In this document: positions 1 to 54,224 of the stretch, piece by piece
How the letters are laid out: each line of letters opens with the position of its first letter
How positions within the stretch are numbered: the first letter of the stretch is position 1
DNA from: Desulfomicrobium macestii
GTDB taxonomy: Bacteria; Desulfobacterota; Desulfovibrionia; Desulfovibrionales; Desulfomicrobiaceae
Direction of reading: 5' to 3'
NCBI RefSeq assembly: GCF_014873765.1
Contig: NZ_JADBGG010000031.1
Coordinates: 1-54,224, forward strand
Length of the DNA: 54,224 nucleotides
Made by a program: the position numbers and the translations under genes
Notes under the pieces: generated by a model
Seen by the model: only the letters and a program-made list of their open reading frames with translations
Database searches by the model: none
What the model was told of the DNA's origin: nothing

Positions 1-81
1 AAAAGCAAGTTCAATATACCGATATCATTGATTTATTTCAAGTGCAAAATGTTTCAAAACTGTATATTCAATGCAACTTTT

Positions 82-1266
82 TCACGGATTCAGGGATATT
101 CTTAATCCTCTTTTTTTAATCCAGTTGTTTATATAGACATTAAATTCCCGAAATGGGTATCTAAATTTATTCTTTATTTTAATTTTTAAATTAAAAAAAT
201 GTAATTTTTTGAGAAATCGTGTTGTATATTTTTTTCTATTTTTAATATTGTGTATGTGAAATGCAGTTATAGTTAAAATATGTTGTAATTGTGAATTTCT
301 GTCAAATATAACATTTGTCATATTCGATTTGTTAAAATTGGAGAATGACATGTTAGCTTCTCGTAAATCAGTCTCAGTCATGTTTGTATTTGTGAAATTG
401 CATTCTGAAATATTGCTTTGAAAGAAAACACAACGACAGGCATCGGCGTTACAAAATGTACTGTTAGGAAGATTAGATTTAGTAAATTTTGAATCTGCGA
501 TTTTTGCACTATTAAAGTTTGCTCCATTTAAAACAGCTTGTCGAAAACAACTGTCTGTGATGTCAGCAAATTGAAAACTTATATTTGCCAAATCTGATCC
601 CGTAAATTTATTTGCACCTCCTTTGGCATTTTTGAATTGAGCGCGAGTCAAAATTGAATCAAGAAAATGTGCGTTTCTAATTAATGAATTATGGAATTTT
701 GCTTTTGAAAAATCGCAGCTCTTAAATATAGAATTGCGAACATCTGCTCCTTCAAGAATTGTATTTGTAAATGTTGAATACTCTACAAGAGTTTCAGGGA
801 AGTTTGTCATTTTCATTATAGCTGTATCAAACACTGTTCTTAACAATATAGATTGTTCAAAATTTGCAGATGAAAGGTTAGCTTTTTTAAAAACAGTGTA
901 CTCTAGATTTGCTCTTTCGAAATTTGCATTGGTTAGTTTAGAATTAGATAAATCAGCATTAGTTAATTCAGAGTTTGTGAAGTCACAATTTTCAAGATGA
1001 GCTCCAAAGAAAATAGTACATTTTAGATTTGATTCTGTAATAGTTGAGTCATTAAGTATAGAGTTTGAAAAATCAGCAGAAGTAAAATTTCCAAAGTCAA
1101 GGTTGGCGCCATTAAGGTTAACTTGGTGGAAATCAATATGTTGAAGCTGTTGTCCGCTTAAATCCTCTTCGCTCAGGTCCGGCAGTAATTCAGGATGTCT
1201 GGAACGCCATTCGTTCCATTTGGTGACGCCTTTTAACAGAATTTGTATATGCTCTTTGTTTGCCAT
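82..1266 (-). CDS. Pentapeptide-repeat protein
   Basis: A 394-residue protein made largely of A(N/D)LXX-type pentapeptides from about residue 35 to 330, for example LNGANLDFGNF and ELTNADLSNSKLTNANF. Such repeats fold as a right-handed quadrilateral beta-helix. Members of this family can mimic DNA, act as toxin- or topoisomerase-protecting proteins, or serve as scaffolds; nothing here picks a role. The N-terminal 35 residues (KEHIQILLKGVTKWNEWR) resemble the short helical leader often seen before such repeats. The C-terminal 60 residues are Lys/Arg-rich and lack the repeat. No signal peptide or membrane segment is visible. The gene is far more AT-rich than the genes to its right, which suggests recent acquisition. 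The start codon lacks a clear ribosome binding site. Confidence 0.85.
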   Translation of the reverse strand: MANKEHIQILLKGVTKWNEWRSRHPELLPDLSEEDLSGQQLQHIDFHQVNLNGANLDFGNFTSADFSNSILNDSTITESNLKCTIFFGAHLENCDFTNSELTNADLSNSKLTNANFERANLEYTVFKKANLSSANFEQSILLRTVFDTAIMKMTNFPETLVEYSTFTNTILEGADVRNSIFKSCDFSKAKFHNSLIRNAHFLDSILTRAQFKNAKGGANKFTGSDLANISFQFADITDSCFRQAVLNGANFNSAKIADSKFTKSNLPNSTFCNADACRCVFFQSNISECNFTNTNMTETDLREANMSFSNFNKSNMTNVIFDRNSQLQHILTITAFHIHNIKNRKKYTTRFLKKLHFFNLKIKIKNKFRYPFREFNVYINNWIKKRGLRISLNP

Positions 1267-1415
1267 GGGGTGTATATATTTATTTATAAATCTGCGATCA
1301 ATCTTTTTTAGACAGTAGCACCAATGAGGAGCACAGGACTCTCTACTTCAGGCGTTGCGAGAGTTGTGTGCGTCAATTTCTGCAAATTCTTCCACAGCAT
1401 AACGGGTATGCTCAA

Positions 1416-1469
1416 GCATCTGGCGACCGAGAATGGGCCACCCAGAGCTCGTCGGAGGTCGCCAGATGC
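1416..1469. repeat. 13-bp inverted repeat
   Basis: GCATCTGGCGACC at 1416-1428 is perfectly complementary to GGTCGCCAGATGC at 1457-1469, with 28 bases between. It could be the end structure or remnant of a mobile element, or a transcribed hairpin. No T-run follows, so it is not an obvious terminator. Confidence 0.6.
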
Positions 1470-1531
1470 GTTTTCCATTAAGCAACCAGTTCCATCAAAG
1501 CCTTCTTTTTCATATCTGTCAGCAGGTTTAG

Positions 1532-1577
1532 GGAAGAAACTGGGGTCAGATCTTGGAAGAAACTGGGGTCAGATCTT
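1532..1577. repeat. Exact 23-bp tandem duplication
   Basis: Two identical 23-base units lie head to tail at 1532-1554 and 1555-1577. Each contains the core ACTGGGGTCAGATCTT. A third partial echo (gaatcttgaa) follows. From memory, similar GGGGTCAGATCTTGA motifs occur near REP-associated (IS200-like) transposases in deltaproteobacteria. No transposase is present here, so this is at most a remnant. Confidence 0.6.
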
Positions 1578-1923
1578 GAATCTTGAATTTTTCCTAAACT
1601 CTCATCTCACCATTTCCAGAATAGCCAAAGACATATCTGATCTGCATCGTGTCTGTTCAGGGTGGTGCTTGACAGCCCTTCGACGTCTTGGGCGGTGGGG
1701 TCACGTTCTCACTGATTTTTTTTAGCGAGTGAGACCGCGCTGCGAGCACGGTGGACCATCACGCAATTTTATACCGTGCAAATCGATAAGAATGTCATAT
1801 GTGTTTATTATAACATATTGAAAATATTGATTGAAGTGCTATGTAGTCATCAGCTCTGCACCCGCTACCCACTTTGTGAAGAGGGAGTGAAGGGTGCAGG
1901 AACATGAAACCATGGAGGTTTTG

Positions 1924-4900
1924 ATGGCTACGTTTTCACGGCGAGGGTTCATGAAAATCACCGGGGCGGGCGTCGCAGCCATGTCCCTCGGGCAACTGGG
2001 GTTCGATCTGAAGCCCGCCTACGCGTATGCGAAGGCCCTGAAGATCGAGGGAGCCAAGGAGGTCATCTCGACCTGTGCCTTTTGCTCCTGCGGATGTGAG
2101 ATCATCATGCATGTCAAGGACGGGAAGCTCGTCAGTTCCGAGGGCAATCCCGATTATCCCGTCAGCGAAGGCGCATTGTGCGCCAAGGGAGCGGCGTATT
2201 ACGCCATGCACGTCAGCGACCACCGCGTTCTCAAACCCAGGTATCGCGCCCCGGGTGCCGACAAATGGGAAGAGAAGGATTGGGACTGGGTCCTGGATCG
2301 CATCGCACACAAGATCAAGGATACCCGCGACAAGGATTTCGTTTTCAAGAACGACAAGGGACAGGTCGTCAACCGCTGGGAATCCTACTTTCAGCTCGGC
2401 ACTTCCCAGATGGACAACGAAGAGTGCGCGCTGGCGCACCAGATGTGTCGCGCCCTGGGCGGCGTACACATGGACCATCAGGCCCGGGTCTGACACAGCC
2501 CCACTGTAGCGGCTCTGGGAGAGTCGTTTGGACGCGGTGCTATGACCCAGCATTGGATTGATATCAAGAACGCCAATGCCATTCTGATCATGGGCAGCAA
2601 TGCTGCCGAACATCACCCTATTTCCTTCAAATGGGTGCTTAAAGCCAAGGACAAGGGCGCCAAGGTGATCCATGTGGATCCCAAGTTCTCGCGTACCTCG
2701 GCACGAAGCAGCTTCCATGTTCCGCTCCGCAGCGGAACCGACATCGCCTTCCTGGGCGGTATGGTGAAGTATATCCTGGAGAATGACCTCATTCAGAAGG
2801 AATACGTTGCCGAGTACACCAACGCTTCCTTCCTTCTCGGCGACGATTACAAGTTTGAGGACGGCATGTTCTCCGGCTTTGACCCGGCCACAGGTACGTA
2901 CGACCGCAAGAAGTGGGCCTTCGCCAAGGACGAAAAGGGCATCTCCAAGCGCGACAAGACCCTCAAGGATCCTCGTTGCGTATTCCAGCAGCTGAAAAAA
3001 CACTATGAACGTTACAACCTCGATACGGTCTCTTCCGTGACGGGTGTGTCCAAAGCCAACCTGCTCGCGGTGTACGAGGCCTATACGGCCACGGGCAAGC
3101 CCGACAAGGCCGGCACTATCATGTACGCCCTTGGCTGGACTCAGCACTCCGTCGGCTGCCAGAATATCCGGCTCGGTGCCATGATCCAGCTGCTCCTGGG
3201 CAACATCGGCGTGGCCGGCGGCGGCGTCAACGCCCTGCGCGGCGAGCCCAACGTTCAGGGCTCCACGGACCATGCCATCCTGTGGCACATCCTGCCCGGC
3301 TACCACGCCGTGCCGACGACCACTTGGCCCAAGCTCGAAGACTACCTCAAAGCCACGACTCCCAAGACCAACGATCCCAAGAGTGTGAACTGGTGGGGCA
3401 ACCGTCCCAAGTATGTCGTCAGCTTGCTCAAGGGCTGGTTCGGCGACAACGCCACTGCCGAAAACGAGTTCGGATACCAGCTGCTGCCCAAGTGCGATGC
3501 AGGCGTGGACTATTCGACCATGTTCATGTTCGATCGCATGTACCAGGGCAAGATGAAAGGTGGCATGATCTTTGGCCACAACCCGTGCATAAGCATGCCC
3601 AACACGCACAAAATCCGTGCGGCCATGCAGACGCTCGACTGGCTCGTGATGGGCGAGGTCCACGACACCGAAACCTCGTCTTTTTGGCGTCAGCCCGGTC
3701 TCGATCCGAAGAAGATCAAGACCGAGGTCTTCATGCTGCCCTCCTGTCAGCGCGGCGAGAAGGACGGCACGACCTCCAATTCCGGTCGTTGGCATCAGTG
3801 GCACCACAAAGGCTACGAGCCCCTGGGCGAGAGCAAGTCCATGGGTTGGATGCTGGTGGAGATCTTCAAACGCGTGCAGGCACTCTACGCCAAGGACAAA
3901 GGCACCTTCGCCGAAGGCGTTCTGAGCCATTGGTGGCCCGAGAAGTACGATGCCGAGCAGATGTCTGCGCTGATTAACGGCGTTTTCACCCGCGACACGA
4001 CCATCAAGGACAAGACCTACAAGAAAGGCGATCATGTGCCCGGTTTCGCGGCCCTGCAGGCCGACGGCTCCACCACCAGCCTTAACTGGCTGTATTGCGG
4101 TGCCTACCCCGAGGCAGGCAAGAACCTGACCAAGCGTCGCGAACTGACCCAGACGCCCATGCAGGCCAAGCTGGGCCTGTTCCCGAACTATACCTGGGCG
4201 TGGCCCATGAATCGCCGTCTCCTGTACAACCGCGCCTCCGTGGATCCGCAGGGCAAGCCTTTCAACCCCGAGCTGCCGGTCATCCTGTGGGAAGGCGGCA
4301 AGTGGGTGGGCGATGTTCCGGACGGTGGAGCACCGCCCATGGCCGAAGAGAAGGGCACCTATCCCTTCATCATGCAGGCTGAAGGGCATGGTCAGATCTT
4401 CGGACCTGGCCGCGTGGATGGCCCCTTCCCGGAACACTACGAACCTGCGGAAACTCCGCTGGCCAAGAACCCCTTCTCCCAGCAGATGAACAACCCCTGT
4501 ATGAAGGTGGCAAAGGCTGATGTGGATCTGCTGGCGAAGAACGCTGATCCAAAGTATCCTATCGTGCTGACCACCTACAGCCTGACCGAGCACTGGTGCG
4601 GTGGCGGCGACACCCGCAACACTCCGTATCTGCTCGAGGCTGAACCGCAGCAGTATGTGGAGATGAGCCACGAACTGGCCGCCGAAAAAGGCATCAAGAA
4701 CGGCGACGTGGTCGTGGTCGAGAGCATCCGCGGCAAGGTCCAGGCCATCGCCATGGTCACGGTGCGCATTGTGCCGTTCCAGGTGGAGGGCAAGACCGTG
4801 CATCTGGTAGGCATGCCCTTCTGCTTTGGCTGGACAACACCCGGTTGCGGCGACGCCACCAACCGTCTTACTCCTTCCGTGGGCGACCCGAACACCACGA

Positions 4901-4968
4901 TCCCGGAATACAAGGCGTGTCTGGTGAATGTGATCAAGGCCGACAAGGTCTCGGAACTGGCCATCTAA
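1924..4968 (+). CDS. fdhA: Formate dehydrogenase alpha subunit, selenocysteine-containing
   Basis: Catalytic subunit of a periplasmic formate dehydrogenase, which oxidises formate to CO2 on a Mo or W bis-pterin guanine dinucleotide site. The reading frame is interrupted by TGA at 2491-2493 and continues without a gap to 4968. Flanking residues HMDHQARV-U-HSPTVAALGE match the family's active site, so I read the TGA as selenocysteine, residue 190 of 1014. The N terminus has a twin-arginine signal (SRRGFMKITG), and a CAFCSCGCE..CAKG motif at about residues 49-80 binds the [4Fe-4S] cluster. I chose ATG 1924 because GGAGG lies five bases upstream; an in-frame GTG at 1894 is less likely. No membrane or cytochrome subunit follows, so this is the soluble FdhAB type. 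The Tat signal on this subunit alone implies co-export of the beta subunit. Confidence 0.96.
2494..2517 (+). other. Putative bacterial SECIS hairpin
   Basis: Immediately 3' of the selenocysteine TGA, CACAGCC (2494-2500) can pair with GGCTCTG (2511-2517) with one mismatch, leaving a 10-base loop that contains GU. Bacterial SECIS elements sit in the coding sequence directly after the UGA and are bound by SelB, so position fits. The exact fold is inferred by eye. Confidence 0.55.
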
Positions 4969-4983
4969 GCAGGGAGGAACGTC

Positions 4984-5706
4984 ATGACGAAGAGCATCTT
5001 CATCGATACCACCCGCTGCACGGCTTGCCGTGGCTGTCAGGTGGCGTGCAAACAGTGGCACGATCACGAGGCCGTGCCCACAAAGCAGACCGGCACGCAT
5101 CAGAATCCGCCGGATCTGAACCCCAACAACTTCAAACTGGTCCGTTTCTCGGAGCACAGGATCGAAGGCCGCGTGGAGTGGCTCTTCTTTCCGGAGCAGT
5201 GCCGCCATTGCCAGCAGCCCGGCTGCAAGGCCGCGGCCGATGCGTATGTGGACGGCGCCATCATCATCGACGAAGCCACGGGCATCGTCATCTGCACCGA
5301 AAAGACCAAGGAACTGACCAAGGAGCAGTGCGACGAGATTATCGAAGCCTGCCCCTACAATGTCCCGCGCCGCAACGATGCGACCGGCATGCTGACCAAG
5401 TGCGACATGTGCATCGATCGCGTGCAGGCCGGGCTTGTTCCCATGTGCGTCAAATCCTGCTGTACCGGAACCATGAACTTCGGCGACCGCGCCGATATGC
5501 TCAAGCTGGCCGAGGAAAGACTGGCCAGGGTCAAGAAGGAATATCCCAAGGCGGAACTGCTGGACATGGAAGACCTCTCGGTCATCTATCTGGTCAGCCA
5601 GCCGCGTGAGATGTACCACCTGTACGCCCGACGCGAAGTGAAGCCCCTGAACCGGGCCGACTTCCTCGCGGGTTTGACAAGACCCGTGCGCAACATCCTG
5701 GGCTGA
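4984..5706 (+). CDS. fdhB: Formate dehydrogenase beta subunit, four [4Fe-4S] clusters
   Basis: A 240-residue ferredoxin-type electron-transfer subunit that takes electrons from FdhA. Four cysteine groups are visible: CTACRGCQVAC near residues 12-22, CRHCQQPGC near 78-86, a CTEK..C..ACPYN group near 103-123, and CDMC..C.KSCC near 140-160. This is the pattern of the FdnH/HybA family. There is no C-terminal transmembrane helix, unlike membrane-bound FdnH, consistent with a soluble periplasmic FdhAB heterodimer. It begins 15 bases after fdhA with a strong AGGGAGGA ribosome site and is clearly co-transcribed. It has no signal peptide, so export depends on the Tat signal of FdhA. Confidence 0.95.
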   Translation: MTKSIFIDTTRCTACRGCQVACKQWHDHEAVPTKQTGTHQNPPDLNPNNFKLVRFSEHRIEGRVEWLFFPEQCRHCQQPGCKAAADAYVDGAIIIDEATGIVICTEKTKELTKEQCDEIIEACPYNVPRRNDATGMLTKCDMCIDRVQAGLVPMCVKSCCTGTMNFGDRADMLKLAEERLARVKKEYPKAELLDMEDLSVIYLVSQPREMYHLYARREVKPLNRADFLAGLTRPVRNILG

Positions 5707-5765
5707 TACATTCATTAACATGGCCCGCCGGGAATTCCCGGCGGGCCCCTTCACAAGGAGCAGAC

Positions 5766-6701
5766 ATGCCGTCCACGGAAATTCGACCAAGGCAAACCCT
5801 TCTGAACGAAATGGCCGGCAGGCACGTTGCGTTTCGTGAAATAATCGAGCGATTCGGAATGCTGCTGGACCGTCAGGCGGAGGCGCGGGAGGAATTGCAC
5901 GTCGTGAATCCTGCGAAATGCGCATACGAAGAGGAGCGTTTTCTGGGAGGAGAGCCCTTGGTGGCTTTCGTGAATCCCGAGGAGTTCGGTCCTGCCCTGC
6001 GACAGTCGGCTTCGAAGCTGTGGCCGTTTCTCGGTCTGGTTTTTCCCCCGCTTCACGAGGCTCTCGGCACCATTGGAAAACGTCTCGACGAGGACGGGGA
6101 CTGGCTGAACCTTTGTCTGCGTGCGATTGTCCATGGCGACGAGGAAGCCTTGACGCAGGCTGCCGCCCTGGCCCACGTGAGCCCCGATTTTCTGTTCATG
6201 GCCTTGCAGACGGCGTATGGGCCGTGCATCACAGCGCACAAGGAGGCTCTTTTATCCCTGGCGCCCGCCGAGCTCTGGCGCAAGCCTCATTGTCCGGTCT
6301 GTGGTTCCGCTCCGGATCTGGCCACGCTCGAATGTCATTCGGGCCAAACTGATTTTCTGATATCAAAAGGCGGGGAACTGTGGCATCACTGCTCCGCATG
6401 CAGTCATCATTGGCGTTTCGTTCGGCTGGAGTGTCCGGGCTGCGGCAATCAGGACCACAAGACCCTGGTACGCTTCTCCCTGCCGGACTCACCCCGCGAG
6501 CACATCTACGCCTGCGAGAAATGTCGGCATTACCTGCCGTGTCTGGACTTGATGGAAAGTTCCGACAAGGTGGATCTGGATCTGACTGCCCTTGGGCTTG
6601 TGCATCTGGACGCCGTCGCGCAGAGCAAGGGGTATGCGCCCCTGTCCCCGGCCCCCTGGACCGCCCTGGGTCTGGCAACGCCCGAGGCCAAGGCATCCTG
6701 A
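5766..6701 (+). CDS. fdhE: Formate dehydrogenase accessory protein FdhE
   Basis: A 311-residue cytoplasmic maturation factor for exported formate dehydrogenases. The C-terminal half carries the FdhE rubredoxin-like cysteine pairs: CPVCGS (about 177-182), CSAC..HW (about 211-215), CPGCGN (about 224-229) and CEKC..YLPC (about 250-259). In E. coli FdhE binds iron through these cysteines and interacts with the catalytic subunit before Tat export. The gene lies 59 bases after fdhB and follows an AAGGAG site. A GC-rich inverted repeat (ggcccgccgggaattcccggcgggcc) lies between fdhB and fdhE and may lower readthrough. The N-terminal 150 residues are poorly conserved, as usual for the family. Confidence 0.9.
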   Translation: MPSTEIRPRQTLLNEMAGRHVAFREIIERFGMLLDRQAEAREELHVVNPAKCAYEEERFLGGEPLVAFVNPEEFGPALRQSASKLWPFLGLVFPPLHEALGTIGKRLDEDGDWLNLCLRAIVHGDEEALTQAAALAHVSPDFLFMALQTAYGPCITAHKEALLSLAPAELWRKPHCPVCGSAPDLATLECHSGQTDFLISKGGELWHHCSACSHHWRFVRLECPGCGNQDHKTLVRFSLPDSPREHIYACEKCRHYLPCLDLMESSDKVDLDLTALGLVHLDAVAQSKGYAPLSPAPWTALGLATPEAKAS

Positions 6702-6803
6702 CTCTTCATACTCTTCACCCTCCTCCTTAGGTGATGGGCCGTCAATGGACTGGGCGAGTCCGTTGGCGGCCGCTTTCATTTCAACCCGCAAGCTCATCCC
6801 GCC

Positions 6804-7754
6804 TCATTTGCGGGGCACGAACATGCACAGCATCTGGGCCAGGATGGGAACGAGATCCTGGTCGCGGGAGTTGTAGCGGAGTTCGCATTCCTTCAGATAG
6901 AGCGGGAAATGCGAGGCCGGCACGCCGCGCATGTGGCGCAGGCGCAGCTTGGCGAAAGTCCAGAACGGGGACGCCTCGACAGGCAGGCGCTTGTCCGCGT
7001 GCCTGATGTACTTGGCGGGCCAAAGGCCGGGTCCGCAGGAGACGAGGGACAGATACTGCTTGTAGGGCGCGGTGTAGACCACCTGCCCGACGCTTGCCGT
7101 CTTGAGGTAGAAGTTGAGTTTGAAGTGCAGCAGATTTTCGGCGCTGAGGGAGGGCATGAGGTCGCAGATGGCCACGCCGCCCAGTTCGATGATGCCGAAG
7201 ACCGGGGCATCGACAATGGCCGCCGTCGGCATGGGATTGCCCGGGCCGGGCCACACGCCCGCCTCGTAGAGCCTTTCGGCGTCCAGCGCCTGGGCCACTA
7301 TGGCCCGGCGTACGGTATCGGCAGCTTTCAGGATGGTCGCGTAATTCACGTCCATCTCCGTTGAGATGCAGACCGGAGCTATGTCCAGTGCGAAAAGCTT
7401 CAGGAACCAGAGCCATTGCCTTGAGGTGAAGGCGCAGCGATTCAGGAATCGGCGGCTGAAATCATGAAAGGTGTAGCCGCAGCGGCCGCATCTGCGTCTG
7501 CCGTCGGCGAGGCGATAGAGTTTGCGGTTTTTGCAGCTCGGACAATATCTTTGATGGTTTTTCCAGCAAAAATCCAAAAGGAATTTTCGTGCGGACTTCT
7601 CCGTGAAAGTCAAGCTATTGAAGCTGATGATGTCTATTTTTGCCATGCCCTGCCGTGCCGGATCGTCAATGTGTTCAGGTAGAGTGGGTGCGTTATCGGC
7701 GGTTTTGTCACAAACAATCATGCCTAACAAGACATAATGACGAGCGAGTTTCAT
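6804..7754 (-). CDS. Zinc-ribbon IS1595-like transposase-derived protein
   Basis: A 316-residue protein with an N-terminal zinc ribbon (CPSCKNRKLYRLADGRRRC then CGYTFHDFS) followed by an IS1595/ISXO2-type transposase-like core. The C-terminal HFPLYLKECELRYNSRDQ resembles the conserved end of that family. One acidic residue is visible in IVDAPVFGIIELGG; I cannot place a full DDE/DDN triad. No terminal inverted repeats or target duplications flank it, and it stands alone and opposite in strand within a formate dehydrogenase/molybdopterin gene block, so it may be domesticated. The start is uncertain: ATG 7754 has no ribosome site, and in-frame ATGs at 7721 and 7646 are possible, with the recognisable protein starting near the last. 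Confidence 0.65.
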   Translation of the reverse strand: MKLARHYVLLGMIVCDKTADNAPTLPEHIDDPARQGMAKIDIISFNSLTFTEKSARKFLLDFCWKNHQRYCPSCKNRKLYRLADGRRRCGRCGYTFHDFSRRFLNRCAFTSRQWLWFLKLFALDIAPVCISTEMDVNYATILKAADTVRRAIVAQALDAERLYEAGVWPGPGNPMPTAAIVDAPVFGIIELGGVAICDLMPSLSAENLLHFKLNFYLKTASVGQVVYTAPYKQYLSLVSCGPGLWPAKYIRHADKRLPVEASPFWTFAKLRLRHMRGVPASHFPLYLKECELRYNSRDQDLVPILAQMLCMFVPRK

Positions 7755-7937
7755 GCGGTTGGGTCAAAAAGACGCAGTGATTTGTCTTGGCGAAAAAAAA
7801 TCAATAAATTTAGACGAATGTCGAATTAAAGGGCTGGGCCAAAGCGATAGGTTGTGCAGCACGGGGGCGTTGCGGCGGCATGGTTCCATGATATGTTCCT
7901 GCGCGACATGACACGAAATTTCATAATTGGAGCGCCC

Positions 7938-9620
7938 ATGAACATGCCCGACGGATCTTCAGCCCTGAGTTATGCCAGCCCCGTCATTGGTCCGTACACC
8001 GTAGACGAATTCATAGAAGCGGCGGGACGCTTTCACGGATATGCCGCGCCCGGCCTGATACTGGGCGGGTTCATGGTCCATGAGGCGAAAAGCCATATCG
8101 CCGAGGGAATCCTCTTCGACGCCATCTCCGAAACCGCCTGGTGTCTGCCGGACGCCGTGCAGATGCTGACCCCTTGCACTGTGGGCAACGGCTGGCTGCG
8201 AATTTTCCATCTTGGCCTCTACGCCGTCTCTCTTTTTGACAAGTTCACCGGCAAGGGCGTGCGCGTGGCCGTGGAGACGGACCTGCTTACGCCCTATCCG
8301 ACCATCCGCGAGTGGCTTTTCAAGCTCAAGCCCAAAAAGGAGCAGGACAGCAAGCGTCTGCGCGAGGAGATCCGCATGGCGGGGGCATCCATCTGTTCCG
8401 TGAAGGAGATCGCGCTGCGGCCGGAATTCATGGGAGGGCGCGGCAAGGGGGCCATCGCGGCCTGTCCGTCCTGTGGTCAGGCCTATCCGGCCCGGGATGG
8501 CTCGGTCTGCCGGTCCTGCCGGGGCGAGTCCCCCTACATGGGCTGGATCGGAGGCTATGATCTGCGCGAACTGGGCTTCGACGGGCCAAGGCTCCGGGTG
8601 GTCGCGGCCGAAGAGGCGGTGGGCGAGAAGACCCTGCACGACATGACCTGCATCGATCCGGGCGTGAGCAAGGACGCCGCCTTCACGCGCGGGCAGGTGC
8701 TCGATGTAGGTGACGTCTGCCGTCTGCAGCGTATGGGCCGGTTCGAGGTCTATGTGGAGGATGAGGAGCTGGAGGAATCGCGCTGGGTTCATGAGGACGA
8801 TGCGGCGAGACTGCTGGCCGCGGCCGTGGCCGGAGACGGGGTGGATTGTTCGGGAGAGCCCCGCGAAGGCAAGATCACCATGGTCGCCCGGCACGGAGGA
8901 CTCGTGACCATAAACGAGGAGGCGCTCGAAGAGCTGAACGCCATCCCCGGCGTCATGTGCGCCACACGTCACGCCTTCAGCGTGGTCGAGAAGGGACAGC
9001 AGATCGCGGCCACTCGCGCCATTCCACTCTATCTTGGCCGGGATACGCTCGGCGAGGCGCTGCGCACCCTGGGCGGCGGTCCCGCCGTCAGCGTGCGTCC
9101 CTTCGGCAAACGCCAGGTCGGCATCCTGGTCACGGGCACGGAAGTGTTCAAGGGCCTGGTCGAGGATCGTTTCATTCCCATCATCACCGCCAAGGTCGAG
9201 GCCTACGGATGTCCCGTGGTGGCCACGGACATCGTGCCTGACGAGCGTAAGCTCATTTGCCGGGGCGTACAGGACATGCTCGATCGCGGCGTCGAGCTGA
9301 TCGTGACCACGGCCGGTTTGTCGGTGGATCCCGGAGACGTGACCCGGCAGGGGCTTGTCGATGCCGGTCTGGAAAACCTGCGCTACGGCACGCCCATCCT
9401 GCCGGGGGCCATGACGCTGCTGGGCTCGATCGAGGGCGTGGAGCTGATCGGCGTTCCGGCCTGCGCCCTGTATTTCAAAACCACGAGCCTTGATCTGTTG
9501 TTGCCGAGGGTGCTGGCCGGAATGTCTCCGTCACGCCGCGAACTGGCCAGGCTTGGCCACGGCGGACTGTGCATGCAGTGCAAACGCTGCACCTATCCCA
9601 AATGTCCGTTTGGAAAGTGA
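7938..9620 (+). CDS. FmdE-like / MoeA-like molybdopterin-binding fusion protein
   Basis: A 560-residue two-part protein. Residues 1-160 resemble FmdE (formylmethanofuran dehydrogenase subunit E family), with the GKGVRVAV motif, followed by a zinc ribbon (CPSCGQAYPARDGSVCRSC). The family's usual HGHxCPG appears here as FHGYAAPG, so the first cysteine is lost. Residues about 210-550 resemble the MoeA/MogA molybdopterin-binding fold (GILVTGTEVFKG, TTAGLSVDPGDVT). The end carries a cysteine tail, GLCMQCKRCTYPKC. The role is probably handling of molybdenum cofactor or metal for the neighbouring formate dehydrogenase or aldehyde oxidoreductase; this is inference. ATG 7938 is chosen for its GGAG five bases upstream over the upstream in-frame start at 7854. 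The ModE-like gene starts 9 bases after its stop. Confidence 0.85.
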   Translation: MNMPDGSSALSYASPVIGPYTVDEFIEAAGRFHGYAAPGLILGGFMVHEAKSHIAEGILFDAISETAWCLPDAVQMLTPCTVGNGWLRIFHLGLYAVSLFDKFTGKGVRVAVETDLLTPYPTIREWLFKLKPKKEQDSKRLREEIRMAGASICSVKEIALRPEFMGGRGKGAIAACPSCGQAYPARDGSVCRSCRGESPYMGWIGGYDLRELGFDGPRLRVVAAEEAVGEKTLHDMTCIDPGVSKDAAFTRGQVLDVGDVCRLQRMGRFEVYVEDEELEESRWVHEDDAARLLAAAVAGDGVDCSGEPREGKITMVARHGGLVTINEEALEELNAIPGVMCATRHAFSVVEKGQQIAATRAIPLYLGRDTLGEALRTLGGGPAVSVRPFGKRQVGILVTGTEVFKGLVEDRFIPIITAKVEAYGCPVVATDIVPDERKLICRGVQDMLDRGVELIVTTAGLSVDPGDVTRQGLVDAGLENLRYGTPILPGAMTLLGSIEGVELIGVPACALYFKTTSLDLLLPRVLAGMSPSRRELARLGHGGLCMQCKRCTYPKCPFGK

Positions 9621-9628
9621 GGAATGCC

Positions 9629-10048
9629 ATGAAGACACCAACCGTTCGGATGCATCTGTGGCTGGAATCGGGGGAGAACGTCTATTTCGGCATGGGACGG
9701 CTCATGCTTCTCGACAGAATCGAGGAGCATGGCTCCCTGCGCAAGGCCGCCGAATCCCTGGGCATGTCCTACCGGGCGGCCTGGGGAAAACTTCGGGCCA
9801 CGGAGGACGCGCTGGGCGAGGTGCTTGTCGAGACGATCGGCACCAAGCGCGGTGGATACCGCCTGACCCCGGCCGGTCGGCGCTACCGGGACAAGTTCAG
9901 CGCCTGGTTCGAAGCAGTGGAGAGGACGGCCGTGGCCGAGGCCCGGGTCATTTTTGCCCAAGGCGTGCAAAGCTTTTCCGAAAAGAAGATCAGGCCGCAC
10001 GCGTCCGGGCATATTGAAGTTCCGGCGAATCATCGAAACAGGCATTGA
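9629..10048 (+). CDS. ModE-like winged-helix regulator, DNA-binding domain only
   Basis: A 139-residue protein matching the N-terminal DNA-binding domain of ModE: GRLMLLDRIEEHGSLRKAAE, SYRAAWGKL and GGYRLTPAGRRYRDKF. In E. coli ModE a C-terminal pair of TOBE domains binds molybdate. Here no TOBE domain is present, so any metal sensing must come from elsewhere or be absent. It starts 9 bases after the FmdE-MoeA fusion, with an AGGA site, and is probably co-translated. The likely role is regulation of molybdenum or tungsten genes in this block, inferred from family and position. Confidence 0.85.
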   Translation: MKTPTVRMHLWLESGENVYFGMGRLMLLDRIEEHGSLRKAAESLGMSYRAAWGKLRATEDALGEVLVETIGTKRGGYRLTPAGRRYRDKFSAWFEAVERTAVAEARVIFAQGVQSFSEKKIRPHASGHIEVPANHRNRH

Positions 10049-10078
10049 GCCTGTTTCGATGATTCGCCTGGCCCACTC

Positions 10079-10483
10079 TCAATGCTGGTGGCCGCTGCAC
10101 ACCTGCAATTCTTCAAGTTCGTGATGATTTTCGTTGCATTCGTCCGTCCCCTCAGGGTTGCGGATCAGCTTTAGTTCCCGCCTCTCCATGGCCATGAGGG
10201 CCTCTTCCGCGGACAGGCCCGACCCGAAAAATCGGGTCACGTGGTCGTCCGCCAGAATCTTGAAAACATCCTCTTCGAGCTTGCCGGTGATCAACGCTTC
10301 ACAGCGGTGTTTCAGGATCATTTCGGCCAAGGCGATCTCCGAGTTTTTCCCGGACTTGTCATGCGGAATGCTTGTGCATTCCATCGTCTCTACATTCACG
10401 ATCAGCAGAAACGGAGTTTTCGAGAATTCTTCGAAAACCGGACTGGCCAGGGATGCTCCTGCGGCGCTTACTGCAATATTCAT
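10079..10483 (-). CDS. NifX/NifB-type dinitrogenase FeMo-cofactor family protein
   Basis: A 134-residue protein of the NifX/NafY/NifB C-terminal family (MNIAVSAAGASLASPVFEEF, LVNVET..CTSIPHD, LKHRCEALITGKLEEDVFKIL). Family members bind iron-molybdenum or iron-sulfur clusters. In sulfate reducers, homologues often occur outside nitrogenase clusters, as in Orp or MTH1175-like proteins. The tail is rich in His, Cys and acidic residues (ECNENHHELEELQVCSGHQH), suggesting metal binding. It converges on the ModE-like gene, with a short inverted repeat between them (10025-10066, GCCTGTTTCGATGATTCGCC region). It is transcribed away from a 470-base regulatory gap. Confidence 0.82.
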   Translation of the reverse strand: MNIAVSAAGASLASPVFEEFSKTPFLLIVNVETMECTSIPHDKSGKNSEIALAEMILKHRCEALITGKLEEDVFKILADDHVTRFFGSGLSAEEALMAMERRELKLIRNPEGTDECNENHHELEELQVCSGHQH

Positions 10484-10535
10484 GAGTTCTCCTTTGATGT
10501 TTTGATGGCAGAGCCAAGCATTTATTGTGCCTTTT

Positions 10536-10549
10536 TCGACATATGTCGA
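10536..10549. promoter_or_regulatory. 14-bp perfect palindrome, operator candidate
   Basis: TCGACATATGTCGA lies about 53 bases upstream of the NifX-like start codon. The half-site GACAT recurs in the palindrome at 10952-10967. No regulator is assigned. Confidence 0.4.
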
Positions 10550-10729
10550 GATGGAATCGCTTGGGAACCGAGAGTCTTGCCTGAGAGGGCGGTTCGGGAT
10601 TCCAGGCTGAAGTTTTTCATGTCAGGTGTATCATTTTGTCTCATTTTTCCTTTTTTGGGTGGTTCCATTTGGGACAATTCGGCCAAGTGCGAACACGAAT
10701 CAACTTCAAAGAGTGACTGAGCTTTTACG

Positions 10730-10749
10730 TTGAAAAGTTATATTTTCAA
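10730..10749. promoter_or_regulatory. Inverted repeat TTGAAAA-N6-TTTTCAA, operator candidate
   Basis: TTGAAAA (10730-10736) and TTTTCAA (10743-10749) are exact complements around GTTATA. Seven-base arms with a six-base spacer fit a dimeric winged-helix regulator such as the nearby ModE-like protein. That pairing is only a guess from position. Confidence 0.4.
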
Positions 10750-10794
10750 TTAATTCGACAGTTTATTATATTTTAGGGTAATAATTTAAGCACG

Positions 10795-10811
10795 TTGGCC
10801 TTGTTTTTGCC
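10795..10811 (+). promoter_or_regulatory. Possible sigma-54 promoter (weak)
   Basis: TTGGCCTTGTTTTTGCC has the GG-N10-GC spacing of -24/-12 promoters (GG at 10797-10798, GC at 10809-10810) and would fire towards the MoeA-like gene. One match of this quality can arise by chance. Confidence 0.3.
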
Positions 10812-10951
10812 TTTATGCGTCGATATGCCACTTGTGACATAGTGATTTAGTTCGGCTTGACAGCCTCCAACATTTCGATGTGGCGAGGTCTTTTCAGAAA
10901 GAATGTTTTGCATATGATAATAGGTGGTTAAGGTTGCTCAGGCCTTAAAAT

Positions 10952-10967
10952 ATGTCAAAAATGACAT
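10952..10967. promoter_or_regulatory. Palindrome ATGTCA-AAAA-TGACAT
   Basis: Six-base perfect arms around AAAA, 45 bases upstream of the preferred start of the MoeA-like gene. It overlaps the upstream alternative ATG at 10952, which argues that the region is regulatory and that the longer reading frame is not the true start. Confidence 0.45.
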
Positions 10968-11011
10968 GTTTTAATATTAAAATGCCAATCAAGATATATT
11001 TTGGACATGCG

Positions 11012-12034
11012 ATGAAATCCATCCCCGTTGAAGAAGCTGTCGGCACCGTTCTTTGTCATGACATCACGCGCATCGTTCCCGGCGAGGCCAAGGGACCCGC
11101 CTTTCGGCGCGGGCACATTGTCGGCCCGCATGACATTTCCACCTTGCTCGATATCGGCAAGGCCCATCTTTATGTTTTCGATCCCAGAGACGGATACGTC
11201 CACGAGGATGAATGCGCCCTGCGCCTGGCCCGGGCAGCGGCCGGACAGGGCATCTCCATCAGTTCGCCAAGCGAGGGCAAGTCGACGCTCACCGCCGCCC
11301 ACGACGGTGTCCTGTCCATCGACGTGGAAGGACTTTTCCGCCTCAATTCCATCACCGACGTGACTTTTGGCACCATCCACACCGGCCAGTTCGTGAAGTC
11401 GGGCAGAGTGCTCGGCGGCACGCGGGTCATCCCGCTGGCCGTGCCGGAAGAGTTGCTGCAGGAGGCCGAGGGCGTCTGTCGCGAGCATGCCCCGCTCATC
11501 GAGGTCCGCCCCTTGAAGCCCGCGCGCGTCGGCGTGGTGACCACGGGCAGCGAGGTCTACACCGGCCGCATCAAGGACGGCTTCGGGCCGGTGCTCAGGA
11601 AGAAATTCGAAGGTCTTGGATCAACCGTTCTGGATCAGGTTTTCGTCTCGGATCAGGTCGAGATGACAGTCGAGGCCATCATGGGCCTCAAGGAGCGGGG
11701 CGCGGACTTCATCGCCGTCACCGGCGGCATGAGCGTCGATCCCGACGATCAGACCCCGGCGGCCATCAGGGCGACCGGTGCCCGGGTCGTTTCCTACGGC
11801 GCGCCCACCTATCCCGGCGCCATGTTCATGCTCGCCTATCTGGATGACGTGCCCGTGGTCGGACTGCCGGGATGCGTCATGTACTACAAAGCCAGTATTT
11901 TCGATCTGATCGTGCCCCGTCTGCTGACCGGGGAGCGTTTGGAGCGGAAGGATATTGTTGCGTTCGGTCACGGAGGCCTGTGCGAAAGCTGTCCCAGTTG
12001 CCACTACCCGGCCTGCGGCTTCGGCAAACTCTAG
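11012..12034 (+). CDS. MoeA-like molybdopterin-binding protein with Cys-rich tail
   Basis: A 340-residue protein closely parallel to the C-terminal two-thirds of the FmdE-MoeA fusion upstream: GVVTTGSEVYTGRIKDGF, VTGGMSVDPDDQTPAAIR, GAPTYPGAMFMLAYL and the same ending, GLCESCPSCHYPACGFGK. MoeA proteins insert molybdate into adenylylated molybdopterin. This short form lacks parts of classical MoeA, and its C-x2-C-x2-C-x4-C tail is unusual. It sits 54 bases before the aldehyde oxidoreductase gene, suggesting a dedicated role in its cofactor supply. I prefer ATG 11012 (MKSIPVEEAVGTVL) because family similarity starts there; ATG 10952 lies inside a palindrome. The ribosome site is weak for both. 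Confidence 0.85.
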   Translation: MKSIPVEEAVGTVLCHDITRIVPGEAKGPAFRRGHIVGPHDISTLLDIGKAHLYVFDPRDGYVHEDECALRLARAAAGQGISISSPSEGKSTLTAAHDGVLSIDVEGLFRLNSITDVTFGTIHTGQFVKSGRVLGGTRVIPLAVPEELLQEAEGVCREHAPLIEVRPLKPARVGVVTTGSEVYTGRIKDGFGPVLRKKFEGLGSTVLDQVFVSDQVEMTVEAIMGLKERGADFIAVTGGMSVDPDDQTPAAIRATGARVVSYGAPTYPGAMFMLAYLDDVPVVGLPGCVMYYKASIFDLIVPRLLTGERLERKDIVAFGHGGLCESCPSCHYPACGFGKL

Positions 12035-12088
12035 CGTCCCCACGCAGATTCTGTTCGAACATTCACATTGTTATTTGGAGGAACCGGA

Positions 12089-14806
12089 ATGATTAAGAAG
12101 CAAATTGTGGTCAATGGCATCCCCAGGAACCTGGTGGTCGACGCGGAAGAAACCCTGGTCAACGTGATCAGGAAGAGCATCGGCCTGACCGGCACCAAGG
12201 TCGGCTGCAACGAAGGCCAGTGCGGGGCGTGCAGCGTCATCATGGACGGCAAGGTCGTGCGTTCCTGTGCGACCAAGATGAAACGCGTCAACGATGGCGC
12301 CGAGATCACCACCATCGAAGGCATCGGCACCCCGGCTAATCCGCACCCGCTGCAGCTCGCCTGGATGCTCCACGGCGCTGCCCAGTGCGGATTCTGTTCC
12401 CCGGGCTTCATCGTCTCGGCCAAGGGCCTGCTGGACACCAACCCCAGCCCGACCCGCGACGACGTCCGCGACTGGTTTCAGAAGCATCGCAATGCCTGCC
12501 GTTGCACCGGCTACAAGCCGCTGGTGGACGCCGTCATGGACGCGGCCAAGGTGCTGCGCGGCGAAAAGAGCGCGGCCGACCTCGAATTCAAGATGCCTGC
12601 CGACGGCAGTGTGTGGGGCACCCGCTACCCCCGTCCCTCGGCCTTGAGCAAGGTCACGGGAACCCTGGATTTCGGCGCTGATCTGGGCCTGAAGATGCCC
12701 GCCGGTACCCTGCAGTGCGCCATGGTGCAGGCCGAAGTGTCTCACGCCAAGATCCTGTCCATCGACACCACCGAAGCCGAGAAGATGCCCGGCGTGTTCA
12801 AGGTCGTCACCCACAAGGATGTGAAGGGCAAGAACCGCATCACCGGTCTGATCACCTTCCCCACCAACAAGGGCGACGGCTGGGATCGTCCGTTCCTGTG
12901 CGACGAGAAGATCTTCCAGTACGGTGACGCCATCGCCATCGTCTGCGCCGACACCGAAGAGCAGGCCAAGGCCGCTGCCAAGGCCGTCAAGGTCGAGATC
13001 GAGCAGCTGCCCGAATACATGAGCGCTCCGGCGGCCATGGCCGAGGACGCCATCGAGATCCATCCCGGCACGCCCAACGTCTACTACATCCAGAAGATCG
13101 CCAAGGGCGCCGAGACCGCTCCCATCTTCGACAAGGCCGACGTGGTCGTGGAAGGCAGCTACTACACCTCCCGCCAGCCCCATCTGCCCATCGAGCCGGA
13201 CTGCGGCTTTGCGTACATTGATGACGAAGGAAAGCTGATCATTCACTCCAAGTCCATCGGCCTGCACCTGCATCTGTACATGATCGCTCCCGGTCTTGGT
13301 CTGGAACCCGATCAGCTGCACCTGGTTCAGAACCCGGCCGGCGGCACCTTCGGCTACAAGTTCAGCCCGACCCTGGAAGCCCTCGTCGGCGCCGCCGCCC
13401 TGGCCACCGGTCGTCCCGTGAATCTGGTATACGATTATCGTCAGCAGCAGGCCTACACCGGCAAGCGCTCCCCGTTCTGGACCAACGTGCGTCTGGCCTC
13501 CACCAAGGACGGCAAGCTTCTGGGCATGGAAACCGACTGGACCGTCGACCACGGCCCGTATTCCGAGTTCGGCGATCTGCTGACCCTGCGCGGAGCCCAG
13601 TACATCGGCGCCGGCTACGATATCGAGAACATTCGCGGTGAAGGCCGCACCGTCTGCACCAACCACTGCTGGGGCGCTGCGTTCCGTGGCTACGGCGCTC
13701 CCGAATCCGAGTTCCCGTCCGAGACCCTGATGGACGAACTGGCCGAAAAGCTGGGCATTGATCCTTTTGAACTGCGCTACAAGAACATCTACCGCAAGGG
13801 TTCCACCACCCCCACGGGTCAGGATCCTGAAGTGTACAGCCTGCCCGAAATGTTCGACATCATGCGGCCCAAGTACGAGGAAGCCAAGAAGCGCGCCGCC
13901 GCTGCCTCCACCGCCGAAGTCAAGCGCGGCGTGGGCATCGCCCTGGGCGTTTACGGCGCAGGCCTTGATGGCGCCGACTCCGCCGCCGCCGATGCCGAAC
14001 TGATGGCCGACGGCACCGTCACCATCTACGACTGCTGGCAGGATCATGGCCAGGGCGCCGACATGGGCACCCTGGGCACGGCTCACGAAGCCTTGAAGCC
14101 GCTGGGCATCACGCCCGACAAGATCCGCCTGGTCATGAACGACACCCGCGTGGCTCCCAACACCGGCCCTGCGGGCGGCAGCCGCTCCCAGGTCATGGGC
14201 GGACAGGCCATCATCAACGCCTGCGAACAGCTGCTCAAGGCCATGAAGAAGCCTTCCGGCGGATTCCGCACCTACGATGAGATGGTCGCCGAAAAGCTGC
14301 CCACAAAGTATAACGGCAAATGGACCGCTCCCGCCAAGGATTGCGACGCCAACGGCCAGGGCAGCCCCTTCTGCTGTTACATGTACGGCCTGTTCCTGTC
14401 CGAGGTCGCTGTCGAAGTCGCCACCGGCAAGACTACGGTCGAAAAGATGGCCATTGTCGGCGATATCGGCAAGGTCAACAACTACTCCCTGGTCGACGGC
14501 CAGATCTACGGCGGCGTGGCCCAGGGCATCGGCCTGGCGCTGACCGAGGATTACGAGGACCTGAAGAAGCATGCCACCATGCGCGGCGCCGGTATCCCCT
14601 ACATCAAGGACATCCCGGACTCCATGGACATCACCTATGTGGAGACCCCGCGTCCCGCCGGCCCCTTCGGCGCCTCCGGTGTCGGTGAAATGCCTCTGAC
14701 CGCTCCTCACGCAGCGGTCCTGAACGCCGTGTACAACGCCTGCGGCGCTCGTATGCGCGAGATTCCCGCGCTGCCGGAGAAAATCCTGGCTGCAATGAAG
14801 AAATAA
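12089..14806 (+). CDS. mop: Aldehyde oxidoreductase, xanthine oxidase family
   Basis: A 905-residue molybdenum enzyme very like D. gigas MOP, which oxidises aldehydes to carboxylic acids. Domains in order: a plant-type [2Fe-2S] ferredoxin with C40, C45, C48 and C60; a helical [2Fe-2S] domain with QCGFCSPG (about 100-107) and NACRCTG (about 136-142); then the large molybdopterin domains. The catalytic glutamate is E867 in GASGVGEMPL. No FAD domain is present, as in MOP. D. gigas MOP carries molybdopterin cytosine dinucleotide, so the downstream nucleotidyltransferase and XdhC fit as cofactor makers. ATG 12089 follows a perfect GGAGGA. No signal peptide, so it is cytoplasmic. Codon use is strongly biased to C-ending codons, suggesting high expression. 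Confidence 0.96.
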   Translation: MIKKQIVVNGIPRNLVVDAEETLVNVIRKSIGLTGTKVGCNEGQCGACSVIMDGKVVRSCATKMKRVNDGAEITTIEGIGTPANPHPLQLAWMLHGAAQCGFCSPGFIVSAKGLLDTNPSPTRDDVRDWFQKHRNACRCTGYKPLVDAVMDAAKVLRGEKSAADLEFKMPADGSVWGTRYPRPSALSKVTGTLDFGADLGLKMPAGTLQCAMVQAEVSHAKILSIDTTEAEKMPGVFKVVTHKDVKGKNRITGLITFPTNKGDGWDRPFLCDEKIFQYGDAIAIVCADTEEQAKAAAKAVKVEIEQLPEYMSAPAAMAEDAIEIHPGTPNVYYIQKIAKGAETAPIFDKADVVVEGSYYTSRQPHLPIEPDCGFAYIDDEGKLIIHSKSIGLHLHLYMIAPGLGLEPDQLHLVQNPAGGTFGYKFSPTLEALVGAAALATGRPVNLVYDYRQQQAYTGKRSPFWTNVRLASTKDGKLLGMETDWTVDHGPYSEFGDLLTLRGAQYIGAGYDIENIRGEGRTVCTNHCWGAAFRGYGAPESEFPSETLMDELAEKLGIDPFELRYKNIYRKGSTTPTGQDPEVYSLPEMFDIMRPKYEEAKKRAAAASTAEVKRGVGIALGVYGAGLDGADSAAADAELMADGTVTIYDCWQDHGQGADMGTLGTAHEALKPLGITPDKIRLVMNDTRVAPNTGPAGGSRSQVMGGQAIINACEQLLKAMKKPSGGFRTYDEMVAEKLPTKYNGKWTAPAKDCDANGQGSPFCCYMYGLFLSEVAVEVATGKTTVEKMAIVGDIGKVNNYSLVDGQIYGGVAQGIGLALTEDYEDLKKHATMRGAGIPYIKDIPDSMDITYVETPRPAGPFGASGVGEMPLTAPHAAVLNAVYNACGARMREIPALPEKILAAMKK

Positions 14807-14821
14807 TGACCTGGTCAACCT

Positions 14822-14857
14822 CCCTCCGGGCGCTTTTGTGCCCGGAGGGCTTTTTTT
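14822..14857 (+). terminator. Rho-independent terminator after mop
   Basis: CCCTCCGGGC (14822-14831) and GCCCGGAGGG (14840-14849) form a perfect 10-bp stem with an 8-base loop, followed by C and seven T. It lies only 18 bases before the next start codon, so it probably sets a high mop to low accessory-gene ratio rather than ending the operon fully. Confidence 0.85.
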
Positions 14858-14874
14858 ATTTCTAAGGAGTGGTC

Positions 14875-17151
14875 ATGGACCAGAAGGAACTCAGGAAATG
14901 GGAAGCGAAATGCATCCAGGAGGAGCCCCCCAAATGCAAGGCCGGGTGTCCCCTGGGAGTTGATGCCAGAGCTTTCGCCCAGGCAATGGCCAAGGGCGAT
15001 CTTGGCGCTGCGAGGACCGTGCTCGAAAAGAGCATGCCTCTTGCGGCGATTACGGCCCGATTGTGCGAGGCGCCCTGCGAGGAATTCTGCGTCCGGGGGG
15101 ATCTTGGAGGAGCCGTGGCCCTTGGAGGGCTTGAGCGCCTGTGCATCCGGGAGACCCGGCCCAAAGGCAAGCTTCTGCGTCTTCCCGCCCGCCCCCGCAA
15201 GGTGGCGGTGTTCGGGGCAGGGCCGAGCGGCCTGGCCGTGGCCTTTGATCTGGGCAAGAAAGGTTACCCCGTGACCGTGTACCATGTCGGCGAGGCTCCC
15301 GGCGGGTGGCTTCGCGATCTTCCCGAGGCCGACCTGCCGACGCGGGTGCTCGACGAGGAGCTGTCCAGGCTCGCCTCCCTGCATGTGACCTACGTGTCCG
15401 TCCCCGTCATGGATTTGGCCCTGGTCGAAGCGCATCCCGCCGACGCGGTGTATGTGGGTCAGGATGACGCACTTGCTCCGGAACTCCTGGCCTTGCTCGG
15501 TTCTCCTGATCCCGACACCTTTGCGCTGGAGCGTCCGGGCTGGTTCACGGGCGCGCTGGAAGGGCGGTCGCACCGGTTCATCAGCGCTGTTTCCCATGGC
15601 CGCGAAGCAGCCGTTTCCATCGACCGCTACCTGCAGAACGCCTCCCTGACCTCAAGCCGCGTTTTTCTGCGCAGGGGCCAGACATCGCTTTTTACCCGGA
15701 CCACGGACATTGCCCCTGTCCAGAGGGTTGTCCCGGCCGACGGCGTCGCATTCACCACAGAGGAGGGCCTGCTCGAAGCGGCGCGCTGCATCGACTGCCA
15801 GTGTCTGGAGTGCGTGCGGCACTGCGTGTATCTGTCCGAGTACGGCGGGTATCCCAAGAGTTATGCACGCCGTGTCTTCAACAATTCGGCCATAGTGAAG
15901 GGTGGGGGCGTGCATCAGGCCAACACGTTCATCAATTCCTGCTCCCTGTGTGGGCAGTGCGAAACGCTGTGTCCCAACGACTTTTCCATGGCCGACATGT
16001 GCCTGGACGCAAGGCGACTGATGGTGCGCGACAACCGCATGCCGCCGTCGGCCCACTGGTTCGCCCTGGAGGAGATGCGCTCGGCAGCGAGCGAACAGGC
16101 CGCCTTTATCAGGCATGCGCCCGGAGCACCGGACAGCGCAATGCTCTTCTTTCCGGGTTGCCAGCTCTCCGGCATCCGTCCAGACCAGACCCTGCGCCTT
16201 TACGACCGCCTGCTGGAGATGGAGCCGCGCACGGGCATCTGGCTCGACTGCTGCGGCGCTCCCGCCCACTGGGCAGGGCGCGAGGACGAGTTCGCGGCCG
16301 TGCTGGGCAAGCTGGAGGAGGCCTTCAAAACCATGGGCAGCCCCAGGGTCGTCACGGCCTGTTCGACCTGTCTCAAGATGTTTCGCGAACACCTGCCGGC
16401 ATTCGGGGCCGAATCGGTCTGGACCCTGCTGGCGGGCGAGGCCCTGATTCCCGGCGAGCCCCGTGAGCCTCTGGCCCTGTCCGATCCCTGCACATCGCGG
16501 CACGACGCCGCCACGCGCGGGGCCGTGCACGCCGTGCTGGAGAAGCTCGGGCAGCCCCTGGCGCCGTTGGCCATGTCCGGCGAGCTGACGGAATGTTGCG
16601 GCTTTGGCGGCCTGATGGACAACGCCAACCCTGCCCTGGCCCGCAAGGTCGCCCAGGCGAGAGTGGCCCAGTCCGAGGCCTCTTTTCTGACCTACTGCGC
16701 CATGTGCCGCGATCAGCTGGCCAAGACCGGCAAGCCCGTCCTGTACATCCTTGACCTGCTTTTTCCTGATCTGGCCCACGGTGCTACCGAACCGCCCGCC
16801 GGCATCTCGGCCCGGCGCGTGAACCGGCGCAGGCTCAAGGACGCTCTCCAGGGCCGGCACGGCCGCGAGGGCATGCCGCGTCAGCCCTTTGAGGACGTGT
16901 CCCTGGTTTATTCCACGGAAGTGGCCGAACTCTTGGAGACCCGGCGCATTCTCGAAGACGACCTGCGCCAGGTCCTGCACAAGGTCCGAAACGGCGGGAA
17001 ATGTCTGGTCCATGGCGAAGACGGCCGCAGGATTGTCGCGGCCGAACTGGGTGAGGTCACCTACTGGGTGGAATTCAGGCACGTAAAGGATGGTTTCGAG
17101 GTCCTGCGGGCCTGGTCTCATCGCATGCGCATCGCGGGAGGGCGGATATGA
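14875..17151 (+). CDS. Flavin/FeS/CCG-domain electron-transfer fusion
   Basis: A 758-residue fusion. Residues about 13-95 are a DPD/GltD-type FeS N-terminal domain (CKAGCPLGVDA, CEAPCEEFC). Residues about 110-265 are a shortened FAD-binding domain (KVAVFGAGPSGLAVAFDLG, APGGWLRDLPEADLP, then GREAAVSIDRYLQ); the second nucleotide domain of GltD appears missing. Two ferredoxin clusters follow (CIDCQCLECVRHC and CSLCGQCETLCPND). Then come two CCG domains as in HdrD/GlpC (FFPGCQLSG..DCCGAP; CSTCLKMF..CCGFGG..CAMC). The last 90 residues are unassigned. The likely role is to carry electrons between the aldehyde oxidoreductase and a quinone, thiol or ferredoxin pool. ATG 14875 has AAGGAG five bases upstream. 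The next gene overlaps its stop. Confidence 0.88.
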   Translation: MDQKELRKWEAKCIQEEPPKCKAGCPLGVDARAFAQAMAKGDLGAARTVLEKSMPLAAITARLCEAPCEEFCVRGDLGGAVALGGLERLCIRETRPKGKLLRLPARPRKVAVFGAGPSGLAVAFDLGKKGYPVTVYHVGEAPGGWLRDLPEADLPTRVLDEELSRLASLHVTYVSVPVMDLALVEAHPADAVYVGQDDALAPELLALLGSPDPDTFALERPGWFTGALEGRSHRFISAVSHGREAAVSIDRYLQNASLTSSRVFLRRGQTSLFTRTTDIAPVQRVVPADGVAFTTEEGLLEAARCIDCQCLECVRHCVYLSEYGGYPKSYARRVFNNSAIVKGGGVHQANTFINSCSLCGQCETLCPNDFSMADMCLDARRLMVRDNRMPPSAHWFALEEMRSAASEQAAFIRHAPGAPDSAMLFFPGCQLSGIRPDQTLRLYDRLLEMEPRTGIWLDCCGAPAHWAGREDEFAAVLGKLEEAFKTMGSPRVVTACSTCLKMFREHLPAFGAESVWTLLAGEALIPGEPREPLALSDPCTSRHDAATRGAVHAVLEKLGQPLAPLAMSGELTECCGFGGLMDNANPALARKVAQARVAQSEASFLTYCAMCRDQLAKTGKPVLYILDLLFPDLAHGATEPPAGISARRVNRRRLKDALQGRHGREGMPRQPFEDVSLVYSTEVAELLETRRILEDDLRQVLHKVRNGGKCLVHGEDGRRIVAAELGEVTYWVEFRHVKDGFEVLRAWSHRMRIAGGRI

Positions 17152-17360
17152 GCAGTCTTACGTTCGAGCCCAAGGACATGAACTGGGTCTGCGAGCCCTG
17201 CGGCCAGGCCCTGGAGCTTGGCCGCGTGGAACTCACGTATCTGGGCAACTCCTTTCATGTGGAGTTGCCGGTCTGTGCCAGGTGCGGAGCGGTGTACATC
17301 TACGAAGAGCTGGCCATGGGGCGGATCTTCGAAGTGGAGCAGTTGCTTGAGGACAAATGA
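17148..17360 (+). CDS. Small zinc-ribbon/redox protein, DVU_1557-like
   Basis: A 70-residue protein with two CxxC knuckles, WVCEPCGQAL (about residues 13-22) and PVCARCGAVY (about 41-50), around a short beta region. It would bind one zinc or iron. It matches what I recall of a small redox protein conserved beside the D. vulgaris aldehyde oxidoreductase (DVU_1557 family label). ATG overlaps the preceding stop (ATGA). Its role is unknown; possibilities are a rubredoxin-like electron carrier or a zinc scaffold for the neighbouring enzymes. Confidence 0.8.
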   Translation: MSSLTFEPKDMNWVCEPCGQALELGRVELTYLGNSFHVELPVCARCGAVYIYEELAMGRIFEVEQLLEDK

Positions 17361-18051
17361 ACTTTATGCCTCGCCTCCGGTGCGCAAGTTTCTCGGCCCG
17401 GCGCTGCGTCCGGGCGGCGAGAGGCTGACCCGGCTCATGCTGGAGCTGGCAGGCCCGCTGCACGGCGCGCTGGCTCTGGACGCCGGATGCGGTTGCGGGG
17501 CGACCCTGGCGCTGCTCAGGGAACATGGGGCCAGGGCCGTGGGTTTGGACTTGAATGCGGCTTTGCTGCGCGAAGCCGGAGACGTGGATGCGCGCGTCGC
17601 ACAGGCTGATTTGGCCGATCTGCCGTTGCCGGACGCATGCCTGGACCTCGTTCTGTGTGAATGCGTCTGGAACCTGACCGACAAGGAGCGCGTGCTGGCG
17701 GAATTTCGCCGGGTCCTCAGGCCGGGAGGAACGCTCGCACTGGCCGACATTTACGCGCGCGGGTGCCGCACCGGGGATTGGCCCGTGCGCTGCTGTTTCG
17801 CGCAGGCCACGGATCTGCAGACGGTGATGGAGCAGGTTGCCGGAGCCGGATTCGAGATCGATGTGGTCGAGGAGCACACGGAATTGCTCAAGAAGACCGC
17901 TGCCGATTTCGTGTTCCGGCACGGCTCCCTGCACGGCTTCTGGCAGGCCGTGACCGGCGACCCGGTGCTGGCGCAGATGGCCTGCGACGCCTCGCGGGCA
18001 TCGAAGCCGGGTTTGTTTCTGCTGATTGGGCATGCCAGGAAAGTTACATAA
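17347..18051 (+). CDS. SAM-dependent methyltransferase, DVU_1556-like
   Basis: A 234-residue class I methyltransferase: motif I LDAGCGCGATLALL, GLDLN for the SAM ribose, LADLPLPDACLDLVLC as motif II, and the motif III region RVLRPGGTLALADIY. The substrate is unknown. It is UbiE/COQ5-like and could methylate a small molecule, a cofactor or a protein. The first in-frame start is TTG 17347, inside the end of the zinc-ribbon gene, with GGAG seven bases upstream; there is no ATG for about 90 bases after it, and conservation (YASPPVRKFLGP) begins right after TTG. Its position next to a radical SAM gene is what I recall for a pair labelled TrsM/TrsS. Confidence 0.82.
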   Translation: MRTNELYASPPVRKFLGPALRPGGERLTRLMLELAGPLHGALALDAGCGCGATLALLREHGARAVGLDLNAALLREAGDVDARVAQADLADLPLPDACLDLVLCECVWNLTDKERVLAEFRRVLRPGGTLALADIYARGCRTGDWPVRCCFAQATDLQTVMEQVAGAGFEIDVVEEHTELLKKTAADFVFRHGSLHGFWQAVTGDPVLAQMACDASRASKPGLFLLIGHARKVT

Positions 18052-18087
18052 GTCCTATAGGACCTATAAGACCTATGGGACCTATAG
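18052..18087. repeat. Four 9-bp tandem repeats, GNCCTATRR-like
   Basis: Units at 18052-18060, 18061-18069, 18070-18078 and 18079-18087 read GTCCTATAG, GACCTATAA, GACCTATGG and GACCTATAG. The array starts at the base after the methyltransferase stop codon and ends 37 bases before the next start. Similar short arrays are common in this order; number variation could alter spacing within the transcript. Confidence 0.85.
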
Positions 18088-18124
18088 AGCACTTTGTTTT
18101 ATTTAAACAAATACCGAGGCCGAC

Positions 18125-18571
18125 ATGAACGAATACGATCTCGACATCCTGCGCCTGCACACCCAGGGTTTTTGCTGCGCGCAGATCGTCGTGCAGATGG
18201 CTCTGGAGATGCAAGGTGCTGAAAATCCGGGTCTCATCCGGGCCATGTCTGGACTGTGCGTGGGTTTCTCGTCCGCTCGGGGCGCGTGTGGAGCCTTGAC
18301 CGGAGCAGCCTGTCTCATTGCCTATTATGCGGGAAAGGGTACGGCCGATGAACAAGCGCACGACAGATTGCCCCTCATGCTGACCGAACTCGCGGATTGG
18401 TTCGAGGAATACGCCACGGAACGCTTCGGAGGCATGGCCTGCTCGGCCATCGTGCCCTACGGCAAGCCGGATGCATCCATCTGCGGCGGCCTTGTCTCCG
18501 AGTGTTTCGGCAGGGCCATGACCATCCTGGTTGAAAACGGATTTGACCCTTCGAGCGATGTTCATGAGTAA
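18125..18571 (+). CDS. C-GCAxxG-C-C family redox protein, DVU_1555-like
   Basis: A 148-residue protein with the family signature: GFCCAQIV near residue 16, ARGACGALTGA near 56, then later cysteines (MACSAIV, ASICGGLVSECFG). Members of this family are predicted to bind a metal cluster and often sit beside redox enzymes. No signal peptide is seen, so it is cytoplasmic. Its distal end overlaps the radical SAM gene, so the two are translationally coupled. The role in this operon is unknown; it may be a cluster donor or electron carrier. Confidence 0.85.
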   Translation: MNEYDLDILRLHTQGFCCAQIVVQMALEMQGAENPGLIRAMSGLCVGFSSARGACGALTGAACLIAYYAGKGTADEQAHDRLPLMLTELADWFEEYATERFGGMACSAIVPYGKPDASICGGLVSECFGRAMTILVENGFDPSSDVHE

Positions 18572-19919
18572 GGTTTTGGGTTCGATCCGGAGCGTGTGTC
18601 CGGAATGTCTGGGCAGGGTGACCGGGGAGCTGGTGCAGACCGGGGATGTCGTGCGCATGGTCAAGAGATGTCCCGAGCATGGAGAGTATACGACAGTTGT
18701 CTGGCGAGGGAATCCGGCATTTTCAAGCTGGGTGCGGCCCAAGATTCCTTTTGGCGGTGGTGTGCGCGAATCGGTCGGCAATGGCTGCCCCTATGACTGC
18801 GGCCTGTGCGCGCGCCATGCCCAGCGCACCTGCACGGCATTGGTCGAGATCACCTCGCGCTGCAACCTGCACTGTCCGGTATGCTTCGCCGACAGCGGCG
18901 GGGCAGAAAAAGATCCGGATCATGACGTCCTGCGGCGCATGTTCGAGCAGACCATGGCCCGCACCGGCGGCTGCAACCTGCAACTCTCCGGCGGGGAGCC
19001 GACTGTGCGCGATGATCTGCCGGACATCGTGCGCCTGGCCAAGCGTGCCGGGTTCGGGTTTGTGCAGCTCAATACCAACGGGCTGCGTCTGGCCGAAGAT
19101 CCGGCCTTGGCCGGAAAGCTCGCCGAGGCCGGGCTGTCGTCGATTTTCTTGCAGTTTGACGGCGTGCGCGACGAGGTCTTTCGCGCCTTGCGCGGCCGGG
19201 ATCTGCTGGAGACAAAGAAAAGGGCCATGGACCACGCGGCCGGAGCGGGACTCGGCATCGTGCTCGTGCCGACCGTGGCGCGCGGCGTGAACGTCGATCA
19301 GCTGTGGGATATCGTCCGGTTCGGGCTTGAGCGTCAGCCCCATGTGCGCGGAGTGCATTTTCAGCCCATGAGTTATTTCGGTCGCTTTCCCGCTGATTTT
19401 TCACCGGAGCACGTCACCTTGCCCGAGGTCATGACCGGCCTGTGCGAGCAAAGCGGCGGCGAGATCAAGGCGGGAGATTTTTTGCCTCCGGGCTGCGAGC
19501 ACGCCCTGTGCTCCTTCTCGGGCAAGTTCATGACGCGCGAGGACGGCGCGCTCATGCGCATGGGCAGCGGGACTTGCGACTGCACCCCAAGGCCCGCCGA
19601 GGCCGGAGCGCTGAAGTCCATTGGCGTCACGGCCCGTCAATGGTCCGCTCCGGTGGTCCCGGAGGCTCAGTCTTCAGATTGTTCCCGCACGTCCCCGGAC
19701 ACCTCGCCTGGCGACGACCTGGATCGTTTTCTGGCCCGCGCCCGGACGCATTCCTTCACCATTTCGGGCATGGCCTTTCAGGACGCCTGGACCCTCAATC
19801 TGGACCGCTTGCAGGGGTGCTGCATCCACGTGGCCCAGCCCGACGGGCGGCTCATCCCCTTTTGTGCCTTCAATCTGACGTCCAGGGATGGCCGCAGCCT
19901 GTATCGCGGTACCGTATGA
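18558..19919 (+). CDS. Radical SAM protein, TrsS-like
   Basis: A 453-residue radical SAM enzyme. The N terminus has a rubredoxin-like knuckle (SVCPECLGRV and MVKRCPEHGEY), then GCPYDCGLCARH, then the canonical CNLHCPVCF (C-x3-C-x2-C) that holds the [4Fe-4S] cluster and SAM. LQLSGGEPTVRDDLP is the GGEP motif. A long C-terminal part has further cysteines (CEHALCSFSG, GTCDC, GCCIHV) that may hold auxiliary clusters. Its overall pattern matches MoaA/PqqE-like SPASM-type enzymes and a family I recall as TrsS, in which some members are selenoproteins; here the GCCIHV site is two cysteines. The start is uncertain between ATG 18558 and 18564, both overlapping the previous gene. It overlaps the ligase gene by ATGA. 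Confidence 0.88.
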   Translation: MFMSKVLGSIRSVCPECLGRVTGELVQTGDVVRMVKRCPEHGEYTTVVWRGNPAFSSWVRPKIPFGGGVRESVGNGCPYDCGLCARHAQRTCTALVEITSRCNLHCPVCFADSGGAEKDPDHDVLRRMFEQTMARTGGCNLQLSGGEPTVRDDLPDIVRLAKRAGFGFVQLNTNGLRLAEDPALAGKLAEAGLSSIFLQFDGVRDEVFRALRGRDLLETKKRAMDHAAGAGLGIVLVPTVARGVNVDQLWDIVRFGLERQPHVRGVHFQPMSYFGRFPADFSPEHVTLPEVMTGLCEQSGGEIKAGDFLPPGCEHALCSFSGKFMTREDGALMRMGSGTCDCTPRPAEAGALKSIGVTARQWSAPVVPEAQSSDCSRTSPDTSPGDDLDRFLARARTHSFTISGMAFQDAWTLNLDRLQGCCIHVAQPDGRLIPFCAFNLTSRDGRSLYRGTV

Positions 19920-21223
19920 AGCCAAGCAGCGTGGACGCCTTGTCGGCCAGGCGCCTCGGCCTTGCCTGGCCTCCGGACCGGGAGCGGATTGAGACCGCGC
20001 GCATGGAAGCGCTCAGAAGCACCGTGGCCCACGCACGGCAAAAGAGCTCCTGGTACCGTGAGCGACTGGCGGGTCTGGACCCGGATTGTCTGCGCTCCAG
20101 CGTCGATCTTGCGCGTCTTCCCTTTCTGAACGGCGCGGACTTGGCGGCCCACGGCCGAGAGCTGCTCTGCGTCTCCCAGAGCGAGGTGGCACGTATTATC
20201 ACTTTGCAGACCTCCGGCAGCACCGGCGCGCCCAAAAGGCTGCATTTCACGCGCGAGGACCTGGATTCGACTGTCGATTTTTTTCAGCAAGGCATGTTTT
20301 CGCTCATTTCATCCCACGACAAAGTGCTCGCCCTGCTCCCTTTTTCCCTGCCGGACAGCACCGGTGATCTGCTCATCCGTGCCCTGGCAAAAGGGGGCGT
20401 GCACTGCGAGGGCGTGTGGCCGCCGACAGACTGGAGGGCTTTGGCCCTGCGCATCCGGGACGAGAATTTTACCAGCATCGTCGGCCTGCCCCAGCACCTC
20501 CTGGCTCTGGCCTATGAACTTCCGCACGGCCTGGTGCGCACCATGCTCCTGTGCTCGGATTACGCCCCGCAATCCCTGCGCGCCCGAATCGAGGAAGCCT
20601 GCGGCAGCGAGACCTTTCTGCACTACGGCACCACCGAGACGGGACTTGGCGGCGGCGTGGAATGTCTGGCGCACGGCGGCTGTCACATGCGCGAGTCAGA
20701 CCTCCTGATCGAGATCGTCGACCTGCGCACAGGAGCACCCGTGCCCGAAGGCGAGGTGGGGGAGGTGGTCGTCACCACCCTGAACCGTCAGGCCATGCCG
20801 TTGCTGCGTTACCGCACCGGAGACCTGGCCAGCCTCGACACGTCGCCCTGCCTGTGCGGCGGGGTCTCAGCCCGCTTGTGCGACATCCGGGGTCGGCGCA
20901 AGGCCTGTCCGATCGCGGGAGGCTACTCCGTGGCCAGCCAGGACCTCGATGATGCCCTCTTTGCGCTGGATGGCCTGCTCGATTATCGCGCCTCCTTGAC
21001 ACGTTCGGCCGGAAGGGATGCAATCAGCGTTGAATTTCTGGCCAGGCCGGGGCATGAGCGCCTGGAGCGGGAGATTCATCGGGCCTTGAAATCGGTGCCT
21101 GCCCTGAACATGGCCATGCAAAGCCTGACCTTCGAGGCCGGGCCCGCGCTGCGGGTGGAGTCCTTTTCTCCGTCGCACACCTTGAAACGCACCATCCTTG
21201 ATAACCGTGGGAGTTGTTCATGA
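19916..21223 (+). CDS. PaaK-like AMP-dependent acyl-CoA ligase, DVU_1553-like
   Basis: A 435-residue ANL-superfamily adenylating enzyme of the phenylacetate-CoA ligase type. The P-loop is TSGSTGAPK (about residue 100), the YGTTETG motif lies near 238, and LLRYRTGDLA holds the ribose-binding Asp. The C-terminal domain is short. It would activate a carboxylate as acyl-AMP and then to a thioester. Next to an aldehyde oxidoreductase it could act on the acid product or on a cofactor precursor; this is inference. ATG 19916 overlaps the radical SAM stop as ATGA. An apparent upstream extension of the frame is a shadow of the radical SAM gene. Confidence 0.87.
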   Translation: MKPSSVDALSARRLGLAWPPDRERIETARMEALRSTVAHARQKSSWYRERLAGLDPDCLRSSVDLARLPFLNGADLAAHGRELLCVSQSEVARIITLQTSGSTGAPKRLHFTREDLDSTVDFFQQGMFSLISSHDKVLALLPFSLPDSTGDLLIRALAKGGVHCEGVWPPTDWRALALRIRDENFTSIVGLPQHLLALAYELPHGLVRTMLLCSDYAPQSLRARIEEACGSETFLHYGTTETGLGGGVECLAHGGCHMRESDLLIEIVDLRTGAPVPEGEVGEVVVTTLNRQAMPLLRYRTGDLASLDTSPCLCGGVSARLCDIRGRRKACPIAGGYSVASQDLDDALFALDGLLDYRASLTRSAGRDAISVEFLARPGHERLEREIHRALKSVPALNMAMQSLTFEAGPALRVESFSPSHTLKRTILDNRGSCS

Positions 21224-22245
21224 ATGATATATTTCAGTCTGTTGTGGAAGTTCTTCGGAAGGGGGAAGACGCTGTTTTCTGTGGCATCGTCGAGAGTTCC
21301 GGCTCTGCCCCACGCACTTCCGGGGCGCGCATGCTGGTGCTGTCCGACGGGTCCATCCATGGCTCGGTGGGCGGTGGCCCCGTCGAGGGAGCCTGCCAGG
21401 CCAAGGCCGCAAAACTTCTGCAAGGGACAAAGACGCATCACTTTCTGTCCTTTGACCTGAATTCCGTCAAAGCCGCCGATGCGGGGATGGTCTGCGGTGG
21501 AGCGGTCAAGGTGCTGCTGCAGCGGGTTTCCGCGGAGCATCTGCCATTTTTCGAAAACATCGTGTGTTTGCAGCGAGAAGGGGAGAGGCCGGTGCTGGTC
21601 ACCGTCATGCAGCCGAAGCAGGATCCCGTGCTGGCCGTCTGGACGGCGCGCGACGGACTGGCGGGAGCCGCACCGCCTGAAACCCTCGCCGCTGAGCTGG
21701 CGCGCAAGGCCGCCAAGACGCGTCAGTCCTTTGGTCTCGAAGAAAGCGGCGTTAGCGTCTTTGCGGAGCCCGTCGTCATGCCGACGGTGCTGCACCTGGT
21801 CGGCGCGGGGCATGTGGCCCTGGCCACGGCCAAGGTCGCGGCTTTTGCCGGATTCGAGGTGGTGGTCATGGACGATCGCTCCGAATTTGCCGATCCCGGG
21901 CGTTATCCAGAGGCGCGCGAGGTGCGCGTGCTGGAAAATTTCGATGCCTGCCTCGCCGATCTTGGCGCCGACGACTATGTGGTCATCGTCACGCGTGGGC
22001 ATCTGCACGACCGCGACGTCCTGGCCCAGGCGCTCAAAACCGGGGCCGGGTACATCGGCATGATCGGCAGTCGCAGCAAGCGCGACGCGGTGTACCGTTC
22101 GCTTCTGGAGTCCGGCTATACCCAGGCAGACCTGGACCGCGTCTTTTGTCCTATCGGTCTGACCATCGGCGCGGACACGCCCGAGGAAATCGCCGTCAGC
22201 ATCGTCGGCGAGATGATCCGGGTACGGGCCGGGGTCCCGGCGTGA
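21220..22245 (+). CDS. XdhC/CoxI family molybdenum-cofactor insertion protein
   Basis: A 341-residue protein with the XdhC N-terminal motif (GIVESSGSAPRTSGARM, GSVGGGPVEGAC) and a C-terminal Rossmann domain (LHLVGAGHVALATAKVAA, VTRGHLHDRDVL, YIGMIGSRSKR, IGLTIGADTPEEIAVSI). XdhC binds molybdenum cofactor, promotes its sulfuration and delivers it to xanthine-oxidase-family enzymes. Here the client is almost certainly the aldehyde oxidoreductase encoded upstream. ATG 21220 overlaps the ligase stop by ATGA and follows GGGAG. The downstream nucleotidyltransferase overlaps its stop. Confidence 0.93.
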   Translation: MNDIFQSVVEVLRKGEDAVFCGIVESSGSAPRTSGARMLVLSDGSIHGSVGGGPVEGACQAKAAKLLQGTKTHHFLSFDLNSVKAADAGMVCGGAVKVLLQRVSAEHLPFFENIVCLQREGERPVLVTVMQPKQDPVLAVWTARDGLAGAAPPETLAAELARKAAKTRQSFGLEESGVSVFAEPVVMPTVLHLVGAGHVALATAKVAAFAGFEVVVMDDRSEFADPGRYPEAREVRVLENFDACLADLGADDYVVIVTRGHLHDRDVLAQALKTGAGYIGMIGSRSKRDAVYRSLLESGYTQADLDRVFCPIGLTIGADTPEEIAVSIVGEMIRVRAGVPA

Positions 22246-23354
22246 CGGAAGGAGGCACACGCTTCGGGGCCGTCATCCTTGCGGCCGGGTTTTCCTCGCG
22301 CATGGGCGATTTCAAACCCCTCATGGACCTCGGCGGCATGGCGGTGCTGGAGCGCTGCGTGCGCATGTTTCGCGACGCAGGCGTCGAGCGGGTCCTGGTA
22401 GTCACCGGGCATCGCGCCCCCGAGGTGCGGGCCGAGGCCGGGCGGTTTGGCGTACCCACGATTTACAACGAGGGGTACGAGAAGGGCATGTTTTCCTCCG
22501 TGCGCACGGCCGTGTCCGCCATGTCCGGGCACGACGCCTTCTTTCTCCTGCCCGTGGACATCCCGCTGGTCCGTCCTTCCACGGTCACGGCCCTGCTCGA
22601 CGAGTATGACGGCCGCATCGCCTTTCCCGTCTTCGAGGGAGAACGCGGACATCCGCCCCTCATTCCCGCCGCCCTGATCCCCGCCATCCTGGAACATGAC
22701 GGCCGGGGCGGTCTGAAGACGCTGCTGGAAGGGTACCGTGCCCTTGATGTTCCGGTCTGGGACAGAGGCATCCTTCTTGATGCCGACACCATGACGGATT
22801 TTGCGCTTCTTGAGAGGCGCGCCGCCCGTCTCCATATCGGCGATCGCGGCGAGGCCCTGGCCCTGGCCGCGCAGTCCATGCCCGAGCGGGGCCTCGCACA
22901 CGGTCTGGCAGTGGCCGCCGTGGCCTTGCGCCTGGGCGGAGAGCTGAACCGGCATGGAGGGAATCTTGATCCGGACCTGATCCACAACGCCGCGCTGCTG
23001 CATGACGTGGCCAAGGGCTGTCCCGGGCATGAGGCCGCCGGCGGCGAGCTGCTGGCGCGTTTCGGGCTGTCCGGCTTGTCCTCCATAGTGGCCGCCCATC
23101 GCGACGTCCCGCCCCCGGCTTCGGGCGTGCTGACGGAGAAGGAGGTGGTCTGTCTGGCCGACAAGCTGGTGCGCTGCGACAGGCGTGTGGCCGTGCGGGA
23201 TCGTTTCGGCGAGAAGCTGGCCCTGTACCGCTGCGACGAGGAGGCCTGCGCGGCCATCCGAGGCCGCATGGACAACGCCCTGGCCCTGGTGGCCCTGGTC
23301 GAGGCGGCCTGCGGTCGGGGTATCGAGGAGATTCTTGTGGGGGAAGCGGCGTGA
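22242..23354 (+). CDS. MobA/MocA-like nucleotidyltransferase fused to HD domain, DVU_1551-like
   Basis: A 370-residue fusion. Residues 1-190 are a MobA/MocA-type transferase with the signature AVILAAGFSSRMGDFKPL, LPVDIPLV and FPVFEGERGHPPLI. MocA adds CMP to molybdopterin to give the cytosine dinucleotide used by xanthine-oxidase-family enzymes. Residues about 215-330 are an HD phosphohydrolase-like domain (HNAALLHDVAKGCPGHE). The HD role is unknown; it might hydrolyse a nucleotide by-product. The start is GTG 22242, overlapping the XdhC stop as GTGA. The frame continues upstream only as a shadow of XdhC. Confidence 0.9.
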   Translation: MTEGGTRFGAVILAAGFSSRMGDFKPLMDLGGMAVLERCVRMFRDAGVERVLVVTGHRAPEVRAEAGRFGVPTIYNEGYEKGMFSSVRTAVSAMSGHDAFFLLPVDIPLVRPSTVTALLDEYDGRIAFPVFEGERGHPPLIPAALIPAILEHDGRGGLKTLLEGYRALDVPVWDRGILLDADTMTDFALLERRAARLHIGDRGEALALAAQSMPERGLAHGLAVAAVALRLGGELNRHGGNLDPDLIHNAALLHDVAKGCPGHEAAGGELLARFGLSGLSSIVAAHRDVPPPASGVLTEKEVVCLADKLVRCDRRVAVRDRFGEKLALYRCDEEACAAIRGRMDNALALVALVEAACGRGIEEILVGEAA

Positions 23355-23947
23355 GCGAAATCTATCTCATCCGCCACGGCGAGATCACCCAGTCCTCGCC
23401 GCGTCGCTTTGTGGGGCAGACGGATCTGCCTCTGACGGACAGGGGGCGGGAGCAGATTGAAAGGGTGGCGCTATTTCTTACCGGCAGGGGCGTGGGGCGG
23501 CTGCTGTGCAGCCCGATTTCGCGCTGCGTGGAGAGCGCGGGCATCATCGGCGCGGTTCTGGGGATTGCGCCCGAAATCGTCCCGGACCTGCGCGAGATCG
23601 CGCTTGGCGCCTGGGAGGGCCTGACCGTGGACGAGGTGCGCGAGCGTTTCCCGGGCCGCTACGAGGCGCGGGGCCGAAACCTGGCAGGATTCCGTCCGCC
23701 GGACGGGGAGAGCTTCGCCGACGTGCAGCGCCGAGCCTGGCCGGCCTTCGAGACGGCCGCCGTCGATCTGGATGAACCTCTGGCCATCGTGGCTCACGGA
23801 GGAGTCAACCGCGTGCTCCTGTGCCGCATCCTGGGCATGCCGCTCGAAAACCTGTTCCGCCTGGAGCAGCACTATGCCTGTGTCAATATTCTGCGGGAGG
23901 ACGACGGTGAGTTCCGCGTGGCGACGATGAACCATTGGGCGGAGTGA
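23351..23947 (+). CDS. Histidine phosphatase family protein (CobC/phosphoglycerate mutase-like)
   Basis: A 198-residue protein with the catalytic LIRHGEI motif at residues 5-11, a second arginine in CSPISRC, the acid residues near EIALGAWEGLT and the second histidine in IVAHGGVNRVLL. The substrate is unknown. CobC homologues remove a phosphate from alpha-ribazole phosphate, but no other cobalamin gene is here. As the last gene of the mop operon it could dephosphorylate a cofactor intermediate. GTG 23351 overlaps the preceding stop as GTGA. A strong bidirectional terminator follows. Confidence 0.88.
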   Translation: MSEIYLIRHGEITQSSPRRFVGQTDLPLTDRGREQIERVALFLTGRGVGRLLCSPISRCVESAGIIGAVLGIAPEIVPDLREIALGAWEGLTVDEVRERFPGRYEARGRNLAGFRPPDGESFADVQRRAWPAFETAAVDLDEPLAIVAHGGVNRVLLCRILGMPLENLFRLEQHYACVNILREDDGEFRVATMNHWAE

Positions 23948-24022
23948 ACGGACGGGCTGCTCCGGAAATCCGGTCCCGGAGATCATGGAACCGGGACATG
24001 CATCCGGTCGGTAAGGAAATAA

Positions 24023-24057
24023 AAAGGACCGCCGCGTGATTATCGCGGCGGTCCTTT
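24023..24057. terminator. Bidirectional rho-independent terminator
   Basis: A 14-bp perfect stem, AAAGGACCGCCGCG at 24023-24036 with its complement at 24044-24057, and a 7-base loop, flanked by A-run and T-run. It ends the mop operon on the plus strand and the FadL-like gene on the minus strand. Confidence 0.9.
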
Positions 24058-24082
24058 GTGTTGCGAAGCCGGACTCGGAAGG

Positions 24083-25285
24083 TCAGAAGCGGTAGGCCAC
24101 GCTCATGCCGACCAGATGGGCGTCGCCGTCCTCGAAGTCGGCGGTTTCGACGTTCCCGCCGCTGACATGGATTTCCGCGCCCTTGCGGTCGATGATCAGC
24201 AGATAGGTATAGCCAAGATCCACGCTCCAGGCGTCTCCGTGCCAGCCAAGGCCGGCGGAGAAGAGCTGACGGTCGTTGGCCGGGACCATGTAGTCGGCGC
24301 GTTCGGTGCGGACGGGCGTTTCGTCGTAGACGTAGCCGGCTCGCAGATCCCAGGCCGGAGTCAGGGCGTATTCGGCCCCGATCGCCAGTCTCCAGGTGTC
24401 TTTCCAGTCCTTGAAGACGGGGCCGGAGGGGTTGACGCCATTGATACGGATGTCCAGTTCCTCGTATGAGGACCAGCCAGTGCGGGTCACGTCCACTTCG
24501 ATGCTCAGCCTGTCGACGGGGGTCAGGCACATGCCGAGGGACCAGGAGTCCGGCAGGGTGATTTCGCCGTCGGCGTCACCGTTGAGCTTGTCGCCCAAGG
24601 TTCCGGGCACGTTGCTTTCGGCCTCGCCGCGCGGATGCACGTCGATGGCGCTGCGGTACATGAGCCCGAAGGACAGCCAGTCCGTCGGTGCATACAGGGT
24701 GGAAACGCTGACACCCAGTCCGACGTCGTCGCCCCGGACCTTCAGGTCGTAGGCTCCGGCCACTGTCTTCTTCTGCTCGAAATCGAAATAATTGGCCTCG
24801 ACGCCAAGGCCGATGGACCAGGTGTCCGTAAGCTTCATGCCGAGCACCGGCGTAACGGAAACGCTCTTGATGCCCGCATAATAGACGCTGCTGCTTCCGG
24901 CCCAGTCCTCGTCGAATTCCGTGCCGAGCCCGAAGCGGTTGTAGACGCCGATCCCCAGCCAGTAGCGCTCGCCGAGCTGGTGCACTGCATAGGCATGGGG
25001 CAACAGCCAGACATTGTCCTTGCCGTCGGCGCTCTGCCGTCCGTCAATGGACACGGTGGCCATGGGGGCCACGGCCACCAATCCGGTCATGACCTGCGTG
25101 CCGTTCAGCCCGGTCATGGCGGCGGGGTTGGACGCCACCACCGAGGCATCGGCCTTTCTGGCCATGGTCGTGCCGCCGAGGGCATTGCCCCGTGCGCTCC
25201 ATTCGTAAACGGCAAAGCCGGCCGCCGACACCTGCTGTCCCGTCAGCAACAGCGCCAACATGACAGCGGCAACAATTCTCCCCAT
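24083..25285 (-). CDS. FadL/OmpP1-type outer-membrane transport protein
   Basis: A 400-residue outer-membrane beta-barrel. A signal peptide ends at VSA-AGFAVYEWSARGNALGG, and the mature N terminus with ASNPAAMTGL is typical of the FadL hatch region. The C terminus ends in phenylalanine (SVAYRF), as for barrel insertion. FadL-family porins take up long-chain fatty acids or aromatic hydrocarbons. No fatty-acid gene is adjacent, so the substrate is open. The start has a GAGGAGG-type site. It is a single-gene transcript ending at the shared terminator. Confidence 0.9.
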   Translation of the reverse strand: MGRIVAAVMLALLLTGQQVSAAGFAVYEWSARGNALGGTTMARKADASVVASNPAAMTGLNGTQVMTGLVAVAPMATVSIDGRQSADGKDNVWLLPHAYAVHQLGERYWLGIGVYNRFGLGTEFDEDWAGSSSVYYAGIKSVSVTPVLGMKLTDTWSIGLGVEANYFDFEQKKTVAGAYDLKVRGDDVGLGVSVSTLYAPTDWLSFGLMYRSAIDVHPRGEAESNVPGTLGDKLNGDADGEITLPDSWSLGMCLTPVDRLSIEVDVTRTGWSSYEELDIRINGVNPSGPVFKDWKDTWRLAIGAEYALTPAWDLRAGYVYDETPVRTERADYMVPANDRQLFSAGLGWHGDAWSVDLGYTYLLIIDRKGAEIHVSGGNVETADFEDGDAHLVGMSVAYRF

Positions 25286-25455
25286 CGCTCCTCCTCGTTC
25301 AGCACAGGTTCATGCGCACCCGCCCGGGCGCGCGACAAGCTCCGGCGCATACGGATTTTTTTCTGTCATCTCAAGGAGAAAGGGTAAAGTGATCGCTCAG
25401 TTGCGGCTCATGGATCGCGGCAATGACGGGAGGAAACTCAACAGTAGCGGTGAGT

Positions 25456-25753
25456 TCAGTCGTTGAGTGTCTGCCGCAAGGGAATTGTCGTGATATTGAA
25501 CATGCCGCCCATGGAGCGCAGAAAGTCTTCGATACGGGCGATGAGCCGTTTTTCCAGTTCCCGTTCGCTGTGCTTTTCATCGAGTTCCAGAAAATCGAAG
25601 GTGTAGCCGTCTCTTACGGCCAGCTTGGCCTGGTTGCGGAGCGCCGGCGTCAGCGCCTGTTCGAAATTGTGCTGGCCGGGAAGGGATTTCTCGTCGTTCT
25701 CATAATGACAAGGTGTTGGCTCCCCCCGATTTCTCGCACAAGTGGTGCGAGTT
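25456..25753 (-). pseudogene. Relic of YhcG-type (DUF1016) PDDEXK nuclease gene
   Basis: In one minus-strand frame KLAPLVREIGGSQHLVIM can be read, and in a second frame YENDEKSLPGQHNFEQ, then FDFLELDEKHSERELE and IARIEDFLRSMGGMF. These match, in order, the middle parts of DUF1016/YhcG proteins. The N terminus, the segment between the two blocks and the C-terminal nuclease core are missing. So this is a remnant with an internal deletion and a frame change, ending in TGA at 25456-25458. It abuts the stop of the phosphatase gene. The 170 bases to its left hold nothing I recognise. Confidence 0.7.
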
Positions 25754-27871
25754 TTATGTGTGCATCGTAGGACTAGAAAAACGGATCACGGCAAGGGTCA
25801 TGTCGTCGGCCTTTTTCTCCGTTCCCCGAAAGGCGTTCACGGCGTCGATGATCTCCCGGATGATCCCGGCGGCCGGGAGATCATGGTGGGTGCGGATGGT
25901 GTCCTTGAGGCGCTGCTTGCCGAACATCTCCCCGTCCGCTGACATCGTCTCCCAGATGCCGTCCGTGCCGATGAAGATGATCCGGCCCTCGGGCAGGCCG
26001 GGGCGCTCGTGCAGCTCGAAGTCGGTTTGCCTGATGACGCCGAGGGGCAGGCCTTCCCCACGGAGCTCCTCGAATCTGTCTTCGACCGGGGAATAGACCA
26101 GGGCCGGATCGTGCCCCGCCCGGACCCAGCGGATGGCCCCGCTTTCAGTCAGTTCCAGCAGGAACAGGGTCATGAACCGCCCCGTGCGGTCCGTGTCCTC
26201 GGCCACAAGCTCGTTCACGCGCCCGACGATATCGTCCAGACCCTTGCCGCAGGCTGCCTGGCTCCGGATGTAGGCCCTGGCCGAAGCCATCATCAGGGCG
26301 GCCGGGATGCCGTGTCCGCTGACATCGCCGACGGCGATGACGAGACTCTTCCCATCCGCGCCTTGTCTGGGGATGAAGCCGTAGTAATCGCCTCCGGTCT
26401 CGTGGCAGTACTCGCTGACGGCGGCGATGTCGTGCCCGCCGAACCGTGGACTTTCCGTTGGCAGGAGGTTCTGCTGGATCTGCTGCGCCACTTCCAGGGC
26501 GTTCTTGATGTGAATCCGGTCTTCGAGTTCAGGGACCATGCGGTTGAAGGCCTTTCCGAGCTGTCCTATTTCGTCCTTGCCCCGCACGTCGGCTCGCGCC
26601 GCGAAGTCGCCACGGGCGATCCTGGCCACAGCGGTGGCGAGCATGGAGATGTTGCGCGTGAAGAGCTTGGACAGGATGAAGGCCACGGCGCAGACAACCC
26701 CGCCCACGATCAGGACGATGACGCCCATGCTCCGGATGTGGCTGCGGATTTGGGCGAGGATGAACTCCCGTGCGGTCAGGGTTTCCCTGACGACATCGGC
26801 CTTGGGCACGAGAACCATGAGGGCCGCTCCGCCTGGTTCGATGGGTGCATAGGCCCACAGCGTGTCCTCTCCCTTGGAACGCATGTCGGCGATACCCGAG
26901 GTCGTCGCCGTCAGGTCCTGCAGCATGGCGGCGTAGGACTGTACATCGTCGGAAAGGAGCCATGTGTCCGTGCCCGGCCGGCCCCAATGACCGCGCTGGG
27001 TTTCCTGGGACTGCTCCCGGGCGACGATCCGCAGCTGCCTTTCCAGCGAGCCGGGGGCGGTTTCCGGGCTGGCCAGAAACGTGGCCGCGTTGTCCGAAAA
27101 GATGCCAAGATGCGGGTTCTTGTGGAGAAGTGCGCTCACCGGAACGGCAAGGGTCACGTGGCCCTGGACCGTACCGGTTTCGTCCTTGATGGCGGAGGTG
27201 ATGTTGAAGACGAGCAGACGGGTGCGCGGGTCGATCTGTGGGTCCGACCACGCAAGCTCCCGGACGTGTTGCGTGTCGGCGTCGCGGTATAGCGGTTCGC
27301 GAAGGAACATGCGCGAGGTGGATTTCGGGTAGGTGATCCGTGTCGCGTCGGAAAGCTCGATGTCGATCCAGAGGACGAGATCGCTGTACCTGAACTTCAG
27401 ATTTTTCAGGACGGGAAGGAGCAGGTCGTGCAGGGATGAGGCCGAGGGATCGGGGATGCTCCGCCGATCGTTTTCGATCTCCATGGAATCAAAGTCGACC
27501 TCCAGATTCTGCCGTCCGCTTCTGTGCAGAAAATAATAGTCGTCCCGGGCGGTGAAGACCTGCGCCGCTGACGGCAGAAAGCGGGGTTCGGTCGCGGCGT
27601 GCTCGTGTCCGTACAGGATGCCTTCGATCCTGGAGGCGAGAAACTGCGCGTTGGATTCCAGGAGCTGCTGTTCACGCCGCAGGATGCGGGCATGGTCCTC
27701 GACGATCCGTTTCAGGGTCGTTCGGGCGGTGTTCATGAGGGCGTTGAAACTCCGGTCCACGAGTCCGTCGCCGAGGGCGGCCAGGTTGTCCCGGAATTGG
27801 AAGCCGACCACGAGCAACGGCGCGAGGGAAATGAAGAGCAGCAGTACGAGCAGTTTGTTTCGAATGCCCAT
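25754..27871 (-). CDS. Membrane-bound PP2C (SpoIIE/RsbU-type) phosphatase with HAMP domain
   Basis: A 705-residue signalling protein. TM1 is at about residues 5-25, then a periplasmic sensor of about 350 residues, TM2 at about 385-410 (VIVLIVGGVVCAVAFILSKLF), a HAMP linker (ARIARGDFAARADVRGKDEIGQL), and a SpoIIE-type PP2C domain. Metal-binding motifs are GGDYYGF, GDVSGHGIPAAL, GTDGIWE and ADDMTLAVI. Such proteins dephosphorylate anti-sigma-factor antagonists and so control a partner-switching cascade; no such partners are in the window. ATG 27871 follows GGAGG. The longer frame from 27922 lacks a ribosome site. Confidence 0.9.
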   Translation of the reverse strand: MGIRNKLLVLLLFISLAPLLVVGFQFRDNLAALGDGLVDRSFNALMNTARTTLKRIVEDHARILRREQQLLESNAQFLASRIEGILYGHEHAATEPRFLPSAAQVFTARDDYYFLHRSGRQNLEVDFDSMEIENDRRSIPDPSASSLHDLLLPVLKNLKFRYSDLVLWIDIELSDATRITYPKSTSRMFLREPLYRDADTQHVRELAWSDPQIDPRTRLLVFNITSAIKDETGTVQGHVTLAVPVSALLHKNPHLGIFSDNAATFLASPETAPGSLERQLRIVAREQSQETQRGHWGRPGTDTWLLSDDVQSYAAMLQDLTATTSGIADMRSKGEDTLWAYAPIEPGGAALMVLVPKADVVRETLTAREFILAQIRSHIRSMGVIVLIVGGVVCAVAFILSKLFTRNISMLATAVARIARGDFAARADVRGKDEIGQLGKAFNRMVPELEDRIHIKNALEVAQQIQQNLLPTESPRFGGHDIAAVSEYCHETGGDYYGFIPRQGADGKSLVIAVGDVSGHGIPAALMMASARAYIRSQAACGKGLDDIVGRVNELVAEDTDRTGRFMTLFLLELTESGAIRWVRAGHDPALVYSPVEDRFEELRGEGLPLGVIRQTDFELHERPGLPEGRIIFIGTDGIWETMSADGEMFGKQRLKDTIRTHHDLPAAGIIREIIDAVNAFRGTEKKADDMTLAVIRFSSPTMHT

Positions 27872-28010
27872 GGGTCCTCCACGGAAAGGCGATGCGCTGG
27901 GGTGTTGGTCAGTGTATACCAACCCCGGTCAGGGGGGAAGTGCCCCGGACGCGGCGACGAGACTGCCGTCATGATGACGCAGCAGGCCGGACGTAGCGTC
28001 TGGAAAGTGA

Positions 28011-28042
28011 AAACGCCGTCCCGGTTGTCCGGTACGGCGTTT
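28011..28042 (-). terminator. Hairpin ending the ECF uptake operon
   Basis: AAACGCCGT pairs with ACGGCGTTT, with a further CCGG/CCGG inner stem. Read on the minus strand it is followed by TTTTCACTTT. It lies 40 bases after the TiaS-like stop codon. The T-run is broken, so termination may be partial. Confidence 0.6.
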
Positions 28043-28081
28043 GTCATGCAGATCACGGCCTGGCGCGGGAGGAAGGGCTTT

Positions 28082-28813
28082 TTAGAAACGCTTGAGCTCT
28101 TCCTTGGCCAGGACCGCGTGAATTCCGTCGCTGTCCGCCGGATGGACAAGAAGCGTCGATCTGCCGTTCATGCAGATGGTCTTGAGCTGGTCCGAGATGC
28201 GAATGCGTCTTGCGTCCTCGATGGGCGCGTTGTCCGGGGTGCGGATGTCCTCGATGGACTCGTAGCTCCTGAGTTCTCCCGCCGTCATGACCGAGCCGGC
28301 TTGCCCCAGATGATACCAGCCCCGGAAGCGACCGTCGTTGCCCTGCAAGCGCAGGCCGATTCCGGCCAGGGCACCGATGATGCCGCCGCCGGTGCCGCCG
28401 TGCTCGGACAGGTGTATGCCGAGCTTTTCGGCCAGGGTATACGCCTGGCTTTTGGTCAGTACCTCCTTCTTGGCACGCAGACCGAATGAGATCAGGGCCT
28501 TGCAGGTTGCAGCCTCGGGTTCGGGGACGATGCACAGTCCCGGATCTGAGCCTGGCGCGCTGTGCGTTTCAAGGTAGGCGCTCAGGAATTCTGCGTATTT
28601 TTCCGGCGCGACGTCGGTCTTGGCCGTAAAGACCATGGAGCTGTTGTGCGAGGTGTAGGGGATGTCCGGGTGCACGAAGAGCTGATGGCGGGAGATCATG
28701 GAATATGAGCCCCAGCCCATGGCGGTCATCTCGCGACACGCGGCCTCGACCAGCCACCCTGTGCCCTTGCTTTCCAGATTGTCGGTGTCGTCCATGCAGA
28801 TCATGAGTTTCAT
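28082..28813 (-). CDS. TiaS-like catalytic-domain protein
   Basis: A 243-residue protein that begins with ICMDDTDNLESKGTGWL, the signature of the N-terminal domain of archaeal TiaS (tRNA-Ile agmatidine synthetase), and contains GLRAKKEVLTKSQAY and a Gly-rich GGTGGGIIGALAGIGL. The OB-fold and zinc ribbon that bind tRNA in TiaS are absent. Bacteria use TilS for this tRNA, so a tRNA role is unlikely. Its ATG overlaps the stop of the S component (ATGA), so it belongs to the transporter operon and may modify or phosphorylate the imported compound. The function is unknown. Confidence 0.75.
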   Translation of the reverse strand: MKLMICMDDTDNLESKGTGWLVEAACREMTAMGWGSYSMISRHQLFVHPDIPYTSHNSSMVFTAKTDVAPEKYAEFLSAYLETHSAPGSDPGLCIVPEPEAATCKALISFGLRAKKEVLTKSQAYTLAEKLGIHLSEHGGTGGGIIGALAGIGLRLQGNDGRFRGWYHLGQAGSVMTAGELRSYESIEDIRTPDNAPIEDARRIRISDQLKTICMNGRSTLLVHPADSDGIHAVLAKEELKRF

Positions 28814-29379
28814 GGGTTCGCTCCTGAATTTTCGGGTTTGGGATTTGCGGAAAGAAGTCCACGGGCTTCAAGTTTGGTCAAAAGGGCCGGAACGGGCAGC
28901 GCGCCCAGTGCTCCAAAAATCATTCCGCCGCCGGTCTTGATGGCGGTGCTCATGAACAGCACCTGCACGTCCATGCCGACCATCCACTCCGAAAAGAGTG
29001 AGATCGGGGCGCGGGCCGCGGCCGCCAGCAGGCCCGCGACGGCGAAGAAGGCGAGGTTCTTGCGATGGCTTTCCAGGAACGGCACGCAGAAATCGATGAC
29101 CAGGGCGGGCAGCATGTAGCTGACGATGCCCAGGGGGCCGAGCTTGCCGCTGCCCGTGAACATGCCCAGCAGCCCGGCCATGCCCGCGGCCAGGGTGGCG
29201 CTCCAGCGCTTGCGCACGCACAGGGCGGCGAGCATCAGAAAAAGGATCAGAAAAAACATGGAGTGGCCAGGCACCTTGAGGTGCAGGCGCAACATGAGCT
29301 TGGTGGACAGAATCAGCAGGGAGCAGAAACCCAGGAAAAGGGATTCCTGCAGGGTGAAGCCGAACATGTGGTTACGCAC
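28810..29379 (-). CDS. Putative ECF transporter S component
   Basis: A 189-residue integral membrane protein with about five to six hydrophobic helices (LFLGFCSLLILSTKL, MFFLILFLMLAALCV, MLPALVIDFCVPFL, LAFFAVAGLLAAAARA, GGGMIFGALGALPVPALL). The size and Gly/Ala-rich helices suit a substrate-binding S component of an energy-coupling-factor transporter, and it directly follows EcfT. I cannot match a named S-component family, so the substrate is unknown. GTG 29379 has GGAG six bases upstream and overlaps the EcfT stop; ATG 29367 is the alternative. Confidence 0.75.
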   Translation of the reverse strand: MRNHMFGFTLQESLFLGFCSLLILSTKLMLRLHLKVPGHSMFFLILFLMLAALCVRKRWSATLAAGMAGLLGMFTGSGKLGPLGIVSYMLPALVIDFCVPFLESHRKNLAFFAVAGLLAAAARAPISLFSEWMVGMDVQVLFMSTAIKTGGGMIFGALGALPVPALLTKLEARGLLSANPKPENSGANP

Positions 29380-30052
29380 GGGGCTCTCCGGTTGTATTTG
29401 ATGGATTGGGGCCGGGCCACACGGTGCGGTCCGGGTGCAGGCCGTACCAGCGGCAGTGGGCGGCCAGGGCCACGTCCTTGGCAAGGACCAGGCTGGAGAC
29501 GATGGCGGGCAGGCAGATGACGCGCACCAGCGTGCCCCAGTTGGCGGGGTTGACGAGCTCGCGAGGCAGGATGCGGGCCCCGCGCAACACCTGACTTTCA
29601 TATGTCTGCACCGAGACGCCCCACAGCGTTGGGAAGAAGAATACACAGGTGGAGAGCACGAAACCTACCTTGGCGGGCAGAAAGCGGAGCAGGAGTCTGG
29701 CCATCTCCCCGTGATGCGTGGTCTTCATGAGCAGCACTCCCGGCAAGACGAGCAGTACGAGCCGACAGGCGACCAGGGCCCCGTCCGGCAGGCTCTGCAC
29801 GCCGTATCGAAGCAAATAGAGGGCCATGACCAGCACGACCTGCCAGATGAAGACAAGGACGAGGCGTCTCCAGGGATGGCGATGGGCTCCCGTGGCTACG
29901 GCCAGGGCCGCCGTGCCCAGGGTCAGGGCCGTCAGGCTCCAGGGGCCGTGCCAGAACAGGGCGCCCATGGCGAGTGCCATCGCCGCAGTGATGCGAAGGA
30001 TCAGCCGGGTCTGGCTGACTCGCGTGGTGTGTCGGGATGACCCGTTCAGCAT
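29372..30052 (-). CDS. ecfT: ECF transporter transmembrane T component
   Basis: A 226-residue CbiQ/EcfT family membrane protein. Hydrophobic helices cover the N-terminal half, and the coupling-helix motifs are recognisable as QTYESQVLRGARI and the Ala-rich segment LAKDVALAAHCRWYG. EcfT links the ATPases to the S component. It overlaps both neighbours by a few bases. The gene order ATPases, T, S then TiaS-like points to a dedicated (group I) transporter and not a shared module. Confidence 0.85.
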   Translation of the reverse strand: MLNGSSRHTTRVSQTRLILRITAAMALAMGALFWHGPWSLTALTLGTAALAVATGAHRHPWRRLVLVFIWQVVLVMALYLLRYGVQSLPDGALVACRLVLLVLPGVLLMKTTHHGEMARLLLRFLPAKVGFVLSTCVFFFPTLWGVSVQTYESQVLRGARILPRELVNPANWGTLVRVICLPAIVSSLVLAKDVALAAHCRWYGLHPDRTVWPGPNPSNTTGEPRA

Positions 30053-31380
30053 GGGATGAGCCCCATGGCCCGAAGTTCGTGGACGCTGTGCGCCCCATGC
30101 ACGGCGGGACTGCGGTGCAGGGTGCAGATGACGGACGTGCCGTCAAGGCACGCCTGGTGCAATATGCTCCAGACGCGGGTGGTCGAGGCCGGGTCCAGAC
30201 CCACGAAGGGGTCGTCCAGCAGGAGCAGTTCCGGCTCCACGGCCAGGACCGAGGCCAGGGCCACGAGATGTTGCTCGCCGTGGCTGAGCAGGAATGGCGG
30301 GCGCTCGGCCAGTGCGACCAGATCCAGTTTTTCAAGGATGTCCATGGCCAGTTCACGGCAACGCGCCTTGGGCAGGCCGCGGTACGTCAGGGGAAAGGAG
30401 ACCTCGTCCAGGACCGTGTCCGCCGTGAGTTGGCGGGCGGGGTTCTGGATCAGCAGTCCGACCCTGCCGCGCAGTCCTTTCGGAGTCGGCGTCAGGCCGA
30501 AGACGGAGGCGCTGCCGTCGCTCAGGGACTCAAAGCCCGTCAGGCAGCGCAGCAGCGAGGTCTTGCCCGAGCCGTTACCACCCTTGATGATGGCGATTTC
30601 GCCTTGGTGCAGCGTGAAATCGAGCCGTTCCCAGATGCGTTTGTCACCCAGTTCAAGTCGTGCGTTCTCCATGGTCACCACGGCGGTTTTTCCGGGTACG
30701 GAGGGAGGGGCGGGCAGGTCAACGGGGGGAGGGACGACGGCGGGCCGCAGAGTCCTGTTCGCGATGCCCAGGATGCGGCCGATGGCGCGCAATGGAGCGG
30801 GGTCGTGTTCACACAGAACCACGCTCCCGCCTGCGGCCAGGAAATTTTCGAGGATAGAGTTCAGGGCGTCGATGCCGCCCTGGTCGAGCTGGGCGCAGGG
30901 CTCGTCCAGCAGCAGGATATGGGGCTCCATGGTCAGCATGGCCGCCAGGAGGAGTTTGTATTTTTGACCGACGGACAGGGTCCCCACCGGGCGGTCCAGG
31001 GGCAGGGTGTCGTGGTCGAGTCCCACGCGGGACATGGCCCCGAGCATGCGCGAGGTAATCTTCTCGGGCGGCACGCGCAGGTTCTCCAGCCCAAAGGCCA
31101 GTTCGGACCCTACATCGGCGCAAAGAAGCTGTGTGTCGGGGTTCTGAAGGATGAGCCCAATGCGCCCCGGAAGGGCCTGGGAAACTGGCTGGCCGTCTAG
31201 CAGGACCCGGCCAGGTCCCGGCTCGTGCAGGCCGGCCATGGTCCGCAGCAAGGTTGATTTTCCGCATCCCGTGGGGCCGGTGATGCAGACGCATTCCCCG
31301 GGGCCGACCTCAAGGTCGACCCCGGAGTAGAGCGGGCCGGTCAGGCCGGCCGCGCCGACATTTTCCAGCGTGAGCGCCAT
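30046..31380 (-). CDS. ecfA: Fused ECF transporter ATPase (two ABC domains)
   Basis: A 444-residue protein with two complete ABC ATPase domains. The first has Walker A GPTGCGKST (K41), signature TLSVGQKYKLLLA and Walker B LLLDEPCAQLD. The second has GGNGSGKTS, LSHGEQHLVALA and LLLDDPFVGLD; its Walker B has Asp-Asp where a Glu is usual, so the second site may hydrolyse ATP poorly. The signatures (SVGQ, SHGE) depart from LSGGQ, as is often seen in EcfA pairs. It starts one base inside the TonB receptor stop and is co-translated with it. Confidence 0.9.
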   Translation of the reverse strand: MALTLENVGAAGLTGPLYSGVDLEVGPGECVCITGPTGCGKSTLLRTMAGLHEPGPGRVLLDGQPVSQALPGRIGLILQNPDTQLLCADVGSELAFGLENLRVPPEKITSRMLGAMSRVGLDHDTLPLDRPVGTLSVGQKYKLLLAAMLTMEPHILLLDEPCAQLDQGGIDALNSILENFLAAGGSVVLCEHDPAPLRAIGRILGIANRTLRPAVVPPPVDLPAPPSVPGKTAVVTMENARLELGDKRIWERLDFTLHQGEIAIIKGGNGSGKTSLLRCLTGFESLSDGSASVFGLTPTPKGLRGRVGLLIQNPARQLTADTVLDEVSFPLTYRGLPKARCRELAMDILEKLDLVALAERPPFLLSHGEQHLVALASVLAVEPELLLLDDPFVGLDPASTTRVWSILHQACLDGTSVICTLHRSPAVHGAHSVHELRAMGLIPC

Positions 31381-33335
31381 CAGAAGGCGTAGTCGATGCC
31401 GCAGTAGAGGGTCCGTCCGGGACGGGGGAAGCCGTAGCTCTCCTCGTAGTCCTCGTCGAAGAGGTTGTTCACCCCTGCATAGACGCTCAATGCCTTGTCC
31501 AGGAAGGACTGGCTGATCTTCAGATCGACCACCGTGAAGTCGTCCATGCGTTTCTTCTCGGTCGCGTCGTCGTTGTAGGTGTACTGGTTGGCCACGTACC
31601 GGACTCCGGCATACAGAGCGGTGCCGAAGGGGCAGGTGTACTGGGCCTCCAGGGCCACGGTGTCGCGCGGACGGTACTGCAGTTCGTCGCGTTCGGAGTT
31701 GTCGGACTTGTCTTCGGAATGCAGGTAGCCGTAGCTCGCCCGGGCCCAGAAGGAGTCGAAGAACCTGTTTTCCAGACCCACTTCGAAGCCTTCGAGGAGG
31801 TATTCCTCATAGTTCTCGTAGATATCGGTCGTGTCGTCCTTCTCGATGAGGTTCTCGGCATACGTACGGTACACGGAGCCGGTGAACACGGTCTTGAAGG
31901 GCAGTTCCTGGTCCAGGCCGATCTCGAAGTGGCGGGCCACCTCCGGTTCCAGGTCCGGGTTGCCGGAGGTGGCGTCGAAGAGGTTGCGGATGGAGGCGAA
32001 GCGCACCTTGCGGGCGTGGTTGGCGGAGATGGTCGTGCCTTCGAAGGGCCGGTAGCTGGCGCCGAGGAGGTAGGTCCAGTCCGTCGCGGTTTCGGACTCG
32101 GGGCCGGTCTGGGCCACGTAGCCGCCGCCGGCCACCAGGGTCACCTGTTCGATGGGAGTGATGGTGTATTCCATGGCCGCAGAGTATTCCTGCAGGTCCT
32201 TATCCGTATCGATGATGGTCTCGCCTTTCTTCTTCTTGGTGAACCCGGTTTCTTCCCAGCTCTGGTTCTCGCCGCTCAGGGCCGCGGTCAGGACGCCGTA
32301 TGCGTCGAAGTCGTAGCTGGCACGCATGTTCGTGCCGGCGATGGTGCTGGTGGAGTCGCTCTTGGAAGAGCCGCTCAGGTCGGTCGTGCTGTAAGAATCG
32401 TCGTCGTAGCCCTTGGTCAGTTCGTTGCGCTGGTTCGCATAGACGGCCGTGGCGATGGTCAGCGGAAAATCGAACTCGTGGCGCAGGTTGAACTGGGCAG
32501 CCAGGTCGCTGTAGTCTTCCAGGCGCTCGTACTTGGCCGTCTTGCCAAAGGGGTCGGTGCTGTCGGTGATGACGGACGGCGGCTTCCCGTAGCTTCCGCC
32601 GGTGTACGAGAAGACGGCGCCAAGCTGGGTGCTTGCGTCGATGTTGTAGGCGCCGTTGAAGAAGAAGCTGTTGCGCTCACGGTCGCTGTTCTCGCGGCGG
32701 TCGGAGTCCTGGGCCTCGTTTTTGTCGAAATCGTCGGAAATCAGGTAGCCGTTGGAATTGAGCCGGCTCACGCTGCCGAAGAAAAATCCCTTTTCGTTGC
32801 CGCCGGAGAGGGATGCCTTGCCTAGGTAGGAATCTTCCTGCCCGGCACGAAGGCCCACGGAGCCGTGCATGCCCTGGTTGCCGCCCTTGGTGATGATGTT
32901 GATGACGGCTGCCGTGCCGCCGGAACCGTACAACACCGAACTCGCGCCCTTGGTCAGGATGATGCGGGAAATGTTCTCGGCAGGGATGGATGCAGGATCG
33001 AACTGGCCGTCATAGGTGGACTGGAAGGGCACGCCGTTGATCAGAAGCTTGATGTGCCTGGTTCGGAAGCCTCTGATGTCGATGCGCGGAGTTCCATCGG
33101 CGGCCGTGCGGATGTACACGCCGGGGAGCATCTGGATGGCCTCGTTCAGGGTCGTCGCGCCACGGGTTTCAATGTCCTTGGCCGTGACCTCGGTGATGTT
33201 GGTCACGTCGTCCACGCCCGGTTTGTCGGAAGTCACGACAATTTCGCCCAGAGCATATTCAGGCTCTTGGGCAAGGGCGGGTTGGGCTGCGACCAGGGCG
33301 AGGAACAGCAGGAGGGCCAGTTGGAATCGGGGCAT
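31380..33335 (-). CDS. TonB-dependent outer-membrane receptor
   Basis: A 651-residue receptor. The signal peptide is residues 1-22 (ending ALAQ). A TonB-box-like segment GEIVVTSDK follows, then a plug domain (GATTLNEAIQMLPGVYI, IDIRGFRTRHIKLLING, GSGGTAAVINIITK) and a 22-strand-type barrel ending in DYAF. It is closest in feel to the BtuB/CirA group. It heads the operon with the ECF transporter, so outer- and inner-membrane uptake of one ligand are encoded together. Candidate ligands are a corrinoid, a metal chelate or another vitamin. I see no cobalamin riboswitch (no GCCACTG box) upstream. Confidence 0.93.
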   Translation of the reverse strand: MPRFQLALLLFLALVAAQPALAQEPEYALGEIVVTSDKPGVDDVTNITEVTAKDIETRGATTLNEAIQMLPGVYIRTAADGTPRIDIRGFRTRHIKLLINGVPFQSTYDGQFDPASIPAENISRIILTKGASSVLYGSGGTAAVINIITKGGNQGMHGSVGLRAGQEDSYLGKASLSGGNEKGFFFGSVSRLNSNGYLISDDFDKNEAQDSDRRENSDRERNSFFFNGAYNIDASTQLGAVFSYTGGSYGKPPSVITDSTDPFGKTAKYERLEDYSDLAAQFNLRHEFDFPLTIATAVYANQRNELTKGYDDDSYSTTDLSGSSKSDSTSTIAGTNMRASYDFDAYGVLTAALSGENQSWEETGFTKKKKGETIIDTDKDLQEYSAAMEYTITPIEQVTLVAGGGYVAQTGPESETATDWTYLLGASYRPFEGTTISANHARKVRFASIRNLFDATSGNPDLEPEVARHFEIGLDQELPFKTVFTGSVYRTYAENLIEKDDTTDIYENYEEYLLEGFEVGLENRFFDSFWARASYGYLHSEDKSDNSERDELQYRPRDTVALEAQYTCPFGTALYAGVRYVANQYTYNDDATEKKRMDDFTVVDLKISQSFLDKALSVYAGVNNLFDEDYEESYGFPRPGRTLYCGIDYAF

Positions 33336-33576
33336 GGTAATCCTCGGAAGTAAAGGGTTGGTGGTAGGTTGGCATCAACAGCATGTAATTATGTCTGATT
33401 TGGTATAGTTTGAAAAAATTTTAGTCAATAATGTCGAATATGTCAGATGAGGCATAATAAGTTTGTTGGCCCATGCCTCGCCATGCAAGGCGACTCTGGA
33501 TTGTTGGACAGGGAATTCGTGACGACGTATGGGAGGCACACTCGTGTTTAATGCTGCAAGCAAATAAGGATTTCGC
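33336..33576. promoter_or_regulatory. Divergent promoter region between TonB receptor and ABC exporter
   Basis: An AT-rich stretch holding three ATGTC elements at 33391-33395, 33431-33435 and 33440-33444; the last two form a direct repeat with 4-base spacing. The same GACAT half-site occurs in the palindromes at 10536 and 10952. A CGCC/GGCG hairpin lies at about 33479-33492. No clear Fur box or riboswitch is visible. Confidence 0.4.
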
Positions 33577-35346
33577 ATGAAAGATAAAGACAACAGTGCT
33601 TTGGGTCGTTCTCTGTGGCGGCTGGTGCGTTTTGCCCGCCCGCATGCGCGGCGCATAGGCCTCGGGCTTGCCGCCAATGCGGGGGCACGATTTTTCGACC
33701 TTCTGCCCATGATCGTGGTCGGGCGCGTGGTGGATACCGTGGCCGGGGCTCTGCGTGAAGGGCAGGTCCTGGCTGGCGCCGATTTTGCTTGGGCAGGCCT
33801 TCTGGTGCTGGGTACTTTTGCCGGGCTGGCCGTGTTTCAGAGCGTCAGCGACTACACCCTGGACTCGGCGGCGCAGCGGATTCGCCACGACCTGCGCGTG
33901 GATCTCTACACCCATGTGCAGAAGCTGGACGTGTCCTACTTCGAATCCCGCCAGACCGGCGACATCATGGCCGTGCTGGCCGGGGATGTGGACAATCTGG
34001 AGCGCTTCTTCTCCGACACGTCCACGAGCATCGTGCGTCTGCTTATAACCTTCACCGGAATCTACGGCATCCTCTTCTGGATGGACTACCACCTTGCGCT
34101 GCTGCTCCTTGCGCCCATGCCCATCGCCATCTGGGCCGTGCGCTTCTTCGCCACCCGCGTCGCCCCGCAGTACCGCAAGGCGAGAAAGGCCGTCGGCGAC
34201 ATCAACGCCATCCTGGAAAACAACCTCCAGGGCATGAACGTCATCCAGGCATATTCCGCGCAGGACCACCAGACCGGCCGCATCCGTCTTCGATCCGAGG
34301 AATATCGCGACGCTGCCATCCGCGCCGCCCGCGAGCGGGCGCGATTCGTGCCCCTGCTCTACGGGGTGGCGGGGATTGGATACGCGCTCCTGATCGGCGG
34401 AGGCGGGTGGATGACATTCGCGGGCATCGGCCCCAGCGTGGGCGATTTCACGACTTTCGTGCTCCTGGCCATGCGCCTCATTCTGCCCCTTTTCGTCTTC
34501 GGCATGCTCATCAATCAGATCCAGCAGTCCGAAGCTTCGGCCCTGCGCATCAACGAAATTTTCGATACGACGCCCACGGTGCGCGATCAGGCCAAGGCCT
34601 ACCCTCTTGACGGGGAACTTCGCCGGGTCGAGGTCCGCGATGTCTGCTTTGCCTATCCGGAGCGCGAGAAGGTTCTGTGCGGAATAAATCTGTGTCTTGA
34701 GCGCGGCCGGGTGCTGGGCGTGGTCGGTCCCACCGGGGCGGGCAAGAGCTCCCTCGCCAAGCTCATGCTGCGCTACTACGATCCTTTGGATGGGCAAATT
34801 CTGGCCAACGGTCGCGAGCTGTCTTCCGTGACTCTGGACTCATGGCGGGGGCGCATCGGCTATGTTTCGCAGGAGGCCTATCTGTTTCACGGCACGGTGT
34901 CCGAGAATATCCGTCTCGGGTCGCCGCTGGCCTCGGATGACGATGTTGTGCGGGCGGCGGACATGGCCGGAGCCGGTGAATTCATCGCCGCATTGCCGCA
35001 AGGATACGAAACCATGGTCGGGGACCGGGGCATGAAACTTTCCGGCGGACAGCGGCAGCGCATCTCCCTGGCGCGGGCCATCCTGCGCGATCCGGAGTTT
35101 CTGATCCTGGACGAAGCCACCTCCAGCGTGGACACGCGCACGGAGGAGGTCATTCAGAACAATCTCAAAAACCTGCGCGCCGAACGCATCACCCTGGCCA
35201 TCGCGCACCGTTTGTCCACGGTGCGGCACTGCGACGAGATCGTCGTGGTCGTGGACGGCATCATCGTCGAGCGTGGAACGCACGGGGAACTGGTGGCGGC
35301 GGGCGGCGTTTATGCGGGGTTGTGGCAGGTGCAGAGCGGAGAATAG
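33577..35346 (+). CDS. ABC exporter, fused permease and ATPase
   Basis: A 589-residue half-transporter. Six transmembrane helices occupy about residues 20-310 (type IV/MsbA-like fold, with coupling segment FESRQTGDIMAVLAGDVDNL). The ATPase is at 345-589 with Walker A GPTGAGKSS, Q-loop YVSQEAYLFHG, signature LSGGQRQRISLARAI, Walker B FLILDEATSSVD and the switch His in AIAHRLSTV. The substrate is unknown; such exporters carry lipids, peptides, siderophores or drugs. It is divergent from the TonB/ECF operon and may be co-regulated. The start has AAGGA upstream. Confidence 0.92.
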   Translation: MKDKDNSALGRSLWRLVRFARPHARRIGLGLAANAGARFFDLLPMIVVGRVVDTVAGALREGQVLAGADFAWAGLLVLGTFAGLAVFQSVSDYTLDSAAQRIRHDLRVDLYTHVQKLDVSYFESRQTGDIMAVLAGDVDNLERFFSDTSTSIVRLLITFTGIYGILFWMDYHLALLLLAPMPIAIWAVRFFATRVAPQYRKARKAVGDINAILENNLQGMNVIQAYSAQDHQTGRIRLRSEEYRDAAIRAARERARFVPLLYGVAGIGYALLIGGGGWMTFAGIGPSVGDFTTFVLLAMRLILPLFVFGMLINQIQQSEASALRINEIFDTTPTVRDQAKAYPLDGELRRVEVRDVCFAYPEREKVLCGINLCLERGRVLGVVGPTGAGKSSLAKLMLRYYDPLDGQILANGRELSSVTLDSWRGRIGYVSQEAYLFHGTVSENIRLGSPLASDDDVVRAADMAGAGEFIAALPQGYETMVGDRGMKLSGGQRQRISLARAILRDPEFLILDEATSSVDTRTEEVIQNNLKNLRAERITLAIAHRLSTVRHCDEIVVVVDGIIVERGTHGELVAAGGVYAGLWQVQSGE

Positions 35347-35579
35347 GGGGCTTGGAAGATGGGAGAAGATGGGAATACGGTGCTGGGCGGCGGAGCCTTG
35401 CTGGGCGGTTTGCGCTGCGCCGAAACTCCTTCGCGGGCCTCGTAAGGCTTGGCCGTCGCGTGCAGGACGGATGTGTCGGGATGTGCGGTGGACGACGGAC
35501 AAGCCAACGATGCCTGGCTCAGTCAGACAGTCGGCGCAACACAAACCGACCAGCAAGGCTCCTTGGTGCATGAGATAAT
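35347..35579. other. Non-coding stretch, nothing recognised
   Basis: Between the exporter stop and the terminator no gene or RNA is recognisable. The sequence is GC-rich with short runs such as gctgggcggcggag repeated loosely. Several open frames here look like chance. Confidence 0.4.
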
Positions 35580-35617
35580 AAAAATCCCCGGGAAACTTTT
35601 GTTTCCCGGGGATTTTT
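35580..35617. terminator. Bidirectional terminator
   Basis: A 17-bp perfect stem: left arm 35580-35596 (core ATCCCCGGGAAAC), right arm 35601-35617, loop TTTT, flanked by A5 and T5. It serves the exporter on the plus strand and htpG on the minus strand. Confidence 0.9.
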
Positions 35618-35674
35618 CAATCTCAAACGAATCGATTCAAAAATGCCGAGCTGATAAAAAACAATGAATGGGGT

Positions 35675-35694
35675 GCAGGGGACGCGTCCCCTGC
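35675..35694. repeat. 20-bp perfect palindrome
   Basis: GCAGGGGACGCGTCCCCTGC is its own reverse complement. It lies 24 bases downstream of the htpG stop codon in the minus direction. It looks like a short interspersed palindromic repeat, but only one copy occurs in this window. Confidence 0.7.
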
Positions 35695-35717
35695 CCGCCG
35701 GAGGCATCTTCTTCCCC

Positions 35718-37610
35718 TTATTTCTCTTCGCGCTCCTTGTACCAGGCGCTGGAGTCTTCCATCAGTTTGTTCAGACGGTTGACCATCTTGTGCGGGTCGG
35801 CCAGGTAGCCGTCCATGAGCAGGGCGGATTCGTAGAGCTGTTCGATCACGGTGGCCACGAATTCGTCCTTCTCGTCCTTGGCGAAGACCGAGAGCAGGTT
35901 GCGCACCAGTTTGTGATCCTGGTTGATCTCGAAGACCTTCTTGGGAATGGAGGTGTCCTTGGTCACCAGCTGCATGATCTTGTGCATCTGGGATGTGGAG
36001 CCGTCCGGACTGACCAGGCAGGAAGGGCTCTGGCTCAGGCGCTTGGAGATGCGGGCCTCGGTGATGCGGTCGCCCAGGATTTCCTGCACGCGTTTGAGGA
36101 AGCGGTCCATGTCCTGGGATTCCTCTTTGGAGAGTTCCTCGGGCTTGTCCTTTTTCTCGGCGCTGTCGGCGTATTTTTCGATATTCGTGATGTCGGCGTT
36201 TTCGGTCGCCTTGAGCTCGAACTCCTTGAATTTGCGCAGGCTGTCCATGACGAACTCGTCCACGGGCTCGTACAGGTAGAGTACTTCCAGGCCCTTGGCG
36301 CGGAAGATCTCCAGGTGCGGATTCTGTTCGATGGCTTCGCGGCTGGGGCCGGAGATGTAGTAGATTTCCTTCTGACCTTCCTTGGCCGCCTCGATGTATT
36401 CTTCCAGGGAAATGAGCCCGTCCTTGTCCTCATGGCGCGAGGAGTTGAAGCGGAGCAGTTCGCCGAAGGCCTCCTGGTTGGCGAAGTCTGCATATCCGAG
36501 CTTGAAGCGTTTGGCGTGCTCGTTCCAGAACTTGACGTAGCGGTCCTTGTCCTGCCCGAGTTTTTTCAGGTGCGAAAGGATCTGCTTGGTCAGGGTGGTG
36601 GCGATTTTGCGGATGAGCAGGTTTTCCTGCAGGGTCTCGCGCGAGATGTTCAGCGGCAGGTCCTCGGTGTCGACCACGCCGCGCATGAAGCCGAGATATT
36701 CCGGGATGAGGTCCTTGTTCTTGCTCTGGATCAGCACGCGGCGCACGTAAAGGTCCAGTCCGTAGTTCTCGCGATCGAAGCCGAAGGTGTCCTGGCTGCG
36801 CGGGGGCACGAAGGCCAGGGCCGAGAACTGCACCGGGGCGTCCACGCTCATGTGCAGGGTGTCCAGGGGTTCCTCCTGGTCGTAGGTCAGGAACTTGTAG
36901 AACTCCGTGTACTGTTCGGGGGTGATGGAGAACTTGTTTTCGCGCCACAGTGCCTGCACGGTGTTGGCCTTCTCGCCCTGGACCAGGATGGGGAAGGATA
37001 TGAAATTGGAGTGCTTCTTGATGATGGACGTGATGCGGTTCTTTTCCGCGAACTCCTTGCCGTCTTCCTTGAGCTGAAGGGTCAGGGTCGTGCCGCGCGG
37101 CAGATCCTCTTCCAGTTCGGCTACGGTGTAGGTGCCGAGCCCGTCGGAGGACCATTCCACGGCCTTGGCAGCCGGGTCGAAGGAACGGGTGCGGATGGTG
37201 ACCTTGTCGGCGACCATGAAGACCGAATAGAAGCCCACGCCGAAGCGGCCGATGATATTGGAGGAGTTGGCCTGGTCGGCCATGGCCTGGCGGATGAATT
37301 CGGCGGACCCGGAATGGGCGATGGTGCCGATATTGCGGACCAGTTCATCCATGGTCATGCCGACGCCGGTGTCCGCGATGGTGAGGGTGTGGTTTTCCTC
37401 GTCCGCGGTGATGGAGATCTGCAGTTCAAGATCGGGGTTTGCGATCTCGGCCGAGCGGGCCTGCTCGAAGCGCAGCTTGTCGAGGGCATCCGAGGCGTTG
37501 GAGACCAGCTCTCGCAGAAATATTTCCCGGCTTGTGTAGATGGAATGAGTAATGATATCGAGTAATTGCTTGATTTCTGTCTTAAACTCGAACTGTTGTG
37601 CCTGAGACAT
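35718..37610 (-). CDS. htpG: Chaperone HtpG (Hsp90)
   Basis: A 630-residue Hsp90 chaperone. The GHKL ATPase motifs are [19 protein letters not shown] (about 27-45), DTGVGM, and [17 protein letters not shown]. The middle-domain catalytic arginine region is NISRETLQ. Length equals the family norm. ATG 37610 has AAGGAG upstream; the longer open frame to 37772 is untranslated leader. It is a monocistronic gene with the terminator at 35580-35617. Confidence 0.97.
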
Positions 37611-37644
37611 AAATGCTCCTTCTGGTTTGGAAATTTTGTTTGCA

Positions 37645-37673
37645 CCAAATAAAAGGCCTGCTCTCATTGTCAA
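37645..37673 (-). promoter_or_regulatory. Probable htpG promoter
   Basis: On the minus strand TTGACA (37673-37668) is a perfect -35. About 16-17 bases on, TATTTG/ATTTGG is a poor -10. It sits 35 bases before the start codon. No clear heat-shock sigma-32 consensus is seen. Confidence 0.4.
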
Positions 37674-37699
37674 GGGTTGCGAAGAAACAAGATTTTTAC

Positions 37700-37728
37700 T
37701 TGACCGGGTCAGGGGGCTTGGGTAGAGA
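37700..37728 (+). promoter_or_regulatory. Promoter for tRNA-His pair
   Basis: TTGACC (37700-37705), a 17-base spacer, and TAGAGA (37723-37728). It lies 16 bases before the first tRNA, with a GC-rich discriminator-like stretch, as expected for stable RNA genes. Confidence 0.6.
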
Positions 37729-37744
37729 GTTTCCCCTGTCGGAT

Positions 37745-37821
37745 GGTGGGTGTAGCTCAGTAGGCAGAGCACCTGGTTGTGGCCCAGGATGTCGCGCGTT
37801 CAAGCCGCGTCACTCACCCCA
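37745..37821 (+). tRNA. tRNA-His (GTG), copy 1
   Basis: A full cloverleaf with the extra 5' G(-1) that marks tRNA-His, pairing with C73. The acceptor is GTGGGTG/CACTCAC with one G-T pair, the D arm is GCTCAGTAGGCAGAGC, the anticodon loop is TTGTGGC with GTG at 37779-37781, and the T loop is TTCAAGC. The CCA end is encoded. Confidence 0.96.
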
Positions 37822-37832
37822 TTAGACAATAC

Positions 37833-37859
37833 GGGACAGTTCGTCTGTCCCTTTTTTTT
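37833..37859 (+). terminator. Terminator between the two tRNA-His genes
   Basis: GGGACAG (37833-37839), loop TTCGT, CTGTCCC (37845-37851), then eight T. It would separate the two tRNA copies unless readthrough occurs. Confidence 0.75.
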
Positions 37860-37871
37860 CTCGCTTTTTGT

Positions 37872-37948
37872 GGTGGGTGTAGCTCAGTAGGCAGAGCACC
37901 TGGTTGTGGCCCAGGATGTCGCGCGTTCAAGCCGCGTCACTCACCCCA
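37872..37948 (+). tRNA. tRNA-His (GTG), copy 2
   Basis: Identical in sequence to copy 1 over all 77 bases, exactly 127 bases downstream. Anticodon at 37906-37908. CCA is encoded. Confidence 0.96.
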
Positions 37949-37958
37949 TTTGACACCC

Positions 37959-37996
37959 AAGCAGAACCGGATAAGAACTGGTTCTGCTTTTTTTTT
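37959..37996 (+). terminator. Terminator after tRNA-His copy 2
   Basis: AAGCAGAACC (37959-37968) pairs with GGTTCTGCTT (37980-37989), followed by a run of T. It lies just before the VOC gene's ribosome site (GGGGAGG), so that gene probably depends partly on readthrough or its own promoter. Confidence 0.8.
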
Positions 37997-38007
37997 GGGG
38001 AGGTCGC

Positions 38008-38592
38008 ATGGCTGCATTCACGGGCATCAACCACCTGGCCATGGTCACGGCGGACATGGACCGAACGGTACACTTCTGGCGGGATCTGCTCGGCATGCGT
38101 CTTGTCGTTGGGCTTGGGCATCCCGGGTACAGGCATTATTTTTTCGAAATCACAGACAAGGACATGATCGCCTTTTTCGAATGGCCCAAAGTGGAGCCCA
38201 TTGCCGAAAAAGATCATGGCGCCCCGGTGCGCGGGCCCGCGGCTTTCGACCACCTGTCCTTTGGAGTGGAGAGCCTTGAAGAGCTGGGGCGTCTCAAGGA
38301 CCTGCTGGAAGCCAATGATTTCTGGGCTTCGGAATTCATCGATCACGGGTTCATTATTTCCCTGTACTCCTTTGATCCCAACAACATCCCCATTGAATTC
38401 AGTTATGCCGTGCCCGAATACGACGTTCACTCCCATCCGATCATGATCGACTCCCATCCGACTCCGGCCGCACTGGAAGGCAGTAAGCCGCGTCCGGAAA
38501 GATGGCGCGACGCCGTTCCTTCGGATTCGGATCGCGGTATCTATCCCGGCGAGGCTGAAGCCGTGCGCGCCGCATTCACCAAGAAAACATAA
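38008..38592 (+). CDS. VOC-superfamily (glyoxalase/dioxygenase-like) protein
   Basis: A 194-residue protein with the paired beta-alpha-beta-beta-beta modules of the vicinal-oxygen-chelate fold. Likely metal ligands are H9 in INHLAMVTAD, the His of AFDHLSFGVES and the Glu of PIEFSYAVPE. This resembles glyoxalase I or extradiol dioxygenase relatives, but the substrate cannot be assigned. A C-terminal tail of about 50 residues is polar. It lies 33 bases before murA and may be co-transcribed with it. Confidence 0.85.
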   Translation: MAAFTGINHLAMVTADMDRTVHFWRDLLGMRLVVGLGHPGYRHYFFEITDKDMIAFFEWPKVEPIAEKDHGAPVRGPAAFDHLSFGVESLEELGRLKDLLEANDFWASEFIDHGFIISLYSFDPNNIPIEFSYAVPEYDVHSHPIMIDSHPTPAALEGSKPRPERWRDAVPSDSDRGIYPGEAEAVRAAFTKKT

Positions 38593-38625
38593 ATCCCGGG
38601 ACATACCGGGGTATTTGAGGAAAAT

Positions 38626-39876
38626 ATGGATAAGCTTGTCATAGAAGGTGGCGTCCCGCTCAAGGGCGAGGTCCGCATCAGTGGTTCTAAGAACGCGGCC
38701 CTGCCCATTCTGCTCGCTTCGATTCTGGTCGAAGGCGAGGTGCGTCTCACCAATGTCCCGAATCTGCGCGACATCGCCACCACGCTGAAACTGCTCGAAC
38801 TGCTCGGCTGCCGCGCCGAATTCAATGACGGCGACGTGCTGCTGCATTCGTGCGATTTGAAGCCCGAGGCGCCCTATGACCTGGTGCGCACCATGCGCGC
38901 CTCCGTGCTGTGCCTGGGGCCGCTTCTGGCGAGGCTCGGCCGGGCGCGGGTGGCCATGCCCGGCGGCTGCGCCATCGGTGCGCGGCCCGTGGATCTGCAC
39001 CTCAAGGGGTTGGAGCAGATGGGTGCCGTCTTTGAACTCGAGAGCGGCGACATCGTCGGCACCTGCGACCGCCTCAAGGGGGCCCATATCCACCTTGATT
39101 TCCCTACCGTGGGCGGCACCGAGCACCTGATCATGGCCGCTGTGCTGGCTGAAGGCGAGACCGTGCTCGAGAACGCGGCCCGCGAGCCGGAAATCCAGGA
39201 TCTGGCGGAATTTTTGAACACCTGCGGGGCGCGCATCACCGGCCACGGCACCAGCGTCGTGCATATCGAAGGCGTCGAATCCCTGCACGGCTGCTCCTAT
39301 CCCGTCATGCCCGATCGCATCGAGGCCGGCACCTATCTGGTGGCCGCCGGGATGACAAAGGGCGACCTGACCCTGCGGGACTGCCCGGTGGATGCGCTTG
39401 ACGCCGTCATCTCGAAATTGCGCGAAATGGGCATGATCATCGAGGGCGACCGCGATCTGCTGACGGCCAGCGTCGACGGCCCCCTGAATTGCGTCGATCT
39501 TTCGACCAGGCCCTATCCCGGCTTCCCCACGGACATGCAGGCTCAGATCATGGCGCTCATGTGCGTCAGCCGTGGCGCGGGCGTGATCACCGAAGGCATC
39601 TTCGAGAACCGCTTCATGCACGTGCAGGAGCTGGCCCGCCTTGGCGCGCACATCACCCTCTCGGGACAGAGCGCCATGGTGCGCGGGGTGGATTCACTGA
39701 AAGGCGCCACGGTCATGGCCTCGGACCTGCGCGCCAGCGCCTGCCTGGTCCTGGCCGGCCTGGCGGCAACGGGACGCACCGACGTGCGCCGCATCTATCA
39801 CCTCGACCGGGGCTACGAACAGATGGAAGTGAAGCTGGCTTCCGTCGGCGCCAGGATCAGGCGCGAAAAGGAATAG
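38626..39876 (+). CDS. murA: UDP-N-acetylglucosamine 1-carboxyvinyltransferase
   Basis: A 416-residue enzyme that adds enolpyruvate from PEP to UDP-GlcNAc, the first committed step of peptidoglycan synthesis, in the cytoplasm. The catalytic loop is [13 protein letters not shown] with C115, the residue alkylated by fosfomycin in E. coli. SGSKNAALP near residue 20 binds the nucleotide sugar, and [14 protein letters not shown] is the conserved late motif. Length is normal. A terminator follows at 39910-39946. Confidence 0.97.
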
Positions 39877-39909
39877 GGTGTGGCCGCAAGGCCGCCGAAG
39901 GCCGGAATG

Positions 39910-39946
39910 AAAAAACCTCGCTGAAAGTCTCAGCGAGGTTTTTTTT
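39910..39946. terminator. Terminator after murA
   Basis: AAAAAACCTCGCTGA and its complement TCAGCGAGGTTTTTT form a 15-bp perfect stem with loop AAGTC. A- and T-runs on both sides make it usable on either strand, so it may also end the convergent VKOR-like gene. Confidence 0.9.
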
Positions 39947-40057
39947 GGGGCTGTTGCCGGAGCCCTGCCTGTCGGGAGAGAGGTACAGGCGGTCCGCAGC
40001 GTATGAATTCTCGTGACTGAAGCGGGGCCTGTACGGCCCGCCATCATTTCCTTGCCT

Positions 40058-41068
40058 TCACTCCTGCCCGGGGATTTTCCCGGCCGTCGCGTTTTCTGCG
40101 GGCCTGGGCGCATGGTTCGGGAACTGCAATTCGCGCTTCAGAAAACCTCGCACACGCAGGTACTCGGTGATGTTTCCTTCCCCGCGCAGGACCATCTCCC
40201 AACCCGGCCGCTCCATGACCACCAGGACCGGGATGCCCGTGTAGCCCTTCATCTTGAAATAGGCCCGGGCCGTGCGCACCGTCTGGCGCAGGTCTTCGGA
40301 CACCGGCACTGGGTCGATGGTGTCCAGGCTTTCCACGCGCAACACTTCAAGGAACAGGTTTTCCTTGCTTGCGTCGGCGTTTTGCACAGTGGCCAGACGG
40401 TACAGGTCGTCTTCCTTGTTGTCGGTGCTGGCCAGATGCCATTTGCCGGGCAGGGTGTGGGCGTTGATGGACAGGTTGGCCAGGATTTTCGAGCAGTGGT
40501 CGCAGTGCAGGCTGAAAAAGAGGACGTGCTGCGGCGCGTTGTCCGGAGCCGTCTCCCAGGTGCTGAAGGCCGTGTCCACGATGGCGGGTGGAACGACGTT
40601 CAGGTCCAGCACCGCGTTGGCGGTGAAGCCGCCGCACCACACGGCCACGCCCAGAAAGACCGTCAGGAGCGACCTGCGCACCCACGCAAAAAGACAGAGT
40701 CCCACAAAAAGGGTCACGCCCACGATGACGCAGAGCAGGCATTTTTCTTTGAGGCCCATGAACTGAAAGCCAAGGATGGCTCCGTCAAAGGCCAGGGCTC
40801 CGAAGAGCAGCAGACTGGCCAGACCCCAGATCCATTTCTTGTCGTAGCGGCCGCCAAAGAAGACCAGCCCCCACAGAAACCAGAAAAAGGCCGCTCCCAT
40901 CTTGATGAGGTTGCCTTCGCCGAAGCGGACATATTCTCCGACGACGTCGCAAGCGGAGGTGGTGCAGAACGATGTATGGCGGACGGCCTGCATCCAGACC
41001 TCTGCCGAGAGGAAGGACGCGGCCAGGAAAAGAAAGGTCAGCAGAGAATAGCGAGAGAAGCGGATCAT
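40058..41068 (-). CDS. VKOR-like membrane protein with thioredoxin-like domain
   Basis: A 336-residue protein. Residues 1-170 contain about five hydrophobic helices and the cysteine arrangement of bacterial vitamin K epoxide reductase homologues: a loop pair (FCTTSACDVVG) and a membrane CLLC pair. Residues about 190-320 look like a periplasmic thioredoxin/DsbA-type domain with CDHC (SLHCDHCSKIL) and a cis-Pro candidate in GYTGIPVLVV. Such fusions make protein disulfide bonds in the envelope. ATG 41068 has GGGAG upstream; the frame to 41125 lacks one. It is transcribed alone and convergent with murA. Confidence 0.82.
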   Translation of the reverse strand: MIRFSRYSLLTFLFLAASFLSAEVWMQAVRHTSFCTTSACDVVGEYVRFGEGNLIKMGAAFFWFLWGLVFFGGRYDKKWIWGLASLLLFGALAFDGAILGFQFMGLKEKCLLCVIVGVTLFVGLCLFAWVRRSLLTVFLGVAVWCGGFTANAVLDLNVVPPAIVDTAFSTWETAPDNAPQHVLFFSLHCDHCSKILANLSINAHTLPGKWHLASTDNKEDDLYRLATVQNADASKENLFLEVLRVESLDTIDPVPVSEDLRQTVRTARAYFKMKGYTGIPVLVVMERPGWEMVLRGEGNITEYLRVRGFLKRELQFPNHAPRPAENATAGKIPGQE

Positions 41069-41190
41069 GACAAACTCCCTGTTGGATGATGGGTGTTTGT
41101 GTATCCAAGGTGTGCGTCGCGTCAAGCCGGAAATGCTTACGTCGGGGGCAAACGCACTTCTTGAGCCGTTTTGGCGGTGTCAGGCTGCAG

Positions 41191-42627
41191 TCATTTCAAA
41201 CGTATGGAATGCTTCTTGAGCAGTTCGTACAGTCGGGCCCGGGACAGGCCGGAGCACTCGCAGGCCGTCGGCACATCATTGGCGCAGAGTTCGAGCAGCT
41301 GGCGCATGTAGGTGTTTTCGAGCTGGCCGACCACAATTTCTCGCACTTCGCGCAGTGGCGGCAGTTCGTCGCCCGGTGAAAAGGGCAGGGGTATGGCGCC
41401 GTGGATGCGGCCGGGTTCGAGCAGGGTGGGCTGCTCCTTGTCCGGATTGTGGCGAAAGGAGTTCCTGGCGATGCTGATGCGCACGTCCACCGGCAGGTGG
41501 TGGCTGTAAAGGGATGGCTCGTCCTGGCAGTTGTCGATGGCCACGGCCATGGTGTTGACGAATTCGCGTACATTGCCCGGCCAGTGATAGGCATGCAGGG
41601 CGTTGAGAAATTCCGGCGTGAGCGTCTTGGGTGTGATGCCGCTTTCGCGGCAGTTTTTTTCCGTGTAGTATTCGGCCAGCAGGAGGATGTCTTCCCTGCG
41701 GGAGCGCAGCGGTGGGATTTCGATCTGGTGGCCATTCAGGCGGTAGTAGAGATCGCTGCGGAAAAGCCCCTGCTCGACCATGAGCCGCAGGTTGCGGTTG
41801 GTGGCTGCGATGACCCGGAAATTGCTGCTGACTTCCTTCTCTGATCCGATGGGACGAAATTTGTGTTCCTGCAGTACGCGCAGCAGGGATTTTTGCAGCT
41901 CAAGGCTCAGTTCGCCGATCTCGTCCAGAAAAACCGTACCGTTATTGGCCAGTTTGAAGAGGCCGTCCCGGGCCTCGTGAGCGCTGGTGAAGGACCCCTT
42001 GGTGTGGCCGAAAAGGGTGCTTTCAGCCAGATGTGTGGACAGGTTCGTGCAGTCGATGACCACCAGCTTGCCCGGCGTTGCCCCGTTTTCGTGGATGCCT
42101 CTGGCGAAAAGTTCCTTGCCCGTGCCCGTTTCGCCGGTGATGATGACGTTGGCCTTGCTTCCCGCCGCCTTGCCCATGACTTCAAGGCAGTTCATGATGG
42201 CCGGGCTTTCGCCGATGATGGCGCTGCGCTTGACCTTGCGCGGCCCACGGTTCTGCTCCTTGGAGGCCCGGTAGGCAATGGTGCGCTGCAGGATGAGCAT
42301 GATGTTGTTCAGGGAGATGGGTTTGCCCACGTAATCCCAGGCTCCGTTGGCGATGGCCAGGGTCGCGCCGTCGGAATCGCCGTCGCCGGTCAGGATGACA
42401 ACCTCGGGCAGGGAAGAAAAGGACTGAAACTGCTTGATGTGTGCAAGCCCGTTGCCGTCGGGCAAATTGACGTCGAGAAAGATGAGATCGCAGTCCATGC
42501 GTTGCAGCCGGTCGAAAGCATCCTTGATGGTGTGAGCGATCTGGCAAGGATGGCCAATGCGTTCAATGATCCGCTGAAAGGAACGGGAAAAATCCTGATC
42601 GTCGTCGATTATGAGAATGTTGGCCAT
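41191..42627 (-). CDS. NtrC-family response regulator with variant GAFTGA loop
   Basis: A 478-residue regulator. The receiver domain is at 1-120 with phospho-acceptor D52 (LIFLDVNLPDG). The AAA+ domain is at about 150-385 with Walker A GETGTGKELFARG, Walker B GTVFLDEIGEL and the arginine-finger region FRSDLYYRL. The sigma-54 contact loop reads GSFTSA where GAFTGA is usual. A Fis-type helix-turn-helix is at the end (VPTACECSGLSRARLYELLKKH). No histidine kinase gene is adjacent. ATG 42627 has GGAG upstream. Targets are unknown; the divergent cytochrome genes are candidates. Confidence 0.92.
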   Translation of the reverse strand: MANILIIDDDQDFSRSFQRIIERIGHPCQIAHTIKDAFDRLQRMDCDLIFLDVNLPDGNGLAHIKQFQSFSSLPEVVILTGDGDSDGATLAIANGAWDYVGKPISLNNIMLILQRTIAYRASKEQNRGPRKVKRSAIIGESPAIMNCLEVMGKAAGSKANVIITGETGTGKELFARGIHENGATPGKLVVIDCTNLSTHLAESTLFGHTKGSFTSAHEARDGLFKLANNGTVFLDEIGELSLELQKSLLRVLQEHKFRPIGSEKEVSSNFRVIAATNRNLRLMVEQGLFRSDLYYRLNGHQIEIPPLRSRREDILLLAEYYTEKNCRESGITPKTLTPEFLNALHAYHWPGNVREFVNTMAVAIDNCQDEPSLYSHHLPVDVRISIARNSFRHNPDKEQPTLLEPGRIHGAIPLPFSPGDELPPLREVREIVVGQLENTYMRQLLELCANDVPTACECSGLSRARLYELLKKHSIRLK

Positions 42628-42795
42628 TTGCAGCTCCAGACAAAAGTTCAATCCGCTTTTGTCGGAATATGTCTGGAAAAGCAAGATTCTTGTGCGCCAT
42701 GAATCTTCATGCCCGTGAACATGAAAACAACGAGCGGGCTGGCCTTTTCCATGTTTAGGGATTAAAAAATAATTTCGCTCCCGGAGGAATTGTCC

Positions 42796-42984
42796 ATGCA
42801 GGTGCCGCCTGACGTGCATTCCGGCTGGAATTTACTGGAAGCGAAAAGGTCAGGGCGGATTGTTGTCGGGGCTTTTTTATGTCAACATGCGAAACGACAT
42901 TGGAAGGTTGCAGGTGGAACGCATGTTTTTTCAACACAAACCCCACGCAGGAGCGCCATGTGGATAGTGATGCGAGGAGAGTGA
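42796..42984 (+). CDS. Small open reading frame coupled to cytochrome gene
   Basis: A possible 62-residue protein with no recognised domain. Support: GGAGGA at 42783-42788 gives a good ribosome site, and its TGA stop (42982-42984) overlaps the GTG start of the cytochrome as GTGA. It is Arg/Lys-rich and has no cysteine heme motif. It may be a translated leader rather than a functional protein. If it is not real, 42628-42980 is simply the divergent promoter region. Confidence 0.35.
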   Translation: MQVPPDVHSGWNLLEAKRSGRIVVGAFLCQHAKRHWKVAGGTHVFSTQTPRRSAMWIVMRGE

Positions 42985-43292
42985 TCCCGGCAGGCAAGGA
43001 ACGCAGACCATACAGGATGCTTGCGGCTTTTTTTTGCGTAGCGGCGGTGCTCTTTGCTGTTTGCCTTGTTCAGGCCGCCGATGACCAGACTTTGATCACC
43101 CAGCGCTGTCTGGGCTGTCATGGTATGGAGAAAAATTGCGAAGTCACCGTGAACGATCCAGAATGGTGGAAGGAAACGGTGCTGCGCATGGTTGAATACA
43201 AGAGCGATCTGCTGAACGACGTCGAGACCGACAAGGTCGCTCTTTTCCTGGCCGATGAACGGAAGCGGTCAACGCTCTGTTCTTCGAACTGA
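42981..43292 (+). CDS. Small monoheme c-type cytochrome
   Basis: A 103-residue exported protein with one c-heme site, CLGCH, about 20 residues into the mature protein, and a WWKETVLRM helix. The signal peptide is KERRPYRMLAAFFCVAAVLF ending at VQA-ADD. The start is uncertain: GTG 42981 keeps the positively charged n-region, while ATG 43017 would lose it. The mature part is only about 65 residues and no distal Met ligand is obvious apart from the Met in LRMVEY. It precedes cytochrome c-553 by 25 bases and is likely co-transcribed. Confidence 0.75.
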   Translation: MIPAGKERRPYRMLAAFFCVAAVLFAVCLVQAADDQTLITQRCLGCHGMEKNCEVTVNDPEWWKETVLRMVEYKSDLLNDVETDKVALFLADERKRSTLCSSN

Positions 43293-43317
43293 AACTTTTG
43301 AAAACCTGGAGGATGCT

Positions 43318-43620
43318 ATGAAATACGTATTGGGATGTCTTTTGGCCGGTCATCTTTTCGCTTCGGTGGCCGTGGCTTCCGGTGATTTGGGTGCCGAACG
43401 CTATGCGAAGATGTGCAAGAGCTGTCATGGGGCCGATGGGTCTAATGCGGCCATGAGTCGCGCCCTCAAGGGGTTGCCGGCCGAGGAAGTGAAGGCGGCC
43501 CTGATCGGCTACAAAGAGCAGACCTATGGTGGAAAGAAGAAAGGCATGATGGAACGCGTGGTCAAATCCCTCACCGATGAGGATATCGAGGTGCTGGCCA
43601 CACATATCGGCACTTTTTAA
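43318..43620 (+). CDS. Cytochrome c-553, class I
   Basis: A 100-residue periplasmic monoheme cytochrome. The signal peptide is 1-21 (ending VAVAS), then GDLGAERYAKMCKSCHGADG with heme ligands C-x2-C-H, and the sixth ligand is probably Met in KKKGMMERVVKSL. This matches Desulfovibrio c-553, known as an electron donor to the cc(b/o)o3 oxidase and an acceptor from formate dehydrogenase. Both kinds of enzyme are encoded in this window. ATG 43318 follows GGAGG. Confidence 0.93.
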   Translation: MKYVLGCLLAGHLFASVAVASGDLGAERYAKMCKSCHGADGSNAAMSRALKGLPAEEVKAALIGYKEQTYGGKKKGMMERVVKSLTDEDIEVLATHIGTF

Positions 43621-43722
43621 GGGTTGGACCGGATCAACCGGCCTTAAGTCCTTTTCTCGCGAAACGGTGGCCGGTGCCTTTTTACGGCGAGCATTCAAGC
43701 AATCCTGAACCCAGAAACCAAC

Positions 43723-43747
43723 GAGCCCTTCCTGTCTGGGAGGGCTC
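43723..43747 (+). terminator. Hairpin between c-553 and SCO genes
   Basis: GAGCCCTTCC (43723-43732) pairs with GGGAGGGCTC (43738-43747) with one G-T pair. It is followed by TCTCATGAGG and not a T-run, so it may be a processing or attenuation hairpin in the leader of the oxidase genes. Confidence 0.4.
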
Positions 43748-43762
43748 TCTCATGAGGCCCGG

Positions 43763-44830
43763 ATGCGATCAGCTCTTCTTCTTTTTCTTTTGTTGGTCTG
43801 GCCGACGCAGGCGATTTCGCAGAGCGCCCTGCACCAGGCGCATGATGCAGCGGCCGCAGTCACAGCCCATGACCGCTCCACGACGGAGCAGGCCCAAGAG
43901 GCGCTGCATGCCGGTCACGGTGATGCCGCGCCCATGCCAATGGAGCCTTTGGCCCAGGACCCCGCCACGGACGATGGTCCCGCGCAGTCCACGCATTCGG
44001 GCCACGCGCAGCCCGAGGCAATGCCTGCCGATCATTCCGGGCACGGGACCATGGCCCCTCCGGTCGGGAACGTTACTCCCGCGTCCGCACCCGAACCCGA
44101 GCACGTCCATCCCGCACCCGTGGCCGAAGCCTCGATCGGCGTGACGGAGAAGCTCGGAGAATTCATTGCCGCCGAGACCCGATTCTTCGACGAAGACGGC
44201 AAGGCCGTGACCATGGGCGAGATCGTGGACAAGCCGACCATCGTCGTGCCCATCTATTTTTCCTGCCCCAATGTCTGCGCCATCATCCAGAGTTCCCTGA
44301 CGGCGGTACTGCCGGACGTGAAGCTTGAGCCCGGCGTCGATTTTCAGGTGGTCAGCGTCAGCTTCGACGACACGGACACGCCGGAACTGGCCACCCGCCA
44401 GAAGCGCAACTACATGGCGGCCATGGACTTCAAGTATCCGGAAAACGGCTGGCGGTTTCTGACCGGCAAAGAGACCGACATCCGCATGCTCATGGATTCC
44501 CTGGGGTTCGGCTTCAGGCGCGAGGGCAAGGATTTTCTGCATCCGGTGGTCATCATGGCCGTCTCGCCCAAGGGCAAGATCGTGCGCTATCTCTACGGCA
44601 CGAAGCCCCTGGCCTTCGATCTGACCATGGCCGCCACCGAGGCGGGCAGGGAGCAGATCGGCCTGTCCGTCAAGCGCGTGCTGGCCTACTGCTTTTCCTA
44701 TGACCCCGAAGGCAAGCGCTACGCGTTCAATTTCATGAAGATAACAGGCACGGGCATCCTTTTGATCCTGGTCGTATTGCTCGTCTCGCTCATGCTTGCA
44801 GGCCGCAAGAAGCGCACTCCCCGAAATTAA
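43763..44830 (+). CDS. SCO1/SenC copper chaperone with His/Met-rich region
   Basis: A 355-residue protein for assembly of the CuA site of cytochrome oxidase. After a signal peptide (residues 1-19) comes a 100-residue insert rich in His and Met (residues about 24-125; HAGHGDAAPMPM, HSGHAQPEAM, DHSGHGTM), likely to bind copper. The thioredoxin-fold SCO domain is at about 126-300, with copper ligands C168 and C172 in SCPNVC and the distal His in DFLHPVVIM. A C-terminal transmembrane helix follows (GTGILLILVVLLVSLML). Most SCO proteins lack the His-rich insert and have an N-terminal anchor. It heads the oxidase operon. Confidence 0.93.
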   Translation: MRSALLLFLLLVWPTQAISQSALHQAHDAAAAVTAHDRSTTEQAQEALHAGHGDAAPMPMEPLAQDPATDDGPAQSTHSGHAQPEAMPADHSGHGTMAPPVGNVTPASAPEPEHVHPAPVAEASIGVTEKLGEFIAAETRFFDEDGKAVTMGEIVDKPTIVVPIYFSCPNVCAIIQSSLTAVLPDVKLEPGVDFQVVSVSFDDTDTPELATRQKRNYMAAMDFKYPENGWRFLTGKETDIRMLMDSLGFGFRREGKDFLHPVVIMAVSPKGKIVRYLYGTKPLAFDLTMAATEAGREQIGLSVKRVLAYCFSYDPEGKRYAFNFMKITGTGILLILVVLLVSLMLAGRKKRTPRN

Positions 44831-44853
44831 GCACGTAAAAGAGGTTTTCACGC

Positions 44854-46473
44854 ATGCATTCTCCCGGTGAAACCGTGCCCTTTCTGGACCCCTATCCGGG
44901 CCGAAGCGGCATCCTGTCCTGGATCTTCTCCACGGATCACAAGCGCATAGGCATGCTCTATCTGTGGTGCATACTGACCATGTTCGCGGTCGGAGTGGTG
45001 CTTGGCGTGCTCATGCGCCTGGAACTCATCGCGCCGGGGCGGGACATCATGGACGCCCAGACCTACAACGCCATGTTCACCCTGCACGGCGTGGTCATGA
45101 TCTTTCTCTTCGTCATCCCCGGCATTCCGGCCGCTTTCGGCAACATTCTGCTCCCTTTGCAGATCGGGGCCGAGGACGTGTCCTTTCCGCGCCTGAACAT
45201 CTTTTCGTGGTGGCTGTACCTGACCGGAGCCTGTCTGGCCGTGACCAGCCTCTTCACCGGCGGCGGCCCTCCGGACACGGGCTGGACCTTTTACGTGCCC
45301 TTCAGCGAGCGGACCACGACCAACGTCTCCCTGGCCGTGGTCGCGGTCTTCATTCTCGGCTTTTCGTCCATCCTGACCGGGCTCAACTTCATCACCACCA
45401 TCCACCGTCTGCGCGCTCCCCAGATGAGTTGGGGCAAGCTCCCGCTTTTCACCTGGTCGCTCTACGCCACGGCCTGGATTCAGCTGCTGGCCACGCCGGT
45501 GCTGGGCATCACCGTGGCCCTGGTCTTCATCGAGAGGTGGCTCGGCATCGGGCTCTTCGATCCCTCCAAGGGCGGGGACCCGCTCCTGTATCAGCATCTG
45601 TTCTGGATCTATTCGCATCCGGCCGTGTACATCATGATCGTTCCGGCCATGGGCGTGGTCTCCGAGATCATTCCCGCCTTCGCGCGCAAGTCCATCTTCG
45701 GGTACAAGGCCATCGCCATATCGAGTCTGGCCATCGCCTTCGCCGGTTCGCTGGTCTGGGCGCATCACATGTTCACCAGCGGCATGAGCGACACAGCGGT
45801 CATGGTCTTTTCCTTCCTGACCTTCGTGGTGGCCATCCCCTCGGCCATCAAGGTCTTCAACTGGGTGGCCACCCTGTACAAGGGCTCCATCTATCTGGAG
45901 CCGCCGCTCATGTTCGCGCTCGGCTTCATCTTCCTCTTCTCGGCCGGAGGATTGACCGGGCTGGTGCTTGGTTCGGCGGGCACGGACATCCATGTCCACG
46001 ATACCTATTTCGTGGTTGCCCATTTTCATTATGTCATCTTCGGAGGCACGGGATTCGGGCTCTTCGCGGCCATGCTCTTCTGGTTTCCGAAGTTCTTCGG
46101 GCGCATGTACGATCGCCGCATGGCCAACGTGAGCTGGTACCTGCTCATCGGCGGATTCAACATGCTCTATTTTCCAATGTTCGTGATCGGCCTGCAGGGC
46201 ATGCCGCGTCGTTATTACGACTATCTGCCCATGTACCAGACCGGACAGATGGTCTCGACCATCGGATCCTGGGTGCTTGTCGCGGGGCTCATCGTCCTGT
46301 TTTACAGTCTTTCCAAGTGTTTTTACGGGCCGCGCACCGTGGGCAACAATCCCTGGGGGGCGGCGACCCTGGAATGGACCCTGCCGAGCCCGCCGCCGCA
46401 CCTGACCTTCCTTGATCCGCCGGACGTGCCGCGCGGCCCCTATTCCTACGAGGGGGTGAATCGCGATGAGTGA
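44854..46473 (+). CDS. ctaD: Cytochrome c oxidase subunit I, A2-type
   Basis: A 539-residue, 12-helix catalytic subunit of a heme-copper oxidase. Ligands visible are the heme a His in LHGVVMIFLF, CuB and cross-linked Tyr in IYSHPAVYIMIVPAMG, CuB pair in WAHHMFTSGM, and heme a3/a His in HDTYFVVAHFHYV. The YSHPAVY motif in place of GHPEVY marks the A2 subfamily, where a Tyr-Ser pair replaces the Glu of the proton channel. Known homologues in Desulfovibrio are cc(b/o)o3 oxygen reductases used for oxygen defence or limited respiration. Its end overlaps subunit III. Confidence 0.96.
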   Translation: MHSPGETVPFLDPYPGRSGILSWIFSTDHKRIGMLYLWCILTMFAVGVVLGVLMRLELIAPGRDIMDAQTYNAMFTLHGVVMIFLFVIPGIPAAFGNILLPLQIGAEDVSFPRLNIFSWWLYLTGACLAVTSLFTGGGPPDTGWTFYVPFSERTTTNVSLAVVAVFILGFSSILTGLNFITTIHRLRAPQMSWGKLPLFTWSLYATAWIQLLATPVLGITVALVFIERWLGIGLFDPSKGGDPLLYQHLFWIYSHPAVYIMIVPAMGVVSEIIPAFARKSIFGYKAIAISSLAIAFAGSLVWAHHMFTSGMSDTAVMVFSFLTFVVAIPSAIKVFNWVATLYKGSIYLEPPLMFALGFIFLFSAGGLTGLVLGSAGTDIHVHDTYFVVAHFHYVIFGGTGFGLFAAMLFWFPKFFGRMYDRRMANVSWYLLIGGFNMLYFPMFVIGLQGMPRRYYDYLPMYQTGQMVSTIGSWVLVAGLIVLFYSLSKCFYGPRTVGNNPWGAATLEWTLPSPPPHLTFLDPPDVPRGPYSYEGVNRDE

Positions 46474-47065
46474 GGCACACAAGGATTACGCCGGCGACAA
46501 GTTCGGGATGTGGCTGTTCCTGTTCACCGAGATCCTGCTCTTCGGCGGCTTCTTTCTGCTCTATTCGGTCTACCTGCACCGTTATCCGGTGGAGTTTCAT
46601 GAAGGCGGGCTGCAACTGAGCCGCGTGTTCGGCACCCTCAACACGGTCGTGCTCATCACCTCCAGCCTGACCGTGGCTCTGGCCATTTCCGCCCTGCAGC
46701 AGGGCAGGAAGGCGCTCTGCCTGTGGCTCCTGAGCGCGACCATCGCCCTGGCCGGGGTCTTCATGGTCAACAAGTTCTTCGAATGGTCGGCCAAGATCGG
46801 ACATGGCATCTATCCCGGCTCGCCGGAGATGGCGGCCGGTTCCGGCGGGGCGAACATCTTCTTCGGCCTTTACTACCTCATGACCGGAGCCCATGGCCTG
46901 CATGTGGTCATCGGTGCCGCTATCCTCGGCTTCTGTATGCTGCGCATATGGCAGGGCAGGGTCACGGCCGACAATTTCGGGCTGCTTGAGAACGGCGGCC
47001 TGTACTGGCATCTGGTCGACCTGGTCTGGATTTTCCTTTTTCCACTTTTTTACCTGATCAGCTGA
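46466..47065 (+). CDS. ctaE: Cytochrome c oxidase subunit III
   Basis: A 199-residue membrane protein with five predicted helices, typical of the short subunit III of caa3/bo3 oxidases. Motifs: FGMWLFLFTEILLFGGFF, FYYLMTGAHGLHVVIG and YWHLVDLVWIFLFPLFYL. It stabilises subunit I and does not bind metals. The gene overlaps ctaD by eight bases. Confidence 0.94.
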   Translation: MSEAHKDYAGDKFGMWLFLFTEILLFGGFFLLYSVYLHRYPVEFHEGGLQLSRVFGTLNTVVLITSSLTVALAISALQQGRKALCLWLLSATIALAGVFMVNKFFEWSAKIGHGIYPGSPEMAAGSGGANIFFGLYYLMTGAHGLHVVIGAAILGFCMLRIWQGRVTADNFGLLENGGLYWHLVDLVWIFLFPLFYLIS

Positions 47066-47066
47066 C

Positions 47067-47363
47067 ATGACTACACAAAAACACATTCTGCCCTTTGCCC
47101 TGCTGACCAGGATCTGGCTGGCCCTCATGGCCCTGACCGGGGTCACGGTGGGCGTCGCGAGCTTCGATTTCGGATATCTGAACGTGCTGGCGGCCATGAC
47201 CGTGGCCTCGACGAAAGCCCTCCTGGTGATCTTTTTCTTCATGCATCTCAAATACGAGAACCGCACGCTCGGGGCCTTCTTGCTGCTGGTCTTCGTCATT
47301 CTGGCCATCTTCATCGGCTTCACCTTCTTCGACGTGGCGATGCGGCCGGAGGCAGGCTCATGA
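47067..47363 (+). CDS. ctaF: Cytochrome c oxidase subunit IV
   Basis: A 98-residue protein with three hydrophobic helices (WLALMALTGVTVGVASF, VLAAMTVASTKALLVIFFFM, AFLLLVFVILAIFIGFTFF). STKALLVIFFFMHLK is the usual subunit IV signature. It starts one base after ctaE and overlaps ctaC by four bases. Confidence 0.9.
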   Translation: MTTQKHILPFALLTRIWLALMALTGVTVGVASFDFGYLNVLAAMTVASTKALLVIFFFMHLKYENRTLGAFLLLVFVILAIFIGFTFFDVAMRPEAGS

Positions 47364-48559
47364 TCCCGCCCATCACCAAGGTCGCGGCCCAGGTCGATCA
47401 GGTCTTCCTGCTTATTTTCGGAGTATCGACCGTCATATTGATTGCCATCACGGCGCTCATGGTCTGGTTCGTCATCCGCTACCACCACTCCCGTCATCCC
47501 AAGGCGGCGGACATTCGCGGCAACCTCCTGGCGGAGGTCATCTGGACGGTCATCCCGAGCATTCTGGTCATGGGCATGTTCTACTACGGCTGGGCCAGTT
47601 TCAAGGCGCTGCGTTCCGTTCCCGCCGACGCCATGCGCGTGCAGGTCACGGCGCGCATGTGGTCCTGGGTGTTCGAGTACGAGAACGGCAAGCGCGCCAG
47701 CACCCTCTATGTGCCCCTGGACCGGGCCGTGCGCCTGGACATGACCTCCGTGGACGTCATCCACAGCTTCTTCGTGCCCGCTTTTCGCATCAAGATGGAC
47801 ACCGTACCCGGCATGCAGACCCATGCCTGGTTCCAGGCCCAGCGCGGGGGCAGCTACGACATCCTGTGCGCCGAATACTGCGGTCTCAGGCACGCCAATA
47901 TGCTTTCCACCGTCGAGGTCATGGACCCTGACGATTTCAGGACCTGGTACGAAAGTACGGCCGCAGGGGACGAGGCCGCCATCGGGCTTCTGGAGTCGTA
48001 CGGTTGCACTGCCTGCCACTCCCTGGACGGGTCGGAGGAAATGGGGCCGACGCTTCTGAACATCTACGGGGCGCAGCGGCGGGTCATCGACGCAAACGGC
48101 ACGCGGGAGGCCTTCGTGGACGAGGCCTACCTGCGCCGCGCCATCATCGAGCCGGACGCGGAGCTGGTGGAGGGCTTCGAGGGAATGCCTTCCTACAAGG
48201 AGGAGATGCCGGACCAGGATCTGGATGCCATCATTAAATATCTGACGGGCGGAGCGAAGCGCGATCTTGATCGAGGAAGACAGCTGATGGAGGCCGAAGG
48301 GTGCCTCAGCTGCCATTCCACGGACGGTTCGGAGATAGCCGGGCCGACGCTCAAGAACATCGTCGGGCGCGAGGTCGAATTGGCAGACGGTTCGCGGACG
48401 GCGGCCGATGATGAGTATCTGATCGAAGCCATCATTGATCCGGAGAAATTCATTGTCGTCGGGTACGATCCCATCATGCCGTCCTACGAACACCTGACCG
48501 AAGACGAGCTGCAGGCCATGGTCGACTACATGCACGCCTTGAGCGAGAACAATGATTAG
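47360..48559 (+). CDS. ctaC: Cytochrome c oxidase subunit II with two c-type hemes
   Basis: A 399-residue subunit with two N-terminal helices (about 13-40 and 60-80), a cupredoxin domain with the CuA site CAEYCGLRHANM (about 169-180), then two cytochrome c domains with C216-TAC-H220 and C315-LSC-H319. CuA accepts electrons from cytochrome c; the two extra hemes make an internal wire, as in D. vulgaris cc(b/o)o3 oxidase. The two heme domains resemble each other (CTACHSLDGSEEMGPTL and CLSCHSTDGSEIAGPTL), so they arose by duplication. No lipobox is evident. It overlaps ctaB by eight bases. Confidence 0.95.
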   Translation: MIPPITKVAAQVDQVFLLIFGVSTVILIAITALMVWFVIRYHHSRHPKAADIRGNLLAEVIWTVIPSILVMGMFYYGWASFKALRSVPADAMRVQVTARMWSWVFEYENGKRASTLYVPLDRAVRLDMTSVDVIHSFFVPAFRIKMDTVPGMQTHAWFQAQRGGSYDILCAEYCGLRHANMLSTVEVMDPDDFRTWYESTAAGDEAAIGLLESYGCTACHSLDGSEEMGPTLLNIYGAQRRVIDANGTREAFVDEAYLRRAIIEPDAELVEGFEGMPSYKEEMPDQDLDAIIKYLTGGAKRDLDRGRQLMEAEGCLSCHSTDGSEIAGPTLKNIVGREVELADGSRTAADDEYLIEAIIDPEKFIVVGYDPIMPSYEHLTEDELQAMVDYMHALSENND

Positions 48560-49380
48560 GGACATTCCCTCGCTGACACGGCCCGGCATCTCCCTGGCTG
48601 TCGGGCTGTCGGCCCTGGCCGGATATGTCATGGCCGCCGGCGCGCTGTCCGGCGGCGGGGCGCTTTTTGCCGGGACGTTCGCCCTGAGCGCGGCGGTTTC
48701 GGTTCTGAATCAGATCCAGGAGCGAGGCCGCGATGCACGCATGGAACGGACCAGGAACCGTCCGCTGGCAAGCGGAAGAATGAGCGTAGTGCAGGGTTGC
48801 CTGATATTTGCATTACTGCTTGCGCTGTCGGCCACGCTGCTTTGGTCGCTTCTTTCCTGGCGTGCCCTACCTGTCCTGCTGGTGGTTCTTGGCCTGTACA
48901 ATGGCCTCTACACCCTGATGAAGCCCGTCACGGGCTGGGCCATGATCCCCGGTGCGGCCTGCGGCGCGCTGCCTTTCTGGATCGGCTGGGTGGCCGGGGG
49001 GGGGCGGCCTGTCCTACATCGAACCGGCCTATTTCTTCGTTTTTTATTTCGTTTGGCAGATGCCTCATTTCTGGATGCTGGCCGAAGCCAATGCCGATGA
49101 CTACGCGGCCGCCGGATTTCCGGTCCCGGCCAACAGTTTTTCCGGTTTCTCCCGTCAGGCCATCCCCAGAATATGGGCTCTGGCCCTGGCCATGATCGGC
49201 GGCATGGCTCCGCTTTTTGGCCTCGCGACAGGTCCTGGTCAGGCCTATGCACTGGCCACGGTCTGTCCTGCCTACGCCCTTCTGGCGATTTTCGCTCGGG
49301 CCCGGGTGCTGCGCTTGGCATCGGATGGTTTTCTGGCGGGGGTGGTGCTCATGATTGTGGCGGAACGGCTGACCACGTGA
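48552..49380 (+). pseudogene. ctaB: Heme O synthase (CtaB), frameshifted in a G9 run
   Basis: A UbiA-family protoheme farnesyltransferase that makes heme O for the oxidase. The frame from 48552 is good to about residue 151 (SVLNQIQERGRDARMERTRN, MIPGAACGALPFWIGWVAG), then a run of nine G at 48996-49004 puts the rest in another frame (LSYIEPAYFF, WQMPHFWMLA, NADDYAAAGFPV) to 49380. Eight G would restore a 275-residue protein of normal length. The first Asp of the DxxxD motif is Glu here. The break may be a sequencing error, slippage-based phase variation or a true mutation; the good conservation after it argues against old decay. Confidence 0.85.
48996..49004 (+). repeat. G9 homopolymer at the ctaB frame break
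   Basis: Nine consecutive G inside the ctaB coding region. The upstream frame reads GGG GGG GGG and then leaves the conserved frame; removal of one G rejoins it. Runs of this length are prone to replication slippage and to read errors. Confidence 0.85.
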
Positions 49381-49593
49381 TAACGCATGCAGGACGTGGA
49401 CTTGTTCAGCTGTACGATCTTCAAGAGGATGGCGACTTCTCGCAGTGACGTCTTCATTGAGCGCATTCTTCAGCCAAGGAGGATCTTTTTATTCCTGTCT
49501 TCATGCCCGCACGCATGCGGCAGCATGTTGGATCTTGTATAAATATGGCCTGACGGCGATTTTTCCTTAATTTTGAAAAGACGGGGTATGATC

Positions 49594-50052
49594 ATGAAAA
49601 AGTTGTGTGCATTATTACAGATTTTTTGTTTTGTAGGCGTGTTCTCTGTGGCCCTGGCGAGTCCCTTTGACGTGAATACCACTGTCGTTGCGACCTCTTC
49701 ATCAAACCCAGGTGCGATTGAAGCCGTGGGTACTGTTACTCAATGGATCAAAGGCAAGGAAGTCCCGCTTTCACTTGCAACCGTTCTGATTGGAACAAAT
49801 CTTTCCCTCAAGGCTCAAGGAAGCACCGACGTTGTTTCCAATGCCAAAGGAATCGTGGCTGAAGTCACGACCAACAAGGCCGGTGTTTTTTCCGCGAAGA
49901 TTCCCGCAGGCACCTATTCCGTTATTCTGTGGAAAAAAGGCTACGTGCCTGCCACCTATTCGATGAAGGTTCCGGGCACTTTCAAGGGGACCATCTCGGT
50001 TGACAATCAGGTTGGAGCCACTGGCCGGCACGTGAATCTTTTGAAGAAATGA
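49594..50052 (+). CDS. Small secreted protein with carboxypeptidase-regulatory-like fold
   Basis: A 152-residue exported protein. The signal peptide is MKKLCALLQIFCFVGVFSVA with cleavage near ALA-SPF. The mature part has a beta-sandwich-like pattern seen in CarboxypepD_reg/Ig-like domains: SLATVLIGTN, NKAGVFSAKIPAGTYSVI and KKGYVPATYSMKV. No catalytic site is visible. The function is unknown; these domains mediate binding or structure in envelope proteins. ATG 49594 has GGGG seven bases upstream; ATG 49588 is also possible. It stands alone, with 213 bases of unremarkable sequence before it. Confidence 0.7.
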   Translation: MKKLCALLQIFCFVGVFSVALASPFDVNTTVVATSSSNPGAIEAVGTVTQWIKGKEVPLSLATVLIGTNLSLKAQGSTDVVSNAKGIVAEVTTNKAGVFSAKIPAGTYSVILWKKGYVPATYSMKVPGTFKGTISVDNQVGATGRHVNLLKK

Positions 50053-50111
50053 AGCCGCGTCCCGGCAACAGGTGATGTGTTTTTTTTTGACATTCGCGGC
50101 CGGGACGGGAA

Positions 50112-50219
50112 TCAGGTGGATTTGATTTTAGCTTTGGGCATGTTGCGCTGCCCGGGATATTTGATTTCGCGGCAGCGCAAGACCTCAAGAATCGCGTTCG
50201 TGTCGCTCGGTTCGGACAT
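50112..50219 (-). CDS. Possible 35-residue small protein
   Basis: A short frame starting MSEPSDTNAILEVLRCREIK and ending AKIKST. GGAG lies five bases before ATG 50219, and codon use looks typical of the genome (many C/G third positions). No family is recognised. It lies downstream of the universal stress gene on the same strand, after a strong hairpin. It may be real or a relic of a longer gene. Confidence 0.35.
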   Translation of the reverse strand: MSEPSDTNAILEVLRCREIKYPGQRNMPKAKIKST

Positions 50220-50266
50220 GAGTACTCCGGTCATGATCGATGCGCCGTCCCTGGCAGGTCTGAAAC

Positions 50267-50304
50267 GAGAGAAGCCACGCAGGTTTTCCTGCGTGGCTTC
50301 TCTT
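50267..50304. terminator. Strong hairpin after universal stress gene
   Basis: Arms 50269-50283 and 50288-50302 (core GAAGCCACGCAGG) form 15 perfect pairs around TTTT, extendable by two pairs. Neither side has a long T-run, so it could be an RNA-stabilising or weakly terminating structure for the minus-strand gene. Confidence 0.6.
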
Positions 50305-50321
50305 GCGCTTGAGTCCTGTAA

Positions 50322-50837
50322 TCAGCAGGCGTGCTGCAAATTGGCGGCGGGAGCGAAACGCCACTTGTGCAGGCACGAACTGCCGCAGGAGTTGGAGCAT
50401 TCGCATTCCTCGCCGACCACGACCACTGGCACGGAGCTTTGCTTGCTGACCGTGTCCGTCAGGGATCCGAGAATCTTGCGCGCCGAGGCATTGCCCTTGG
50501 TGCCCATGATGATCATGTCGCAGTCGTGCTCGCTTGCAGCCTTGATGATGGCGTCGGCTGTCGCGCCCTGTTCGACCACGATTTCAAACTCGACCCCGGC
50601 TTCTCTGCAACCATCCACGAAGATGGCGAAAATCTTGCCCATTTCTTCCAGATTCCTGCGGATGATTTGCTCGCGTCCATCGGGGCTGATGCGTCCGCTG
50701 ATTAGGCCGTGGGCGTGGAAAAGGACAACTTTCGCCCCGCACTGTTTGGCCAGCGCGATGGCATAGCGTTTGGCACGACGGCCGGCTTCGCTGTTGTTCA
50801 CCGGAACCAGAAAAGTTTTGAAACCAGGCAATTTCAT
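50322..50837 (-). CDS. Universal stress protein (UspA family)
   Basis: A 171-residue UspA-fold protein: KTFLVPVNNSEAGRRAKRYA at the start, VVEQGATADAIIKAASEHDC in the middle and DMIIMGTKG..GSLTDTVSKQSSVPVVVV near the end. The last motif is the G-2x-G-9x-G(S/T)-type ATP-binding loop, here GTKGNASARKILGSLTD. The C-terminal extension is cysteine-rich (GEECECSNSCGSSCLHKW), which is unusual and may bind metal or sense redox state. The ribosome site is GGGAGGAA. An inverted repeat lies just upstream. Confidence 0.9.
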   Translation of the reverse strand: MKLPGFKTFLVPVNNSEAGRRAKRYAIALAKQCGAKVVLFHAHGLISGRISPDGREQIIRRNLEEMGKIFAIFVDGCREAGVEFEIVVEQGATADAIIKAASEHDCDMIIMGTKGNASARKILGSLTDTVSKQSSVPVVVVGEECECSNSCGSSCLHKWRFAPAANLQHAC

Positions 50838-51170
50838 ATGAAGTTCCTCCCGAGGAAAGATTGAATTGGTTAATCAACCAATTTGTGCCATGGTTCACAA
50901 GGGAGCGTCAAGAAAATTTTCATGCGGATTGAAAAATTCCTGCAAGCGCGGATGGTTGAAGAGTCGCAATGAGTTTATGACAACTTGGGTAGCGCTTTAG
51001 AAACGGGTAGGGCGTTTGCTGGGAATTCAAAAGTTTTAAGTGTGACGATTTTTTTTCGGATATGCCGAACATGGCGCAAATTGCTTCAAGTGCGCTTGCC
51101 ATTGGCACGCGATGGGCCTAAAAAAGGAACGTTTTACAATCAACCGATATTTCATTCTTGGAGGTCTATC
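50838..51170. other. Divergent intergenic region
   Basis: No gene recognised in about 330 bases. Next to the stress-protein start is an inverted repeat, listed separately. The rest is moderately AT-rich and must contain the CGGC gene promoter; no clear -35/-10 pair stands out. Confidence 0.4.
50864..50883. promoter_or_regulatory. Inverted repeat AATTGGTT-N4-AACCAATT
   Basis: Eight-base perfect arms around AATC, about 27 bases upstream of the universal stress protein start codon. It is placed like an operator or an activator site. It does not fit the FNR/HcpR consensus. Confidence 0.45.
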
Positions 51171-51536
51171 GTGGAGAAGATTCTGATCGTGGGGTGCAAG
51201 AACACCATGGACGATGTTTGCATTGGCTGTTCACGCTGTCTGGTGGCTTTCAACAGAAGACAGGGTATCTTTGAAATCTACGAGGACACCGACGCCGAGA
51301 TCGTTGGCATGGTTGGCTGCGGCGGCTGTCCGGCACCGGCCATCGTGACCAGGCTCATGCAGGTCAAGCTCTGGAACGCGCCCATGAACGAAAAGCCCAC
51401 GGTGATCCACATCGCGCCCTGCATAGCCGAGCAGTGTCCGCACAAGGAAGAGATCATCAAGAAAATCACGGCCAAGGCAGGCATCCGTGTCATCGAAGGA
51501 ACACATCCCTACGTTCCCAAGGACATCTTCGCCTGA
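51171..51536 (+). CDS. CGGC-domain protein
   Basis: A 121-residue protein with conserved cysteines: ILIVGCKNTMDD, CIGCSRCLVAFNRR, VGCGGCPAPAIVTRL and HIAPCIAEQCPHKEE. This is the CGGC domain family, suspected of metal or redox function but uncharacterised. No signal peptide. The start is GTG 51171 with GGAGG six bases upstream; a longer open frame upstream is not conserved in pattern. It is a single-gene unit. Confidence 0.82.
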   Translation: MEKILIVGCKNTMDDVCIGCSRCLVAFNRRQGIFEIYEDTDAEIVGMVGCGGCPAPAIVTRLMQVKLWNAPMNEKPTVIHIAPCIAEQCPHKEEIIKKITAKAGIRVIEGTHPYVPKDIFA

Positions 51537-52230
51537 TATCGCAAAAGAGCCGATGAGGCGCATGGTGCGTCCTCGGCCCTTCCGGATCACTGATCTGTAT
51601 TGATCTTGAATACAGGTGGTTACGGATATGTCGCGCCGCTCATCCTTATAAACGGTCAATTCATATCTCACCGGATGGCTTCGCGACCTGACCGGGCAGC
51701 CTTGAAGGCAATTCGCGTATGACCCCGCCTCATCGTGGAGGACATACTTTTTTTGTCCACACGCATTTCTCAACCTTTGCTTGAAGTAAATAACCCGCAT
51801 CGACAGTCTCTTTGTCGAAATGAATGCGCCTCCGTTCAACTTGTGAGCGGAGGCTTTTTTTTACGGAAAAATTTTGCTGCTGATGATCAAAAAGGAAAAT
51901 GATCTGTGCCGGTCGCATCTTTATTCATTAATGATTTTGGTCAATGTAATGTTGAATTATTTTCTATTTCATTATTGGTTAAAATAGCAACTATCTACAT
52001 ATGGATATGTATATAGTTTCAGGTTTGTATAATTACAGATAATTATTTGTGAAAATATTTATTATGAAATAATCGCATTGTGTTCATCTTATTGATAGTA
52101 TTATGAAAAATTATTTCGATTGTCTTATGTGAACATGCCGGCTTCCATAAAATACGCCAACTTTAAAAAAATGTAGCCAGAAATTGGTCGCTGAGTTCCA
52201 ATTTCTGAGAGCCAGGTACGGGGACGGTTC
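51537..52230. other. AT-rich gene-poor stretch before the exoprotein gene
   Basis: About 690 bases without a recognisable gene. 51900-52130 is strongly AT-rich and unlike the flanks, consistent with an insertion boundary or a silenced (H-NS-like) promoter region. A terminator lies at 51828-51862. Confidence 0.5.
51828..51862 (+). terminator. Rho-independent terminator
   Basis: GCCTCCG (51828-51834) pairs with CGGAGGC (51848-51854), extended by TTC/GAG, then a run of eight T. It is nearly 300 bases after the CGGC stop, so an untranslated RNA could end here. Confidence 0.75.
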
Positions 52231-54224
52231 ATGAAGCATGCGCTGCAACGGTTTATATGTCTGACGCTGGCATTTTTGCTGGTATTCAATCCCGTGGCGG
52301 CTGCTGCGGATGGCATCGTGGTCGATCCCACGGCCCCGGCCGCCAATCAGCCGGCCGTAAGCGCCGCGCCCAACGGCGTGCCCCTGGTCGACATCGCAAG
52401 ACCGAACTCTGGGGGCCTCTCCCACAACATGTTCGATCAGTTCAACGTGGGCGGGCCCGGCGTAATCCTGAACAACAGCAAGAAGGCCGGGCGCACGCAA
52501 CTGGGCGGAGTGGTGGCCAACAACCCGAAGCTCGGCAAGGGCCCCGAAGCCCGGGTCATCCTGAACGAGGTCACGGGCAGCAGCCGATCCCGCCTTGAGG
52601 GCTACACTGAAATATTCGGTTATCCGGCCGACTACATCCTGGCCAATCCGAACGGCATAACGGTCAACGGCGGCGGGTTCATAAACACGCCCCGGGCCAC
52701 GTTGACCACGGGCAAGCCCCGGTTTGGCGAGTACGGAGGTCTGAGGGCCCTGGATGTGCGTCAGGGCGATGTGCTTGTCGACGGCCTGGGCCTCAATGTC
52801 TCCAATCTCGACGCATTCGACATCATCAGCCGCACGGCCAGGATCAACGCCGACGTGCACGCCGTGAAGCTGGGCATCAGCACCGGATACGGCAGCCATG
52901 ACGTCGCCACGGGCCAATTTTCCGCCCTGCCCCCGGACGGTTCGGATGTTCCCGCAGTGGCGCTGGACTCCACGGCCCTTGGCGGCATGTATGCCGAGCG
53001 CATCATCCTCGTGGGCAATGAGAAGGGCGTGGGCGTGAATCTGGAAGGCGTCACCCACGCCACCGACGAACTGGTCCTGACCGCCGATGGCAGGATACGC
53101 ATCAAGGGGCGTGTTTCCTCGGACAATGATGTCCGGGTTGCCTCGAACGCTGACAGCGTGGAAATTTCCGGTTCGCTTGCGGCAGCGAAAATTGCGGAGG
53201 TTACGGCTTTAAAGGATTTGGTGCTCAAGTCGGAAGCAGGCACGCAGGCCTTGCTGTATGCAGATGATGCGCGGGTTTCTTCCGAGTCGCTGCACAATGG
53301 TGACGGCAGGATCGAGTCCGGCACGAATCTGGCCGTTGCAACGCGCTCCGGCCTCGCGAATGCGGGAAGCATCGTTTCCGGGGGCAACGCCGTTTTGAAC
53401 GCGGGCGGCGTCGTTGGCAACACGGGGCAGATGCAGGCCAGGGGTAGCCTCGACGTCGAGGGCGCGCATGTCCTGAATTCGGGCCGGATGTTTTCCATCG
53501 AGGCGGTCAGGATTCATTCCGCGGGGGATATCGTCAATGCCGGCGGCGAGATTTCATCCAAAAAATCAAGCAGTTTGGAGGCCACGGGAAATATCTCAAA
53601 CACCGGGGCCATCCGGACCGAAGGGCTGGCGAGCATCCGCGCAGGCAGCCTGAGCAACGAGGGCGGGCGCATCGAGGCCACGGATGCCATGACCCTAGGC
53701 GTAGCAGGGCACATGGCAAATTCGGGCACTATCGGCACGGAGCGGGGTGCATTCATCAGCGCAGGCAGCCTGAGTAATGAGGGCGGCCGCATCCTGTCCC
53801 AGGGCGATCTGGATTTTGCGGTGGCGGGTGGTTTGGGCAATTCGGGGATTATTTATTCCGGAAGGGCCAGCCAAATTCGCGCTGGAAGCATGCGCAATGA
53901 TCCTGCCGGTCAGGTGCTGACCTTGGCTTCTCTGACCCTGGATCTGGACACCGATCTGGAGAATCTGGGCGTCCTGAATGCCGGGGAACCCTTTTTCGTG
54001 CAGAGCGGCGGCAGCGTCATCAACAATGACGGCAGCTTTTTGTCCCAGACAGGGATGGAGCTTGCGGTCCAGGGCGGCATCACGAATTCGGGTGTCATCC
54101 AATCCGGCGGAACCGGCCTGTTTCGAACTGGCGGGACGCTGCTCAACGAGGGCGAAATCCTGGCCGTGGGCGACGCTGTCTTTGAAATCGGCGAAGATCT
54201 GGAAAATTCAGGCACCCTGCATTC
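52231..54224 (+). CDS. Filamentous haemagglutinin-type two-partner-secretion exoprotein (partial)
   Basis: The first 664 residues of a large surface protein; the frame is open to the window edge. A signal peptide (residues 1-26, HALQRFICLTLAFLLVFNPV) is followed by a TPS secretion domain at about 30-270 with the NPNG motif (ILANPNGITVNGGGFINT). From about 290 on, haemagglutinin repeats of about 20 residues form a beta-helix (GSLSNEGGRIEATDAMTL, AGSLSNEGGRILSQGDL). Such proteins are adhesins or contact-dependent-inhibition toxins; the toxin tip would lie beyond the window. The TpsB/CdiB transporter is not upstream and may be downstream. Confidence 0.93.
   Translation, partial: MKHALQRFICLTLAFLLVFNPVAAAADGIVVDPTAPAANQPAVSAAPNGVPLVDIARPNSGGLSHNMFDQFNVGGPGVILNNSKKAGRTQLGGVVANNPKLGKGPEARVILNEVTGSSRSRLEGYTEIFGYPADYILANPNGITVNGGGFINTPRATLTTGKPRFGEYGGLRALDVRQGDVLVDGLGLNVSNLDAFDIISRTARINADVHAVKLGISTGYGSHDVATGQFSALPPDGSDVPAVALDSTALGGMYAERIILVGNEKGVGVNLEGVTHATDELVLTADGRIRIKGRVSSDNDVRVASNADSVEISGSLAAAKIAEVTALKDLVLKSEAGTQALLYADDARVSSESLHNGDGRIESGTNLAVATRSGLANAGSIVSGGNAVLNAGGVVGNTGQMQARGSLDVEGAHVLNSGRMFSIEAVRIHSAGDIVNAGGEISSKKSSSLEATGNISNTGAIRTEGLASIRAGSLSNEGGRIEATDAMTLGVAGHMANSGTIGTERGAFISAGSLSNEGGRILSQGDLDFAVAGGLGNSGIIYSGRASQIRAGSMRNDPAGQVLTLASLTLDLDTDLENLGVLNAGEPFFVQSGGSVINNDGSFLSQTGMELAVQGGITNSGVIQSGGTGLFRTGGTLLNEGEILAVGDAVFEIGEDLENSGTLH

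Follow-up and report, generated by a model that had tools for sequence, protein, structure and literature searches.

The window, a 54,224-nucleotide stretch of the Desulfomicrobium macestii genome, carries a block of ten genes (Table 1) in which, with the start codons chosen here, seven of the nine junctions overlap, the exceptions being a 62-base gap after mop and a 73-base gap after the methyltransferase gene. A MoeA-like gene lies directly upstream, 54 bases before mop. Dedicated NCBIfam models exist for nine of the ten proteins and all nine scored above their curated cut-offs, the phosphatase being the one protein without a specific model. The position (12089-23947), strand and overlapping layout of the block and the protein families given in the first-pass annotation all agreed with these results, and the D. 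vulgaris gene set DVU_1551-1559 named there fits the NCBIfam names (DVU_1551, 1553, 1555, 1556 and 1557 families). In the accessible passages of its main text, the paper on the public D. vulgaris fitness data mentions no gene of the range DVU1550-1559 and leaves Mop undiscussed. The neighbourhood is identical to the one covered by the NCBIfam TrsS, DVU_1551-1557, pterin_aldehy and diclust_near_Sec models, whose names give no pathway, in line with the earlier remark that the neighbourhood may be known while its function is not. For TrsS a review cites Haft and Tolstoy 2025. The TrsS of the window contains no in-frame stop (UGA/Sec) and thus represents a Cys form rather than a selenoprotein, which is allowed because the family is named "(seleno)protein".

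Table 1. Positions in the window and family matches of the block and its upstream member
Gene product	Position	Strand	Match and remarks
MoeA2, MoeA-like molybdenum insertase	10952..12034	+	Pfam MoCF_biosynth; upstream member of the block
Mop, molybdopterin-dependent aldehyde oxidoreductase	12089..14806	+	NF045668, 1708 bits (cut-off 1100)
Diclust, flavin/CCG fusion	14869..17151	+	NF045663, 907 bits
ZnRib, 70-aa zinc ribbon, DUF7479, DVU_1557 family	17148..17360	+	NF045645, 97 bits
Class I SAM methyltransferase, DVU_1556 family	17347..18051	+	NF045667, 208 bits, scanned from 17344; start unsure, in-frame TTG at 17347
C-GCAxxG-C-C (CGCA) protein, DVU_1555 family	18125..18571	+	NF045669, 172 bits; PF09719
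TrsS, radical SAM, tetraether-lipid-synthase fold (predicted)	18558..19919 (start 18558 or 18564)	+	NF045646, 641 bits
PaaK-like AMP-forming CoA ligase, DVU_1553 family	19916..21223	+	NF045666, 391 bits
XdhC-family maturation factor	21214..22245 (ATG 21220 likelier start)	+	NF045664, 400 bits
MocA-like cytidylyltransferase-HD fusion, DVU_1551 family	22242 (GTG)..23354	+	NF045665, 416 bits; NTP_transf_3 and HD
Histidine phosphatase, alpha-ribazole-phosphatase-like	23351..23947	+	TIGR03162, 152 bits, under the cut-off of 163

Conservation of the neighbourhood and its two units

Among 43 TrsS-centred loci with complete flanks of ~10 kb (out of 80 fetched), the CoA ligase was present in all 43, Diclust and the CGCA protein in 42 each, the zinc ribbon in 41, the methyltransferase in 40 and Mop in 36; in five of the seven loci without Mop, it was cut off by the end of the stretch. 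TrsS was found in 54 of 60 Mop-centred Desulfovibrionales loci, which were hand-picked from a longer list, and MoeA2 in 55 of these 60 compared with 13 of the 43 TrsS-centred loci. At the level of the 296 genomes of the window's phylum, 28 encoded Mop, 34 TrsS and 26 both (Fisher p 4.5e-28), and the corresponding numbers for the 249 genomes of the phylum of Sporomusa sp. KB1 were 17, 15 and 14 (p 3.6e-19). The neighbourhood is not due to chance. With TrsS and the CoA ligase counted over cut-off and ZnRib at E<=1e-8 (31 over cut-off), each of the three was present in 34 of the 296 genomes, TrsS overlapping with the ligase in 32 and with ZnRib in 32. An independent scatter of the genes in other genomes, which the first-pass annotation had named as the outcome that would speak against it, was not observed; the genes stay together in loci and co-occur by genome, and both sets of counts bear out a single conserved neighbourhood.

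Several members were also joined in single ORFs: Diclust or its C-terminal domain with ZnRib in 12, the methyltransferase with TrsS in one, and the phosphatase with MocA-HD in three, with the ligase in one and with both in one. For locus L057, where a TrsS-ligase fusion had been suspected, a domain search did not bear the fusion out. The families that recur in the flanks, assigned by eye, include sigma-54 regulators, Mo/W transporters and an aldehyde dehydrogenase, none of them a constant member.

The ten-gene block consists of two units: Mop with its maturation genes, and a module that can be found in the absence of Mop, a separability that the first-pass annotation had missed. Unit A comprises Mop and its own MCD maturation genes (MoeA2, XdhC, MocA-HD), perhaps together with the phosphatase gene. 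Unit B, made up of TrsS, the methyltransferase, the CoA ligase, the CGCA protein, ZnRib and the C-terminal domain of Diclust, does not need Mop and usually adjoins an HdrB/LutA-like iron-sulfur protein. In the TrsS loci L174-L180 the module was kept, while Mop, XdhC, MocA and the phosphatase were absent within the fetched stretches, and the six Mop-less TrsS proteins placed in the tree formed one clade (SH-aLRT 100, with a long outgroup branch). In genomes G222, G265 and G189 the Mop model found nothing at E<=1e-60; the same search does recover other xanthine-oxidase-family proteins in other genomes. The genes for the CGCA protein, free-standing Diclust C-terminal domain, ZnRib, methyltransferase, TrsS and ligase were grouped in G189 as well as in G247.

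The surroundings of the Mop-less modules bear on the main rival explanation, an acyl or catabolic route in which Mop (or a tungsten AOR elsewhere) would yield an acid, the ligase would form the CoA ester, TrsS and the methyltransferase would transform it and Diclust would remove the electrons. TRAP transporter and RACo genes adjoin three of these modules (L176, L178 and L179), the last of which also lies near corrinoid protein and fumarate-reductase-like genes, and these surroundings look catabolic. A tungsten-AOR-like/HdrA2 complex adjoins the module in L193, 2-hydroxyacyl-CoA-dehydratase-like genes with an activase are found at the module of L174, and the closest PDB match of the CoA ligase is PaaK, all of which would suit such a route. 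The partner genes vary between loci, however, no beta-oxidation gene was recognised by eye among the recurrent flank clusters, and the G189 module sits amid apparent housekeeping genes (by eye) with no adjacent transporter, although a PF00724 FMN oxidoreductase gene flanks it. On balance we consider an acyl route unlikely, while taking it seriously.

Mop and its cofactor

The Fer2, Fer2_2, MoCoBD_1 and MoCoBD_2 domains of Mop provide the two 2Fe-2S and both Moco-binding domains of the xanthine oxidase family, and the nearest solved structures are 1DGJ and 1SIJ/1VLB. The D. gigas aldehyde oxidoreductase (MOP, 1VLB) is an orthologue of the window's Mop and is encoded within a matching operon. 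The accessible portions of the D. gigas MOP literature deal only with the enzyme itself and give flavodoxin as its putative partner; the accessible text of the D. gigas AOR history paper does not contain the word "operon" and still calls the electron partner "putative".

One option in the first-pass annotation was a modified cofactor of Mop. That the module alters the pyranopterin (MCD) cofactor would agree with its tight linkage to Mop and to the MCD maturation genes, a role for which XdhC and MocA were proposed earlier and which they fit, and with the fusion of the phosphatase to MocA-HD, once together with the ligase. This reading is disfavoured because D. gigas, which carries the operon, has an ordinary MCD in the 1.28 A structure of its Mop, and because a monophyletic TrsS subfamily and its module occur in genomes without Mop. 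Moreover, G003 retains Mop without TrsS, and TrsS is like a lipid synthase rather than a pterin enzyme, which leaves an altered MCD largely refuted and very improbable. D. desulfuricans 1DGJ was rejected as a second crystal control, the best loci reaching 95% over just 84 residues and the strain match having failed.

Features of the module proteins

In its predicted fold and its metal-ligand positions, TrsS matches the tetraether lipid synthase (Tes). Its predicted fold aligned with 7TOM over 394 residues (Z 47.6, rmsd 1.8), and all 12 positions of the Tes ligand set described by Lloyd et al. (rubredoxin site, N-terminal cluster with His, RS cluster and labile Met) were conserved in 42/42 sequences as C14x2C17x20C38x2H41, C77x3C81x2C84/H87, C102x3C106x2C109 and M405, the last equated with Tes Met439 by our reading of the sequence alignment. 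In contrast to Tes/GDGT-MAS (MJ0619, 7TOL/7TOM), TrsS is shorter (453 residues versus 498 in the 7TOM chain), diverges at residues 311-392 and in its substrate region, resides in a different gene neighbourhood and reached 324 bits with the Tes model NF045702, under the cut-off of 450. Tyr459 of Tes is also replaced (position 425 of TrsS, Val in 31/42 and Tyr in 0/42), a loss that is not decisive for the chemistry because the Tes variants Y459F/L retain activity. A function in pterin methylation, as the Pfam name Zn_ribbon_HMPTM implies, was discarded, since that label traces to MJ0619, which has been re-assigned as a lipid synthase and for which Lloyd et al. did not bear out the pterin (HMPTM) annotation.

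Lloyd et al. leave the function of such bacterial Tes homologues open, and Zeng et al. suggest that they may make brGDGTs. Together with the Tes fold and ligand residues this suggestion would fit TrsS as a bacterial lipid-coupling enzyme for membrane-spanning or ether lipids, in an operon that would process the fatty aldehydes and fatty acids released as lipids are turned over. The score below the Tes cut-off, the shorter chain and the divergent stretch speak against it, as does the lack of any glycerolipid gene recognised by eye among the recurrent flank clusters, and we regard lipid coupling as quite improbable.

Diclust combines a GltD/Nfn-like flavodomain, a 4Fe-4S dicluster, two CCG motifs and a C-terminal domain of ~95 aa. 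Both CCG motifs are complete and of the HdrB type in 125/125 sequences (C431/C461C462/C498xxC501 and C541/C576C577/C610xxC613), and the model of a Diclust orthologue matches NfnABC/StnABC, EtfD, LutA and HdrB. The motifs and the dicluster are common to CCG proteins of the HdrB/HdrD, LutA, EtfD and GlpC type, from which Diclust differs by its fused Nfn/GltD-like flavodomain, seemingly without an NAD(P) domain, and by the C-terminal domain. In Mop-less loci the latter stands as a protein of its own; it had no Pfam match above cut-off, either for four free-standing copies or for the stretch in the window. As judged from sequence and model, the HdrB/LutA-like features favour an electron rather than an acyl route. 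In the CoA ligase the adenylation-domain motifs are conserved and the lysines of the C-terminal domain all fall below the 93% line, while the methyltransferase has one Cys conserved in 137/137 rows. The CGCA protein, with C18, C55, C106 and C120 conserved in 139/139, is a putative Fe-S or redox protein and had no PDB match at E<=0.1.

The exact C-terminal sequence ExxLEDK (IEDK in three) ends 130 of 135 distinct ZnRib sequences, the window's tail being EQLLEDK. Going by the alignments, this nearly invariant tail appears to be new here; it was missed by the first-pass annotation, and no comparable tail was found in the other operon proteins checked. Synonymous codons are used freely in the tail and three stop codons are in use. 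A constraint imposed by the overlapping downstream gene was rejected on account of this free codon use and because AAATGA accounts for just 32/130 cases. The tail is altered in the Mop-less loci L174, L175, L177 and L180 as well as in L057 and L193, despite the presence of the module. Cysteines C15, C18, C43 and C46 are invariant (51 rows), and ZnRib shares with the carrier protein LysW the small zinc ribbon, the four Cys and a conserved acidic tail; LysW ends in EDWGE and is served by a LysX-type ligase, whereas the ligase of the operon is AMP-forming and PaaK-like. A PDB search with the ZnRib profile returned weak zinc-finger matches and nothing else, and a model of a Diclust-ZnRib fusion left the tail unresolved and placed ZnRib at low confidence. 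Two mixed alignments, in which ZnRib rows had wrongly been set against the C-terminal domain of Diclust, were left out, as was one further alignment.

The tail could serve solely as a docking peptide for a complex of Mop, Diclust and ZnRib, with TrsS, the methyltransferase and the ligase serving something else, and its retention at the end of Diclust-ZnRib fusions would suit this function. Mere docking is nevertheless improbable in our estimate: the tail persists as IEDK in the Mop-less loci L176, L178 and L179, and the 34 ZnRib-positive genomes have TrsS in 32 and the ligase in 31.

A possible redox group made by the module

The explanation we favour, tentatively and at somewhat less than even probability, is that a dedicated redox group is produced by the module and presented by the ZnRib tail to the iron-sulfur partner of Mop. 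Unit B would build or load a small redox-active group by radical chemistry of the tetraether-synthase type, with capture of a substrate radical by the C-terminal 4Fe-4S cluster, the carboxylate activated by the CoA ligase and a methyl group added by the methyltransferase. The ZnRib tail may carry or recognise this cofactor and Diclust would use it, with Mop as its electron donor in this operon and other low-potential oxidoreductases in that role elsewhere. The analysis itself shows the split into two units, the fold predicted for TrsS with its ligand residues, the ZnRib tail and the gene fusions; from these we infer that such a product exists, is redox-active and is carried by the tail, and that electrons pass from Mop to Diclust. 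The catabolic-looking Mop-less loci and the altered tails stand contrary to a redox group, as do genomes in which Mop was found without TrsS: G003, whose Mop is nested among operon-linked Mops (estimated completeness 100%); G643 with three Mop copies and G519 with a truncated Mop, neither having a TrsS match at E<=1e-130; and G354, which keeps Mop, Diclust, ZnRib, methyltransferase, CGCA protein and a divergent ligase, with TrsS not found at E<=1e-70.

In mycofactocin and PQQ systems, which serve alcohol or aldehyde oxidoreductases, a small protein accompanies a radical SAM enzyme. The pairing of TrsS with ZnRib resembles them, although the small protein here is a zinc ribbon that is at times fused to Diclust, and no PqqD-like protein is among the operon families. 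ZnRib could itself be the carrier or precursor, with a new redox cofactor built or held at its ExxLEDK tail, on which radical SAM chemistry of the Tes type, a methylation step and the activation of an acid would act; loaded ZnRib would then serve the HdrB-like flavo-iron-sulfur enzyme, the proposed electron acceptor of anaerobic aldehyde oxidoreductases. This more specific proposal is rather unlikely. The Diclust-ZnRib fusions argue against a cleaved RiPP precursor and fit a structural or redox domain equally well as a carrier.

For decades the aldehyde oxidoreductase of D. gigas has served as a model among molybdenum enzymes, and its operon holds a Tes-like radical enzyme and a ZnRib with a nearly invariant tail. 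If the carrier reading is true, the system would provide a protein-carried cofactor, with a logic like that of PQQ, mycofactocin or LysW-borne intermediates, and would span Desulfobacterota, Bacillota, Chloroflexota and Campylobacterota.

Operon content and earlier records

The ten genes that the first-pass annotation had described are present in the window as read there. With the start codons adopted here, seven of the nine junctions are overlaps, the others being gaps of 62 bases after mop and 73 bases after the methyltransferase gene. The TrsS sequences nearest to the window's copy come from its own genus, Desulfomicrobium. The order is aldehyde oxidoreductase (Mop), flavin/CCG fusion protein (Diclust), zinc-ribbon protein (ZnRib), methyltransferase, CGCA protein, radical SAM enzyme (TrsS), CoA ligase, XdhC, MocA-HD and phosphatase. 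Specific NCBIfam models exist for nine of the ten proteins and all nine passed; the neighborhood is thus known to curators and already catalogued at annotation level. In the excerpts available, a 2026 review (PMC13188914) places TrsS among selenoproteins, citing Haft and Tolstoy 2025, Mop (DVU_1559) is a table row in two D. vulgaris papers (PMC10920352, PMC11784015), and DVU1558 is a table row in PMC3114432. Full-text literature searches by DVU locus tags and model accessions, as far as the retrieved text extended, returned no functional account of the neighborhood.

Features in and around the operon and in two related loci
Stretch	Position	Strand	Feature
Window	2542-6701		Second molybdopterin oxidoreductase (808 aa), 4Fe-4S subunit and 311-aa protein without Pfam match
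Window	7854-9620		MoeA-like protein fused to FmdE domain; Cys-rich C-terminal tail CxxCxxCxxPxCxFGK
Window	9569-10048	+	LysR-type HTH protein, ModE-like by eye, between the MoeA-like genes
Window	10079-10483	-	Small Nitro_FeMo-Co-domain protein between the MoeA-like genes
Window	10952-12034		MoeA-like protein, 54 bases upstream of operon; same Cys-rich tail
Window	17347-18051	+	Operon methyltransferase; Glu-Cys pair conserved (134/137 and 137/137 rows), residues 106-107 numbered from 17344
Window	24083-25285	-	FadL/TodX-type outer-membrane transporter for hydrophobic compounds, convergent to operon end
Window	37746-37948		Two tandem tRNA-His (gtg)
L076	8507-9652		Class-V aminotransferase (cysteine-desulfurase superfamily), in or beside block
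L186	1025-2245		Class-V aminotransferase, as in L076

The class-V aminotransferases may supply the sulfur for Mo sulfuration. Arsenite methyltransferases are among the relatives of the operon methyltransferase.

Conservation and co-occurrence

Independent scatter of the genes, named in the first-pass annotation as what would refute its reading, was not observed in either the locus or the genome counts. The best 80 of 199 TrsS loci were taken, from Desulfobacterota, Bacillota, Chloroflexota, Campylobacterota and other phyla. Among the 43 with full flanks of about 10 kb, TrsS and the CoA ligase were found in 43, Diclust and CGCA in 42, ZnRib in 41, the methyltransferase in 40, Mop in 36, XdhC in 35, MocA-HD in 31 and the phosphatase in 30. 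Seven of these loci lacked Mop; in five the left edge of the stretch cuts it, and the genomes of the remaining two (L035, L051) carry a full Mop elsewhere. Conversely, TrsS accompanied 54 of 60 Mop-centered Desulfovibrionales loci, hand-picked from a longer match list. The MoeA-like gene was part of the block in 55 of these 60 loci but in only 13 of the 43 TrsS-centered ones. Mop loci without TrsS comprised a contig end (L133), two paralogues in G115 (L151, L154), whose third Mop adjoins TrsS, two loci with TrsS elsewhere in the genome (L139, L165), and L148 of G003. TrsS was not found in the G003 genome (100% estimated completeness), and its Mop (L148/L182) is nested among operon-linked Mops.

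In 296 Desulfobacterota genomes of at least 90% completeness, TrsS, the CoA ligase (both over cut-off) and ZnRib (E<=1e-8, 31 of its genomes over cut-off) were each present in 34 and Mop in 28; shared genomes numbered 32 for TrsS-ZnRib, 32 for TrsS-ligase, 28 for Mop-ZnRib and 26 for Mop-TrsS. The phylum of Sporomusa sp. KB1 (249 genomes) had Mop in 17, TrsS in 15 and both in 14; in a further Mop genome there, G508, a contig end cuts TrsS, which scores below cut-off. The operon at L191 (G354) retains Mop, Diclust, ZnRib, methyltransferase, CGCA and a divergent ligase, and no TrsS was found in this genome at E<=1e-70.

The Mop cofactor and the module without Mop

The first-pass annotation had offered a modified cofactor as one explanation for the additional genes. 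The crystallized D. gigas enzyme segment matches genome G092 at 100% over 206 residues, and locus L114 of this genome reads MoeA2-Mop-Diclust-ZnRib-methyltransferase-CGCA-TrsS-ligase-XdhC-phosphatase, with MocA-HD not found in this stretch. According to the portions of the reports available, the structures of this enzyme, at 2.25 and 1.28 A, contain the pyranopterin cofactor (MCD) with clear pterin rings (PMC10223205), its R group being cytidine monophosphate (PMC3877041). An organism bearing the operon therefore makes Mop with ordinary MCD, which, within the extent of these sources, speaks against the modification, although a label on the cofactor may have been lost during purification of the D. 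gigas enzyme.

Eight TrsS genomes of the 296 had no Mop over cut-off. One of these, G243, has a Mop split over contigs with one piece adjoining TrsS, and in another, G347, the TrsS locus lies on a short contig. The Mop-less set was formed by L174-L179 from the six others, with L180 (G189, TrsS incomplete) as a seventh. All seven carry ZnRib, the methyltransferase and, as a protein of its own, the C-terminal domain of Diclust, which in four tested copies corresponds to NF045663 positions of about 670-757. The ligase is likewise present, except in G222, where it is on another contig. CGCA turned up in just two of the loci, L175 and L180. Mop, XdhC, MocA-HD and the phosphatase were absent from the fetched stretches. 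The Mop model gave no match at E<=1e-60 in G222, G265 and G189 and xanthine-oxidase-family matches below cut-off in G281 and G413; G247 and G259 were searched at 1e-200 only. The six Mop-less TrsS placed in the tree formed one clade (SH-aLRT 100, quick method). The module is thus not there for Mop alone.

What adjoins the module differs between loci. An HdrC/HdrB-like protein is encoded at L174 and L176-L178, the first of these also having an activase and 2-hydroxyacyl-CoA-dehydratase-like genes. L176, L178 and L179 share a TRAP transporter and RACo, to which L179 adds a corrinoid protein and fumarate-reductase-like genes. Near L175 lie genes for a NarI-like protein and a CCG protein, and an FMN oxidoreductase is beside L180. 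At L193 (G406, with Mop on another contig) a six-gene module is divergent from a tungsten-AOR-like/HdrD-like/HdrA2-like/VhuD-like set.

Module proteins and a proposed mechanism

Against the PDB, TrsS matched tetraether lipid synthase (Tes, 7TOL; 273 bits, two stretches). Its predicted structure (pLDDT 89.6) aligned with 7TOM over 394 residues (Z 47.6, rmsd 1.8), the next family being MoaA (Z 21.8). The Tes ligands compared one by one, which are those of the rubredoxin site, the N-terminal cluster and the RS cluster and the labile Met, were invariant in 42 TrsS orthologues (C14x2C17x20C38x2H41, C77x3C81x2C84 with H87, C102x3C106x2C109 and M405). In our reading of the alignment M405 would occupy the place of the labile Met439 of Tes. 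Tes Tyr459 is replaced in TrsS (Tes variants Y459F and Y459L are still active) and the substrate region, 311 to 392, diverges. Tes works through an intermediate in which a carbon of the substrate is bonded to a sulfur of the cluster, so that TrsS may fairly be inferred to couple carbon atoms or to transfer sulfur.

Both CCG motifs were complete in all 125 Diclust rows. The first part of the L063 Diclust-ZnRib fusion model, in which the ZnRib part is poorly modelled, matches Nfn/StnABC (Z 32), in our reading without the NAD(P) domain. The model also matched EtfD over 1-687 (Z 20) and, at about 432-664, LutA (Z 19) and HdrB (Z 17). Diclust thus has the features expected of a flavoprotein that transfers electrons, and its substrate may, by conjecture, be disulfide-like.

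ZnRib ends exactly in E-x-x-[L/I]-E-D-K-stop in 130 of 135 distinct C-termini (L004-L188), which are related sequences and hence not independent events. Codons in this tail vary freely (Glu GAG 80/GAA 50, Asp GAC 76/GAT 54, Lys AAA 68/AAG 62; stops TGA 62, TAG 35, TAA 33), which shows that it is the protein that is under selection. The exceptions are L057 (LEGK) and Mop-less L174, L175, L177 and L180; L193, read separately, ends LEEK. When the ends of all families were compared, redundancy kept, 134 of 139 ZnRib hits had LEDK there, and the most frequent final tetrapeptides of other proteins were PFGK in MoeA2 (30/79) and AMPK in Mop (28/154). Eleven Diclust ORFs also end LEDK, which they owe to a fused ZnRib; the twelfth such fusion is L057. 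Other fusions were methyltransferase-TrsS (1), MocA-phosphatase (3), ligase-phosphatase (1) and ligase-MocA-phosphatase (1). LysW is a zinc ribbon that ends in EDWGE and whose final residue bears the substrate (excerpt of PMC10433800); the logic is alike, but ZnRib is not a LysW.

The genes fall into two units, Mop with its maturation genes and a separate module. We infer that the module would make or load a redox group, possibly on a carrier, which Diclust would use in an electron path. Against this mechanism stand the catabolic-looking module neighbors, the altered ZnRib tails, G354 without TrsS and the nested Mop of G003 without TrsS. At the level of function the biochemical system is now sharply testable.
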